Positions 1 through 64,000 of a DNA stretch of 64,000 bases are shown here, piece by piece (positions within the stretch are counted from its first letter, which is position 1; each line of letters begins with the position of its first letter). A program made the translations under genes and the position numbers. The stretch covers positions 34,741,395-34,805,394 of the forward strand of contig NC_054711.1 in NCBI RefSeq assembly GCF_016097555.1, read 5' to 3'. The notes beneath the pieces were generated by a model that was not told the origin of the DNA, ran no database searches, and worked only from the letters and a program-made list of their open reading frames with translations. This DNA is from Gigantopelta aegis. Lineage: Eukaryota; Mollusca; Gastropoda; Neomphalida; Peltospiridae.

Positions 1-205
1 TCCCAACCAGTGCCCCTGGGTAGGATGATTATTCATCCACAAACATACTTTTCAATTTCCAGATTGGAAAAAATAATTTAATGAGCAAATATAGTGATTA
101 TCTCTTTATTAAAAAATATTTTTGATCAATGATTGTCTGAATCTTTCTCCTCTGGTTATGTAAACTGCTGTAATGCTTGCTTCACTCTGTAAAACAAAAA
201 TAGAA

Positions 206-598
206 AGAAAGAAAGAAGTGTTTTATTTAACGATGCACTCAACACATTTTATTTACGGTTATATGGCGTCAGACATATGGTTAAGGACCACACAGATTTT
301 TTTAGAGGAAACCCGCTGTCGCCACATAGGCTACTCTTTTTACGACAGGCAGCAAGGGATCTTTTATTTGCGCTTCCCACAGGCAGGATAGCACAAACCA
401 TGGCCTTTGTTGAACCAGTTATGGATCACTGATCGGTGCAAGTGGTTTACACCTACCCATTGAGCCTTGCGGAGCACTCACTCAGGGTTTGGAGTCGGTA
501 TCTGGATTAAAAATTCCATGCCTCGACTGGGATCCAAACCCAGTACCTACCAGCCTGTAGACCAATGGCCTGCCACGACACCACCGAGGCCGGTCAAC
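206..598 (-). mobile_element. tRNA-derived SINE, near full length
   Basis: On the minus strand it starts with a tRNA-like head (CCGGCCTCGGTGG, then a box-B-like GGGTTTGGATCCCAG) and runs through the conserved body (GGCGACAGCGGGTTTCCTC in sense) to the end GAGTGCATCGTTAAATAAAA. The same body recurs at 13759-14103. Confidence 0.85.
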
Positions 599-1079
599 AA
601 AAATAGAATACAAATGGTCCTGTCAATTTGGTAAACAGTTGGTATTAAAATTAGAATACTTGGTATATGAACTACCTGCAACATTATACATCTTCATACT
701 TTGGGATTAATCAGATTAGAATACTTATAAATATACACTTCTTGCCATAGGCAACCAGGTCAATTTAGCCCATGGAGGGGAGGGAATTTTATTAAGAAAC
801 TTATTAAACTATTTTCCAAAATATTTCCATATTTTCCAGCAATTCAACTGTTATGTCCCTAGATCCCTTGTAAAAGGTAAATGAATGAAATGGTTATTGA
901 CACCACAGCATGAACAAAATAGCGTTGTTGAGTGTCAAAGATATGGATGAATAAAATGTCAACTACTATAATAGCACTATTGGGTGAGCAAATAACTGGG
1001 GTAACCTTTCTAATGATGATAGAAACAAGAAATTTGGAACAGATGATCTCTGTCAGGCACATGTCACATCCAATCAATC

Positions 1080-1680
1080 AGCCACTTGAATTTTCAATAT
1101 GGTGGCCATTTTTCAAGATGGCCACCATACTGTCCTACAACTGTTTATCACCGAGATGTATTTTAATATAGTTTTTCAATATTAGTCATTTTATATTATT
1201 TTTATATGTTTAGAAACATGTTGAACCTAACATCTGATATATAAAAAAGGCCTCTGATGGTTGGAGTGGCAAATATTGTGGGTCAGTGTATGGCAACTTT
1301 CCCAAAACATGGGCACCTTCTACTAGGACTATTGGCAGAGCAGATAACAGAAATGAATTTTCAAATGGTGATACAAGCATGAAACTCTACACAGATGATC
1401 TCTTTGGAGAGTTCTTCAAATTCAATCAATGAGCAACTTGAAAGTCAATAAGCCGGTAATGTTTTAAGATGGCTATCATTTTCTTCCCCAAGCACTGTTC
1501 GTTATTGACATGTATATTAATAACTTCGTCCGATTTTAGTCATCTTAGTGACTTTGTGTGTACTAGAATTTAAAAGCATGCTGAAAGTAATTCTGCTATT
1601 TAAAATACCATCAGAATTAATGGGTTTTTAAAATTAAAAATGGCTGCTATATTTCCTGCAAACAGTCACCAGCTGCAGTA
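1080..1680 (+). repeat. Dispersed repeat, copy A
   Basis: Contains a small palindrome (ATGGTGGCCAT near 1100 with its partner at 1120) followed by a long AT-rich body including GGCCTCTGATGGTTGGAGT. The reverse complement of its 5' two thirds is found at 3370-4480 and of its 3' two thirds at 4612-5066. No coding potential is seen. Confidence 0.8.
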
Positions 1681-3369
1681 GAACATAAATTTGTACCAGT
1701 TGGTATACCTTGTTCAATACCTTCTTTTGTCATAAGCCTGTTTAGTTTGTCTCTTAATTAGCTCATACTATCATTAATTTACCTTTTAGAGTTATGTATT
1801 CCTACCTAGTTGAACATGTACGTATATATGCCAATACATTTGATATTTTAATATTTATAGTTTCTAATGTAAAGATGATATTCTGTGCTATTTTTACAAA
1901 CTAAACTAAACTAAAGAAAATAAATAAAGAAGACTATAGGCACTATTCATTAATCCTTATTATCATGACTGTCTCTGTAATAATACTTCCTTCATGACTT
2001 CTTGTCTTCTTCATGTCTGTCTTGGTGGGGGGCAGAGTATGATAGATGCACCCAACGCCACGTGCTATCATTTGTTTGACTATGTGGTTATTTTTATTGG
2101 AACATACTTCAAATAAACTTTTAATATACACCCTATTCTATGAGCTCAACACCACACTGTACTGTAAAGTGCATGTACTATTAATTTGGATAGGAGTCTG
2201 CGTATTTCGGGGTATAGGGCATATTTTTCTGGGTGTTCTGGTATACCAGAAACCAATATAGGAAGACATTCCTTGTCAAGAACTTGCTGACAAACTTGTT
2301 TTTTAGTTCATGGAAAGAGACTTTGACATCTATTCAAATTATCCAGTTGACTAATGATTAAATTAGATCTCGCTAGTTCACTATGTGCAATCAAACGTCT
2401 TATATCATGGTTAGATGTGCAAAAAGAAGCAGTTTTTAGTAATGAAGAGGATTATTTGCTGAGGACAATGTCTTACTATAGACATCTGATGCATAGCAGC
2501 ATTGCCTAAGAGACTACATCCTGAGTGAAATCTTTGCTATGCTCGCCAAAGATTTTATGACTGATGTCTCATAAACTACGTTGCATGAAACCACATCTTT
2601 TTCTCCTACGATAATTGGTCAGATACCTCTACTAAGATGGTAGAAAAATGGAAGTCTGTGACCAGTGACAGTCCAACATTTGTATCAACTCATGCAGACA
2701 TGGTAGTCAGTGCTTGTATATAATATGTGCTTAGTACAGTGATTACATTGTCATTGGCATGGATGACCACACGTTGTACTCAGTTTTACATTATATGGAT
2801 GTTATAAAATAAGCTGATTATAACATCTTCATTCATTTCAGTACATGAACAGATAATACCTGATGAATGAATGATTGATAACAAGTTTTATTTTGATCTC
2901 TTCTTGGAATTTTTCCCAAAATAGAACTATTATACTTTGAAGTGTCTCTGAGGTTTTGCTAACCAATCAGTAGTTTTGTTTTCATTGAATGAGGGATAAG
3001 TCACCTGCTTCTGGAACAGAATAATGTGCACTGAATTCATACTCTTTGTTCTGCATTGTACCTCTGGGTAGTACTCATAAATGATCTGAGCCCATCTCCG
3101 ACTAGAATAACGTCTTTACTGGTGACAGCAAAAGTACAAAGGATCATCACAACCTTCTAGGTGGTCAATTTGCTATTGAACTCATGATAGCTAGGATACT
3201 ACAAAGGAAGATTTGGAACAGGTTAACATTTATATCTTTCATGTTGTATCCCTTTCACCTTTGCAGTATCATGTTCATTCATAGTCACCTCATAAGGAAT
3301 GCTTAGAGAAAATCCAATACCTAGGGGGCAAATAGTGTAAATTCAGCGAGATGGGAATTTAATAACTCC
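1681..3369. other. Intergenic, nothing recognised
   Basis: AT-rich sequence downstream of the palmitoyltransferase gene. It contains only short open frames with no family resemblance. No RNA gene or clear repeat boundary was seen. Confidence 0.5.
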
Positions 3370-4480
3370 CTGATGATATCATGTATGCAAAGTTCAATGC
3401 TTATATCACCATTTGAAAGGTGATTTCTGTTATCTGCTCTGTCAACAGCGCTAATAGCAGGTGACCATATTTTATGGAGGTTGCCATATACTGACCCCCG
3501 ATATTCGACATTTCTACCATCATAGGCCTCAAATAATTTTTATGTATCTGACGTTTCTAAACATATAAAAATAATATAAAATGACTAACATAAAAAACTA
3601 TATTAAAATATACATCTTAACAGTGAACAGTGGTAGAACTACCGTATATTGCCGTGTATTAGCAGACTCCTGGTATAAGCCGACCTCTTAGTTTGACCCT
3701 AAATATCAAGTACAAAATCATCGGCCTCATGTATGAGCCGAAGTCATCTTTTGTCCAGTTGTACATTGTATTAATTTCAATAATACTGTCAACAAATAGA
3801 CTTGTGCTTTTCTTTTTCATTATATTTTCTTCTCCTTTAATTATTAGACACGGTAATCGTTATTGCAATGCTAACGTCTTCCATGCAGTGCAACACTAAT
3901 TTAGTACTGATAAATCATAACAAGAAAATAAACAATTCAAGCTGTAATAGCATATCACTACACATAAGTAAGAAAATAGTAAACTCATTAAGTCATTAAT
4001 CCCTGTTTTCCCCAACACAGAAAAAATTTATTCTATGGCTGTTGTTTACACAAAATCGTGTGATCTAATCAAATAAGAGCTTACAAAATGATATAGACAG
4101 AGGTGTCAAACAAAGATTCTGGAACACGTTTTTACCATTGAAATGATAATAAAACAAGTAATTTTTATTATTATTCATCAAACTATTAATGCATTAAAGA
4201 ACAAAAAACTACATAAAACTTCATGATGGGGTGTTTTATTTATACTGTGCACAAATTATTGTTACATAAGCTGTGAATGGCTGTACGGGTCTGATCAAAA
4301 TTTGTAGGTAGGGGGTGTTTTTGATCGGAATTTTATGAACCAATTTGTTGCCTCCGTGTATAAGCTGACTCTCTTCTTTTGGAAAGTATTTCTAGACTTC
4401 AAAAGTCGGCTAATACACAGCAATATAATGTATAATATATGGTGGCCATCTTAAAAAATGTCCACCATATTGAAAAGGTA
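3370..4480 (-). repeat. Dispersed repeat, copy B, split by a TIR element
   Basis: Reverse-complement copy of roughly 1060-1430. It is interrupted at a TA by the element at 3642-4430; the flanks rejoin to match copy A (ATTAAAATA...CAGTGGTAGAAC then ATATATGGTGGCC). Confidence 0.8.
3642..4430. mobile_element. Non-autonomous TIR element (789 bp, TA target)
   Basis: Imperfect terminal inverted repeats of about 28 bp (CCGTATATTGCCGTGTATTA left; CATTATATTGCTGTGTATTA right, reversed). It is flanked by TA on both sides (3640-3641 and 4431-4432), consistent with the Tc1/mariner/pogo superfamily. Internal GTATAAGCCGACC-type motifs are visible; no transposase is encoded. Confidence 0.8.
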
Positions 4481-4611
4481 AGTGATTCATTGACTGAATT
4501 TGAAGGATGCCTCAGGGAGATTATCATACAGAGGTTTGATTATGGAACACGGTATACTGGTAACAGCTTATGTTCATCTGTTGTAGCTGGTGACTATGTT
4601 TTTTATAAATA

Positions 4612-5066
4612 TGGCAGCCATTTTTAATAAAAACGTTAATTCTGATAGTATTTTAAATATCAGAATTACTTTCAACATGCTTAATAATATCAGTACACAC
4701 AAAGTCACCGAGATGGCCAAAATTGAACAAAGTTATCAATATACATGTCAATAACAGACATACAATGGTTGGAAAAAATGGCTGCCATCTTGAAAGATTA
4801 CCGCCATATTGACTTTCAAGTTGCTCATTGATTGAATTTGAAGAACTCTCCAAAGAGATAATCTGTCACAAGTTTCATGCTTGTATCACCATTTAAAAGG
4901 TCATTTCTGTTATTTTCTCTGCCAATAGCCTTAGTAGTATTGTGTTCATGTTTTGGGGAGGTTGCCATACATTGATCCCCCAATATTTGCTACTCCAACC
5001 ATCAGAGGCCTTTTTTACATATCAGACGTTAGGTTCAGCATGTTTCTAAACATATAAATATAAGGG
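4612..5066 (-). repeat. Dispersed repeat, copy C
   Basis: Reverse-complement copy of roughly 1208-1655, in direct orientation relative to copy B. Shared landmarks are CATCAGAGGCC, TTGCTCATTGATTGAATTTG and AATTACTTTCAACATGC. Confidence 0.8.
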
Positions 5067-5433
5067 ACACAACTCTGTCACAAATGTCCAATTCATTATG
5101 AAAGTCAAAATTGTTCTGTAATAATATATGATAAAAGCTATACACAAAATATTAGCTCAATATCTCAAGGTTGTACCGGTAGGGGACCTGTAAGAGCAAA
5201 CGAGAAAGAAGAAAACTTCAGTCACATGACTGGAACAGGAAGTAGTGGACTCATTGGAAGATTTTTTTTAGCCATCCTATTGACTGTTGAGATGTTCGGA
5301 CCAGTCTAATATATTAGGGGAAAAATGCCTTTAGTTTGTTGGCAGGTTAAGTTGAAAAGAAATAGATTGGCATGAGAGATGTGTGGTCAGAATGGTGCAA
5401 TTTTTAGAATTCTGCAGATACACATTGGATATA

Positions 5434-5618
5434 CAGTAAAGTACACTAATAAAGAACATGCTTAGAACGAACTACTGCACAGAACGAACTGATTGCAAAG
5501 TCCCGTTTTATCTCCTTATACATTAATAGCCAATTTATGCATATGTGTACAGCGAACTACTGCTATAACGAACTAACTATTAGGGTCATTTCCGGTTCAT
5601 TATAAGAGTACTTTACTG
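5434..5618. mobile_element. Small pogo/Tigger-like MITE
   Basis: 185 bp with terminal inverted repeats CAGTAAAGTACACTAATAAA and, at the other end reversed, CAGTAAAGTACTCTTATAAT. It is flanked by TA on both sides, and internal ACGAACT motifs are typical of CAGTA-type pogo MITEs. It lies 142 bp downstream of the palmitoyltransferase stop codon and could be part of its 3' UTR. Confidence 0.8.
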
Positions 5619-5759
5619 TATAAAAACACTGATATTCTAAACAATAAAATATATTTAATCCATAATTTTAGTCATCAAAGAGGACTCTAAGAAACATGTT
5701 ACCACGGTATCACACTCAGAAGAATGCCATAAACAGTTGTGAATATGACCTACCAATTT

Positions 5760-5832
5760 TTACTTTGTGTTCCCTGCACTTGCAGCTGGTGATGGTGTTT
5801 CTTCAGCCGACTCCTCAATTTGTTTTATGTCA
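5760..5832 (-). CDS. ZDHHC1/11-like: ZDHHC exon 8 (terminal, with stop)
   Basis: Encodes the acidic, serine/proline-rich end [20 protein letters not shown] and NTK, then TAA at 5762-5760. The acceptor is AAAATAG. A possible variant polyadenylation hexamer ATTAAA lies about 100 bp downstream on the minus strand near 5655; no canonical AATAAA was noticed close by. Confidence 0.78.
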
Positions 5833-8800
5833 CTATTTTTTCAGAAACAGAAATAAAAACATGATGTAATACAATTTCAATTTGTAATTTAATGACATCT
5901 AATTGGATATAATGACCACTCATGTAGTATTTTCTATTTAGCAGTTAAAAAAACTCAGAAAAAGAAGCATTTTCATATTCATATATAAATACTCTATACA
6001 GTACTACACAAAACAAGTTTGGCTAAAACATTTTCATTATGGCTAATAAAAATCCCATTTGGCAAATTTTTTGGCTACAGGTAATTTTGATCCAGGGTGA
6101 GCCCTGGCCTCTGTTAGCCAGAAATATGCTACAATAGTAGGAAAGTGAACACAGTCTGTTTAAGTGTATATGTCTGGTTCTTTTTAAACCAACAATACAA
6201 AATGAGGAAAACAATCTTACTTGGCACTTTGTAATAATTTGTTTTCAATATCTGGTATGGTTGTTTCTTTATAAGGATTGACACGATTCTACAAAACAGA
6301 TTATTAACACAGTAAATAAAAGCTGAAATGACTACAATGTACTAAAGCATTTTGAGGGTACTCTAAAGCAGTATATGTAGCCTACCGGGCCCAACAAATT
6401 TTCTTATCTCCTAAGTTCATGGGCCATAACTCTGTTCAGTCTTCACCGTGAGTAAAATCAAGGTGAGCTGCAGATCACCTTCCTGAAATGGTGCTAGATG
6501 AGTAATCACATCAACTTTCAAATAAAATGCATTAAAAAAATTTAATATAAGGTGATCAATTTGTTACTCTCCCAAAATTTCCAGGCGAGTGTGGATGATT
6601 TTTTCTAGCAAAGACTGCTGTTAAAACTGGATAAATCACCATGAAAGTCAAATTTGATCTGTAACTGTACATGATAGGGCTATACACAAAATTTCAGATC
6701 ACTATCTTGAGGAATTACGGAAAAAAGTCTGGGAAACAACAGAAGGGAGGGACAGAAAGACAGACGGATGGACAGAAGGACAGAGAGAGGCACTGTAATT
6801 ATTTCCTTAGAGGCGCATGGGATCAGATAGGCACCACAGCAATTTTGAGGACGCACTTGGGGTACAATGGGAAGAAAGCATAATTTTAAAATAATACAAA
6901 AATTACTGAAACAAATTGTCTTGAACTTGAAATTATTTTTCTTGTGCGAAATGGATCGCTGTATAATAGTGTGTATACAGGTTTCAGCTATGCATTTGCA
7001 GACTCAAGGCCCTATATGTACAATAATATAAATGTATTAATAATATACATAGCCATGTGCATACACAGCCATGTGCATACACAGGGCTTCTAGATTATGG
7101 TAGCCCCACTCACATGGCTAGCAACCCCTGCAATTGCCCATGGCAATCGGCAACGCCGTAAAGACTGCTGTGGAGTTTTTCATTTCCCACGGCACGTTTT
7201 TGCTATGGACTATATTAGATTTTTTTTCCACTGTTTGTTTTTTGCCATGGACATTTTTTGAATTGCAAGGGTTGGCTAGTGATATTAAAAATTGGGCTAG
7301 TAAATAACTACAATTGCCATGCCCAACAGCTAGTAAAAAATTAAAATTGTCAAATGTTGCAGTTGTCTATTTTGTAAATATGAATATTCTGACCCCACTC
7401 CAACTCCTAATGTTAGTGTTTTTAAGCTCTATCCCCCTCTTTAAGTGACATATCTGATTATTACTATTATTTAGGAAAATTGTATTAACTTAAAGTAAAA
7501 GTAAGGCTAGTGAATTTTTAATCGTGGCTAGTAATTTTTTTTAATTACTGATCCCATGACTAGTGGATTAAAACAAAATTCTAGAAGCCTTGATACATTA
7601 GATACATTGTTGGCTATTAAACTGTGTTAAATATGTTCATTGTACAGAATAATTTAAAATAGTTTGCTTGCTAATCAGCCATTTCACTGTTTACAATTAA
7701 CTTTGTTGTTTTTTCAGCTACAGGTACATAACAAAACAGTAATCAGAAACTTTTGTAAAATGATAAAAGAAAAAACTAAATTTATCAAAATCGAAAATTA
7801 CAGTAACCTCTTGATTTCACTAAATGGACTTTTAGCCCAGCACAATTTGAAATTCTGCTTAACCTGAAATGACTCTTAATTAAAATTTGGGTACCATTAA
7901 AATTTCAAAATCTTAAGTAACCGGAAATTAGTTCACTTGATTTTACCTACATTTATAGATAAGCGATGGTTTGGTTACACAAAGTACATTTAAAGTCACA
8001 GATGCTAATTTTAACCTGCTAAAAATAAATTGACACTAATTTAAGTTTGCTTAATCTACAAACCTGAAACACAATTTGGATAATGTTACAACAGAGAGAA
8101 ATGGTGATGAAATGGGGAACTACCATAATAAATAAACTTTAACTCATTTCCATAACAGTTAATTATTTCTTAGAGGGATGTGCAAAAACAAACAGCATTT
8201 TGTGGTATTACAAATGCCAAAGTGACCAGAAACACACAGAATGTACGGAAATGGACAACTAAACAATAAAATATAGGTAATGTCTGATTTTAATTATCAG
8301 TAATGGTGCTAATAGTGAAAAATATCCAACTCATCTAATACTGACGTTACACAGCACAAGTCTCACATACTTACCCCCACATTCCCTTTTGACTCGTCTA
8401 ACTCATCTAACACTGACATTACCCAGCACTAGTCTCACATACTTACCCCCACATTCCCTTTTGACTTATCCAACTCATCTAATACTGACGTTACCCAGCA
8501 CCAGTCTCACATACTTACCCCCACATTCCCTTTTCACTCGTCTAACTCATCTAATACTGACATTACACAGCACAAGTCTCACATACTTACCCCCACATTC
8601 CCTTTTCACTCGTCTAACTCATCTAATACTGACATTACACAGCACAAGTCTCACATACTTACCCCCACATTCCCTTCCCTTTTCACTCGTCTAACTCATG
8701 TAATACTGACATTACCCAGCACCAGTCTCACATACTTACCCCCACATTCCCTTTTCACTCGTCTAACTCATCTAATACTGACGTTACACAGCACAAGTCT

Positions 8801-11800
8801 CACATACTTACCCCCACATTCCCTTTTCACTCGTCTAACTCATCTAATACTGACGTTACACAGCAAAAGTCTCACATACTTACCCCCACATTCCCTTTTC
8901 ACTCGTCTAACTCATCTAATACTGACGTTACACAGCACAAGTCTCACATACTTACCCCCACATTCCCTTTTGACTTATCCAACTCATCTAATACTGACGT
9001 TACCCAGCACCAGTCTCACATACTTACCCCCACATTCCCTTTTCACTCGTCTAACTCATCTAATACTGACATTACACAGCACAAGTCTCACATACTTACC
9101 CCCACATTCCCTTTTCACTCGTCTAACTCATCTAATACTGACATTACACAGCACAAGTCTCACATACTTACCCCCACATTCCCTTCCCTTTTCACTCGTC
9201 TAACTCATGTAATACTGACATTACCCAGCACCAGTCTCACATACTTACCCCCACATTCCCTTTTCACTCGTCTAACTCATCTAATACTGACGTTACACAG
9301 CACAAGTCTCACATACTTACCCCCACATTCCCTTTTCACTCGTCTAACTCATCTAATACTGACGTTACACAGCACAAGTCTCACATACTTACCCCCACAT
9401 TCCCTTTTGACTCGTCTAACTAATCTAATACTGACGTTACCCAGCACCAGTCTCACATACTTACCCCCACATTCCCTTTTGACTCGTCCAACTCATCTAA
9501 CACTGACATTACCCAGCACCAGTCTCACATACTTACCCCCACATTCCCTTTTGACTTATCCAACTCATCTAATACTGACGTTACCCAGCACCAGTCTCAC
9601 ATACTTACCCCCACATTCCCTTTTGACTTATCTAACTAATCTAATACTGACATTACCCAGCACCAGTCTCACATACTTACCCCCACATTCCCTTTTGACT
9701 TATCTAACTAATCTAATACTGACGTTACCCAGCACCAGTCTCACATACTTGCCCCCACATTCCCTTTTGACTTATCTAACTAATCTAATACTGACGTTAC
9801 CCAGCACCAGTCTCACATACTTACCCCCACCCCCCCACATTCCCTTTTGACTCGTCTAACTAATCTAATACTGACATTACCCAGCACAAGTCTCACATAC
9901 TTACCCCATCCCCCACATTCCCTTTTGACTCGTCTAACTAATCTAATACTGACGTTACCCAGCACCAGTCTCACATACTTACCCCCACCCCCCACATTCC
10001 CTTTTGACTCGTCTAACTAATCTAATACTGACATTACCCAGCACCAGTCTCACATACTTACTTACACCCACATTCCCTTTTGACATCTAACTAATCTAAT
10101 ACTGACATTACCCAGCACCAGTCTCACATACTTACTTACACCCACATTCCCTTTTGACGTCTAACTAATCTAATACTGACATTACCAAGCACAAGTCTTA
10201 CATACCCGACTCTCCCCAACCCCTCCCCTACTTTCAAAATCTTGTATCACCACTGTAAATGACTGCTTATGTTACAACACTGTCTACATGACTGTACCAC
10301 TTTGAAAATATTGGTCCATTTCTTTCTTAACGTCTGGCATTTCAGTTTCTCTTTTTGGGCTCCTCCTTCTTGGACTTCTGGCTTTCGTGCATGAATACAG
10401 TCGTAAATACAGCCTGTAAAAAATCAACCAATCAGAAACATTTGTAAGATAAAATATAGCTTTGACTGGGTTACAAGATGTTTATCTTTATTAAGTTACA
10501 GTTACAAAACCTGCTCTACAATATTATTTCTTAAATCTTTTGCAACTGTTGAATAACAATCTTAACAGCAGACACAAATTTTACATGACACTACAAGATT
10601 CGTCAACTAGCTGACACAATCAAGATACATGTATAAATGCATGGGTACAAATGTTTTTTTTAAAGCTTTCTTAATAATGTCATATTTTGTCATGTTGTCA
10701 AATCCATAGAAAACTCCTATTTCGCCAATTTAAAAAAAAAAAAAATGCTTCCTACACCTAAATTCACATACATGTATTTGAGAAATTGTCTTAAGTCTAC
10801 TATAGATTTCACTTCCCAATATATGTACTCTAACCAGAGTGAATGCACCACTATATGTGTAAGCCAAAAACTGACTGGTTCTCTGTGACTAGTTATGTAC
10901 ATGATTATCAAGTACTGTGGTACATGTATATATATACAATGTATATATATATATACATATGAGCTGTCCTGTATGTGTAGAAGTATATAATCTATAAATA
11001 TTTCCTCGTATGCTAATCAGATCTGGACAAGATATCCTAGTAAGCAAACTGAATGATAATTGAATTTAGGCACTGAAATACATTACAATCATCAACCAAA
11101 TTGAATGTGGGCAAAGCAATATTCATTAAAAAAAAAAAAATTGTGTTGCTTGTTTGAACATTATTTTCGGGATTATATCCACTTAACGTTCAAGCACGCT
11201 ATCCTGGGCTCACACCTAAGCTGTCTGGATTGCCTGTCCTCCCCATTTATCCGTTACAGCCTGTTACTTAACAGTATTGTAGGCACCTATACTCAATTCC
11301 ACAATTACGCATGTACGTGACTATTTAACGATCCTTACATCACATAGTGGCTTGGTGTCCCATACACATCTTTACAACAGATACATTCCCAGTCTGGAGC
11401 TTGCCGCGGTAAGACGTGTTGGTTTTGCCTGTGCACACTGTACATGTTTTCGTGTGTTTGACTTGGGAATTCTCTATTTTGTTTAGTTTTTATCAACGAA
11501 ATGGTGTTTTCTACTAGGATGTACCGTATGCAGCTATTGCAACAAACTGAATGCTGGGACGTTTCTTGATTTGACAGCCTGCACCACCAGGTTGGATTCT
11601 TTTTAGTGAGATTCTTTTCCTTCACATAATTTTTCCGGCTGACTTTTGTCGACATGTTTTTCTGTGACTCATATGACGGCCATTCTGCAGAATGCCACGG
11701 TTGTTCGCATTTAGTCTCTACATGTCGGAGCCTGTCCTGCCTCACTCTAAGAAGAAATAGGAAGTGGGGTCGGCCCTACTACTCTTTTCTAGACTTTACT

Positions 11801-14800
11801 TTGTTTTATATTGATACCATCTAACATACTCTGGAGCAAGGCCTAGCTGTCAGCCAAACACATGTAAATGTACGACCGGTATAACTGTATTATTAAATAT
11901 TAATAAGCCAATCCTTTCTTCTTTCTCTTACGTCCTCCTAAAATGCTCTAAATTATATAAATATTTGGCCCAACATTCAATTCCTTTTTATTTTTGGCTT
12001 TTTAACTTCTATTTTATTTTTTTAAATTCTGCCCATTTACAACTCTACCCCCCACCCAACACCCCCTTCTGTCTCAGACCCAGTCACTGGCGAAGTCAGA
12101 TATTGTTCCCAGGAAGAGACGTGCTTAAATGAATGCTTAAGCAAGGCTTTTGGACTGGCATGCATATTCAACAATATATAATGCACATTATTGCTTAATA
12201 TCAACAAATATATATTATTATATTTAATTTAAAAAATGGTTCCATTCCAGTCAATACACCCTCTGGCAAGCTGGTGGTTATGTAATACTTAAGGTGTAAC
12301 GTCAGTAATAAGTCTTAGAAGTAGAGAAACAAATCTACCTGGTTTTTGTGGGATGATAAAATAGTCATGCATTGCAATGTTCTGTAATAATATACATCCC
12401 AGTAAGCCAGCAATAAATATATATTATGTTTCAATACAAAATAAACCACTATTGTCAAAGTGGCTACACAACAAGTCGAAATAAATACATCATGTTTGTC
12501 CATGCATTAACCTAGACACGGAAATGATACACAGTGTTTTCTTAGTTAACTGGTCTATGCTGTTAGGTGCCTCTACCTGTGATTCCTGATTGGCAGGTGT
12601 GTATTTGAGTGGTAACCAGATGAGCCAATTAATTGACGCCGTCTAGACATGAAAATACATACCGGTATTGTGTAATATTACCTGTCGCCCCTAAAATAGA
12701 AATGGACATGGTTTATTACTGTAAACAGTCCTGTAAAATATTGATTAAGTAGACTTTCCCCAATCTAAAACCACAGAACTGACCAATTACGTAGTCCCAA
12801 AGAAAAGAACATTATCACTTGGGTATTGTGGATTGTCGTTTTTGCTCCAACGTAGCATACCAATAGGTCTAATAGTGTACATTTTCCTCTGGATTATTTA
12901 ACAGAGAAAAATACTATAACCCCATTTTGTTCCGTTAATGTAACTTGAAATATATTTAGTTAAATAGTTTATTATATTAAGATGTCATTTATGTTGTTTT
13001 ACAAGTCAGGTTGACCAAAGAGAAAGCCTTATCGAAAATTACTACTTTTGTTTACACTGTGCATACAGGATTTGGTCAGTCCTGAGCTGACATCACTTCG
13101 CCCCAAGCTAGCTGTACCGGACGCCTTGAAAAGAAAAGAAAATGGCTGCCCCCAGTTAAGCAGGAATAATCACATTTTTTTATTAACACTAAAATTATGC
13201 ATTTTTCATTTGTTAAAGTGTCAGTATGTGTTGGTGGTCCAGATATGCGTTTTTCTAACACATAAGGCTCATGTTTTAGTTTACTCTCCCTTTAAACCTT
13301 AATTGGAAATACAATGTAGGCATATTAATATGTTATCCAATCCTACAACAGAAAGTTGCAAACATAACAGATAGCAGCTTGAAGTCCCTTTATCAGCTAC
13401 TACAGATGTCGAACCCTATAACAGATAGCGGCAACAACAGTCAGCAATGCTAAATGTAGTTACAGCAGATAGCATTACTAAGTACAGATCACTATCGTTC
13501 ACTCACCATAGTAGAAATGGCAAGAGAGGAGAGCCGTCAACAAAGAGACACCTATGGTGGCCAACAATATGGTGACAGACTGAAATGTCATCCACAGCCA
13601 GTCTGGTACTGGTTGGTAAATGATAAAAAAGACAGCATCGTCGGATCCGTTCCCTGCAAGAATATGACAGTCATTAGAACATAATGAGTACTGCTTTGAA
13701 GTTAAGAATGTTACCAATGGTAATTTGAAAGATTTTTGCCATAAGCAAAATTATGCTCCCCTGTGGCGTCGTGGTAGGCCATCAATCTACAGACTGGTAG
13801 GTAATGGGTTCGGATCCCAGTCGAGGCATGCTCCGCAAGGCTCAATGGGTAGGTGTAAACCACTTGCACCGACCAGTGATCCATAACTGGTTCAACAAAG
13901 GCCATGGTTTGTGCTATCCTGCCTGTGGGAAGCACAAATAAAAGATCCCTTGCTGCTAATCGGAAAGAGTAGCCCATGTAGTGGCGACAGCGGGTTTCCT
14001 CTCAAAATCTGTGTGGTCCTTAACCATATGTCTGACGCCATATAACCGTAAATAAAATGTGTTGAGTGCGTCGTTAAATAAAACATTTCTTTCTTTCTTT
14101 TTTTTTACTTTCAGAAATGGAATGTAAAACAAAATAGTACTTGGAAGGGCTAATAGTTTTGGTGTGTGCATATAAATCTGCCCATGTATTTAATATTACT
14201 TCCCCTTGTATTATTTTAATGTATTATACATAACTTTAATCTGAGTGATGGGCTTGGAAGAACTCTGTACAAATGCATACAACTGAATCACTAGATAGTT
14301 AACAGGGTCTATCGCATCACAGTGACACTTCAGAAGTGGAATGACAGACTAGTAAGAACAATGTATAAATGCTGATCATTGACGTACACATACAAGTTTA
14401 ACGGTATCTATCATATCACTTTTAGAAATGGAATGACAAACAGAATGACAGTATTGGAAGGGCTAATGATTTGTTGGTGTACATGTATGACTGTATGTGT
14501 ATATTATATCTTTTTTACCCTACATGCTGTAGAGTACTTAATATTTCAGGAACTTTGAAAATAGCTCACAGCATCTGTCAGTGTCATATTATTTTAGAAA
14601 TGGAATGACAACACTATACTTTAGTATGAATGATAGACTTGGAAGAACTCTGTACAAATGCATATACGTGAATCACTAGAAAAATAATCTTTTACATGTA
14701 ACCATAATGTTGTCAATAAGAATGACCATCAGAACAATTGATGTGTGGAGTCATTCTTTCATCTTCTGTGTTGAACTGGCAACAATAGAACCAATGCATA

Positions 14801-17800
14801 TATACTGAACAAAATAAGAAACTTCCGCTAACTTTGCTTGAACATAACTTGATGAAAACAAACCGGGGAAATAATTGTTATATATGCGTTTAAAGAGTGT
14901 TCCATGATGCATTGTGTGGTGCAAAAATCATGGCCATAGGTTAACAGAATCTGGGAGAAATTTTGACCAAGTGTGGTAGGGGTTAAAAACAAACCCACCC
15001 ACTTAATAACGGGTATGACCACCTCTTGAATTGACCACTGCAGTTCATCGCAGGCGCATAGAATTGACAAGTGTTGATTTCTGCCTGTGGAATATTGTTC
15101 CATTCCTGAATGAGCGCTTGACGAAGTTCGTTGACATTAGCGGGTGGGTTGGGACGACGCCTCAATTGTCTGTCCCGACTATCCCAGACATGCTCGATGG
15201 GGTTGAGATCAGGACTTTCAGTGGGCCAGTCATCAATGAAATCAATGTTATTTGTCTTAAGAAAATTACAGTGTCTCTAGCTGTATGAGAGGTGGCATTA
15301 TCATGCTGAAAAATCAAGATGTTGGCGTTGTTATGGAACAGAGGAATGACGTGAGGAGTGAGAATGTCATTGCGGTAACGTTGAGCATTTAAATTGCCAT
15401 CAATGACGACTAGTGGTGAACGATAACCATGGGCAATGGCTGCCCAGACCATGACACAACCCCCACCCCCGAAACGATCTCGTTCAAGAACACAACAGTC
15501 AGCATAGCGTTCATTTCTCCTACAGTAGACGCGCACCCTGCCATCACCACGTTGCAAAGAAAATCTGGATTAATCCGAAAAAAGAACAGTATTCCAGTGT
15601 CGCCGTATCCAACGAGTGTGTACACATGCCCAATTAAGACGATTTAGACGATGACGTTGTGTTAAAACGCATCCAACATAAGGACGTCGTGCATGTAAAC
15701 TGTTCTCCCACAGACGATTACGAACAGTTTGCCCACTGATTCGGTTATTATGAAGCCCAGGTGTGTTAGCAGCAGTAGCAGTGGCAGTTTGGAATCGATT
15801 GCGCAAATGCGTGTTCATGATATAGCGGTCTTGACCACGCATTGTAACACGCAGATGTCCACGACGTGGCAAGTCGTTGGTGCTTCCTGTCATTCGAAAT
15901 CTTACGCAAAGATTTCGTATCGCTCGACTAGAACTCCCAACATGCCTTGCAACGTCTTCTGTTGCCAATCGCCCGTTCGCGTAAATTATTGAGTATTCTT
16001 GGCATACTAACAATGCTACAATGTAAAAAAACTTATTTTTTTTACAAATTTTGAAGCGTTTTCGTTCACTTGACAAGAATGTCAGTAAGACAAGTAAAAC
16101 AAATTGACCGAATACTACACGGGACATGTCGAACCATGCATGCAAGTGCAAATTGAATTTCATGTTGTCGACGATTAACAGTGCAAAAATAATCGATAAA
16201 ATTCATGAATCCTGATAATACAGCTCAAGGCTAATACTACCTATATAATGTCATTACACAATGAATTCTTCAACACAACAAATACTATATGTACAAATCG
16301 GAAGTTTCTTTTTTTGTTCAGTATATAACAGAATTTTCGCCATGTTCATTAGAAAATCATGAACTTTGTTTATTATTATCTTTCTTGTTTTTTTCTTTCT
16401 TTGACCATAGCAATACTTTTAGGGGTTTGTATGTAGGTTAGTGCATGCCTTAGAGGGTTGTTTTTTGGTTGTTGTTTTTGTGCGTGTGTTTTTTTGGGGG
16501 GGGGGGGGAGGAGAGGTATATTGTGGTACGGTATATTGAGAATAATTAAATTATCCTGTCATCAAGTGCCTATGAACCAGTGTGAAGAATATTCACTATG
16601 AACTGTGGTATGTATAAATAAAAACTGATATTTATTTCAATGTAATTGTTATTGTAGAAGCTGAAATATGGTAAAATCTCAGATTCTGCCAGTAGAGACT
16701 GGAATTCCACTTTCTACCGGTAGATCTGATAGACAGACATATGAGTTGTCCAGTCAAATTACAGTTTGACCCAGGACAAATTGCAATAGTAAACCAGTCA
16801 TGGTATTTATGGTTCATTAGAGTAACCTATGTGACATATCAAAAATGTAACTTTTTATATTTGGTGGAACATTTTTTTATTTAGGGTTGGAAATTATCAC
16901 TTTGTGAGATTTCATCTGGTCATTTATTATCAACATTTTGGTAAATAATCATACTATTTGCTAACTTGTTTATATCTTTATTATGGTTTTCCAGGATGAT
17001 CTTTCACAAAAAACTATTTTTAAAGTGGTAAAATGAATTGTTATACCTATATATTGGTGTGGGTGAGTACCCTAACCCATAAATGCCAATTCCCAGTGGC
17101 TAACATATGGTTAAGGACCACACAAATAATGAGAGAGGAAACCCGCTGTCGCCACTTCATGGGATATACTCTTTTCAATTAGCAGCAAAGGATCTTTCAT
17201 ATGCACCATCCCACAGACAGGGTAGTACATACTGCAGCCTTTTATATATCAGTCGTGGTGCACTGGCTGGAACGAGAAACAGCCCAATGGGCCCACCGAC
17301 GGGGACCGACCACACAGCGAGCAAGCGCTGTACCACTGGGCTACGTCCCGCCCAACATGATAACAAAGTCTGGGTTTCTGCCAGAGGGTGCTGAGGGTAA
17401 ATCACCTAACAAATCTTGGCCTGAATATGTTCACATATAAGCAACTTATGCATCCAAGTCATTGCCATTTTCATCTTCCTCATGTTTACCACAAACTCGT
17501 ATGCATTCTGAACATGCCAATGAACAATTAAGTCCATGGCACCTACATTTACCAGAAAAGTCAAGCACACGAACCACTTATTCCCCATGACATATACCAC
17601 TGAGGCAATGGCAGACAGCTGGTACAGACCTATTCCAATTTAATGGTAAAGAACACGTGATAATAGCCGATTATTACTCCAAATTCTTCTTTGTAAGGAA
17701 AGTCAGTGGAAAGTGTACAAGTAGAGCTGTAATCAGGGATTCCTAGCAAAGTGATCAGTGACAACGGAACACATTTTGACTGTATAGAGCATCTTCAGGC

Positions 17801-20800
17801 CAACCTTTTGTGATAATGTCTTTCAATAGATGATGATTAATAAATCAATGTGCTCTAGTTAAACAAAACTTTTTTCCCACTTATAGAATGACCCATTCCC
17901 CAATACCCTGAAAATTAAACAGTCTCAAGACAAAACTGGTCATGCCTTATTTTGCATGATATTAATTGGTCATCATTCTCGAACACGACTCCTGAAAGTT
18001 GTTTTATTATGAAAACATGTAATCGTTCACTCGTCTTTAATTTGAATGTGTTGCGTTATATTTTACACTTTTGAAATTTGACATTTTGCTCTGCCTTCTG
18101 ACGGTAAGCCAAATGGCCTCGCCTTCTATTACAAAGTTTGCCAAATTCGAGAGCTGTGGGCCATATTTTTTTGTTTTGTTTACAATAACGTTAGTGTTCA
18201 TGTTAAAATACTATGGAAACCTAAGACAATCAAAGGAAGAAGAACTAACCTTTGTATGTTTTCAGTATTCTGCCACTCGTCCGATCGGTAAAGTAGCCAA
18301 TAAACTGGGCTAAGGACATACACAAAATCAGACAAATTGAAATCACAGCACTAGCCAGCGACATGATGAACCATCTGTAACATTAATATCATAACATACA
18401 GTATTAATCAAAATGGCAACATTAATAAAGATAACAACACTACTGACCAACAATATTAATACAGATCAAAACATTAATAAAGATAACAACATTTATACAG
18501 GTAACATTAATACAGACAAAAATAACTAGTGATGGGAATTGGTTTAGAATTTCATCATCGATCATCGGTTGTAATCAGTTTACACCAACTGATTGACTTT
18601 CAATTAGGCTACATAATCAGTTTGAATATATACAATCTTGGGAAGGATCAGACTTTTTAGTGATTATGCGCTAATATTTCCATGTTCACTATATGAAAAT
18701 TTTAATATATCCATGTTTAAAAAACTTACATTACCAGGGGAGATACTTTTTGCATGGATATAAAAAAAGGTATATCAGGATTGTAGATGTTTGGCAAACA
18801 CTAAAGAAGCTTACATGTACAGTTCAAATATAGCATATGAACTTATTTTGAAGCATTCTGTAGCCCACAATGATGCTTTGAAATGTTTTATTTAACGACA
18901 CACTGATCAACACATTTTATTTACGGTTATACAGTGTCAGACATATGATTAAGAACCACACAGATATTGAGAGAGCAAACCCGATGTCGCCACTTCATGG
19001 GCTAATCTTTTTGATTAGCAGCAAGGGATCTCTTATATGCACCATCCCACAGACAGGATAGTACATACCACGGCCTTTGTTACACCAGTTGTAGAGCATT
19101 GGCTGGAATGAGAAATAGCCTAATGGGTCCACTGATGGGGATCAATCCTAGACCAACCGCGCATCAAGTGAACACTACCACTGGGCTACGTCCCGCCCTA
19201 AATGTTTAAAAATAAAAATATTAAATTTTTCAAAGGCAAAATGTAGCGATCATATTGAATTACAAAACATGTAGAACAAAATGTTTTAAAAGGTAGTGTA
19301 AATAACTAACCCTAACCCTACACTAACAAATATATTTTAAATTTGTTAGGGGTGGAGGGAATAATTTAGGAAGTCTTGCTAATTTTTATTGATTTAATTA
19401 TGTTTATCGTGAATAATAATTGACCGTTTACTATTTTGCTCAACTACGCCCACCACGCAAGTTAATGCTAAAACGTGTCATTTGTCGTCATTCAATGTAC
19501 TATTTCTAAAAATTACAAGATTTATTGGTACATAAGCTTTTTTGCAGTTTAGTCATTTTCACATTTTATTTTGTTGGATGGCCTTCTATCTGCTGGCTCG
19601 CTCCAGCCAGTGTACCACGATTGGTACATCAAAGGTCATGGTATATGCTATCATGTCTATGGGATAGTGCATATAAAAGATCCCTGCTGCTAATCGAAGA
19701 GTAGCTCATGAAGTGGCGACAGCGGATTTCCTTCCTCAATATCTGTGTGGTCCATAACTATATGTCCGATGCCATTTAACCATAAATAAAATTTGTTGAG
19801 TGCGTCGTTTAATAAACCATTTCCTTCCATCTGCTGGTAAAAACCAAAACATTCCCGTACCCACGATCATGTGTTTCTACTTGAATTTTGTGACTTTCAT
19901 ACTCCAATTCTGCCACCATGGATAAAGAAGCCTTAGGTGGCAGAGAAGTATATCAACCGATCAGATTTTTGTTATCCATGATTTGTATCTTCGTCAAAAA
20001 CAATCTGCCAGCCTTCTAATTGTATGCCGAAATTATGTTAAATCCCAGAAACCTGCCTATCAGGGGCGGATCCAGGATTTCGTAATGATGGGGTCCCAAA
20101 ATTATAGAAAAAGGGCACCGACCTGAGCTCCTGAAGGGAGCGACATCTGTAGGGGGATCTGGGGGAATGCTTTTTTAAATATGGATGCTCAGAAGCACAC
20201 GTTGTCAAGGCAATTGGTTTGTTAGTTGTTCTTTTGGGAAAATGTGTGAATTTTATATATAATATGGTTTAATGGGAAGCTGAAAGCAAGTATCAGCCAA
20301 GAAACAACATGTTGTTAGTCACACTGTATGGAGGGGTGAACAATGTTGACAAGTTGTATGCGTGTTGGAAATTTCATTGCAAAAATGTCAATCACTGAGT
20401 TGATAGCCACGTCTTTGTGAATATACATGATTGATTGATTGATTGATTGATTGAATGTTTGTTTAACGACACCCCAGCACAAAAATACATATCGGCTATT
20501 GGGTGTCACAAATGGTAAGTATATGAACATATTTGTATAGTCTCATGTAAAACCACAGTGTAAGGAGCTGTGGGGGGGGGGGGGGGGGAGTATAATACAA
20601 TATATAAAATCAAGTTAAGTATATCTTAAAATTATGTATAGAAGTCAAAGTGTTTTAAAAACTTTACAATTAACATTGGATGAAATTTAAACGATTCCAA
20701 AACATTTCTGTTGCCAAATATATCATTTCTTGTCGGCGTGAGATGATCACACTCCAACAAAATGTGCCGCACAGTCAGTGTACCCTGACAGTGTTCACAC

Positions 20801-23800
20801 TGAGGAGGAGGGTCCTTCTTTAAAATAAATGAATGCGTCAAATATGTATGGCCGATGCGGGCACGGCATAAGACTACTTCATCCTTCCTGCATCGCCTGT
20901 AGGATGACTGCCACTCTCCCAGGACTGCCTTGACAGAATGAAGCTTATTCGCAACCGCACCGTCCCAATCATCTTGCCAAGTCGAAAAGATATATTGGTT
21001 AATATGAAATTTAAAATCACTGTAGGGGACACCAACATGGACACGGGGCAAGTTCAAAGCAGACTTGGCAGCAACATCTGCCTTTTCGTTACCCCTAATG
21101 CCAACATGGCTAGGTACCCAACACAGTATAACATCTTTATTGGCAATTGATAAAAAGACACACTTTCGTATCACCATCCCAACTAAGGGGTGCTCCAATT
21201 TCATGTACTGTAGAGCTTGAAGACACGAAAGTGAGTCTGTAAAAATAATATACTTGGATGCATATGAATCCTTAATCTGTTCCAGGGCTTTAATGATTGC
21301 CCAAATTTCAGTAGTAAAAATTGATGCTGAATCGGGCAATCTCATGGAAATTATTGTGTCTGATGGAAACACTGTAGCACAAGCCACAGAATTCCCATCC
21401 CGTGATCCGTCTGTGTAAACAGGAATGTAATCACAGTACCGCTCTTGGATTTCCATGAAATGTTGTTTATAAATAACTGCATCTGTGCGATCTTTTTTTT
21501 AGATGCACAAGATCGAATACAATTTTTGGTGGTTTGATACACCAAGGTGGCAAAATAAAATATGAAGGCGTTTTCAAAATGTCTGTTAAATCAATGTTGG
21601 AAACTGATAAAAACTGCTTAATGCGAAGACCAAATGTTCGAATCGCATTCGGTTTCGCATCAAATAACTTCATATATTTATTATTAAACACCGCATTGTG
21701 TGCAGGATGTTTTTGGCATTGATTTAATCTTTGTAGCATACTGCAGAGAAAGCTTTGCACGTCTAGCACCCAAACTAGGTTCGTGTGCATCGACGTACAA
21801 GCTCTCCACAGGAGATGTTTTTGAAAGCACCAAGACAAAGCCTAAGTCCCTGGTTGTGTATAGGATCTAGCATTTGCAAGTAAGACTTACGTGCTGACCC
21901 ATACACAATGCACCCATAATCAAGTTTAGACCAAACTAAAGATCTATAAAGTCGGAGCATAACCTTTCGATCTGCTCCCCATTCAGTCTTACCAATAACC
22001 TTTAAGATATTGAGGGCCTTTAAGCCATTCTTTTTTACATACTGTAAATGAGGAACAAAAGATAGCCTCCTGTCAAAAATAACCCCCAGAAATTTGGTCT
22101 CCTCCACAACTGGAACCGGAGTTTTGTCCAGAAACAGCTGTGGATCTAAATGGTGACCTCTTTTCTGGCAGATATGCATACAGACTGTTTTTGACTTTGA
22201 GAATCGAAATCCATTGTCAGTTGCCCATTGTTGAAGTTTATTCAAACAAAGCTGCAACTGACGTTCAATGATACTCATACTGGACGACCTGTAGCAAATC
22301 TGAAAATCGTCGACATATAACGAGCTATCAACGCCAGGTTTTAAACACTGGATGATGCTGTTAATTTTCACGGAAAATAAAGTTACTGACAGGATGCTAC
22401 CTTGAGGCACACCCATCTCTTGGGAGTGAGAATCGGATAACGTAGATCCCACTCGTACCTTGAAAGACCTATTCTGTAAGAAATTTGAGATAAAGCCAGG
22501 CATACGGCCTCTTAGGCCCATGCCATGGAGGTCTTTCAAAATCCCATACTTCCACGTGGTATCATAAGCTTTCTCGAGATCAAAAAAGACCGATACCAAA
22601 TGCTGGTTATGGATAAAAGCATCCCTACAAAACGTTTCAAATCTAACAAGATGATCGACCGTGCTACGTCTAGGCCTGAACCCACATTGCACGTTAGTAA
22701 GCAATTTGTGGGACTCAAGATACCAGACAAGTCTACAGTTGATCATTCTTTCCATGGTTTTACAAATGCAACTTGTCAAAGCAATAGGCCGATAACTGGT
22801 AGGATTTGTTGGATCCTTACCAGGCTTAGGAATAGGAATGACAATGGCTTTTCTCCAATCAGAAGGAAAGTCACCCGAAATCCAGATTTTGTTAAAGATA
22901 TTTAATAGAACCATTAAGGATGATTCAGGTAAGTGTTTTAAGAGTTGATAATGTATTTCATCTGGTCCTACCGAAGTATCATGGGCTCTACGTAGAGCGT
23001 CCTGCAACTCCTCCAAAGAGAAGTGCCTGTTGTATACTTCAACATTTTCAGATGAAAAGTTAATAGGTTGCTTTTCAGCTCTATTTCTGACAGACGTAAA
23101 AGCATCTGTTACTGAAAGAAGAAGAAGAGTTATGGGAGAAACTTTCTGCCAATGCATTGGCAATGTCACGATGAGACGTAACATCCGTGTCATTGACAGA
23201 CAAATGGCGAACTGTATTATTGGATTCTTTCCCCTTGATTTTATATATCCTATTCCAGACAGATTTCACAGATATTTGAGAAGTCAACTTGGAGACATAA
23301 TTTCTCCAAGATGATTTCTTACTCTGTCTGATAGTTTTACGAGCCTTTGCCCAAGCAATGCGATAACTATTCAGGTTATCCCCGGTAGGTTCGCGTTTGA
23401 ACCTCTCGAGGGTCCAGTTTCGCTCTTTGATTGCATCTTTGCATGTCTCATTGAACCATGGTTTATTGAAACGCTTCGGTACTGCCGAAGTCTTAGGAAT
23501 AGTTTCCTCTGCAATATCTTTCAAGATGGAGGTGAACAAAGACATGGGATCATCGGCACCAGTCATGGCAGTTTGTTGCAGTCGAGTGCTGCATAGATGC
23601 CGAAATTGATCCCAGTTTGCCCCTGTCAACCTCCATCTCTGAACTCTTTCAAGTGATGGAGGTCCATTATTCTCCAAAATAACTGGAAAGTGGTCACTAC
23701 CACAAGGGTCTGGACAAACTTTCCATGAGAAAATCAAGACAAAACATGATATCAGGGGCGGATCCAGGATTTCGTAATGATGGGGTCCCAAAATTATAGA

Positions 23801-26800
23801 AAAAGGGCACCGACCTGAGCTCCTGAAGGGAGCGACATCTGTAGGGGGATCTGGGGGAATGCTTTTTTAAATATGGATGCTCAGAAGCACACGTTGTCAA
23901 GGCAATTGGTTTGTTAGTTGTTCTTTTGGGAAAATGTGTGAATTTTATATATAATATGGTTTAATGGGAAGCTGAAAGCAAGTATCAGCCAAGAAACAAC
24001 ATGTTGTTAGTCACACTGTATGGAGGGGTGAACAATGTTGACAAGTTGTATGCGTGTTGGAAATTTCATTGCAAAAATGTCAATCACTGAGTTGATAGCC
24101 ACGTCTTTGTGAATATACATGATTGATTGATTGATTGATTGATTGAATGTTTGTTTAACGACACCCCAGCACAAAAATACATATCGGCTATTGGGTGTCA
24201 CAAATGGTAAGTATATGAACATATTTGTATAGTCTCATGTAAAACCACAGTGTAAGGAGCTGTGGGGGGGGGGGGGGGGGGGGAGTATAATACAATATAT
24301 AAAATCAAGTTAAGTATATCTTAAAATTATGTATAGAAGTCAAAGTGTTTTAAAAACTTTACAATTAACATTGGATGAAATTTAAACGATTCCAAAACAT
24401 TTCTGTTGCCAAATATATCATTTCTTGTCGGCGTGAGATGATCACACTCCAACAAAATGTGCCGCACAGTCAGTGTACCCTGACAGTGTTCACACTGAGG
24501 AGGAGGGTCCTTCTTTAAAATAAATGAATGCGTCAAATATGTATGGCCGATGCGGGCACGGCATAAGACTACTTCATCCTTCCTGCATCGCCTGTAGGAT
24601 GACTGCCACTCTCCCAGGACTGCCTTGACAGAATGAAGCTTATTCGCAACCGCACCGTCCCAATCATCTTGCCAAGTCGAAAAGATATATTGGTTAATAT
24701 GAAATTTAAAATCACTGTAGGGGACACCAACATGGACACGGGGCAAGTTCAAAGCAGACTTGGCAGCAACATCTGCCTTTTCGTTACCCCTAATGCCAAC
24801 ATGGCTAGGTACCCAACACAGTATAACATCTTTATTGGCAATTGATAAAAAGACACACTTTCGTATCACCATCCCAACTAAGGGGTGCTCCAATTTCATG
24901 TACTGTAGAGCTTGAAGACACGAAAGTGAGTCTGTAAAAATAATATACTTGGATGCATATGAATCCTTAATCTGTTCCAGGGCTTTAATGATTGCCCAAA
25001 TTTCAGTAGTAAAAATTGATGCTGAATCGGGCAATCTCATGGAAATTATTGTGTCTGATGGAAACACTGTAGCACAAGCCACAGAATTCCCATCCCGTGA
25101 TCCGTCTGTGTAAACAGGAATGTAATCACAGTACCGCTCTTGGATTTCCATGAAATGTTGTTTATAAATAACTGCATCTGTGCGATCTTTTTTTAGATGC
25201 ACAAGATCGAATACAATTTTTGGTGGTTTGATACACCAAGGTGGCAAAATAAAATATGAAGGCGTTTTCAAAATGTCTGTTAAATCAATGTTGGAAACTG
25301 ATAAAAACTGCTTAATGCGAAGACCAAATGTTCGAATCGCATTCGGTTTCGCATCAAATAACTTCATATATTTATTATTAAACACCGCATTGTGTGCAGG
25401 ATGTTTTGGCATTGATTTAATCTTTGTAGCATACTGCAGAGAAAGCTTTGCACGTCTAGCACCCAAACTAGGTTCGTGTGCATCGACGTACAAGCTCTCC
25501 ACAGGAGATGTTTTGAAAGCACCAAGACAAAGCCTAAGTCCCTGGTTGTGTATAGGATCTAGCATTTGCAAGTAAGACTTACGTGCTGACCCATACACAA
25601 TGCACCCATAATCAAGTTTAGACCGAACTAAAGATCTATAAAGTCGGAGCATAACCTTTCGATCTGCTCCCCATTCAGTCTTACCAATAACCTTTAAGAT
25701 ATTGAGGGCCTTTAAGCCATTCTTTTTACATACTGTAAATGAGGAACAAAAGATAGCCTCCTGTCAAAAATAACCCCCAGAAATTTGGTCTCCTCCACAA
25801 CTGGAACCGGAGTTTTGTCCAGAAACAGCTGTGGATCTAAATGGTGACCTCTTTTCTGGCAGATATGCATACAGACTGTTTTTGACTTTGAGAATCGAAA
25901 TCCATTGTCAGTTGCCCATTGTTGAAGTTTATTCAAACAAAGCTGCAACTGACGTTCAATGATACTCATACTGGACGACCTGTAGCAAATCTGAAAATCG
26001 TCGACATATAACGAGCTATCAACGCCAGGTTTTAAACACTGGATGATGCTGTTAATTTTCACGGAAAATAAAGTTACTGACAGGATGCTACCTTGAGGCA
26101 CACCCATCTCTTGGGAGTGAGAATCGGATAACGTAGATCCCACTCGTACCTTGAAAGACCTATTCTGTAAGAAATTTGAGATAAAGCCAGGCATACGGCC
26201 TCTTAGGCCCATGCCATGGAGGTCTTTCAAAATCCCATACTTCCACGTGGTATCATAAGCTTTCTCGAGATCAAAAAAGACCGATACCAAATGCTGGTTA
26301 TGGATAAAAGCATCCCTACAAAACGTTTCAAATCTAACAAGATGATCGACCGTGCTACGTCTAGGCCTGAACCCACATTGCACGTTAGTAAGCAATTTGT
26401 GGGACTCAAGATACCAGACAAGTCTACAGTTGATCATTCTTTCCATGGTTTTACAAATGCAACTTGTCAAAGCAATAGGCCGATAACTGGTAGGATTTGT
26501 TGGATCCTTACCAGGCTTAGGAATAGGAATGACAATGGCTTTTCTCCAATCAGAAGGAAAGTCACCCGAAATCCAGATTTTGTTAAAGATATTTAATAGA
26601 ACCATTAAGGATGATTCAGGTAAGTGTTTTAAGAGTTGATAATGTATTTCATCTGGTCCTACCGAAGTATCATGGGCTCTACGTAGAGCGTCCTGCAACT
26701 CCTCCAAAGAGAAGTGCCTGTTGTATACTTCAACATTTTCAGATGAAAAGTTAATAGGTTGCTTTTCAGCTCTATTTCTGACAGACGTAAAAGCATCTGT

Positions 26801-29800
26801 TACTGAAAGAAGAAGAAGAGTTATGGGAGAAACTTCTGCCAATGCATTGGCAATGTCACGATGAGACGTAACATCCGTGTCATTGACAGACAAATGGCGA
26901 ACTGTATTATTGGATTCTTTCCCCTTGATTTTATATATCCTATTCCAGACAGATTTCACAGATATTTGAGAAGTCAACTTGGAGACATAATTTCTCCAAG
27001 ATGATTTCTTACTCTGTCTGATAGTTTTACGAGCCTTTGCCCAAGCAATGCGATAACTATTCAGGTTATCCCCGGTAGGTTCGCGTTTGAACCTCTCGAG
27101 GGTCCAGTTTCGCTCTTTGATTGCATCTTTGCATGTCTCATTGAACCATGGTTTATTGAAACGCTTCGGTACTGCCGAAGTCTTAGGAATAGTTTCCTCT
27201 GCAATATCTTTCAAGATGGAGGTGAACAAAGACATGGGATCATCGGCACCAGTCATGGCAGTTTGTTGCAGTCGAGTGCTGCATAGATGCCGAAATTGAT
27301 CCCAGTTTGCCCCTGTCAACCTCCATCTCTGAACTCTTTCAAGTGATGGAGGTCCATTATTCTCCAAAATAACTGGAAAGTGGTCACTACCACAAGGGTC
27401 TGGACAAACTTTCCATGAGAAATCAAGACAAAGTGATGGACTACAAAGGGTTAAATCAATGGATGTGAAAGAACCACTTGCAGGATGAAAGTATGTATGA
27501 CTTTTATCATTAAGTAATATTAAGTCATTTTTGAGAATTAAGTCTTCTAATTGTTTACCTCTAGTGTTTATGTCATCGCATCCCCACAAAGTGTGGTGTG
27601 CATTAAAATCTCCCATGATAATAAAGGGAGTAGGGAGTTGATCAAGAAGACCTTGAAAGTCCCTAGTGCTAAAATTGTAATTGTTTCGAGGGGGTAAATA
27701 AACTGAACAGAGAGTAATAGTTTTATGAGCTGTGACCTTTACGCCACAGCTTGTAAAGTCGACTTTAATATGACTTCACTCTGGGGAATGTTTTCATTTA
27801 CAATAATGGAAACGCCCCCAGACGCTCTGTTTTCACTCTGTTGACATTTATGGTAGAGATTAAATCCTCTGATGTTAATACTGTCAGTATCCTTCAGGAA
27901 AGTTTCCTGAAGACACACTGCAAGAGGATTATACTTTTGAATTAGAAGACTTAATTCATCAAAATTGGGCCTAAGCCCACGACAGTTCCACTGGATAACT
28001 TTATTTTCCATCGGGAGGAAGTATGGGTTTTATCTTTGGCTTTGCTGGTGGTCTTTGTGATCGGCAATGATCTGGAGATGAAATCTCCATATCATCATCA
28101 CCGATATCAGCCAAAGTATCATACATATTGCTGATCGGGACTGAACGTAATTCGATCTTTTTCAGCCTACCAGACAGTACTTCTGTAGCTTTCTTTGGAG
28201 ATTTCTTTGTGTCATTGCCTGTCTTAGGGAGACTAGTGCTCGACCTATTTGGTGGATTTTTAAAATCCAGTGACACTTGAGTTTCAATTTCCTTTTTCTG
28301 GGGTGTGATTTTTTTTCTTTTGTGCTGCTTTTTGCACCTGTTTTTGCGTCTTCTCAATATCAGACAGTTTCTTGTACTTGGCTTCATCACAATGCCAAGT
28401 GAGGTCTGTGTTGACTGCAACACTTTTAGTGGCGACTTTGGCAGCAGCTGCAGCTGCATATGACTTGTCACCGACTGTAGGTGTTGCTGTCTCCACCAAC
28501 CTCCTGGCATCCGTGAAGGACAGTTTATTTTGTACCTTCACCTGTTGAACTCTTTTTTCCAGCTTCCACCACGGACACTCTCGCGAGTATGCACAGTGGT
28601 TTCCCTTGCAGTTGATACAAAGTGTATCGTTCTTACATGTCTTGCTGTCATGGTCAAATAGACCACAACGAGCGCATGTAAGTTTTCTACGACATGTGTT
28701 CTGACCATGGCCAAACCGCTGGCATTTGAAGCAACGCAAGGGGTTTGGAATAAAGGGTTCAACAGGAATATTAAGGTAACCGGCTTTGACAGATTGAGGA
28801 AGGGTAGGGACGTTAAAGGTGAGGATACAAGTATTCGTCGGTAACAAGTCATTGTTTCGACGAACCTTTATCCTCCTCACCGCAGTAACACCCTGAGAAC
28901 TTAAATTTTCGCAGATTTCTTCTTCAGTAACACCTTCCAAATCTCTGCATCTGATCACTCCCTTTGACGAGTTGAGGGAGGTATGCGGAGTTACCTTAAT
29001 CGGCACGTTACAAAAAACTGTCGACTTGAGGAGGCAAGTTGAATGCTTGTTAGTTGAACATTCAACCAACAGCCCATTTTTAATTTTTTTAACTGATTTT
29101 GGCTCACCAGCCAAGCCAACAATTGCCTTTTGAATGGCAAACGGGGATAATTTGTTCAAGGCCCCATCATCAGTAGAACTGATGACAAGAAACCTTGGCC
29201 AATTTTGTGAAGAAATCACTTTGGATTTCTTCACACTTTTCTTTGATTTCATGGACTCCTCGTCCGAAGACAAGAAGTCCGAAACTTCAGTGTGGACCCT
29301 TTTCAGGGTCCCATCAGAATTTGTAATAAATTTTTTGGTTAAATCCATATTTAATGAATAAAAGGTTCATCATCCATGCCCCCCACCCTCCACTGAGTCC
29401 AACAAGGGAACATGGTGCTGCGGATAACCAGCAGACAGCCATGCCAGGGATACATGGTTGATATACTTGGGCATTAAGAAAACAAAATCACCCAATTGAC
29501 CCTAGCCACCGCCCCAAGAGTAACAAATACATATGGTATATAAAACAATGTTTGCTCTTGACTAAATGTAAACAAAACAAAGATTGTGTGCTCTCGAGCT
29601 TGGCGTGACCAGCCGATTGATCAGGTCCGGCCTACCTGACCGCCCGTCTATTTGAACTCCGGGCCAAATTAAGTGATGTATTGCATGCAAGTCCATATAA
29701 TCGATCCTCCATCATAGTTGTACGTGTAAGGGGGTAGTAATTATATGTCCAGGGGGAGCAAATTGATTCCCTTCACCCCCAAATATGAATATAATAAATA

Positions 29801-32800
29801 AGTATAACTATAAATAACAAAGACGAGGTTCAGGATCTGAAGGGCTTTAATAATAGAGTTAAAAGAAATAGAAGTCAATCAGAACACTGGGGTTTCCATA
29901 TATCACTGTTATATTAAACCCTTGAGCTACTTTTTGTTTCGCATTTGGATAATAATAATTTATATTTTCTTAGTCCCAATGAATGTCACTAATATTTGAT
30001 TTTTAATTTTAACAATTAAGGACGGGCGGGGTGCAGCCCAGTGGTAAAATGCTCGCTTGAAATGCTGTCGGTCTGGGATTGCATGATCCCTGTCGGTGGG
30101 CCCATTGGGCTATTTCTCGCTACTAATGGAAACATTTTGCAAATTTCCTTTCTGAGATGATAAGTCAAAATTACCAAATGTTTGACATCCAATAACCGAT
30201 GATTAATAGATCAATGTGCTCTAGTGGTGTTATTAAACAAAATAAACTTCAACAATTATGGCATATGCGAAAAACATTAATGAACATAGAGATTTACCAA
30301 TATAAAAAAAAACTAAGTAAAAAATCGTGAAACATACATAATAACAGGTCACATATACTGAATTTGAGGTATAAAAAGTCAGACAACTAGGTAGAATTTG
30401 TTTATCACGGTTAACATTTCCGCGACAGTCGATTAGGCCTATGGATTTTAAAATTGATCATCATGTCAGTAGAGCTCCAACTGATCAATTTTCGATTATA
30501 ATCCATCTTCAGCCCACCAATAAAAATAACATTAATCAACATAACAACATTACTAATACATATAACAAGCCAGATTTGTATCGTTATTTACAGGGAGTAG
30601 GACAAAAAACCTACAGTTTGTCTTCAAGTGTGTGTGTATTGGAAGGGTGACAAATTCTCTATTTCCTAAACACCCATTGGAGAGAACACCCAGTTTTTTA
30701 TACATTTTATCGCATAACGATCAAGTGGAATATCGATTTGATGACCTCTGATTGATTGTTTGATGGCAATAATCCATCGCCACAGCTATAGCACCCCATA
30801 AAATAAGAACAACAAAAATTGAGTGCTTTGTGCAGATGTAATTTAATAATTGAAATTGAATGTGATGTGATATATATGTTAACTGCAAGCTGTAAATACG
30901 TTTTAGTCCGAAAAATATTTTAATTTCTTTTAAACTATGTTGTTGAGGATTTGTATGAAATAGAATTTTACAAGAGTGTCCATTAGATAGATACTATTTA
31001 CATTGAATTTTTGGTTTAAAACATATCCAACTCGTTTCTGCTTGGTAGATACGTTTTGAAACAACTGGTAAGATCAATAGCATCTAAAGGCCACTCATGT
31101 ACATGTGGTATTCTATTTACATGTACATGAAAACAAAATAATAATAATATAAAAATCCACACCACAGAAACCCGGGACAAAACAATAAATTGTGTGTCCA
31201 TCATATTATGTTAAATAATTGACTACGTGTACATTAATGTGTATCGGACATCGCTATGAAAACAATTGACTGGAATGATTAATTTCTCTCCTAACTTAGA
31301 TTATGGGGTGTTACTTATGATTCTACCATATTGACCATTTATATTTAATCCTTTTGTAGTGTTATTTAAAAAAAATTCAAATGTTAAGTAATTAGGAGGA
31401 GCTAAACATTAATCATTGAACTAATCTTAGTGGAGTGATAGGCAGCCACAGTGATAGCTTCCCTTAAATGGTGAGGTCTGATACTGCAAAATACATGAGA
31501 AAACAAATGTGATGTCCATCAAAGCTCACAGGTAATTTCGACTGCCGATGCAATTGTTGATCCACTTGCAATGATGGTCGCAGTCTGAAACACACTTGTT
31601 GCATATTCTGCAATGTTTTGTGTTCTCAGCACTACAAAATCAAACAGAATGATATAGTAGTAATCATAAAAGATAATATAATGGAAGGTAAAACAATTTA
31701 TTTTCATTTTATTGTGTTATTTTAAATTAGATAAAATTAACTGCATGTCAAACAATTTTCATTTCTCATAACTATCCATGACCAATTACGGTACTTAAAA
31801 ATTCAATGACTTTCCAAACCTGAAAAATTGTGTTTGAAAACTCTATGAGATGTACATTGTATACATGACTTATTTCCACGAATCCTGTACAATTTTAACC
31901 CAAAACAAGGCTTTGGTTTCAATGTTTGAATGTAGACTAGCAAGGTGACAAGTCATTTTATGGTTTGACAAATTAAGGTTTCTACACACTTGAACTATAC
32001 CATATGTCTTTCAACAAAAATTAATTATTGTTTTGTACTGCAAGCATTGAAGACAAATGACATTAAATATTAAAAAAAATTTACAAAACAATTACAAATG
32101 TAAAGCCATAACACAGCAGTAAAGAGGGAAGGAAAACAACATTTCCAAAATGGAAAAAGTAAAAACTCATCTTACTGAATTTTCTTACTGGCAAGAAACC
32201 AAAATACACATGTACCTTAAATACCAGTATACATAACTTAAACTTAAAGCCGCTGAGCCTAGCTTCACAGGTGCAAACATGTTTTTATTTGGGGTTTTAT
32301 TAGCCACATCAAATTAATTTTTAGCCACTTCTTTTTCTAAGTGCTAATCATCATCCAGTCTGGAAAACCACACGAGTCAGGGTTATTAACAGGTTTATTT
32401 TGTTTTTAGTCCCCTTCCAGTTCAACCAGCCGGGACTATAGGTTTCGTCACCGTCCTTTGGTGTGTCTGTCTGTCCGTCAGTCTGTCCCAGATGTAGTTT
32501 TCCTGACTTTTTTCACAATGCTTAATAATTCAAGATACTGCATGAGCTAAACTTTTGTTTATCTTTATCATGTATTGTTATGGACCAAGTTGTACATTCT
32601 TAGTAATTTAATCATTTTACACAGTTATGGCCCTTGAACTTAGGAGATACGAAAAACAAATTTCCAGACTTTTCACAGTAGTTAAAGATAGTGAGCTAAC
32701 ATTTTATGTATTGCTTTATTATGTTTTGTTACAAATGAAGTTTGATTTCCATCGCGATTTCCCTTTTTACTACAGAGGTACATGTATGACATGATTTTTA

Positions 32801-35800
32801 TGGTGATTTATCCATTTTTCAAAGAGTTATGGCCTTGAACTTCGGATATAATAAAGTTTGATATTTTCCATATTAAAAAACACTATTAACGAATTGTCTG
32901 TAAGTTCCTTGATAGCGTCAACGAGTTACTAAAAATTCACGCGTGCGCAATTGGAATTTGATATAGGTCTATTTAAAATGATTCAGTATATTAAATATAT
33001 CGATGTCTTGTGTACATTTCAGTTATTTTGACAGTCTATTTATATTGATGTGGACATTTCAGTTCTATTTTGACAGTCTATTTATATTTATGTGGACATT
33101 TCAGTTCTATTTTCAGTCTATTTATATTGATGTGGACATTTCAGTTCTATTTTGACAGTCTATTTATATTGATGTGGACATTTCAGGTCTATTTTGACAG
33201 TCTATATTGATGTGGACATTTCAGTTCTATTTTGACAGTCTATTTATATTGATGTGGACATTTCAGGTCTATTTTGAGTCTATTTATAGCCGAATGAATT
33301 GTATTCAGTATATTAAATATATCAATGTCTTGTGGTCATTTCAGGTCTACATTGACAGTCTATTTATAGCCGAATTAATTCATGGTTCATACAGGCAAGG
33401 ACCCATAAAATTCAAGGACTTTTCAAGGACCTACCTTATGTTTTCAAGGACCATAAATACAAACCGTAACCAGCCTTTTCGTGCGATTTGAGTGCGCTCT
33501 CGCCCATGGTGCCAATGTTAATATCCTTGTGACAACAGGAACACACAGCCTTTGACACGTCCTTACTCTCTCTGATCCACACATATTTTCGACACCACGT
33601 TTTGTTAAAAACACACTTTCTACTAGGCATGTTTAAATTTGAATATGTGCTTGCAAAAACTTCAAAATCTAAGTGATTCCGTGTCGTCTAGCCTGACTAT
33701 TGTTTGCAGTTCTCAAAATGAGGCTATTACGCTCGTCAGTAATCAGCAAATCTCGGCTGAGGCATTCGGAACATAGCATTTGTCCCGGAATGGGCCGAGT
33801 ATATTCGGGTCGCGGAACGTCGCGAATTCTGGAATGAAAGTGCGAACACGGAAGTACGAATGCTAAATTTCTTTTGAGAATGTTCCGTAATTTCTGGTTA
33901 AAATGACGCGGCAGTCGCACTTTTCAAGGACTTTTGCACTTTTCAAGGAATTTTCATTTCAAACTCCTAAATTCAAGCACTTTTCAAGACCGTGCGAACC
34001 ATGGAATTGTATCATGAAAATGTTTCTTTTGTTGTTCAGTATAGTTTACACATCTAGAGGTAGCAGAAGATAGCACCTTTAAAATGCACCCCATTTTGAA
34101 TAAAATATTTTATGAGTTTGAAAATAGTTCAGAAATTGGATCTTTTACAAGAATTGCACCTGCTTTTATAGTAGAGTTGAATTTTTTCCATTTATGTCAC
34201 TATGGTGGACAGTGTGTTATCAGGGTTGAAGATTAGCAGTCGCCCGGTCGCCCGTGGTGACCTCTATTGGTTAAGGGCAACCAAGAATTTTACAAAGGTA
34301 GTCCATTGGGCAATCATCGATTTTAAAGTCTGGCGAGTATGGTACTACCAGCTAAAAAAGAAACGCACTGGAACTGAATCAAATGACAAATGTGACAAAA
34401 GACACTGTGTCTCTGCTGGCACGAACTACAGATCTGGCAGGAGACGATATTATTGAACGTGTTCTATATTTTAACAGGGATAGGCTAACCAGATTAAGTT
34501 TCAGCTTCTACCATTTTGGTCTAGGGCTGTAAACAAATATAGCTCAAAACATATTGTAGACACTTGATTTTTTATTTTTTTAAGTCCCCGGCTTATTGGA
34601 ATGGACTGGATACGTCATAATTATCTAGTAGACCTACTTTTTGACATTATTAAATGTTATGGCACAAATAAATCCTATTTAATTAGCTTACTAATATTTT
34701 ATTCTAGGACAAAATCAAAATTTATCTTGTAGTTTTAACTCACACTAATAACAATGAAATTTTCCATTACTACAGGGATTATTCCAAAAGTCAATTGATT
34801 GGCATGTAAATATAAAATTCCTATAAAAAACATAGTAATTTATTAAACTGTATGGGTATTTGGGAAAAGTGTGGATGATTCCATCAATCTTATCTAGTGC
34901 CTTGTCTATAGAACAACCATTCCCGAGAAAATCCTTTACTTGAGAGTTCATCTCTCTTGCCTCGCCATAGAGGACTGCCACTGACTAATTTACTAAAACA
35001 GGCACAGTACCACCTTTTATGGTTTTAGTATCTTTATACTGCAATATCGATTACGTCAGAGACAATGCACCTCAAACTGCATAAATTGGCTGAACTAGCA
35101 TTTTTGTATTAAACATTATATTAAATCTGTATCATTTAATTGTCATTTGTAAAGAAACATTTTTATTTATAATGGATTTCTTTTTCAAAAAAAAGATTTT
35201 GGAATTTGTATGAGTTTAAAACTTAATATGGTTTTTTAATATGAATTACAACTTCATTCATTATGAAGTTACATGCCAATTCATCGGTTTTCTTCCGACG
35301 CAAACAGACTGTATACATGGTTATTATTATATATGGGTATTATTCAACAAAGAAAATTCTTTTGATTTTTGTTGTGCAGCTAAATTGGAGGGTTAGTTGA
35401 ATTTGAGAAGGGCCAGTAAGATTTTTCTTCAACTGGCCCTGGTGGCGACCATGATTTTCATGTTAATTTTCAACCCTGTGTTATTATTTACTTCCATGCC
35501 ACCTAGAGTGAGCAGCGTAAACTGTGTGGGCGTGTACTTACACATGTACTTCACACAGATTGCAGTAGTGGTTCTCAATTACGTGCTTGTGTTTGCTGCT
35601 GTCAAAGTCGGCCAATGTCTGCTGGACGGATTTCTTCAATATGGCCTCATCCGCTGGGTTGATAGTCGTGACAACAATGACACACACCATGTACACAGTG
35701 CTCGCCAAGCCGTTTATCTAGCTATGTGTCAAGAATCATATCTCACATACAAAAAATTATTCCCACCTTTGCTCAACAGAGGAGAAGACAGTGGAATGAA

Positions 35801-36901
35801 TGAGTGAAGAGTTTCTACTAGAAAGAAATTTTTGGGTATGGCACTATGGAATTCAATGCAACCAGTCAACAGGGGGTATGGGAGACATCCCCCAGAATGA
35901 AAATGAGTTAAGTTTAGGGTTAGGGTTAAGAAAATCATACAGTAATGATGAGAGTAATTAATTTTGTGAAAAAGTTAACTTGAAAATAATAAAATTTGGG
36001 TATGGCGCCATACCCATTTTACCCTCTGACAGAAACCCTGGTGAATGAACAAATGAATATTTATAAGGTTTTATACTGCGATAATGAGCACCATTCCCCA
36101 TTATTCCCCAAAGGCTATGTTGTTTTTTTCATTCCTGATCTGAATGCAAGTAATTTTTTTTTTTAATAATATCTAAAGACATATTTTACAAACGATAGGT
36201 TACACTTGACAATCATCTCCTTCCCTCCCCCATAATGTTTTGTAAAGCAAAATAGATATATCAATTTGAATAAACAAGTCCATGTATAGAATTAATGTTT
36301 TAAATTCTAACTTAAATAATAAAATGTTTTAGAAATGAAACTAAAACTTCCATTCCCCCCCTCCCCCATAAAACGATGCTACAATTCCAAAGTCAAAGCC
36401 ATGAGTGTCAAGGTCAAATGTTAGAAACAAACCCCTGGTTTAACAATATCTCAGCACACACAAACACACACAACCAGAGAGAGAGCGAGCGAGAGAGAGC
36501 CCATGCCTACTTTCAATCCACACTGTAGAATAGTATGCAAATGGTTGTTCTTTGTGTATATGTCACCACAACTTAATCGTTCCTTAAATGAGTATGAAGG
36601 CCCCCAACCTATAGGAAAAATAGCACTGTAATTATACAGTATGTTTTCAAAGGATACAATATAACCCTCAACCTATAGGAAAAATAGCACTTTAATATAC
36701 AATGTTTTCAAAGGATACCACATAAAATGTGGCTTGCAATTGTTGTGAAAGCGAAGGAATAATCATTGCAAAGTTTATAAGTAGGAAGTAGATTTCGATA
36801 ACCCAGGCAATGATTTGATACCCATGAGGAGGAAGTGTCCATCCGTTATAGCGAGAGCTTACATAGCGAGTGCTGGTCTTGTTGGGATGAATGGCAGCCA
36901 T
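5760..36901 (-). CDS. ZDHHC1/11-like: Palmitoyltransferase, ZDHHC1/ZDHHC11-like, complete 8-exon gene
   Basis: Protein S-acyltransferase that transfers palmitate to cytosolic cysteines of membrane proteins. Exons (minus): 36901-36719, 35717-35542, 31631-31530, 18374-18250, 13653-13507, 10413-10298, 6288-6221, 5832-5760; 990 nt in total, 329 residues plus TAA. Every intron phase is consistent (0,2,2,1,1,0,2) and all introns are GT-AG. Helices lie near residues 28-49, 62-80, 155-180 and 215-240, the four-helix DHHC layout. The cysteine-rich domain spans about 107-154 with [12 protein letters not shown] and CDHHCKW; Cys141 is the expected acyl-accepting nucleophile. [17 protein letters not shown] near the N-terminus is the signature of the ZDHHC1/11 group (RRNGWSWPPHPLQIVAW in the vertebrate protein, from memory). 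NPADE matches the DPAD-type motif; no clear TTxE motif is seen. The lysine-rich C-terminus is cytosolic and short compared with vertebrate ZDHHC1. ZDHHC1 versus ZDHHC11 cannot be settled here. Confidence 0.93.
6221..6288 (-). CDS. ZDHHC1/11-like: ZDHHC exon 7 (cytosolic tail)
   Basis: Encodes [19 protein letters not shown], plausible cytosolic tail sequence. The acceptor is TTTTGTAG and the donor A/GTAAGA. The phase agrees with exon 8 and the frame chosen is the only one that keeps exon 8 open to a sensible end. Confidence 0.8.
6370..6885 (+). repeat. Dispersed repeat with GACAGACAGAC tail
   Basis: Body with GAAAGTCAAATTTGATCTG and TATACACAAAATTTCAG, then a purine/CAGA-rich tract. Related pieces occur at 5070-5230, 62700-62880 and 63340-63560, and in reverse at 32400-32890. 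It lies in the region upstream of exon 7 on the transcribed strand, that is in intron 6. Confidence 0.6.
6886..8335. other. Intron 6 sequence, nothing recognised
   Basis: AT-rich intron. Degenerate GGCTAGTAA / CTAGTG phrases recur between 7080 and 7570 without a clear unit. No coding exon or RNA gene was seen. Confidence 0.5.
8340..10205 (+). repeat. 72-bp minisatellite, about 26 units
   Basis: Tandem array whose unit includes CTTACCCCCACATTCCCTTT, TCGTCTAACTCATCTAATAC and TTACCCAGCACCAGTCTCAC. The period is 72 bp, a multiple of three, so frames stay open and spell a 24-residue repeat ([20 protein letters not shown]); this is not a gene. A stretch of several units near 8480-8740 is repeated almost exactly at 8960-9240, showing a higher-order duplication. 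The 3' units carry C-run expansions. The array is in intron 6. Confidence 0.95.
10298..10413 (-). CDS. ZDHHC1/11-like: ZDHHC exon 6 (cytosolic tail)
   Basis: Encodes [14 protein letters not shown] and a basic stretch after helix 4. The acceptor TTTTTTACAG is strong. A donor GTG/GTACAG at 10298 gives the phase 0 required by exon 7; a nearer GTTAAG donor around 10336 gives the wrong phase. The exon end is therefore an inference from phase. The other two frames are also open here and are less likely. Confidence 0.75.
11335..11745 (-). other. Unexplained 136-codon open frame in intron 5
   Basis: Starts [17 protein letters not shown] and ends [19 protein letters not shown], with several cysteine pairs. 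Base composition is more balanced than the surrounding intron. I do not recognise a family. It could be a decayed transposon or retrogene fragment, or chance. There is no transposon end or splice context to support it. Confidence 0.25.
11750..13500. other. Intron 5 remainder, nothing recognised
   Basis: AT-rich sequence without convincing repeats or exons. Small (CA)n/(TA)n tracts occur around 10930-10960 just left of this stretch. Confidence 0.5.
13507..13653 (-). CDS. ZDHHC1/11-like: ZDHHC exon 5
   Basis: Encodes residues 196-245: a short luminal loop ([18 protein letters not shown]) and helix 4 (about [18 protein letters not shown]). The acceptor is TTGCAG and the donor G/GTGAGT. Both splice sites are strong and phase 1 fits both neighbours. 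Confidence 0.92.
13759..14103 (+). mobile_element. tRNA-derived SINE, near full length
   Basis: Head GTGGCGTCGTGGTAGGCC with box-B-like GGGTTCGGATCCCAG, body CCTTGCTGCTAATCGG and GGCGACAGCGGGTTTCCTC, end GTGTTGAGTGCGTCGTTAAA followed by a TTTC-rich tail. It is the same family as 206-598, opposite strand. It lies in intron 4 just upstream of exon 5. Confidence 0.9.
14105..14710 (+). repeat. Degenerate tandem repeat
   Basis: Phrases such as CTTGGAAGAACTCTGTACAA (14250, 14639), AGAAATGGAATGA (14426, 14596) and TTGGAAGGGCTAAT (14140, 14455) recur in order, suggesting two to three diverged units of 200-400 bp. Confidence 0.55.
14803..16323 (-). mobile_element. Tc1-type DNA transposon, decayed
   Basis: 1521 bp, nearly perfect terminal inverted repeats TACTGAACAAAATAAGAAAC / TACTGAACAAAAAAAGAAAC (right end reversed), flanked by TA. 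It encodes a broken D34E transposase on the minus strand. The intact ends with a coding region carrying several lesions suggest a moderately old copy. It lies in intron 4. Confidence 0.95.
15004..16000 (-). pseudogene. Tc1 transposase pseudogene
   Basis: Recognisable stretches: GGTG-like [27 protein letters not shown] with a stop (TAA) where the following Glu should be (about 15570), SRF then [21 protein letters not shown], a frameshift near 15260, and [13 protein letters not shown] second frameshift and a stop precede the usual ending [11 protein letters not shown] near 15010. The N-terminal helix-turn-helix is also out of frame near 15985. It cannot make a functional transposase. Confidence 0.9.
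16501..17094. other. Intron 4, nothing recognised
   Basis: A G run near 16495-16507 follows a T/G-rich tract; the remainder is AT-rich without coding signal. Confidence 0.5.
17095..17357 (-). mobile_element. tRNA-derived SINE, partial
   Basis: On the minus strand the head GGGCGGGACGTAGCCCAGTG (tRNA-like box A) is followed by the body with CCACTGCTGT-type landmarks GGCGACAGCGGGTTTCCTC. The 3' tail is cut at about 17100. Confidence 0.85.
17520..17800 (+). mobile_element. LTR-retroelement (Ty3/gypsy-like) integrase fragment, broken
   Basis: Short fossil resembling the integrase core of Ty3/gypsy-type polyproteins. It is truncated at both ends and broken; no LTRs, protease or reverse transcriptase are seen nearby. 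It is probably old. It is followed directly by a SINE tail fragment (about 17815-17870). Confidence 0.6.
17815..17872 (+). mobile_element. SINE 3' tail fragment
   Basis: Contains GATGATTAATAAATCAATGT and TAGTTAAACAAAACTTTTTT, the 3' tail of the SINE subfamily that ends in GTGTCGTTAAACAAA. Confidence 0.7.
18250..18374 (-). CDS. ZDHHC1/11-like: ZDHHC exon 4
   Basis: Encodes residues 154-196, mainly helix 3 ([18 protein letters not shown]). The acceptor is TTACAG and the donor G/GTTAGT. It joins exon 3 in frame as SRNYLWFIM. The intron upstream is 13.2 kb because it holds the duplicated LINE. Confidence 0.92.
18872..19200 (-). mobile_element. tRNA-derived SINE, full length
   Basis: Head on the minus strand TAGGGCGGGACGTAGCCCAG, box-B-like GGTCTAGGATTGATCCC, body and the tail TCGTTAAATAAAACATT at 18872-18900. 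It lies in intron 3 next to exon 4. Confidence 0.9.
19591..19836 (+). mobile_element. tRNA-derived SINE, head missing
   Basis: Starts inside the body (GCTCCAGCCAGTG), continues through GTGGCGACAGCGG and ends GTTGAGTGCGTCGTTTAATA. It is the same family as 18872-19200. Confidence 0.85.
20429..23743 (-). mobile_element. Jockey-like LINE, 5'-truncated copy A
   Basis: Holds the distal part of ORF2: end of the endonuclease region, reverse transcriptase with the YVDD box, and RNase H. The frame is broken at several homopolymer runs: T8 at 21493, T5 near 21711 and 21818, and TTT near 23143. The (GATT)n and GTTTAACGACACC at about 20429-20470 mark its tail. Confidence 0.9.
20632..23193 (-). pseudogene. 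LINE ORF2 fragment: reverse transcriptase and RNase H (copy A)
   Basis: Reverse transcriptase between about 23190 and 21780: [65 protein letters not shown]. RNase H at 21456-20632: [29 protein letters not shown] give the four acidic residues. A C-terminal CEHC...H...C knuckle follows. Relative to copy B it is split by one-base length changes in T runs; copy A is in frame across 22030 where copy B is not. Confidence 0.9.
23751..27432 (-). repeat. Tandem duplication unit 2
   Basis: Second copy of the unit at 20059-23743, running into the rest of the LINE at its right end. I noted only about one base substitution besides homopolymer length changes. The poly-G tract is about 20 bases here (24264-24283) and 17 in unit 1 (20572-20588). 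Confidence 0.9.
24327..28011 (-). CDS. LINE ORF2: endonuclease, reverse transcriptase, RNase H
   Basis: Starts [20 protein letters not shown], the opening of an APE-type endonuclease; [17 protein letters not shown] and GSDHFPV are its other motifs. Reverse transcriptase follows with the YVDD catalytic box, then RNase H with [19 protein letters not shown] and NEKAD, and a C-terminal zinc-knuckle-like region. The frame is broken twice: near 27741 (one base missing after LQAVA) and near 25725 (a T run one shorter than in copy A). About 1,225 codons are expected. Target-primed reverse transcription is the family mechanism. Confidence 0.9.
28284..29348 (-). CDS. LINE ORF1, nucleic-acid-binding Gag-like protein
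   Basis: 354 codons from ATG at 29348. A lysine-rich N-terminus ([10 protein letters not shown]) is followed by an RRM-like middle and three CCHC knuckles near residues 205-255: [43 protein letters not shown]. Such proteins coat LINE RNA in the cytoplasm. A run of eight T (plus strand, 28307-28314) shifts the frame; with one base fewer the frame would continue to 28001 and overlap ORF2 by 11 nt, the usual compact arrangement. The break may be a homopolymer error. Confidence 0.88.
   Translation of the reverse strand: MDLTKKFITNSDGTLKRVHTEVSDFLSSDEESMKSKKSVKKSKVISSQNWPRFLVISSTDDGALNKLSPFAIQKAIVGLAGEPKSVKKIKNGLLVECSTNKHSTCLLKSTVFCNVPIKVTPHTSLNSSKGVIRCRDLEGVTEEEICENLSSQGVTAVRRIKVRRNNDLLPTNTCILTFNVPTLPQSVKAGYLNIPVEPFIPNPLRCFKCQRFGHGQNTCRRKLTCARCGLFDHDSKTCKNDTLCINCKGNHCAYSRECPWWKLEKRVQQVKVQNKLSFTDARRLVETATPTVGDKSYAAAAAAKVATKSVAVNTDLTWHCDEAKYKKLSDIEKTQKQVQKAAQKKKNHTPEKGN
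30023..30258 (+). mobile_element. tRNA-derived SINE, internally deleted
   Basis: Head GGGCGGGGTGCAGCCCAGTG, body cut after GGGCTATTTCTCGC, then the tail ACCAAATGTTTGACATCCAA, ATGTGCTCTAGTGGTG. This is the subfamily whose tail resembles the LINE 3' end. Confidence 0.85.
30959..31125. mobile_element. Hairpin MITE, diverged copy
   Basis: GTGTCCATTAGATAGATAC and, reversed, GTACATGAGTGGCCTTTAGA form the diverged inverted ends. Better copies lie at 54791-54931 and 57993-58105. Confidence 0.5.
31530..31631 (-). CDS. ZDHHC1/11-like: ZDHHC exon 3 (DHHC catalytic exon)
   Basis: Carries the catalytic core: [13 protein letters not shown], then [17 protein letters not shown]. The zinc-binding cysteines and histidines and the active-site Cys are all present. 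The acceptor is TTTGTAG and the donor CT/GTGAGC. The residue before DHHC is Cys where vertebrate ZDHHC1 has Phe. Translation of a neighbouring frame gives an unrelated 62-codon open frame that should be ignored. Confidence 0.95.
31640..32390. other. Intron 2, nothing recognised
   Basis: AT-rich intron sequence with no coding or repeat structure that I could name. Confidence 0.5.
32400..32890 (-). repeat. Dispersed repeat with GTCTGTCTGTCCGTC tract
   Basis: Begins with an imperfect inverted phrase around AGCCGGGACTATAGG, followed by CTGTCTGTCCGTCAGTCTGT and TTATGGCCCTTGAACTTAGG. The reverse-complement relatives lie at 6370-6885 and 63340-63560. Confidence 0.55.
32985..33375 (+). repeat. 42-bp minisatellite, about 8 units
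   Basis: Unit TGTGGACATTTCAGTTCTAT, TTTGACAGTCTATTTATATTGA; units vary by small deletions. An intron 2 array that directly abuts the hAT remnant at 33381. Confidence 0.85.
33381..34004 (-). mobile_element. Internally deleted hAT element with BED zinc finger
   Basis: Terminal inverted repeats CATGGTTCATACAGG / CATGGTTCGCACGG with subterminal CTTTTCAAGGA repeats at both ends. The flanks AATTAATT and AATTGTAT agree at 6 of 8 positions, the size of a hAT target duplication. Only the transposase N-terminus survives inside. Confidence 0.75.
33436..33630 (-). pseudogene. hAT transposase BED-type zinc finger fragment
   Basis: 64 codons starting [19 protein letters not shown] with the zinc pattern C-x2-C ([11 protein letters not shown]) and a downstream His (ALKSHEKAG). 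This is the DNA-binding BED finger of hAT transposases; the catalytic domain is absent because the element is deleted. Confidence 0.7.
34010..35540. other. Intron 2, nothing recognised
   Basis: AT-rich intron between the hAT remnant and exon 2. Short open frames on both strands show no family resemblance. Confidence 0.5.
35542..35717 (-). CDS. ZDHHC1/11-like: ZDHHC exon 2
   Basis: Encodes helix 2 and the start of the cysteine-rich domain: [23 protein letters not shown], then [15 protein letters not shown], which corresponds to HVIEDLHCNLCNVDV of vertebrate ZDHHC1. The acceptor must be CTAG/ATAAAC because the frame has a stop just upstream. The donor is GT/GTAAGT, a strong consensus, phase 2. 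The antisense strand also reads open for 136 codons, which is a shadow. Confidence 0.93.
35809..36040 (+). mobile_element. MITE with 5-bp target duplication, copy 1
   Basis: 232 bp, flanked by GTGAA on both sides (35804-35808, 36041-36045). The ends are inverted: TTTCTACTAGA...GGGTATGG at the left, and GGTAAAATGGGTATGGCGCC reversed at the right. The internal phrase GTTTAGGGTTAGGGTTAAG looks telomeric but belongs to the repeat. It lies in intron 1. Confidence 0.88.
36050..36715. other. Intron 1, small local duplication
   Basis: Contains CAACCTATAGGAAAAATAGC twice (36606 and 36670), the second copy ending at the exon 1 donor; also an AGAG tract at 36475-36500. Confidence 0.5.
36719..36901 (-). 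CDS. ZDHHC1/11-like: ZDHHC exon 1 (start exon)
   Basis: Encodes residues 1-61 including the group-specific NGWTLPPH segment and helix 1. The start is the ATG at 36901. The frame stays open upstream for 22 codons (lysine-rich) to a TAG that directly precedes a possible acceptor TTGTAG, so the exon may begin there and the true start could be in an upstream exon. The donor is either GTG/GTATCC (exon end 36719) or TAT/GTGGTA (36722); both are phase 0 and both are weak. Confidence 0.85.
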
Positions 36902-37589
36902 TTCAGTTAGTTCTCTGTATTTCTTTCTCTTGACTACAGCCCAACTTTTACTCTTCTTAATTTGCTACAATGTAGAGGTATATGTATATTAATTACTATC
37001 ATTTATATGCATGCATGTATACATGGACATGCAAATAGAAGTGACACTATGTGTGTGTACGTACATGCGTGCATGTGTCATTGTGTGTGTGTGTGTGTTA
37101 AAAAAAATATATATAAACATGTATATATATATGTGCATTAAGTCTATGTATGTACACACACAATTTAAGTAATTATATAATTAAGCCTGACATTACCAAA
37201 TGGTTTCTGGGCAATTAAATATGTCACAATTCATAATAATTATTTACTGAAGCATGTTAGTGCCATGATATATATATTTTTAAAAACCTAAATCCTAATT
37301 AGAATTTAAGATCTCCTCTTTAGTATATAGTATTTCCTAATGAGGAATTAGTATGTCCTAATTAGGACGTAAAACATCTCCTAATTGGGAATAGGAAGCA
37401 GGGGGAGGGGAGTGGGGGCAAGGGGGTATGTGCCCCCCACTTTTCAAATATTTTGCTTTATAATAGTGTAAAAGTGTGTAAATATAAAAGTGTGCCTCCC
37501 CCCACTTTTTTGGCACCTTCCTATGCCACTGGTAATACAAAGTATTGTGAACTTAGAGGCAATTAATTGCATCCCTCAATAAAAATTCC

Positions 37590-37858
37590 TAACCGGCCTT
37601 GGTGGCGCAGTGGTTAAGCCATCGAACTACAGGCTGGTAGGTACAGGGTTCACAGCCCAGTACCGGCTCCAACCCAGAGCGAGCTCTTATGGGTTCAATG
37701 GATAGGTGTAAGGCCACTACACCCTCTTCTCTCTCACTAACCACTAACCAACTGTCCTGGACAGACAGCCTAGATAGCTAAGGTGCATGCCCAGGACAGT
37801 GTGCTTGAACCTTAATTGGATATAAGCATGAAAGTAAGTTGAAATGAAATAAATGACA
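37590..37858 (+). mobile_element. tRNA-derived SINE, second family
   Basis: Head ACCGGCCTTGGTGGCGCAGT and TAGGTACAGGGTTCACAGCC (boxes A and B), a body with ACCACTAACCAACTGTCCTG, and a tail ACCTTAATTGGATATAAGCA ending in AAATGAAATAAATGA. A tail-only remnant is at about 57219-57262. Confidence 0.85.
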
Positions 37859-38188
37859 ATTCCTTAATTGGTTCACAATCAAGATGTCTGACTGAATGGG
37901 TTCTACTAGCCTTGAAAGTGTGAAGATCACTAGTTTCCAGCATTCTGATTCTGATTCTAAAGTCACTACTATGTCAAGGTAGGGCACATGGCGAAATAAT
38001 GTTTAAGTGTTTCTAAATCCTCTTCAGGATTCACATGCTGAAAACAACCCCTTTGGGCTACAGAGCAAAGAATTTCAGCCTGGCTCATTCCCTGATCAAA
38101 CAAGACTCGTTCTGTCTCTTTCACGGCGGTCATTACTGGTCAATGTGCATAAGATAAGAAAGAGGATGGGGGAGTGGGGGGGTAACTG

Positions 38189-38213
38189 CCCCCCCCCCCC
38201 CCCCCCCCCCCCC
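38189..38213 (+). repeat. Poly-C tract
   Basis: About 25 cytosines, preceded by GGGGGAGTGGGGGGG. Length is unreliable in most assemblies. Confidence 0.9.
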
Positions 38214-38700
38214 AGGGCTGGACCAAATTCTCAAATTTGGACAAAAACGATAGAGATATTCGAGGAAAATGATTATGAGCTTGCCTGAAACCTTTTTACA
38301 TGTATTTCCATAATTCTACTCACAATTTTAGTTGTAATCTATGTAAAATGCATAGCAATTCGTTTGCTACCCTATATAGCCATTTGGCATAATGCTAATA
38401 AGAACAAATGTTCTGGCATTTTTATTTAATTAGCAAAAAATTGGGAGCCTGTATGTATGCCTATAAGTGACGGATAATTAATGTGCAGCAGTCTACAGAT
38501 GAAGATGTCGCCTCTAGGTAGCACCTTAAATTCATATTGGGTCACTTTTATGCCCCTACACAACTTGTATTGTATTTATATATAGAAAACAAGGTTTGTT
38601 GTCCTTAATGATACTTTATTAATAATATAATCCTGTCATTGCAATTTTTTCTCTCTGCTAATCAGCTTTGATAGAGATTTTATTCAGGATTAGCGTAAAA

Positions 38701-39299
38701 TGTCATTGGTGTTATCTAGCACAACACTATACATAACATGTACTGTTAAAATATATAATAGAAGACATAACACTGAATAATGTAATACATACTGATGGCT
38801 GATTTACTCACTAAAGGATTCTTGTAAAAAAAAATCTATATTCAAAGGATGGTGGGCAATATAAGCTTGTCCTTGAATTTTATGTCATTGGTGTTACTAT
38901 ATATACTTATAAGAAAACAAAAGAAACTGAATGCTCTCTGGATGAAACATTCCACCAGTAGATATGGACCATCAAACCTATTTGTCAAAAGCAAGAGACA
39001 TATGAAGAATAGTGAGTAGTTTTGTTTAAATGTCATGAATGTGTTGTTAAAATATAAAAGTAGGTTTATTCAGTCATTGGCGTTACTATCTTATTTATGT
39101 AATGGTTAATAATTTTAAGAAACTTTTTGTGTTATTATAGACATAGTATGTCTGCTACAACCTGTACTTTTTCAGTTTTCTTAACTGTTTCTTTAGAGAA
39201 CATGAACTAATTATTTACTTATTTTGTCACTGGTGTTACCTGTCATTGGTGTTACTAGGTACTGAGTAACACCAATGCCCATTAGTAACACCAATGACA
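38701..39299. repeat. Cluster of TGTCATTGGTGTTAC motifs
   Basis: The 15-base motif occurs at 38701, 38883, 39072, 39225 and 39241 on the plus strand, and inverted (GTAACACCAATGACA) at 39265 and 39285, with few mismatches. The last four form an inverted array. Confidence 0.85.
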
Positions 39300-39756
39300 A
39301 TGTGTTTTAATTAGATGCCCTTTTTCTCGCTTAGCATATATTTTTAGGATCATTTGAAACTTAAAGGGGCATGTGCAGCATCATACAATGTAGATGCATA
39401 ATGGTACTTTGGGTAAAATAAATGTGTTGCTGGAATGTAAAGAGTATATCACCAACGTCCCTAACTGCGTTATGCTTCCAGCTCCGTTTGGTTTTTATCA
39501 TGCATGGTTTGACCTATTAAGGTTGACAGTTAGTTTTCGCACCCTTGACAGTTGTTTTGGCTTCATACACATTAAATATAGCATATTTTATTGTAATTTC
39601 ACTTGAAATCCATATTTCGTAAAAGGTACAATTTTTTAATCACAAGATTTTCTTCCCTACACATTCAGGTGCATTAGTAATGTTCAAAAAAAAATAAAAA
39701 AAATTCAATAGCAATTTTGCATTGTAATTTTTTCAGCATTCTTAAAAACATTTATG

Positions 39757-39992
39757 CAGTGTTTCTGCTAGAAAGAAATTTTTGGGTATGGCGCTATGGA
39801 ATTCAGTGCAACCACAGTCAACAAGGGGTATGGGAGGCATCCCCCAGAATGAAAATGAGTTAAGTTTAGGGTTAGGGTTAAGAAAATCATACATTAATGA
39901 TAAGAGTAATTAATTTTGTGAAAAAGTTAACTTGAAGATAATAAAATTTGGGTATGGCGCCATACCCGTTTTACCGTCTGACAGAAACCCTG
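39757..39992 (+). mobile_element. MITE with 5-bp target duplication, copy 2
   Basis: 236 bp, same family and orientation as 35809-36040, flanked by TTATG on both sides. Its ends are CAGTGTTTCTGCTAGA and, reversed, CAGGGTTTCTGTCAGACGG. Confidence 0.9.
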
Positions 39993-40256
39993 TTATGGTT
40001 ATTGTAAGGAGATGCAAATTCAAAATTAGCTATATTAATTATTATTACAACGCTTAACCACATTAAAATAAAAACTGGTCTACTAACCTTAACCCCTGTC
40101 AAATTTCTATAAGGCCATGAGAATGAAAGTTATAGATTTGCGTCCACCGCCCGCATGCCGTGAAAGGTACCGCTGAAAATTTTCATTATTTACAAAAAAT
40201 TTCATTATTTGCACAAAAAAGGCACTTAATGATCGTGAAGGATCATGACTGTCTAG

Positions 40257-40437
40257 TGTTCGAGATTAATGGTATCCCGATATCCCGGGGATACCAGAAT
40301 TTAATTCTGGATACCAGACTTCAAGAACCCAGTATCCCACCGGGATGTCACATAATACTAAATTCTCAGGTAGGATACCAGATTTTGAAATGTTATTATC
40401 CAACTGGGATACCGGCCAAAATTTTTAATCTCGAATA
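40257..40437. mobile_element. TTCGAGATTAA-ended MITE
   Basis: Inverted ends TTCGAGATTAA / TTCGAGATTAA, with several TGGTATCCCG / CGGGATACC phrases inside, some inverted. About 180 bp; no coding sequence. Confidence 0.65.
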
Positions 40438-40594
40438 CTGCTGCCTTGACCACATAGAGAAGCTGTACTGTGCTTGTGGATATGAGCCCTGCTGTATACA
40501 GTGTGGAGAATACCTCCATGGTGTCGAAGATGAAGCAGATACCTATCCTCAGTGGGAGGACTGCCTTGATCCACCAATCCAAAGGAGACACTGA
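40438..40594 (+). other. Cysteine-rich coding-like fragment
   Basis: In the frame that runs out of the MITE it reads DHIEKLYCACGYEPCCIQC, then EDEADTYPQWEDCLDPP. It has balanced composition unlike its flanks but no family that I recognise, and no splice sites that I can defend. It may be a remnant of a gene or element. Confidence 0.25.
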
Positions 40595-41689
40595 ATCATA
40601 TAGGCCCTAGCTAGCTAGTTAGAGCTCAATTAAAATTAAATTAAATTTTTTCAATAGTTTATATTCCACCTTCAAACATGTCAAAGACCTCATCTGGACT
40701 TAAATCTGCTATGGAAATAATCGATCAATAAAAATAATGAATAATGAATAATGAAAAAAAGCCTCATGTGTTTTTAACATTGTTCGGACGCAAATCTATA
40801 ACTTTCATTCTATTGGCCTAAGCAGACAACGTTGTTTACAGGTCGGCATTTGATTTATTTTTCATAATTCTGGACAAAATATTAATTTTAAGTTTTAAAA
40901 GATGAAAGAAATAAAAAGTACCTTTTGTCAAATATATCATATACAAAAATTACTGTTGGATATGTTTTATTTATTGTGTACGAACCCAAAACAAGGGTGC
41001 GAAAAGTGACTGTCGTCGACCAAACATCCGATTTGCTGTCGTCTGCTTGTTCATTTGTGAGGTCTTTCTTCACAGGTCGTGAAAACTGTTATTAACAATA
41101 AAGTTCAAACAAGTAGGCCTATCTAAATACAAACTTTTACAAACTCCTAAAACTATTAAATTTACTATTTTGTTTATTCCTTAAAATTACCGATATCGGG
41201 TCCACTTAACATGCAAAAGTTGACTTCTAATGGAGGAAGATGAATAGCCCTTGTCAGAAATACACCGGTAGTGACGACACGCCAGGCATCGCTGTACTCT
41301 ATATTTAGCAACAATTTAGAAAGTTGGAAAGGCGGGCAAACATTACGCTGATCGCACATGTACATAGTCTGGGCGTAGATGGGGCTGGGGGTGTCACCTT
41401 GAATGGGAAATTTATACGAATGGTATATTTGTGTAGCTGAACATCTCTAGATAAAGGGAGCGCTTCTTGATAGCTCTAACTCGTGGGCAAAATTGTGTTT
41501 TAACCTGTTTTATTAAGGTACCCATAAGTTCGTCCTGTCCTATAAAGATGATTTTTGTAAATAATTTCAGTTCGGTTAGACGTAAGTAAAACAGTAAATG
41601 TGTTTTGGAAATAACAAAAATATACTATTTGTGTATGCAATTTTGAAAACAATCGGTTCAGAAATAAATAACTTGTAGTAAATTCCATA

Positions 41690-41835
41690 GTATGAAAAAG
41701 GGCGTTCCCGGTGTGAACTATCGCCGTGGCCGGTTTAACGTTGCCACAACGTTGGCAAATGGTTGGTTCGGGCCGATCTCGCCCCACCTTACGACCGCGT
41801 GAGAAAACTCTGACCTTCACCTTCAGCAGCCAGTC
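41690..41835. promoter_or_regulatory. CpG-richer patch upstream of the palmitoyltransferase gene
   Basis: Holds CGTTCCCGG, TCGCCGTGGCCGG, CGATCTCGCCCC and ACGACCGCGTG within 150 bp in an otherwise AT-rich region about 4.8 kb upstream of exon 1. It could be the promoter or a 5' non-coding exon on the minus strand (donor-like AAG/GTGGGG). Speculative. Confidence 0.25.
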
Positions 41836-41913
41836 ATTTTTCTTTCAACAGAAAATATTCCAGCATTAATTTCGGGAATTAACCAAACACGTAAGTAGGC
41901 CTAGGCCGTCACA

Positions 41914-42071
41914 TTTTGGTTTTAACTGGGGAATGCTTATCTAGCAGTTCAGTTAGAATTAAGTACAGTTTACTCGATGCATTAGTAATCCAGATAATGC
42001 ATTGAGTAAACTGTAGGCCTACTCAGTTCTAACTGAACTGCTAGATAAGCATGCCCCAGTTAAAACCAAAA
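41914..42071. mobile_element. 158-bp foldback (palindromic) MITE
   Basis: Arms start TTTTGGTTTTAACTGGGG and pair almost throughout with the other arm (one-base change at GAATGC/GCATGC, a small insertion of GGCCTA), around a loop near 41990. It abuts the 5' side of the LINE fragment. Confidence 0.9.
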
Positions 42072-42550
42072 GGGTTAAACGAATGTACCAACCTGAATGG
42101 TATTCTGAAGAAATTAAACAAGCTTGGCAAAAGAGGGACAAGTACTATGGGTGTAAAAACTGGGAACTGTATACATGTAACATGTACAGTCTGGAGAAAC
42201 AAGAAAACAACTCTTATTGACAAAGCTAAAAGGATTTCTTTAATAATGCAGTTTCTGACAGTAAAAATCCTGGTTATCTCTGGAAACACCTAAAAAGCAT
42301 TACACCATGTGTCAACAGACATCCAGTACCAATAAAGTTGATATATAACAATAAAACTACCACAGACCCATTGAAATATTAGAAGATCTAAATCAACATT
42401 TTGTAAATATATCAAAATCATTCCCCAACACAAATTCAAATACACTAGTATTTGATACTCTTGAGAAACTAGTCCGGCAGAGATTATCTACATAGTTCCT
42501 TTAGCCTGCAATATATTACAGATATTCAGGTAATTGATATTATCAATAAG

Positions 42551-44240
42551 ATGGACTCCAATAAATCAACAGGTGTTGATGGTCTTGGTCCTAAATTACT
42601 AAAACTATGTAAGGAATATATAGCCCCCTCAGTAGCATACATTATTAATATGAGTATTGATACATGTACCTTTCCACAGAAGCTGAAGACAGCAAGAGTA
42701 ATGCCATGTCACAAAGGTAGATGTAAAGAAGACCCTAATAATTACATACCTATATCTATTTTACCCACAATTTCTAAAACATTTGAAAAACATGTCCCAA
42801 AACAATTAAAAGATTATCTTTACAAATATGAACTACTACACAAATGCTCAGTCAGGATTTAGAGACAAACACTCATGTCAGACAGCACTAACATCTCTAA
42901 TAGACCAACTAGATAAAGGAAACATGATTGGTTCTGTATTTTTAGATTCGAGCAAAGCATTTGACTTGGTGGATCATCAAATCTTGCTGCAAAAACTTCA
43001 GGTATATTGACTGTCACCGAATACAGTTGAATGGTTTAAGTTGTACTTAAACAACAGAAAACAGCTTATACAAATTAACAATATTAGCTCCAAAGAATTG
43101 GGTATAGTATCTGGCTCTATTCTTGGGCCTATTTTATTTCTTATGTTTATAAGTGATCTTCCATTATCTACCAAAAATGTCAGTGTAGATATGTATGCAG
43201 ATGACACGACATTACACACATCTGGCAGACATTTGTCTGTAATAGAGACTACGTTACAAACAAACTTAGATGCTGTAAACTCTTGGGGCCTCAATAATAA
43301 TATGTCTATAAACCCATCTAAAACTACATGTATGTTAATTGGTACACAGCAAAAATTGGGGCCAAACTGGTCAGTTGCAACTAAATATCAATAATAACCC
43401 TATATCATCAGCTCATTGCCAAAAACATTTAGGACTGTGTTTCAAGATCAAAATCTTAGCTGGAACACACAAGTTGATCACATTTGTTCACAAGTTTCAT
43501 CTAAACTGGCTCTTTTGCGATGAATTAGCAAATTATTCACCCCAGAATCAAAATCTCTATTCTGTAATGCATATATTCTTGGGCATGATTGGTTCTGTAT
43601 TTTTAGATTCGAGCAAAGCATTTGACTTGGTGGATCATCAAATCTTGCTGCAAAAACTTCAGGTATATCAACTGTCACCGAATACAGTTGAATGGTTTAA
43701 GTTATACTTAAACAACAGAAAACAGCTTATACAAATTAACAATATTAGCTCCAAAGAATTGGGCTCTATCTGGCTCTATTCTTGGGCCTATTTTATTTCT
43801 TATGTTTATAAGTGATATTCCATTATCTACCCAAAATGTCAGTGTAGATACATGTATGTATGCAGATGACACGACATTACACACATCTGGCAGACATTTG
43901 TCTGTAAAAGAGACTACGTTACAAACAAACTTAGATGCTGTAAACTCTTGGTGCATTAATAATAATATGTCTATAAACCCATCTAAAACTACATGTATGT
44001 TAATTGGTACACAGCAAACATTGGGCCAAACTGGTCAGTTGTAACTAAATATCAATAATAACCCTATCATCTGCTCATTGACAAAAACATTTAGGACTGT
44101 GTTTCAAGATCAAAATCTTAGCTGGAACACACAAGTTGATCACATTTGTTCACAAGTTTCATCGAAACTGGCTCTTTTGCGATGAATTAGCAAATTATTC
44201 ACCCCAGAATCAAAATCTCTATTCTGTAATGCATATATTC
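42551..44240 (+). pseudogene. LINE reverse transcriptase remnant with internal duplication
   Basis: Motifs in order: MDSNKSTGVDGLGPKLLK, NNYIPISILPTISKTFEK, SGFRDKHSCQTALTSL, FLDSSKAFDLVDHQILLQKL, GSILGPILFLMFISDL, MYADDTTLH. The block from FLDSSKAF onward then occurs again. Frame breaks separate the blocks. A stop lies after LQKLQVY at 43008-43010. Confidence 0.85.
42923..44240 (+). repeat. Tandem duplication of 661 bp inside the LINE
   Basis: 42923-43584 and 43585-44240 are about 97% alike by eye, beginning CATGATTGGTTCTGTATTTT and ending ATGCATATATTCTT. The second copy continues into the rest of the LINE (TTTGATTATGGGTCAGTAAC). Confidence 0.92.
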
Positions 44241-45044
44241 TTCCAATATTTGATTATGGGTCAGTAACATGGGGTCGCTGCAATAAAACATACGTTGACA
44301 GATTAATAAAGCTACAAAAAAAAGAGCGTCTTGATAAACCACTGCTAACTCCTTCAGCAGATCTCTTTAAGGAATTACAGTGGTTGCTTTTTTATTATAG
44401 GTGCACATACCATACGGGTACATTAGTATATATATAATACGTTGAACAATCTGACACCTGCATATATAAGTGATTCCCTTACGGAAATAACTTATACTTT
44501 ACATATACGCCACTTATAAGTGGCCTATAAGTTACCCATATATTGGTATAAGTGAAGTATCAGTGTGTATAAGTATAAGTGAAAAGAATGGTTAACTGAT
44601 ACATCACTGATACTCCACATATATTTCACCTATAAGTGGTTTATCAGTGGTATAAGTAAACTGGAATTAAGACATTTTTTGTTTGTTTCTATAAGTGAAA
44701 TATAAGTGAACAATTAGTTTGGAGATAGTCTTTTTGCAAAGGAAATGATGTGTTCCAAATGAACAGGGAAAAAACTAAGTCCAAAACATTTTCATGGTTA
44801 TTTTTAAAAAATTCATAACTTCTCACAGGATTTATCAAATTCATTGGGAACAGTGGCTAAACAACCAAACATACATGTAACAGAATTTGATACTATTTCC
44901 AGTAATAATAATTTTTTATATTAATATTAATACACATGATGCTATATGATTATAATTATCCCATGCTACCTCCTCACTTAAATAGACCCTCCAGACTCAC
45001 CACCTGTCACAATAAATATCTGTAAAATTGTAGTGGCAGAGCAG

Positions 45045-45048
<4 letters not shown>

Positions 45049-45076
<28 letters not shown>

Positions 45077-45077
45077 G
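45049..45077 (+). repeat. (TG)n microsatellite
   Basis: About 14 TG dinucleotides after GCAGAGGG. Confidence 0.9.
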
Positions 45078-45414
45078 AGGTGAGCCCCATTTCAGTGTGT
45101 TTATTACAGCATGGATTTATTTTATCTATTAATGGTAATTTGTATTTACATATAAAAAAGTTAATTAACTAAAAAAAATTAAAAATACAAAACCCACAAG
45201 AAAAACAAAGACAACAACAATGACATCAGTAATTGAGATAGAACAAGAGATTATTATGAGAGGTGCAAAATCTTGAGATTAATAGCCTTGCCATCTTAGG
45301 CAGTATGGTGCAACTTCAAAAGGACTTAATTCAGACACCACTGTGTGGGTCTCCAGCCAGTAGGAGGAAACCCAAAGAAGAAAACCAAAATGGCGGCACC
45401 TGGACATTTTCTTT

Positions 45415-45651
45415 GGTCTCACTACACAGATCACTTCCGGGTGAGAGTTCATCATCTCGGTCCACTATAGTTCCTAATTGTGACACATGTTATAGTTCAC
45501 ATATTCACTTCTAGGAAATGGTGAAGAATTAAAACAATATGTATGTTTAATGGTCAGCCTTCTGGCAGTATTTTGCCCGTGTTATTTTGTAATATTGTGC
45601 ATCAACCTTTTGGGACATGGGTATATAGCGCAAGTGACAGCCGGAGTGAAT
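45415..45651 (+). repeat. 237-bp direct repeat, copy 1
   Basis: Starts GGTCTCACTACACAGATCAC and ends GCCGGAGTGAATC. Copy 2 is at 46758-46995 with only a few differences. Both lie inside the 6.4-kb TIR element. Confidence 0.92.
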
Positions 45652-46069
45652 CGGTTAATGAACCACCTGTTCGGACCGGTACTACAGCCAGATGCAGTCA
45701 TATAGCAAAAAACTGAGACGGAAATGTTCTCAATTTTGGAGTGAAAATAGATGCTTATATAATGTATGTTCGCAATGGTGTATGTTGTTTGTGCCAACGA
45801 GAACCCGTTCTATGGGCAATCTTCACTTGAAGTTGGGCAGTTTAACATGGGTTTCAATGGCAGATGACATCTGTGTAGTGAGACCATAATGTAAAACATG
45901 AAATTACTGTTTATCCCCAAAAATATAAGTTTAGCAAGCCAAAATGAAAATGTACTAGTGTAGCATCCTTATAAAAGGTAATTACATCGATGTGGATTTG
46001 AGCCAAGCGTATGGGGGCCCTATTTGGGTAAATATTGCAAACGTCAATTTTATTTATTTTTATCTTCTT

Positions 46070-46094
46070 TTTTTTTTTTTTTTTTTTTTTTTTA
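46070..46094 (+). repeat. Poly-T tract
   Basis: About 25 T, possibly the reverse of a retroposed poly-A; no retroposon body was identified beside it. Confidence 0.8.
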
Positions 46095-46757
46095 GGGGTG
46101 TGTGTCAAAATGTATATTCTAGTGTTCTTACATGTAATAAATAAATTGATCTGAGTGTCTAACACTGAGTTTCTCATTGTAAAAGGTCAAAATTCAAGGT
46201 CACAAGGTCAATATCTAAATTCACCCTAATTTCTGTGATTTTGTGCATAATGAATTTTTTCGAATGTACAGTCATAGTGACAAACAGTTTTGATGGTATT
46301 GTGAATATATAACATAGTATTCTACTATGAAAGTAGAATTTGTATCTGCCATTAATAATATGTGGATCTTCATGCTGAAATATACAGAAAAAAACAGGAT
46401 TTCAACACTTCATTATGAAACAATTGTTGCCCATAGCAACAATTGATGGAAACTAATATTTTTAATGAACTAATTAGATAATTAGCTTCTTTGTATATTC
46501 CCCATATCAGAACTACCAACAAGGTCATACATAACCATATAGTGGCTGCTTGTTTGATGGCCATCTATTGTGTGGATGACCAAGGAGTAACAATGTGATA
46601 TGAAGTTTTATTGGATGGTATGGTGCATCTATCTTTTGGTGTATTGGTTTGAGTTCATAAGTTACATGGCTCTAGTATAGCTTTTCATGGTGTAAATGAC
46701 CCAAATTATCAAATTGACTTCAAACCAAGTTTGACAAAATCGGTCACTAGACTTTAA

Positions 46758-46995
46758 GGTCTCACTACACAGATCACTTCCGGGTGAGAGTTCATCATCA
46801 CGGTCCACTATAGTTCCTAATTGTGACACATGTTATAGTTCACATATTCACTTCTAGGAAATGGTGAAGAATTAAAACAATATGTATGTTTAATGGTAAG
46901 CCTTCTGGCTGTATTTTGCCCGTGTTATTTTGTAATATTGTGCATCAACCTTTTGGGACATGGGTATATAGCGCAAGTGACAGCCGGAGTGAATC
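46758..46995 (+). repeat. 237-bp direct repeat, copy 2
   Basis: Near-identical to 45415-45651, so the duplication is recent relative to the host element. Confidence 0.92.
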
Positions 46996-47418
46996 CTTTG
47001 TTTGATAAATTCTCTTTATTTATGTTAATGCATGTGCATAAACATTTCATTTAGTGAATACAACTATACTAAAAGTTCAAACTAGTGCTGATTATAGTTA
47101 TTTTGTCACACAAAGGTTTGGTGGTGTTGTTTACATTTAAATATTATAAGTAATTAGTAGTAATTAATTAAAGTATACTTGTGGTTTCCTTCTGTTACCA
47201 ACAAACATGATTTTTCTTTCTTTTTTTATGTCCAGGCAAATTTTAAAGTTTTTAAATCCATATGATCAATTAATAGCTTGGAAGTATTAATAAGTTATAA
47301 TTTTTAATTATATAATTTTTATCATTGTGTCCTTTTTACCATTTCCGGTAATGGAGGAACATTTGTGCAATTGTACATTAAAACAGTTTATGTGATAAAA
47401 CCAACTTGAAAAGGATCA

Positions 47419-47420
<2 letters not shown>

Positions 47421-47452
<32 letters not shown>
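47421..47452 (+). repeat. (AT)n microsatellite
   Basis: About 16 TA/AT dinucleotides. Similar tracts lie at 55640-55662 and 57057-57087. Confidence 0.9.
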
Positions 47453-47454
<2 letters not shown>

Positions 47455-48743
47455 GTATTTTGATTAAATGAGCTAAAATAATTTATGTAATGTTCAACTT
47501 CTGCAATTCACAAACACTGGAAGTCTTCAGATATCACCTTACAAAGGGATTACATAGCTCCACTATTGGGGCAATAAAATGTCTATAGGAGAATGGGAGT
47601 TATCACCTGATCACTTTGTACCTGTCTTATAAAAAGGATGTGTATCTCTACTTCTGGCAGACTGGGAGTAATTAATTTACTTCACACAGTGCTAATTAAA
47701 AGTCCATGGGAAATGGGGGGCAGTTGTAATGACTGACATTTTAAACAGTAACATGAAAAATATTTGTTAGCTTTTGTTTGCTTAATACACATATTATTTT
47801 TTATAAGCCCAATCATTGCATGTTAATATCATTTACAGTAAGCTTTGCTAAAGTCAAAATACCTATTGTTTGTTCAGAAAAATAAAGATGCTACAGAGAA
47901 CACCAAAAGAAAAACCTAGTGTCATCATATTTTTTTACAAAATGCACAATTAAAATGGATGTTTTCATTTATTCACCAGTTATCTCCAGATACATACATG
48001 TTGTAATGGTTCATGTACTGAACAAATCAGTCTGACTGATGTTTTATTAAAGTTGATCATCCAGCTTTAATATCCTCAACATGCACATACAAATACATAA
48101 AACTTTACCATTTGGATTATGGAAACATATATAATCAGTTGAATCAGAGAAATTCATAAACAGTTATTTGCATGATTCTTTCTAGTAGTTTCCAAAACTT
48201 AAAAGATTAAAAATATATATGTATATACATGTATGTATTTTATTTTCTGGTTTCTTCTTAATTAAAATTAAAGTTCAACATTGAATATTTCAAAGTCTGT
48301 TTTAATACAAAAAATAACGTTTATCCTAGATATTTGATTGAATATTTTTTTAAACAATTATTTTTAGAAGTAAAATTGAAAATGTAACCGAATGTTTGTT
48401 TTTTCCTGAAGTTTTGATTCCCCACATCTGAAACTTGGTAGGCTATGATTCTCTAACTTAGTCTTTAAAAACTAATAGAAAAAACTAAATGTTTACATTA
48501 AACAATGACTAATTACACTGTACATGTACATAGCAGATCTATCCAGACTATATAAAATATTTTTTTCTTTTAAATTATTTTGCAGAATCCCATCTGAATG
48601 TTGGATGACATATATCAAGATGGCACTGAACAGGACATAACTGAAGAAAAGGGATGTGAGAGAATCCAATCTAACATTTAAACTTATAAATATACATTTA
48701 TATTATTTATCAAATATTTCTTTGCATATACTGTTCAGATATA

Positions 48744-50241
48744 TTAGTGGGTCACTTCAGGAAGAATGAAACACCACTTTGTTAAGACTATTGTGCTTCA
48801 ATTTTTATGTCTTGCTGACAGTTTACAGATAGGGTGTGGAAGTGCTATCATACATTCCCACGGTTACATTCGATAAAACGCAGCTACTGTACAATAAAGT
48901 TCCAAAATGTGAATATTCGCAAAAACGCAGCCACGTGCAAACCATGTCACCACTGCACGTGCGTTGTCTGCACGTGCAACATGAACACCGACAGTATAAA
49001 AGTGCAGGGTGTTCGCTTGCCTGGCCTCTGTATCTGGCCGACAGTTGACAATCCAGGACATGCCACGTCTCAGTGAACTGCAGAGAAACAATGCCATCGG
49101 CCGACTAGACGCAGGCAAATCCAGAACGGCCGTTGCCAGGGCATTCCATGTGTCCCCAAGCACCAGCTCCAGACTGTGGGACCGTTACCAGCAACATGGA
49201 TCAACACGTGACCTCCCTAGATCCGGTCGACCACGGTTCACTACCCCCGGGCAGGACCGCTACATCCGGGTACGCCACCTTCGGGAACGATTGACTACTG
49301 CCACCTCCACAGCCGCAGCAATACCAGGTTTGCGCAGGATATCCGACCAGACCGTACGGAACCGCCTACGTGAGGTAGGAATTCGTGCCAGACGTCCAGT
49401 TCGAGGTGTCATCTTAACACCACAACACCGTCGACTCCGACTGCAGTGGTGCCAGATTCATCGACAATGGCCTCGACTGCGATGGAGACAGGTGTGGTTC
49501 AGTGACGAGTCCCGATTTCTGCTCCGACGTCATGATGGAAGATGTCGCGTGTATAGGCGTCGTGGTGAACGTTATGCGGCATACTGCGTGCAGGAAGTGG
49601 ACAGATTCGGCGGGGGTAGTGTCATGGTGTGGGCAGCCATCTCACACACTGGCAGAACTGACCTGGTCCACGTGCAGGGCAACCTGAATGCACAGGGCTA
49701 CATTGACCAGATTCTCCGGCCACACATCGTTCCAGTTATGGCCAACGCCAACGCAGTGTTCCAACATGACAACGCCAGGCCTCACACAGCACGTCTCACA
49801 ACGGCTTTCCTACAGAACAACAACATTAATGTCCTTCCTTGGCCATTGATATCACCGGATTTGAACCCAATTGAGCATCTATGGGACGAGTTGGACCGAC
49901 GCCTCCGACAGCGACAACCACAGCCCCAGACCCTGCCCGAGCTGGCAGTAGCCTTGCAGGCCGAGTGGGCCACCATCCCCCGGGACGTCATCCGTACTCT
50001 GGTTGCTTCAATGGGCAGGCGGTGCCAGGCAGTTGTCAACACACGCGGAGGCCACACCCGGTATCGACTCCAGATGACCTTGACCTTGGTGGTGTGTCCT
50101 ATCACTTACTCACAATGGACTAGAGTGAATTGTGAACAATCCTGCAACATTTGGTAATTATCGGACTCACCATTCAATAATTAAATCAATTCTCCAAATG
50201 TTACGACAATGTGGTTTTGTGTTTCTTCTTTTGAAGAGTAT
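48744..50241 (+). mobile_element. Tc1-type DNA transposon nested in the TIR element
   Basis: Ends are imperfectly inverted (CTTCAGGAAGAATGAAACAC left; CTTCAAAAGAAGAAACACAA right, reversed) next to TA dinucleotides. Composition is much richer in GC than the surroundings. Limits are approximate by about 10 bp. Confidence 0.8.
49060..50157 (+). CDS. Tc1-family transposase, open frame
   Basis: Cut-and-paste transposase. From ATG at 49060: helix-turn-helix region MPRLSELQRNNAIGRL and VARAFHVSPSTSSRLWDRYQ, then RSGRPRFTTPGQDRYI (AT-hook-like link). Catalytic D in VWFSDESRF, D in QHDNARPHTA, and E 34 residues later in [13 protein letters not shown] (D34E). The family normally stops after GGHTRY; here the codon after Tyr is CGA and the frame runs 26 more residues, possibly a lost TGA. 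The ORF could begin at 49009 but MPRL is the family start. No internal break is seen, so the protein may be competent or only recently silenced. Confidence 0.9.
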   Translation: MPRLSELQRNNAIGRLDAGKSRTAVARAFHVSPSTSSRLWDRYQQHGSTRDLPRSGRPRFTTPGQDRYIRVRHLRERLTTATSTAAAIPGLRRISDQTVRNRLREVGIRARRPVRGVILTPQHRRLRLQWCQIHRQWPRLRWRQVWFSDESRFLLRRHDGRCRVYRRRGERYAAYCVQEVDRFGGGSVMVWAAISHTGRTDLVHVQGNLNAQGYIDQILRPHIVPVMANANAVFQHDNARPHTARLTTAFLQNNNINVLPWPLISPDLNPIEHLWDELDRRLRQRQPQPQTLPELAVALQAEWATIPRDVIRTLVASMGRRCQAVVNTRGGHTRYRLQMTLTLVVCPITYSQWTRVNCEQSCNIW

Positions 50242-50900
50242 ATTTCACTTATACTTCACTTATACAGCATTTTTTGTAAAATATCAGTGAATGACTTATA
50301 CTTCACTTGTACAGCAATGTTTGTAAATATCTGTGAATCACTCGTACTTCACTTATATTTCACTTATACTTCACTATACAGCATTTTTTGTAAAATATCA
50401 GTGAACGACTTATACTTCACTTGTACAGCAATGTTTGTAAATATCTGTGAATCACTCATACTTCACTTATACTTCACTATACGGCATTTACTGTAAAACA
50501 TCAGTGAATCACTTATACTTCACTCATACAGCAATGTTTGTAAATATCAGTGAATCACTTATACTTCACCTATACTTCACTTATACAGCAGTTTCTGTTA
50601 AATATCAATGCATCACTTATACTTCACTCATACAGCAATGTTTGTAAATATCAGTGAATCACTTATACTTCACCTATACTTCACTTATAAGTCACTTATA
50701 TATATCTAACACTTCTGTTAAATATAAGCGAATGACTTACACTTCACTTATATATATGGTTAACACTTCACTTATACGTCACATATACTTTGTATAAGTG
50801 ATACCTCATTTGCATACAAAATCCTAATCATTTACTTATAAGTCACTTATACTTCAAAAGTATTAACGACTTATACTTCACTTATGAGTAAAAAATATAA
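50235..50900 (+). repeat. Subterminal tandem repeat of the TIR element
   Basis: Units such as TCAGTGAATCACTTATACTT, CACTTATACAGCAATGTTTG, TAAATATCTGTGAATCACTC recur with periods of about 60-120 bp. Related inverted motifs lie at 44490-44710. Confidence 0.9.
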
Positions 50901-51369
50901 GTCATTTCGGTAAGGGTTAGTTCATACCATTATCAGGCTCAAATAAATATAACCTGAGATCAGCAACACATAATAATCTTGTATTGCCAAGACCCAACAC
51001 TGAATTGTATAAACACTTATTCCGGTGTTGAAATATGGAATACAATCCCAGATTCTATTTAAAAAAGTGTATCCTTACCTTCATTTAAAAGACAATATAA
51101 AAAATTCATAACAACACTGGCTCTTGATGTTTAGTAAAAACAAATTTGCATTAATTATGTATGCATCATGGGTATTTACCTTTCGATGCATTTAATGAAG
51201 AATAATTATGTTGTGTTTTGTTATTACATTGTTTATTTCATTATATGTTGAGTAATAATGTTTAATACTTAATAGACAGAAGGCCACAAGGGAGATTAGT
51301 GTACGACTATTTGTGTAACCTTTAAATAAAGATTATTATTGTTGTTATTGTTATTATTATTATTATTAT

Positions 51370-52290
51370 AAATGAAAGTTTTGTTGACTTAATTTGTACA
51401 AAAACGATAACAAGATGATTTAGAAAAGATGAAGAAATAATAATGATATATTTTAAAAATTAATTAAAACGGGAAAAAAAAAATGTACGAAACATATATG
51501 CATATATACATGTACACCTTTTTGCAAAATAAGAGCATCTGCTTAAAATAATGGCAAATAGCACTTTTAGTCCAGTAAAAATATGACTGAACAGAAGGTT
51601 TTTTGTTATATATTTATTAGATGACCCCACTGAACATTATATCCAAAATCTACTCAAATCTGAACCGGGAAAGGTGCTGATTAGCATAATCCAATATGGC
51701 CGACAACACAAACTTTGAAGCTGTATATCTACTAAATGGTTGATTTTTACCTCATAAATCTATTATAAATAGGTAGAAATATGATACCAAATAATGAAAA
51801 CATCTTATTAAAATATAGTGTATCGCACCTTAACAAGTATGCCTTTCTTTTCCTACTATCCGCTGATTAAGTGTATCGACACATTCCTTTCTTTTTATAG
51901 CCTACTTAATAATTTTTGGTTTCAGAGCAATGGGCTAGGGTGTCACAGTCACACACATTCCTTTCTTCCCCTTAACACACATGACTTCTCCTTTTTGAAA
52001 AATATAGTCTGCTAAAAACATCCTGGTTTTGTTTAAACAGTATTATATTTCGTATTCACAGACTTTCAGCTCGGCACCGCTGTGTGACATTTTTTACTAC
52101 CATAAAATGCCACTAGGCCTACAATGGCGTAGCCAGCATGAGACAGACGAGGTGCTTGTCTCGTCTGGAATTTCCCCCGTTTTATTTTATTTTTCCCATG
52201 ACACGGATATTTATTTTACAGGTCTGGGTTTTCCTCGGCGTTTTTTCTCTCTGACTATGCCCCAGGCCTACCTACTGTTTGTTATGTTTT
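51370..52290. other. Intergenic, nothing recognised
   Basis: AT-rich sequence after the LINE tail; no coding or RNA feature seen. Confidence 0.5.
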
Positions 52291-52296
52291 TAAATA

Positions 52297-52454
52297 TTAC
52301 ATATCGTTTTAGTATAGATTCATCAAATACACGTACCAATACTTATTTTACATATCGTTTTAGTATAGATTCATCAAATACACGTACCAATACTTATTTT
52401 ACATATCGTTTTAGTATAGATTCATCAAATACACGTACCAATACTTATTTTATA
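52297..52454 (+). repeat. 51-bp minisatellite, 3 units
   Basis: Unit ACATATCGTTTTAGTATAGA, TTCATCAAATACACGTACCA, ATACTTATTTT, three near-identical copies. Confidence 0.95.
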
Positions 52455-52741
52455 GTGATACACATGTAATATTGATTACTGCTTTTGCCAGCTTCGTTTA
52501 GTAATATATTCGTCAAATTAAGCTTTAATTTGCATTTGGAAATTTTGCGAACATCTTAAATGCTGAGATAAAGCGCATAATATCAGTGTCTTATGTATCG
52601 GTCATGAATACTGGTCCATCAAAGTATATAGATGGGCTAGAGATACCTTGATTCAATCCATTATCTAATACATAAAAAAAACAAATAACAGGTAAAATTA
52701 TTTATTCCATCTCGTGGTGTATATATTTACATTTAATATTA

Positions 52742-52903
52742 TTAGGCTCTCAAATAATCACTAAGATATATACCCACATAACAGGTAAAATTATCTACAT
52801 AATAATCACTAAGATATATACCCACATAACAGGTAAAATTATCTACATAATAATCACTAAGATATATACCCACATAACAGGTAAAATTATCTATATAATA
52901 AAA
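52742..52903 (+). repeat. 48-bp minisatellite, 3 units
   Basis: Unit AATAATCACTAAGATATATA, CCCACATAACAGGTAAAATT, ATCTACAT; three copies. Confidence 0.95.
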
Positions 52904-52941
52904 AGTTATATATATATAATTTGTTTTAAAGCCGCTGATCC

Positions 52942-53190
52942 TAGTATCAGAGGTGTACACATGTACGTATCATTTGTTTGATATAAAATTAATATTTAGC
53001 TGCTACAAATATCAGAGGTATACGTACCATTTGTTTGATATAAAATTAATATTTACCTGCTACAAATATCAGAGGTATACGTACCATTTGTTTGATATAA
53101 AATTAATATTTACCTGCTACAAATATCAGAGGTATACGTACCATTTGTTTGATATAAAATTAATATTTACCTGCTACAAATATCAGGGTG
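52942..53190 (+). repeat. 57-bp minisatellite, 4 units
   Basis: Unit ATCAGAGGTATACGTACCAT, TTGTTTGATATAAAATTAAT, ATTTACCTGCTACAAAT; four copies, first one variant. Confidence 0.95.
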
Positions 53191-53633
53191 ACCAGAAACA
53201 CGTTGGATTTGCCACAAATAGTAAGGATTGTTTAAGTTCATTGTAAAAAAAAAAAGGTAAACAGTTTTTAAAAAATAGAAAAAAAAGTAGAAAGAAATTT
53301 CACTTCCTAAAAACTAGGGTCTGCGTCTTTAATAATAATATTTCAAAATATGGTGACATAAAACGTCGCCAGGTTTCCCTCACAATAAACAACAAATATA
53401 TATATATAACAATAATTTCACATTTAAATCTATAATTAGTTACCTTCACCTGTCTCCAGGTTACCCCTATGTGTACGCGGTGGTAGAAGTATAATATACA
53501 TCTCATCTCAAATTATGTTGGGGTCGGGTATAAGATAGGTGTGTGGGTGGGGAAATTCTCATTTAAATAAATAGTATATATATGCTTGAGAATGTGCGTG
53601 TTTATAAGAAAGCCCAGTGTGTATGTTAAAGTT

Positions 53634-53920
53634 TTTTTTGTTTAGTGACACCACTAGAGCACATTGATTTAGTAAGCATCGGCTATTGGATGTCAAACAT
53701 TTGGTAATTTTGACATATAGTCTTAGAGAGAAAACCCACTATATTTTCCAATTAGTAGCAAGAAATCTTTTATATGCACCATCCCATAGCCTTTAATATA
53801 CCAGTCATGAAGCAGTGGCTGGAACAAAAAATATCCCAATGAGTCCACAGACGGGGATCAATCCTAGACCAACCGTGCATCAGGTGAATGCTTTACCACT
53901 GGGCTACAATCCACCACATA
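53634..53920 (-). mobile_element. tRNA-derived SINE, tail subfamily TTTAACGACACC
   Basis: On the minus strand it runs from a degenerate head (TAGCCCAGTGGTAAAGCATT) to ATGTGCTCTAGTGGTGTCAC and TAAACAAAAAAAACTTT. Older than 18872-19200 by divergence. Confidence 0.85.
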
Positions 53921-54483
53921 CCTGGTATGTATGCACGTGATTGTGTTGTAAACAGTAAGTTTGTTATGGTGTAGTGGGATTAAAAGTACTGGACTTGATG
54001 TTGCATCTTTTAGGAAGCATTTCTTCCACATCAACAAGTGTAGTGTATAACAAATTGTAAGAATCACTTAAATTCGCCAGTCATTGGCATAGCCGGGTGT
54101 GGGTGTGTGTTTGTGTGTGTGCAATTAGTAATTTTTCTCTAAAATACTTGGAATTCTTTGCTTGAAATATTATTTTATGTAATAAAAATAAGTCTTCTTA
54201 AAAACAATAAAGTACACAACCTTGTCATATTTGCCCCAGAACACTATTCAGACAGTGTGGTCACACCCATCCACACACCAAATGTAAAATCCACCGCTGG
54301 GGCTCACAGTCAACAAGTATTAAATATAAGGCTCATATAGACTGGATGTGGTGCATGCGTGCGGTTTGACTAAAACAAAATATTGAAATACATTAGTTTT
54401 AATGAGAGCGTGTAGACTGGATGCGTTCAGTGTGTGCATCTGCAAAACGCATGCTGCCAGTCGCAATGAAACAAACTGTATAA

Positions 54484-54960
54484 TATATTTTCTTACACAC
54501 CCGTTGTGAGATGACCATGCATTATTTTTGATAACACATAGTTTACACACGTACATGTGTTAACAATTTCAAGACATATTACTGTCTGCTCCTAGGTGAT
54601 GATCAGGTCACTAATACCATATGTCCAATGAAAAATTACATGATGGAAATCAATCAGACTGTGACGTATAGTTAACCTGACAATCATGGGTCTGTGACAC
54701 ATAAGTTAGCTATAAGTGCAACAGCTATAAATAACTTTTAGTCGAAAAAGATGTTAAAAACATGGTTTTTGACAATATGTAAAAAATAGAATAATACATT
54801 TGTGTGCGTTAGATACCATTTATCTTGCAACTCATTTACAAACATATCAAACTTGCTTTTGCTCGTTAAGATACATTTTAAAACAACTTGTTGTGAAATA
54901 AATGGTATCTAATGGCCACTCGTGTATTATTTTCTATGTATATAAGCCCAAAACACAAGC
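54484..54960 (+). repeat. Dispersed duplication, copy 1
   Basis: Shares ordered blocks with 57697-58125: TTAACAATTTCAAGACATA, TGGCTGCTCCTAGGTGATG-like text, AGTTAACCTG, ATAAATAACTTTTAGT and the MITE at its end. Diverged and interrupted by small indels. Confidence 0.75.
54791..54931. mobile_element. Hairpin MITE, AATAATACA ends
   Basis: Inverted ends: left ATAATACATTTGTGTGCGTT, right reversed ATAATACACGAGTGGCCATT, each followed by AGATACCATTTAT. Confidence 0.8.
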
Positions 54961-55394
54961 CGCTGACACATCAGACATAACAGTTGAACGCCGCATCCAG
55001 TCTACAAGAACCTATATGTGTGGATATGTACATGTGAATGCCCTGCCCTATTTGGCCAACACTCCAAATACAGATCTATATTCAGTGTTATTGGCAATAT
55101 TTTGCCAATCTTTAAACTTTTAAATGTACTTCATACTCAAATTAATTTGAACAATCTATAAAATATATTTGAAATTCTTTGCATGAAATATTATTATAAT
55201 ATATAATTAAAAAAATAAGTCTGTTTACAAAGCACAAAGTACAAGTCTCAACATGTCATCAGCTAAATGCACAAACATGAGCCATTCAGACGTCCATTTG
55301 TTAATGGAAGCTGTAGAAAGTCTGTTATAGCAACATATAAAGTGGCAGTCCTCCCTATTTTTTGAGAACAAAACAAGTCTATGTAAATATATAG

Positions 55395-55540
55395 AGGATT
55401 CGTCACGAGTGTTTTTTAGTATGGAAAATATCAACCAAGTCTATGTTAATCGGTATTTGTCGAGCCTCTGCCGAGACAAATACCGATTGACTAGACAAGG
55501 TTGATATTTTGCATATTAAAACACATGAGTAGCGAATCCT
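55395..55540. mobile_element. 146-bp foldback MITE
   Basis: Arms AGGATTCGTCACGAGTG and, reversed, AGGATTCGCTACTCATG, then AAAATATCAACC and TCGGTATTTGTC in both arms, with a short loop at 55460-55470. Confidence 0.9.
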
Positions 55541-55681
55541 ATTTATCCTATAACACTTCTAAAATAACATTTTAATTTAATGTTTAGTAAATCACATTAT
55601 CACATGGGGTTATGACGGATATCATGGTTAAGTTATAGGATATATATATATATATATATATAACAAATTACCATCAAAGTA

Positions 55682-55997
55682 AAGTTTGTTTTGTTTAATG
55701 ACACCACTGGAGCACATTGATATATTAATCATCGGCAACTGGATGTCAAACATTTGATAATTTTAACATAGTCTTAGAGAGGAAAGCCACTCCATTTTTT
55801 TTTTCATTAGTAGCAATTATGGGATCTTTAAATATGCATAATCCCACAGACATGATAGCTCATACTACAGCCTTTGATATACCCGTCGTGGTGCACTTCC
55901 TGGAACGGGAAATAGCCCAATGGGCCCAACGATGGGGATCGATCCCAAACTGACTGCAAATCAGGCGGACACTTTACAACTGGCTACTTCCCGCCCC
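55682..55997 (-). mobile_element. tRNA-derived SINE, tail subfamily TTTAACGACACC
   Basis: Head GGGCGGGAAGTAGCCAGTTG at the right, tail ATGTGCTCCAGTGGTGTCAT, TAAACAAAACAAAC at the left, minus strand. Confidence 0.85.
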
Positions 55998-55999
55998 CA

Positions 56000-57052
56000 A
56001 ATTACCATCAAATTATATAGATTAAATCTCATTTTTAACACAGTGGTTAAGACAAAATGCTAGAACAGCCAACGTATGTGTCTTGACTTGAATTGTCACT
56101 GAAGTAATCGATAATACAGCACACGGAGACTAAAGGTAGAATTTTGTGTGCCTTACTTTGGCTGTTCCATCAGTTCATACCTGAATTGAAAAAGATTTAA
56201 CAATGCAACTTGATGGTTATATGTAAAGAAACTTTTTTATTTACATTGAATTCTTTAAAAAAGGCCCCACATTATTTGAGTTGGTATAGGTTTAAAACTT
56301 ACTGGTAATATGTTTTTATATGAATTTTAACTTCATTCGTTATAAAGTTACATGCCAATTGATCAGTAGTTCCCTTTTGACGCAAACAGACTGTACAGAT
56401 GGTGAATTTTGGAACCATATATCGGAATCTAGTTTACCTCTATGTAGGCAAAGTAAAAGACAGTTAGACATTGCTGCATAACCTCTTGAAATCAGTCTTT
56501 GGCAGGGATATGATACTGAATATGCTAATGTCAGACTTCTATTAAAAACTTTCAAATTTTATATCTTTATGGTGTATTAGCGTTGAGTAAATTAACATAT
56601 GAATTATGATTGTCAATTTTCTAGGAAACAAAACCCATTCCTTATTGAGGGTAAAATATCTTCAATTCCTACATTTTAAAATAGCACTATTAATGATAAC
56701 ATAAGACCTGCATCAAGTAATAATAGGTCATATTTGAACAAATAGAACAAAACAAACATATATATATCACACTTTGGCACATGCATGCACACACAAACAC
56801 ATTTCTTAAAGGGCCTATCCCGAGAATGTAACCAGTATAACTTTTTTCATTATTAAAATTACAATATACATGCATATATCCAGAATACCCTGCTTATATA
56901 TAAACCCTGAATACTCTATATATATATATATAAGCATTTGTAATGTTTTGTAGTAGAGCAATATGGACGTTTGCCCCAAATACTACTATAGGCCTACATA
57001 TCATTTATTTTCAACCGATTGCCAAAAATGTGAAATTAAAGGTTCAAAAGAC

Positions 57053-57089
<37 letters not shown>

Positions 57090-57696
57090 TTTATTAATGC
57101 TTAATATTTCAACTTTTTATAGGCTTTGTTATCCAGATGTTTAACACAATCTAGACCATCTCTTTAATGTATTTTCAGTTAGATTGCACATTATAAGAAT
57201 ATTATATTCATAACATAACCTTAATTGGATATAAGCACGAAAATAACAATTTAATAAAACATTGATCATTGGGGTAATCGTAAACTAGGCACAAAAACAA
57301 ACCGTAAGTTCACGAGACTAAAATATATAAATATAAATTTCTTAAATGTAATATACATTTCGATATGATTAATCTCCAACCAAAACTATTTACACATGCA
57401 CAAATACCGGTACAGACAAACAGAAATAAAAACTTGATGGAGCGGGTGGTGGTAGTGTGGAGATGTTCAAAGTACTGGAGCCACTTTCACAAAACATTGT
57501 GGGCTGAACTTACAAAGCCTGTTTTAGACATACACACATGTAACTACATATATTTAGAATGCTTAAACACCTGTGCATATTTTTAAATAAATGGGAACTT
57601 TTGTGGCATTTGTGGTTAGGTTTGATTTGCTAAAATTCTATTTATACATTAAAATAACTTGCCGATATAAAATCTTGCATAAAGGTGTGTTTTGAA
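56000..57696. other. Intergenic, nothing recognised
   Basis: AT-rich, with (TA)n tracts near 56915 and 57057-57087 and a SINE tail remnant (CCTTAATTGGATATAAGCAC) at about 57219. Confidence 0.5.
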
Positions 57697-58125
57697 ACAC
57701 AATTCTTACACACACGTTGGTGAGAACATCATTCGTTATTCTTGACAACACATACTTCTTTACACAGCTATGTGTGTTAACAATTTCAAGACATACGACT
57801 GGCTGCTCCTAGGTGATGCCATATATCAAGTGAAAAAACAACACGATCGAAATCGATTAGACTGTGATGTACAGTTAACCTGGCAATCATTTGACTGTGA
57901 TGCATAAGTACAAGGGCTGTAAATAACTTTTAGTAAAAAAAGATGCTAAAAGTTGCTTAAAACCTGATTTTGTAAGGATATGTAAGAAATAGAATAATAC
58001 ATTCATGTCCATTAGATACCATTTATCTTACAACTTTTGCTCGTTTGATACATTTTAAAACAACTCGTGAAATAAATGGTATCTAACGGCCACTCATGTA
58101 TTATTCTCTATTTAACACCTAATCA
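57697..58125 (+). repeat. Dispersed duplication, copy 2
   Basis: Counterpart of 54484-54960, about 3.2 kb away; ends in the MITE at 57993-58105. Confidence 0.75.
57993..58105. mobile_element. Hairpin MITE, AATAATACA ends
   Basis: AATAATACATTCATGTCCAT left and AATAATACATGAGTGGCCGT right, reversed; each continues TAGATACCATTTAT. Confidence 0.8.
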
Positions 58126-58659
58126 TGTATTTTACTCAGTAGAATGCTTACCGTACCTGAAGTGCTTGGATAGACCCACTCAATCTTTTCCTGTTCCAAT
58201 CAGATGTAATGAAGTTTATACCAGTCGGATGTGTACAACTCTCCAACATCCCAAGTTGTAACTGCATGCAATATCAATTGAAATGGAAGATATGGCCCAT
58301 ACAAGGAGTTCCTTCAGTGCACAGTAATCTATGAAAAATAGGTTGCAGTGTCCTATTTATAGTATGTAACACTCTGACATCCAAGTTGTACTTGTATCAC
58401 TATGCAATCTTAGATTGTCCTAAATCAATTAGAATGGGAGATTTCCATGTGCAGTAATCTGTGAAAGGTAAGTTCTGGTACATGATACACCACCAGCTAA
58501 ATTGTACAAGGTTTGATGATCCTATATGAATTAATAAGATATGCCCAGGACAAGAAAGGTTAATGGACATATGGATGAAGAGACAACAGACAATAGTATG
58601 ACCCAAGCACCTCATGCAAGCATTATACAAACAGCTAAATCCCGCTCGATTCCAGAGTC

Positions 58660-58745
58660 TTGAATACCATGACGACTGTCGGTGGACATCAATATGCACA
58701 GTGTTAGGCGGCAGTTTCAAAGGCACTCTCTTAAGTTTGCAGCCA
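58660..58745 (-). repeat. SV2-like: Degenerate copy of the SV2-like C-terminal coding end
   Basis: Minus-strand translation reads LKLPPNTVHIDVH, against LKLPNTVRIDIH in the real last exon. The surrounding sequence lacks the rest of the exon. It is a relic, not a second exon that I can join. Confidence 0.75.
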
Positions 58746-58799
58746 TTATAAAACATTTCCAACTAAAATAGCATTTTTGGTGACTAAAATTACATATTA

Positions 58800-59670
58800 A
58801 ATACATTTTCTTGCTTAGAATGCCAGTCACAGTGTCTGCATATATAATGTGTTTACAGTTGTGTGCTAATATTTGCAGAAGTCATTGTTAATTTTACTTC
58901 ATAATATATATTTTTCCTACGTACAAAATTATTGGAAGGTGAAGTCTGGTTTGAGTTGCTACAAACATTAGGAAGACAACAAAAACCTTATTTATACAAA
59001 TACTGATAGCCTAAACAAGAAAATACCTTAAATATATAGAGGCTATTCCATGAAATGGTTTATTTATTACATTTTTCCTAATTTTTGACAATATCTTTTG
59101 CTTTTTGGTAATATCTTTTGCTTATCCTATCGAAAACACGTAATGCACGAAAATTTACTTGACCATAGACTTTTAAAAAGAAACTTAAATTAAAATTATC
59201 TTTATTAACATTTATTTAATAATACTGCTGTGCAAACATACCTGACAAAGCGATCCTCCAAAACCTCCCACAAAAACAAAACGAATCGAATGCCGTTAAA
59301 TTCTTACATGTACATTCAATGACACTACATTGTTTCATCAATATTTAGCTTCGTATTCAATTCATGTAAGATATTTTATCGTAATTGCATTGGTAATCAT
59401 CAGATTTAAATACGAAGAAATGAGACAAAGGGAGATAATTTAATCATGCACTTTTACAAAAAAGTAAATACGATTTCTATATTTTCACTGTAGCTAAAAT
59501 AGTGAAAATACGACTTTTCACCAGATATCACTTTTATGGTTTCCGTAGATCTATATATTTCATTGCTATGTATATAATAAGTAAGTTTAGTCATAAAAAA
59601 GGATCTGTTAGTCATAAACATCCTACAACGGCAGCAAACTGAGGACCATCCCTTTAAGTATGACAAAAGA
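58800..59670. other. Downstream of the SV2-like gene, nothing recognised
   Basis: AT-rich flank that may include 3' UTR on the minus strand. GATCTCTATTTT-like or coding signals were not found. Confidence 0.45.
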
Positions 59671-59676
59671 TTGTAG

Positions 59677-60062
59677 TGCAGCTACTAGTCACTGTTACCA
59701 TGACAACATTCAGTGTATATCAAATGGCAGTGTTAGGCAGTCGGTGATGTTTTCTATGCAAACCACCAAAAGAAAGTAGTGCTGTCACCAGTCACTGTTA
59801 CCATAACAACTCTTGGTGGATATAAATAGGCACAGTGACTGTGTTAGGGCAGTTTCAAGTCTGACAAACCACCAATCTGAAAGTAGTGCAGCTTGTTACC
59901 ATGGTTACACTCGGTGGATATCAAGATGTGTAATGAGGATTACAACCCAACAAAAGAGTTCAGTGCAGTCTGCAACCATAATGACACTCAGTGGATGTCA
60001 ATACGGACGGTGTTAGGCAGTTTTAAGGACGACAGACCACCAAAAGAAAGTAGCGTGGCAAC
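59677..60062 (-). repeat. SV2-like: About 100-bp tandem repeat that includes the SV2-like coding end
   Basis: Four degenerate units begin near 59677, 59777, 59882 and 59963. Shared plus-strand phrases are CACTGTTACCAT, GGTGGATATCAA, GTGTTAGGCAG and CAAACCACCAAAAGAAAGTA. The rightmost unit is the coding end of the terminal exon. Confidence 0.8.
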
Positions 60063-60171
60063 AAGGATCATGGGAACGGCACAGCTAACATCGACAAGTT
60101 GCCCGAACACAACATTTCCGAGAATTGCTCCGAGACGACCGACCCCATTTACCACACCCGACGCCGTTGAT
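59988..60171 (-). CDS. SV2-like: SV2-like terminal exon
   Basis: The acceptor is a long polypyrimidine run then TATTGCAG/ATCAAC. It encodes STASGVVNGVGRLGAILGN, GQLVDVSCAVPMILVATLL and the closing LKLPNTVRIDIH, then TGA. Degenerate copies of its last 75 bp or so recur downstream (59677-59965 and 58660-58740). Confidence 0.92.
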
Positions 60172-63100
60172 CTGCAATAGAAAAAAAAAACCCAACATTT
60201 TATTAAACATAATTTTACTGAAATCACATGGCAAGTAAAATATTTACTGTGGAGGTGGACAGCAAAAGAAACTGAAAGACAGGAGGAGTTGCCAGATCGG
60301 GAAGAAATAAGATGGAATTCAAAGGAGTAAAAGGAAAGGGGGCAGTGGGATTAATTTTTTTTTTAAAATAATTGTGTACTCATCTGTTGAATAAAACTTT
60401 TAATGTGTAGTTATTGTGCAAATAAAACTTTTATGTGGCATATAAAACCTTAACTATGTATTCACCTGGCAAGGACAAACTTTAGTGAGTATTTCCATGT
60501 CAAGTAAACCTTTTACTCTGAATTAATATGGCAAGCAAAAAGTTGCAAGTACATATACTTCACAGTATTTCTCTGGCAAGTGAAACGTTTAGCAAGTAAG
60601 ATTTTTGCTACATATTCATCAGTTACCTGGTAATTTGTTTTTAATTGAACCATACAGGATACAACAAATATAGCTTTAACCTGACCAAAGAAATCTTTGA
60701 TTGTACATCCACCTGACAAACAACAAGCATTCTGAGCATACTGCTAATGCAATACATGTCCCCTACTATGCTATATGTATATATACTTAACTCCAAAAGA
60801 AACGCGAATACATAGATTGGAGGTTTTGAGTGCACTCATTGAAATACGTCCCAAAGTTCTTAAAATAATCGTTTCTATGAAAAACTTAAACAATTCGTAA
60901 AGATGAGATTTCATGTTATTGACATGTTAAAAATCGAGGTCGCATTGTCATTTGAAATGTCAAGGCCATGGCGCTTCTTCAATGGCGTCACATGCCACTC
61001 AAACATGTCCACTAATAGCGGGTGTGTCCGCCATTGCTGGCCATGACCGCCGCACACCTCCTACCCATGGAGAGGAAGAGGTTCCTGATGAAGGCCCTGG
61101 GCACGTTGTTGTAGGTGTCCACGACGGCCTGGCGGAGCTGCTGCTATGTCACCACGGGAGCAGGGCGTTGGTTCATCATGCGCTGAACCTCGTCCCACAA
61201 GTGCTCGATGGGGTTCAGATCCGGGCTTAAAGCTGGCCAGTCCATTGTGATGATGTTGTGCTGTGCCAGGAATGCCTGGGTGGCCCGTGCCGTGTGTGGC
61301 CTGGCGTTGTCGTGCTGGTAAACCATCTGACGGTGACCCGCGAAAAAAGGCACCACCACAGGCGTGAGCACTTCGTCGATGTAGCGCTGTGCTGTGACGC
61401 CCCTGCCGCGTCCTCGGCCGTTGTTGTCGAAGATGACAGGTTGTACACGACGTCCCCAGGATATGGCACCCCACAGAATGACGGAAGGCCCTCCCCAACG
61501 GTCCCTTTCCATAACACACGCATCTGTGAAGCGCTCACCTCGACGCCTCCACACCCTCATACGACCGTCGGCCCTATCTAAGCAGTAGCGGCTTTCGTCG
61601 GAGAAGACGATGTTCTGCCACTGTCGGTTCCGCCACTGTCGATGCAGAACAGCCCAGTTGTGTCGTGCAAGGCGGTGTCGCTGTGTGAGACGTTGTCCAA
61701 TGTACGGTCGACGACAGTTCAGATGGATGGCGATCAGACGACGACGTCGTACCGTGGTGTAGGAAACGGGGCGGTTGTGGGTTTCCCACTGTCTGCCGGG
61801 CTGTTGTGGTGGCTGGTACGAACCGATCACGCATGTGAGTTCGGACGATGTAACGGTCCTGGTGCTGTGACGTCACTCTGGGACGGCCGCTACGTGGACG
61901 GTCGACGACGTTGTTGTTCTGTAGAAATCGGTCTATGAGACGGTAGATTGTCGAGACATGGACACCGAAAGCACGTGCAACCTGCCTGGCATCCATTCCG
62001 GCCTCCAAATTCCCCAAAGCTCTATGTCTGGAATCAGCGTTAAGTCGTGGCATCGTTGTATCGCTACTCGTAAAATGAGTTGAACATTGCTGTCTGGCGT
62101 TTCTTTTATACCCAGGCCTGGTAGTGTTTCACGTGCAATTCGCATCTTTCATGATCCACCCGTTTTGCATTCCAGATCAATTTTGGTCGTCAATTTCAGC
62201 ACGTGCGTGACGTCACACTGTACTCGTTTTTTTCATGCGTTATGTGGAATTGGATACGCTGACAATATGGCTATTGGTCAACTTAATCGATTTGTACATA
62301 GTTTATTCAAATGTGGGTTTTTTAATATTTTAAAATTTTCGCGTTTCTTTTGGAGTTAAGTATATATAGCATTAGTGGCTATACATTTTTTATTAATATC
62401 AGCAGGACCATTGAATTTTGTATGCGCACCTTTGGTTGCTTGGGGGAAACAAACCCTAAAAAGGACAACCTCTGTTGTCCAGCTCTTTCTCCCAGGATAT
62501 TGGTTTAAACACACCCACTAAACCTGGCCGGAGTTTACACAAAAAACCCTACTTTTACATGTGCCAGAATGACCACAAAAAAAAGTCTTCAAATGTCAAC
62601 AAGTTACACATGTTTGCAAACTACAAGCTCTTCAGTCTAATAGTTGCCACTTCAAAGCTGTCTTGCCATGAAATAACACAGTCAAACAGCAGACTACTTT
62701 AAGCGAATATATTTCCAGATTTTGGTCAACCAAATGGGAAGATAACTGTGATCTGAGGCCTGACAGAGCTATGCGCTTAATTTCAGATCAATATCTTGGA
62801 AAAACTAAAAGTTTGGAAAACTATACATGGAATAGACAGACAGACAGACACAAGAACTAAAGCCCCCTCCATTTGGACTGGTATGGGTCTAATAAATATA
62901 TTTGGTACAAACACCAGACAGATATATCTCTTACAGACTTTAATTTTTTTTTACATCCTGGAGTGAAAAATTACCTGCCTCAAAATTGTGAAGGAGAAAA
63001 ACTTGCACATCTCAAAATAACTGCAGTTAGAGGGGAAGTACAGTTTTGTTCAAATGAGAGGCATGATCATACTCACCATGACTGGTATATCAAAGGCTGT

Positions 63101-63905
63101 AGTATCTGCTATCTTGTGTGTAGGATGGTGCATATAAAAGTTCTCTTGCTACTAATAGAAAAATGTAGCGGGTTTCCTCTCTAACACCACATGTCAAAAA
63201 TTACCAAAGGTTGGACATCCAATAGCCATCAATGTGCTCTAGTGGTGTCGTTAAACAAACCAAACTTTTTTCACTTGTTTGTACACTCACTTGACAAATA
63301 AATATTTTATAGTACATGCACCTGAGTATTCTTAGAATAAATTCCCACGAAAGTCAAACGTGATTTGGCTGTAACTGTGGAAAATGGGTCAAACATGGGC
63401 CATAGAAGTCAAACGTGATTTGTAATTCGACATGATAAAGCCATACACAAAATATCAGCTTAATATCTTGAGTTTGGAAATCTGTATGTGGAAACAGATC
63501 AACAGACTGGAACAAAATGTAGAGTCCCCGCCAATTGGTCTGGTAGGGTGTAATAAAATATAAAAATTGTACACTCACCTAACATGTAAATGTTTTACAG
63601 AGTTTCATTTACTTTTTGAAATATCCAGGAATGTAAAAAATCATCATCCTCAGAATGTCAAGGAAGGAAAAATCACTCTGCTAAAAAAAAAATGTTGGGA
63701 GTGCGATGATTCTGACATTCCTTGAATGGTTTACTGATCCCTCACCTGACTCGGGTAGGAAAGAGTTCACTGAAGAGAACATCGAGAGCGTTCCAGCCGA
63801 TCGTGGACACGGCACCAAACACACAGGACAGAACGACGTTCTCCACATTCGTCCGCACCATGCTGATGAAAAACACTATCAGTCCTGACAGCACCATGCT
63901 GGTTG
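59988..63905 (-). CDS. SV2-like: SV2-like MFS transporter, 3' part (last two exons)
   Basis: C-terminal 114 residues or so of a 12-helix major-facilitator protein of the synaptic vesicle glycoprotein 2 group. Exons: 63905-63746 and 60171-59988, joined in phase 2 (GTC AG / A TCA). The first encodes SMVLSGLIVFFISMV and then WNALDVLFSELFPTRVR, matching YNALDVLTVELYPSDKR of vertebrate SV2 (from memory). The second encodes a Gly-rich helix (GVVNGVGRLGAILGN), a last helix and the end LKLPNTVRIDIH, matching LKLPETRGQVLQ of SV2. SVOP ends differently, so SV2 is preferred. The N-terminal exons lie beyond the right edge. The 3.6-kb last intron contains a Tc1 element. Vertebrate SV2 sits in synaptic vesicles; the role here is inferred from family only. 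Confidence 0.9.
60784..62362 (-). mobile_element. Tc1-type DNA transposon, lightly damaged
   Basis: 1579 bp, terminal inverted repeats TACTTAACTCCAAAAGAAAC identical over about 24 bp, TA on both sides. It sits in the last intron of the SV2-like gene, same strand as the gene. Confidence 0.95.
61012..62053 (-). pseudogene. Tc1 transposase, one frameshift and one stop
   Basis: Starts MPRLNADSRHRALGNLEAGM with VARAFGVHVSTIYRLIDRFL (helix-turn-helix) and RSGRPRVTSQHQDRYI. One extra A in an A run near 61785 shifts the frame; the rest reads IVFSDESRYCL, QHDNARPHTA and [13 protein letters not shown], keeping the D34E spacing. A TAG at 61144-61146 (CAG by one change) precedes QQLRQAVVDTYNNVP, and the protein ends GGHTRY at 61012. 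This is a young copy by its lesion count. Confidence 0.92.
62700..62885 (+). repeat. Dispersed repeat with CAGACAGACAGAC
   Basis: Related to 6370-6885: TTTCAGATCAATATCTTGGA followed by AATAGACAGACAGACAGACA. Confidence 0.6.
63066..63262 (+). mobile_element. tRNA-derived SINE, head missing
   Basis: Body from CCATGACTGGTATATCAAAG through GCGGGTTTCCTCTCT to the tail CAATGTGCTCTAGTGGTGTC, GTTAAACAAACCAAAC. It lies in the last intron of the SV2-like gene. Confidence 0.85.
63340..63562 (+). repeat. Dispersed repeat, partial
   Basis: GAAGTCAAACGTGATTTG occurs twice (63352, 63406), followed by ATACACAAAATATCAGCTTA; same family as 6370-6885. Confidence 0.6.
63746..63905 (-). CDS. SV2-like: SV2-like penultimate exon
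   Basis: The acceptor is GATTTCAG/CAACC and the donor AG/GTGAGG, both strong. It encodes one transmembrane helix, a loop (RTNVENV), another helix with SCVFGAVSTIGWNALDV, and ELFPTRVR at the membrane exit. The open frame continues upstream past the acceptor by chance. Confidence 0.92.
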
Positions 63906-64000
63906 CTGAAATCAAAACACGTTTACACAGATCACACCACTGTTCCAGTTCTGTTGATTCACATTTTGAGAGTATACTACTAAAGTAATACACATCCCCT

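What the first reader, a model, noticed from the sequence alone, without database searches (positions are those of the whole stretch)
58660..60062. The C-terminal coding end of the SV2-like gene is tandemly repeated downstream in decayed form
The last 75 bp or so of the terminal exon (encoding LKLPNTVRIDIH and its stop) is the rightmost unit of an approximately 100-bp tandem array (59677-60062), and a further copy at 58660-58745 still reads LKLPPNTVHIDVH. A coding end captured by, or born from, a minisatellite is unusual. Either the exon end was duplicated repeatedly, or the repeat array supplied the C-terminus.
Basis: partly seen in the sequence, partly recalled or inferred. Interest (0 to 1): 0.72.

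Follow-up and report, generated by a model that had tools for sequence, protein, structure and literature searches.

The report
Gene's coding end copied in tandem
The last 66 coding bases of a mollusc transporter gene, stop codon included, were duplicated end to end behind the gene and then decayed, and some other exon edges in the same genome show the same kind of duplication.

Summary
Four decayed units lie downstream of the SV2-like stop codon. A profile of those four alone finds the exon end at E=5e-12; the window's next-best hit has E=1.4. The duplicated exon part is 60053-59988: LLSFGGLSSLKLPNTVRIDIH and the stop.

The "further copy" at 58660 is the outermost unit of the same array, pushed away by a 934-bp MITE-like insert at a TTAA site.

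Homology settles the polarity. The exon end aligns with SV2A/SV2B through L(K/R)LP(E/N)T, and 6 of 8 SV2 rows have six residues left after it, as here. The exon made the array; the array did not supply the C-terminus.

It is not isolated. 3 of 17 predicted splice boundaries of this gene, and 4 of 41 in a sample of kinase, transporter and myosin exons, have exon edge plus splice site repeated into the intron. Such arrays are called "mirages" in amphioxus (passages of PMC3087553 and PMC3902484). Nine library searches showed me none for molluscs. Enrichment at exon edges depends on the null: none against base coverage, odds ratio 2.7 (p=0.02, non-independent controls) against matched pseudo-boundaries.

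The parts
59988..60171 (-). Terminal coding exon of the SV2-like gene; acceptor at 60171, stop codon 59990-59988
   Evidence: translation, predicted acceptor and frame chain with upstream exons, SV2A/SV2B match
59966..60053 (-). Unit E: exon end (66 coding nt with stop) plus 22 nt beyond it
59887..59965 (-). Unit U1, decayed copy with an internal deletion
59780..59886 (-). Unit U2, decayed copy, best preserved against the exon (63 of 88 aligned positions)
59677..59779 (-). Unit U3, decayed copy
59654..59676 (-). Unit U4, exon-side part, ending in TTAA at the insertion site
58720..59653 (.). 934-bp MITE-like insert splitting U4; terminal inverted repeats 58734-58806 and 59568-59640 (74%)
   Evidence: similar ends in other fetched loci, next to TTAA or a one-base variant in L014, L016, L032 and L039
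58648..58719 (-).

Best explanation
The array is a minisatellite born from the 3' coding end of an SV2-like transporter gene. A segment of 66 coding nt including the stop, plus about 22-40 nt beyond it, was tandemly duplicated. The copy nearest the exon body keeps the original stop codon, so later copies fall in the 3' UTR or 3' flank and are free to decay; there are now four, and the five units are pairwise 60-72% alike. Later a TTAA-targeting MITE-like element entered the outermost unit and pushed its far half about 0.9 kb away. A similar process made better-preserved arrays at splice sites of this gene and of other genes in this genome: exon edge plus splice site repeated into the intron, the authentic edge being the unit next to the exon body. 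Shown: homology, polarity, place of the stop, the insert, recurrence at other predicted exon edges. Inferred: slippage or unequal exchange as the mechanism, neutrality of the extra units, use of the authentic stop and splice sites in mRNA.
For: Homology far above shuffles and profile E=5.4e-12 for the exon end. C-terminus conserved: SV2B 5.4e-9 with the last exon alone, 6 of 8 SV2 rows with six residues after the match, as here; SV2B 8.9e-87 with nine predicted exons. Insert with inverted repeats at a TTAA that the exon also has at the same place. Arrays at exon B acceptor, exon D acceptor and donor of the same gene, and in 4 of 41 sampled boundaries.
Against: No orthologue without the array was seen, so age and polarity rest on protein conservation. 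No RNA. The own-genome DNA searches found only this place but are insensitive: they did not report the neighbouring units either. A weak translated hit on contig C9 (E=0.35, 40% identity, one in-frame stop, ending SLPLPNTVTFNTH) is unexplained; the unit profile finds nothing there. Exon edges are not enriched over plain array coverage of introns.
Confidence: 0.87

Rival explanations
1. A pre-existing minisatellite supplied the C-terminus: the exon ran into one array unit, whose frame gave the tail and the stop.
For: Exon end and units are homologous, and repeats alone do not show direction.
Against: The exon-end peptide matches SV2B and SV2A through the repeated part, with the same six-residue tail in 6 of 8 rows.
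Confidence: 0.03
2. The similarity is a generic dispersed repeat or chance.
For: Window and neighbouring sequence are rich in tandem arrays and transposons.
Against: No further profile hit in the window or in 271 kb of fetched loci; only this place in own-genome DNA searches of limited sensitivity; far above shuffles.
Confidence: 0.02
3. The downstream units are alternative coding ends, giving the protein different tails.
For: U4 still reads LKLPPNTVHIDVH.
Against: Units carry only about the last 21 codons and differ by insertions and deletions that break the frame; no exon body is duplicated with them.
Confidence: 0.03
4. The array is kept as a functional 3' UTR element.
For: The nearest AATAAA after the stop lies at 59206, 784 nt on, so U1-U3 could be transcribed.
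Against: Units are strongly diverged, no Rfam family matches the window, and an insert splits one unit.
Confidence: 0.05

Closest known systems
'Mirage' minisatellites of amphioxus genes (Adh3, globins BflGb6 and BflGb9, troponin C; similar repeats in PGBD5). Passages of PMC3087553 and PMC3902484 seen; the Adh and troponin papers only as cited there
   Same: Tandem repeats made of an exon edge and its neighbouring non-coding sequence; either edge can be affected; the authentic copy is taken to be the one next to the exon body.
   Different: The array of this finding spans the stop codon and 3' UTR, not a splice site. Host is a mollusc, not a cephalochordate. The arrays at exons B and D and at L037, L039, L060 and L063 do span predicted splice sites.
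Intron gain by tandem genomic duplication of AGGT-containing segments (search listing and start of abstract of PMC4974935; listing of PMC3443670)
   Same: Tandem duplication across sequence that can act as splice sites.
   Different: Here copies lie in introns or the 3' flank of exons that already exist; no new intron is shown.
TTAA-targeting MITEs (class name from recall)
   Same: Terminal inverted repeats, ends resembling TTAAAGGGACATTCC, several copies in fetched loci.
   Different: The copy here is about 0.93 kb with an internal stretch that the shorter relatives lack; no source transposase was sought.

Membership tests
Mirage minisatellite (array of this finding) | Repeat unit spans an exon-intron boundary | tested here: not met
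   The unit spans the stop codon and 3' flank, 60053-59966; it works like a mirage but is not filed as one.
Mirage minisatellite (other arrays) | Repeat unit spans an exon-intron boundary | tested here: met
   3 of 17 predicted boundaries of this gene and 4 of 41 sampled; boundaries are predicted from homology and GT/AG, not from RNA.
Mirage minisatellite (other arrays) | Unit length in the range reported for amphioxus (10-72 bp Adh3, 150-160 bp globins) | tested here: met
   20-24 to 137 bp; 80 and 137 bp fall between the two reported ranges.
Mirage minisatellite (other arrays) | Normal splicing in spite of repeated splice sites | not testable with these tools
   No RNA data.
Mirage minisatellite (other arrays) | Length instability between haplotypes | not testable with these tools
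   One assembly only.
Intron gain by tandem duplication | An intron absent from orthologues, flanked by the duplicated segment | not tested
   No orthologous genes were available.
TTAA-targeting MITE (insert 58720-59653) | Terminal inverted repeats, TTAA target duplication, several copies | tested here: met
   74% inverted repeats; TTAA on one side and TTCA on the other; relatives next to TTAA or a one-base variant in L014, L016, L032, L039; L026 ends not resolved.

The most novel reading that the evidence does not exclude
In this mollusc lineage exon edges are preferred birthplaces of minisatellites (4 of 41 sampled splice boundaries carry one), through a process tied to exon edges and not to splice signals alone, since it also struck a stop-codon edge. 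Molluscs and cephalochordates would then share a general animal process that keeps copying exon edges into introns and 3' UTRs, raw material for new introns and new C-termini.
Probability: 0.2. Interest if true: 0.8.

Novelty: new variant of a known kind. Interest (0 to 1): 0.5.

Why it matters
Tandem duplication of exon edges is a proposed source of new introns and altered protein ends, but the 'mirage' examples that my searches found are all in amphioxus. A mollusc genome with several such arrays in one gene, and in 4 of 41 sampled exon boundaries, offers many natural cases for testing how repeated splice sites and a repeated stop-codon edge are tolerated. In the stop-codon case the first stop would shield all later copies from selection.

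Tried and rejected
Considered and rejected: the array as donor of the C-terminus; the 58660 copy as an independent duplication (one interrupted unit); extension of the repeat further into the exon (not significant, shuffle p 0.09 to 0.56 for the four spacers). A hit on contig C9 (E=0.35 for 61 aa) was first translated in the wrong frame (not used); in frame it reads SLPLPNTVTFNTH with one in-frame stop and the unit profile finds nothing there; I leave it as unexplained or chance. Rfam finds no family in the window. Pfam gave nothing above cut-off for two exon peptides.

Enrichment, three nulls. (a) Base coverage: none (4 of 41 boundaries against 79 of 576 intronic 45-mers). (b) Founder segments: 1.5% expected, P=0.0036 for 4 of 41 (two other P values printed there assumed 4 of 17 and 8 of 58, while the cut-off used gives 3 of 17 and 7 of 58). 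(c) Matched pseudo-boundaries: 123 of 3774 (3.3%) in sampled loci, P=0.044; 5.9% of 5051 in this gene's introns, which include its own exon-edge arrays, P=0.075; pooled odds ratio 2.7, p=0.021. Pseudo-points share loci and are not independent. I rest on (c) and call it modest. The gene itself was chosen because of its array; the last exon end is not among the 17.

Rows dropped: of 53 sampled loci (30 kinase, 9 sugar transporter, 14 myosin), 12 on small contigs were left out before boundary finding (41 kept). Of 48 boundaries scored, 7 uncertain ones were dropped by eye (41 kept); none of the 7 reached the cut-off of 36 (highest 29). The L039 donor was set by hand. Below the cut-off and not counted: exon A acceptor (33), L062 donor (34) and acceptor (32). 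Arrays of L056 and L069 abut acceptors without exon bases and are not counted; L068, on a small contig, has an array near its match and was left out with it.

Paper searches that ran. Passages seen: PMC3087553, PMC3902484, PMC6905558, PMC12783039. The abalone and earthworm passages report intronic minisatellites and do not describe exon-edge repeats. 'Not seen for molluscs' rests on these searches of the held library alone.

Full report
What is there. On the minus strand the terminal coding exon of an SV2-like gene runs from 60171 to the stop at 59990-59988. From 60053 its sequence, LLSFGGLSSLKLPNTVRIDIH and the stop, is the first of five homologous units. U1 (59965-59887), U2 (59886-59780) and U3 (59779-59677) follow without a break. 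U4 is split into 59676-59654 and 58719-58648. Pairwise identities are 60-72%, and Tandem Repeats Finder at its default score does not list the array. A profile built from U1-U4 alone finds the exon end at E=5.4e-12; apart from the five units the best hit in 64 kb has E=1.4, and in 271 kb of fetched loci 2.9. The exon-array alignment score of 59.5 is not reached by any of 2000 shuffles. The left limit in the exon is 60053; similarity further upstream is not significant.

The stray copy. The two halves of U4 are separated by a 934-bp insert (58720-59653) with 74% terminal inverted repeats. Its ends match those of other elements in fetched loci; in L014, L016, L032 and L039 these begin next to TTAA or a one-base variant. 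It lies between TTAA and TTCA, at the place where the exon reads CTTAAAACTGCC. So the copy seen at 58660 is the outer half of the fourth downstream unit.

Which came first. With the exon peptide alone, SV2B matches at 5.4e-9 and SV2A chains at about 5e-4 to 7e-4, through L(K/R)LP(E/N)T. Of the 8 SV2 rows, 6 leave six residues after that point, as the window protein does (VRIDIH); the other two leave 12 and 17, perhaps because of construct ends. With nine predicted exons, SV2B matches at 8.9e-87, ahead of SLC22A11 at 4e-22. The exon end is therefore ancestral and the array derived.

Recurrence in the gene. Reading on into the adjacent sequence, other exon edges carry arrays. Exon B's acceptor with about 31 nt of exon (GMLVGGYLWGS) is repeated as a 51-bp unit in two blocks of 6.7 and 47.5 copies. 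Exon D's acceptor with about 43 nt (GLAWIVIPHKTLGYF) forms a 57-bp unit, 7.5 copies. Exon D's last 13 nt with its donor form a 28-bp unit, 4.1 copies. Exon A's acceptor abuts a 41-bp array with five exon bases, below my cut-off. At the edges of exons B and D the coding sequence lies inside the SV2B alignment, so the direction is again from exon to array.

Genome sample. Exons were found by Pfam profiles for kinases, sugar transporters and myosin heads: 53 loci, 41 on chromosome-size contigs. Of 41 retained splice boundaries, 4, all donors, are repeated into the adjacent intron: L037 (MAP-kinase-like exon ending NEDCHIRIGDFG|GTAAGT, units of about 38 bp), L039 (ICYVL|GTAAGT, 137-bp units), L060 (ACAG|GTAAAT, 20-24-bp units) and L063 (GAGAGG|GTGAGT, 80-bp units). 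Introns are themselves rich in arrays (79 of 576 random 45-mers), so against plain coverage there is no excess. Against pseudo-boundaries that must look like a one-sided array edge, 7 of 58 real boundaries give an odds ratio of 2.7, p=0.02. This is modest and provisional: control points share loci and the boundaries are predicted.

Mechanism. Tandem duplication across an exon edge leaves one copy attached to the exon body. If its stop or splice site goes on being used, further copies lie in non-coding sequence and can expand or decay. Behind a stop codon this should be especially safe, since translation ends in the first unit. The units of this finding are among the most decayed; TRF gives 88-98% matches for the arrays at exons A, B and D and at L039 and L063, 82% for L037 and 67-72% for L060. 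Slippage or unequal exchange as the cause, and neutrality, are inferences.

Known counterparts. Amphioxus genes carry minisatellite-like duplications of exon-intron boundaries named mirages (passages of PMC3087553 and PMC3902484). The splice-site arrays here meet the structural definition. The stop-codon array does not, as it spans no splice site, but it works the same way. Nine literature searches showed me no report of such arrays in a mollusc.

The organism. A molluscan-type haemocyanin domain is found in the assembly, on small contigs (that this type is molluscan is recalled).

Limits. No orthologues, haplotypes or RNA were available. The own-genome DNA search misses diverged copies: it did not report U1-U4 when given one unit. 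N-terminal exons, and probably one exon before exon G, were not identified.

Noticed in passing
window 20041-29366, minus strand: Two largely overlapping sets of near-identical ORFs in tandem, with reverse-transcriptase-like and RNase-H-like sequence (names from recall): probably two copies of one non-LTR retrotransposon.
   Followed up: no
window 61061-62128 (intron before the last exon), 15165-16202 and 49000-50154: ORFs resembling Tc1/mariner transposases (name from recall); the one at 49000-50154 is a 385-aa open frame.
   Followed up: no
window 52297-53186: Three different tandem arrays side by side (51, 48 and 57 bp; 98-100% matches), two with a CAG|GTAAA-like motif in the unit.
   Followed up: no
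window 8328-10205: 72-bp array of 25.6 copies whose minus-strand unit holds a GGTAAGTATG donor-like motif; no exon identified beside it.
   Followed up: no
L006-L008 (C13:34801382-34820474): The SV2-like protein lacks most of the large luminal stretch of SV2B: SV2B residues 420-533 face only about 23 residues here.
   Followed up: partly
L007 (exon B array) and L007 (exon D array): The exon B and exon D array units are 51 and 57 bp, both multiples of three, and are open in frame over long stretches: use of an outer acceptor could add repeats to the protein.
   Followed up: no
L003 (C9:20287887-20288027): Weak translated resemblance to the last exon (E=0.35, 40% identity, one in-frame stop), ending SLPLPNTVTFNTH; no match to the unit profile.
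   Followed up: partly
small contigs of G000, for example C666, C776, C1673: Many kinase-like matches lie on small contigs, several with in-frame stops; loci L038, L043 and L044 have G+C 0.31-0.33. Possibly another organism.
   Followed up: no
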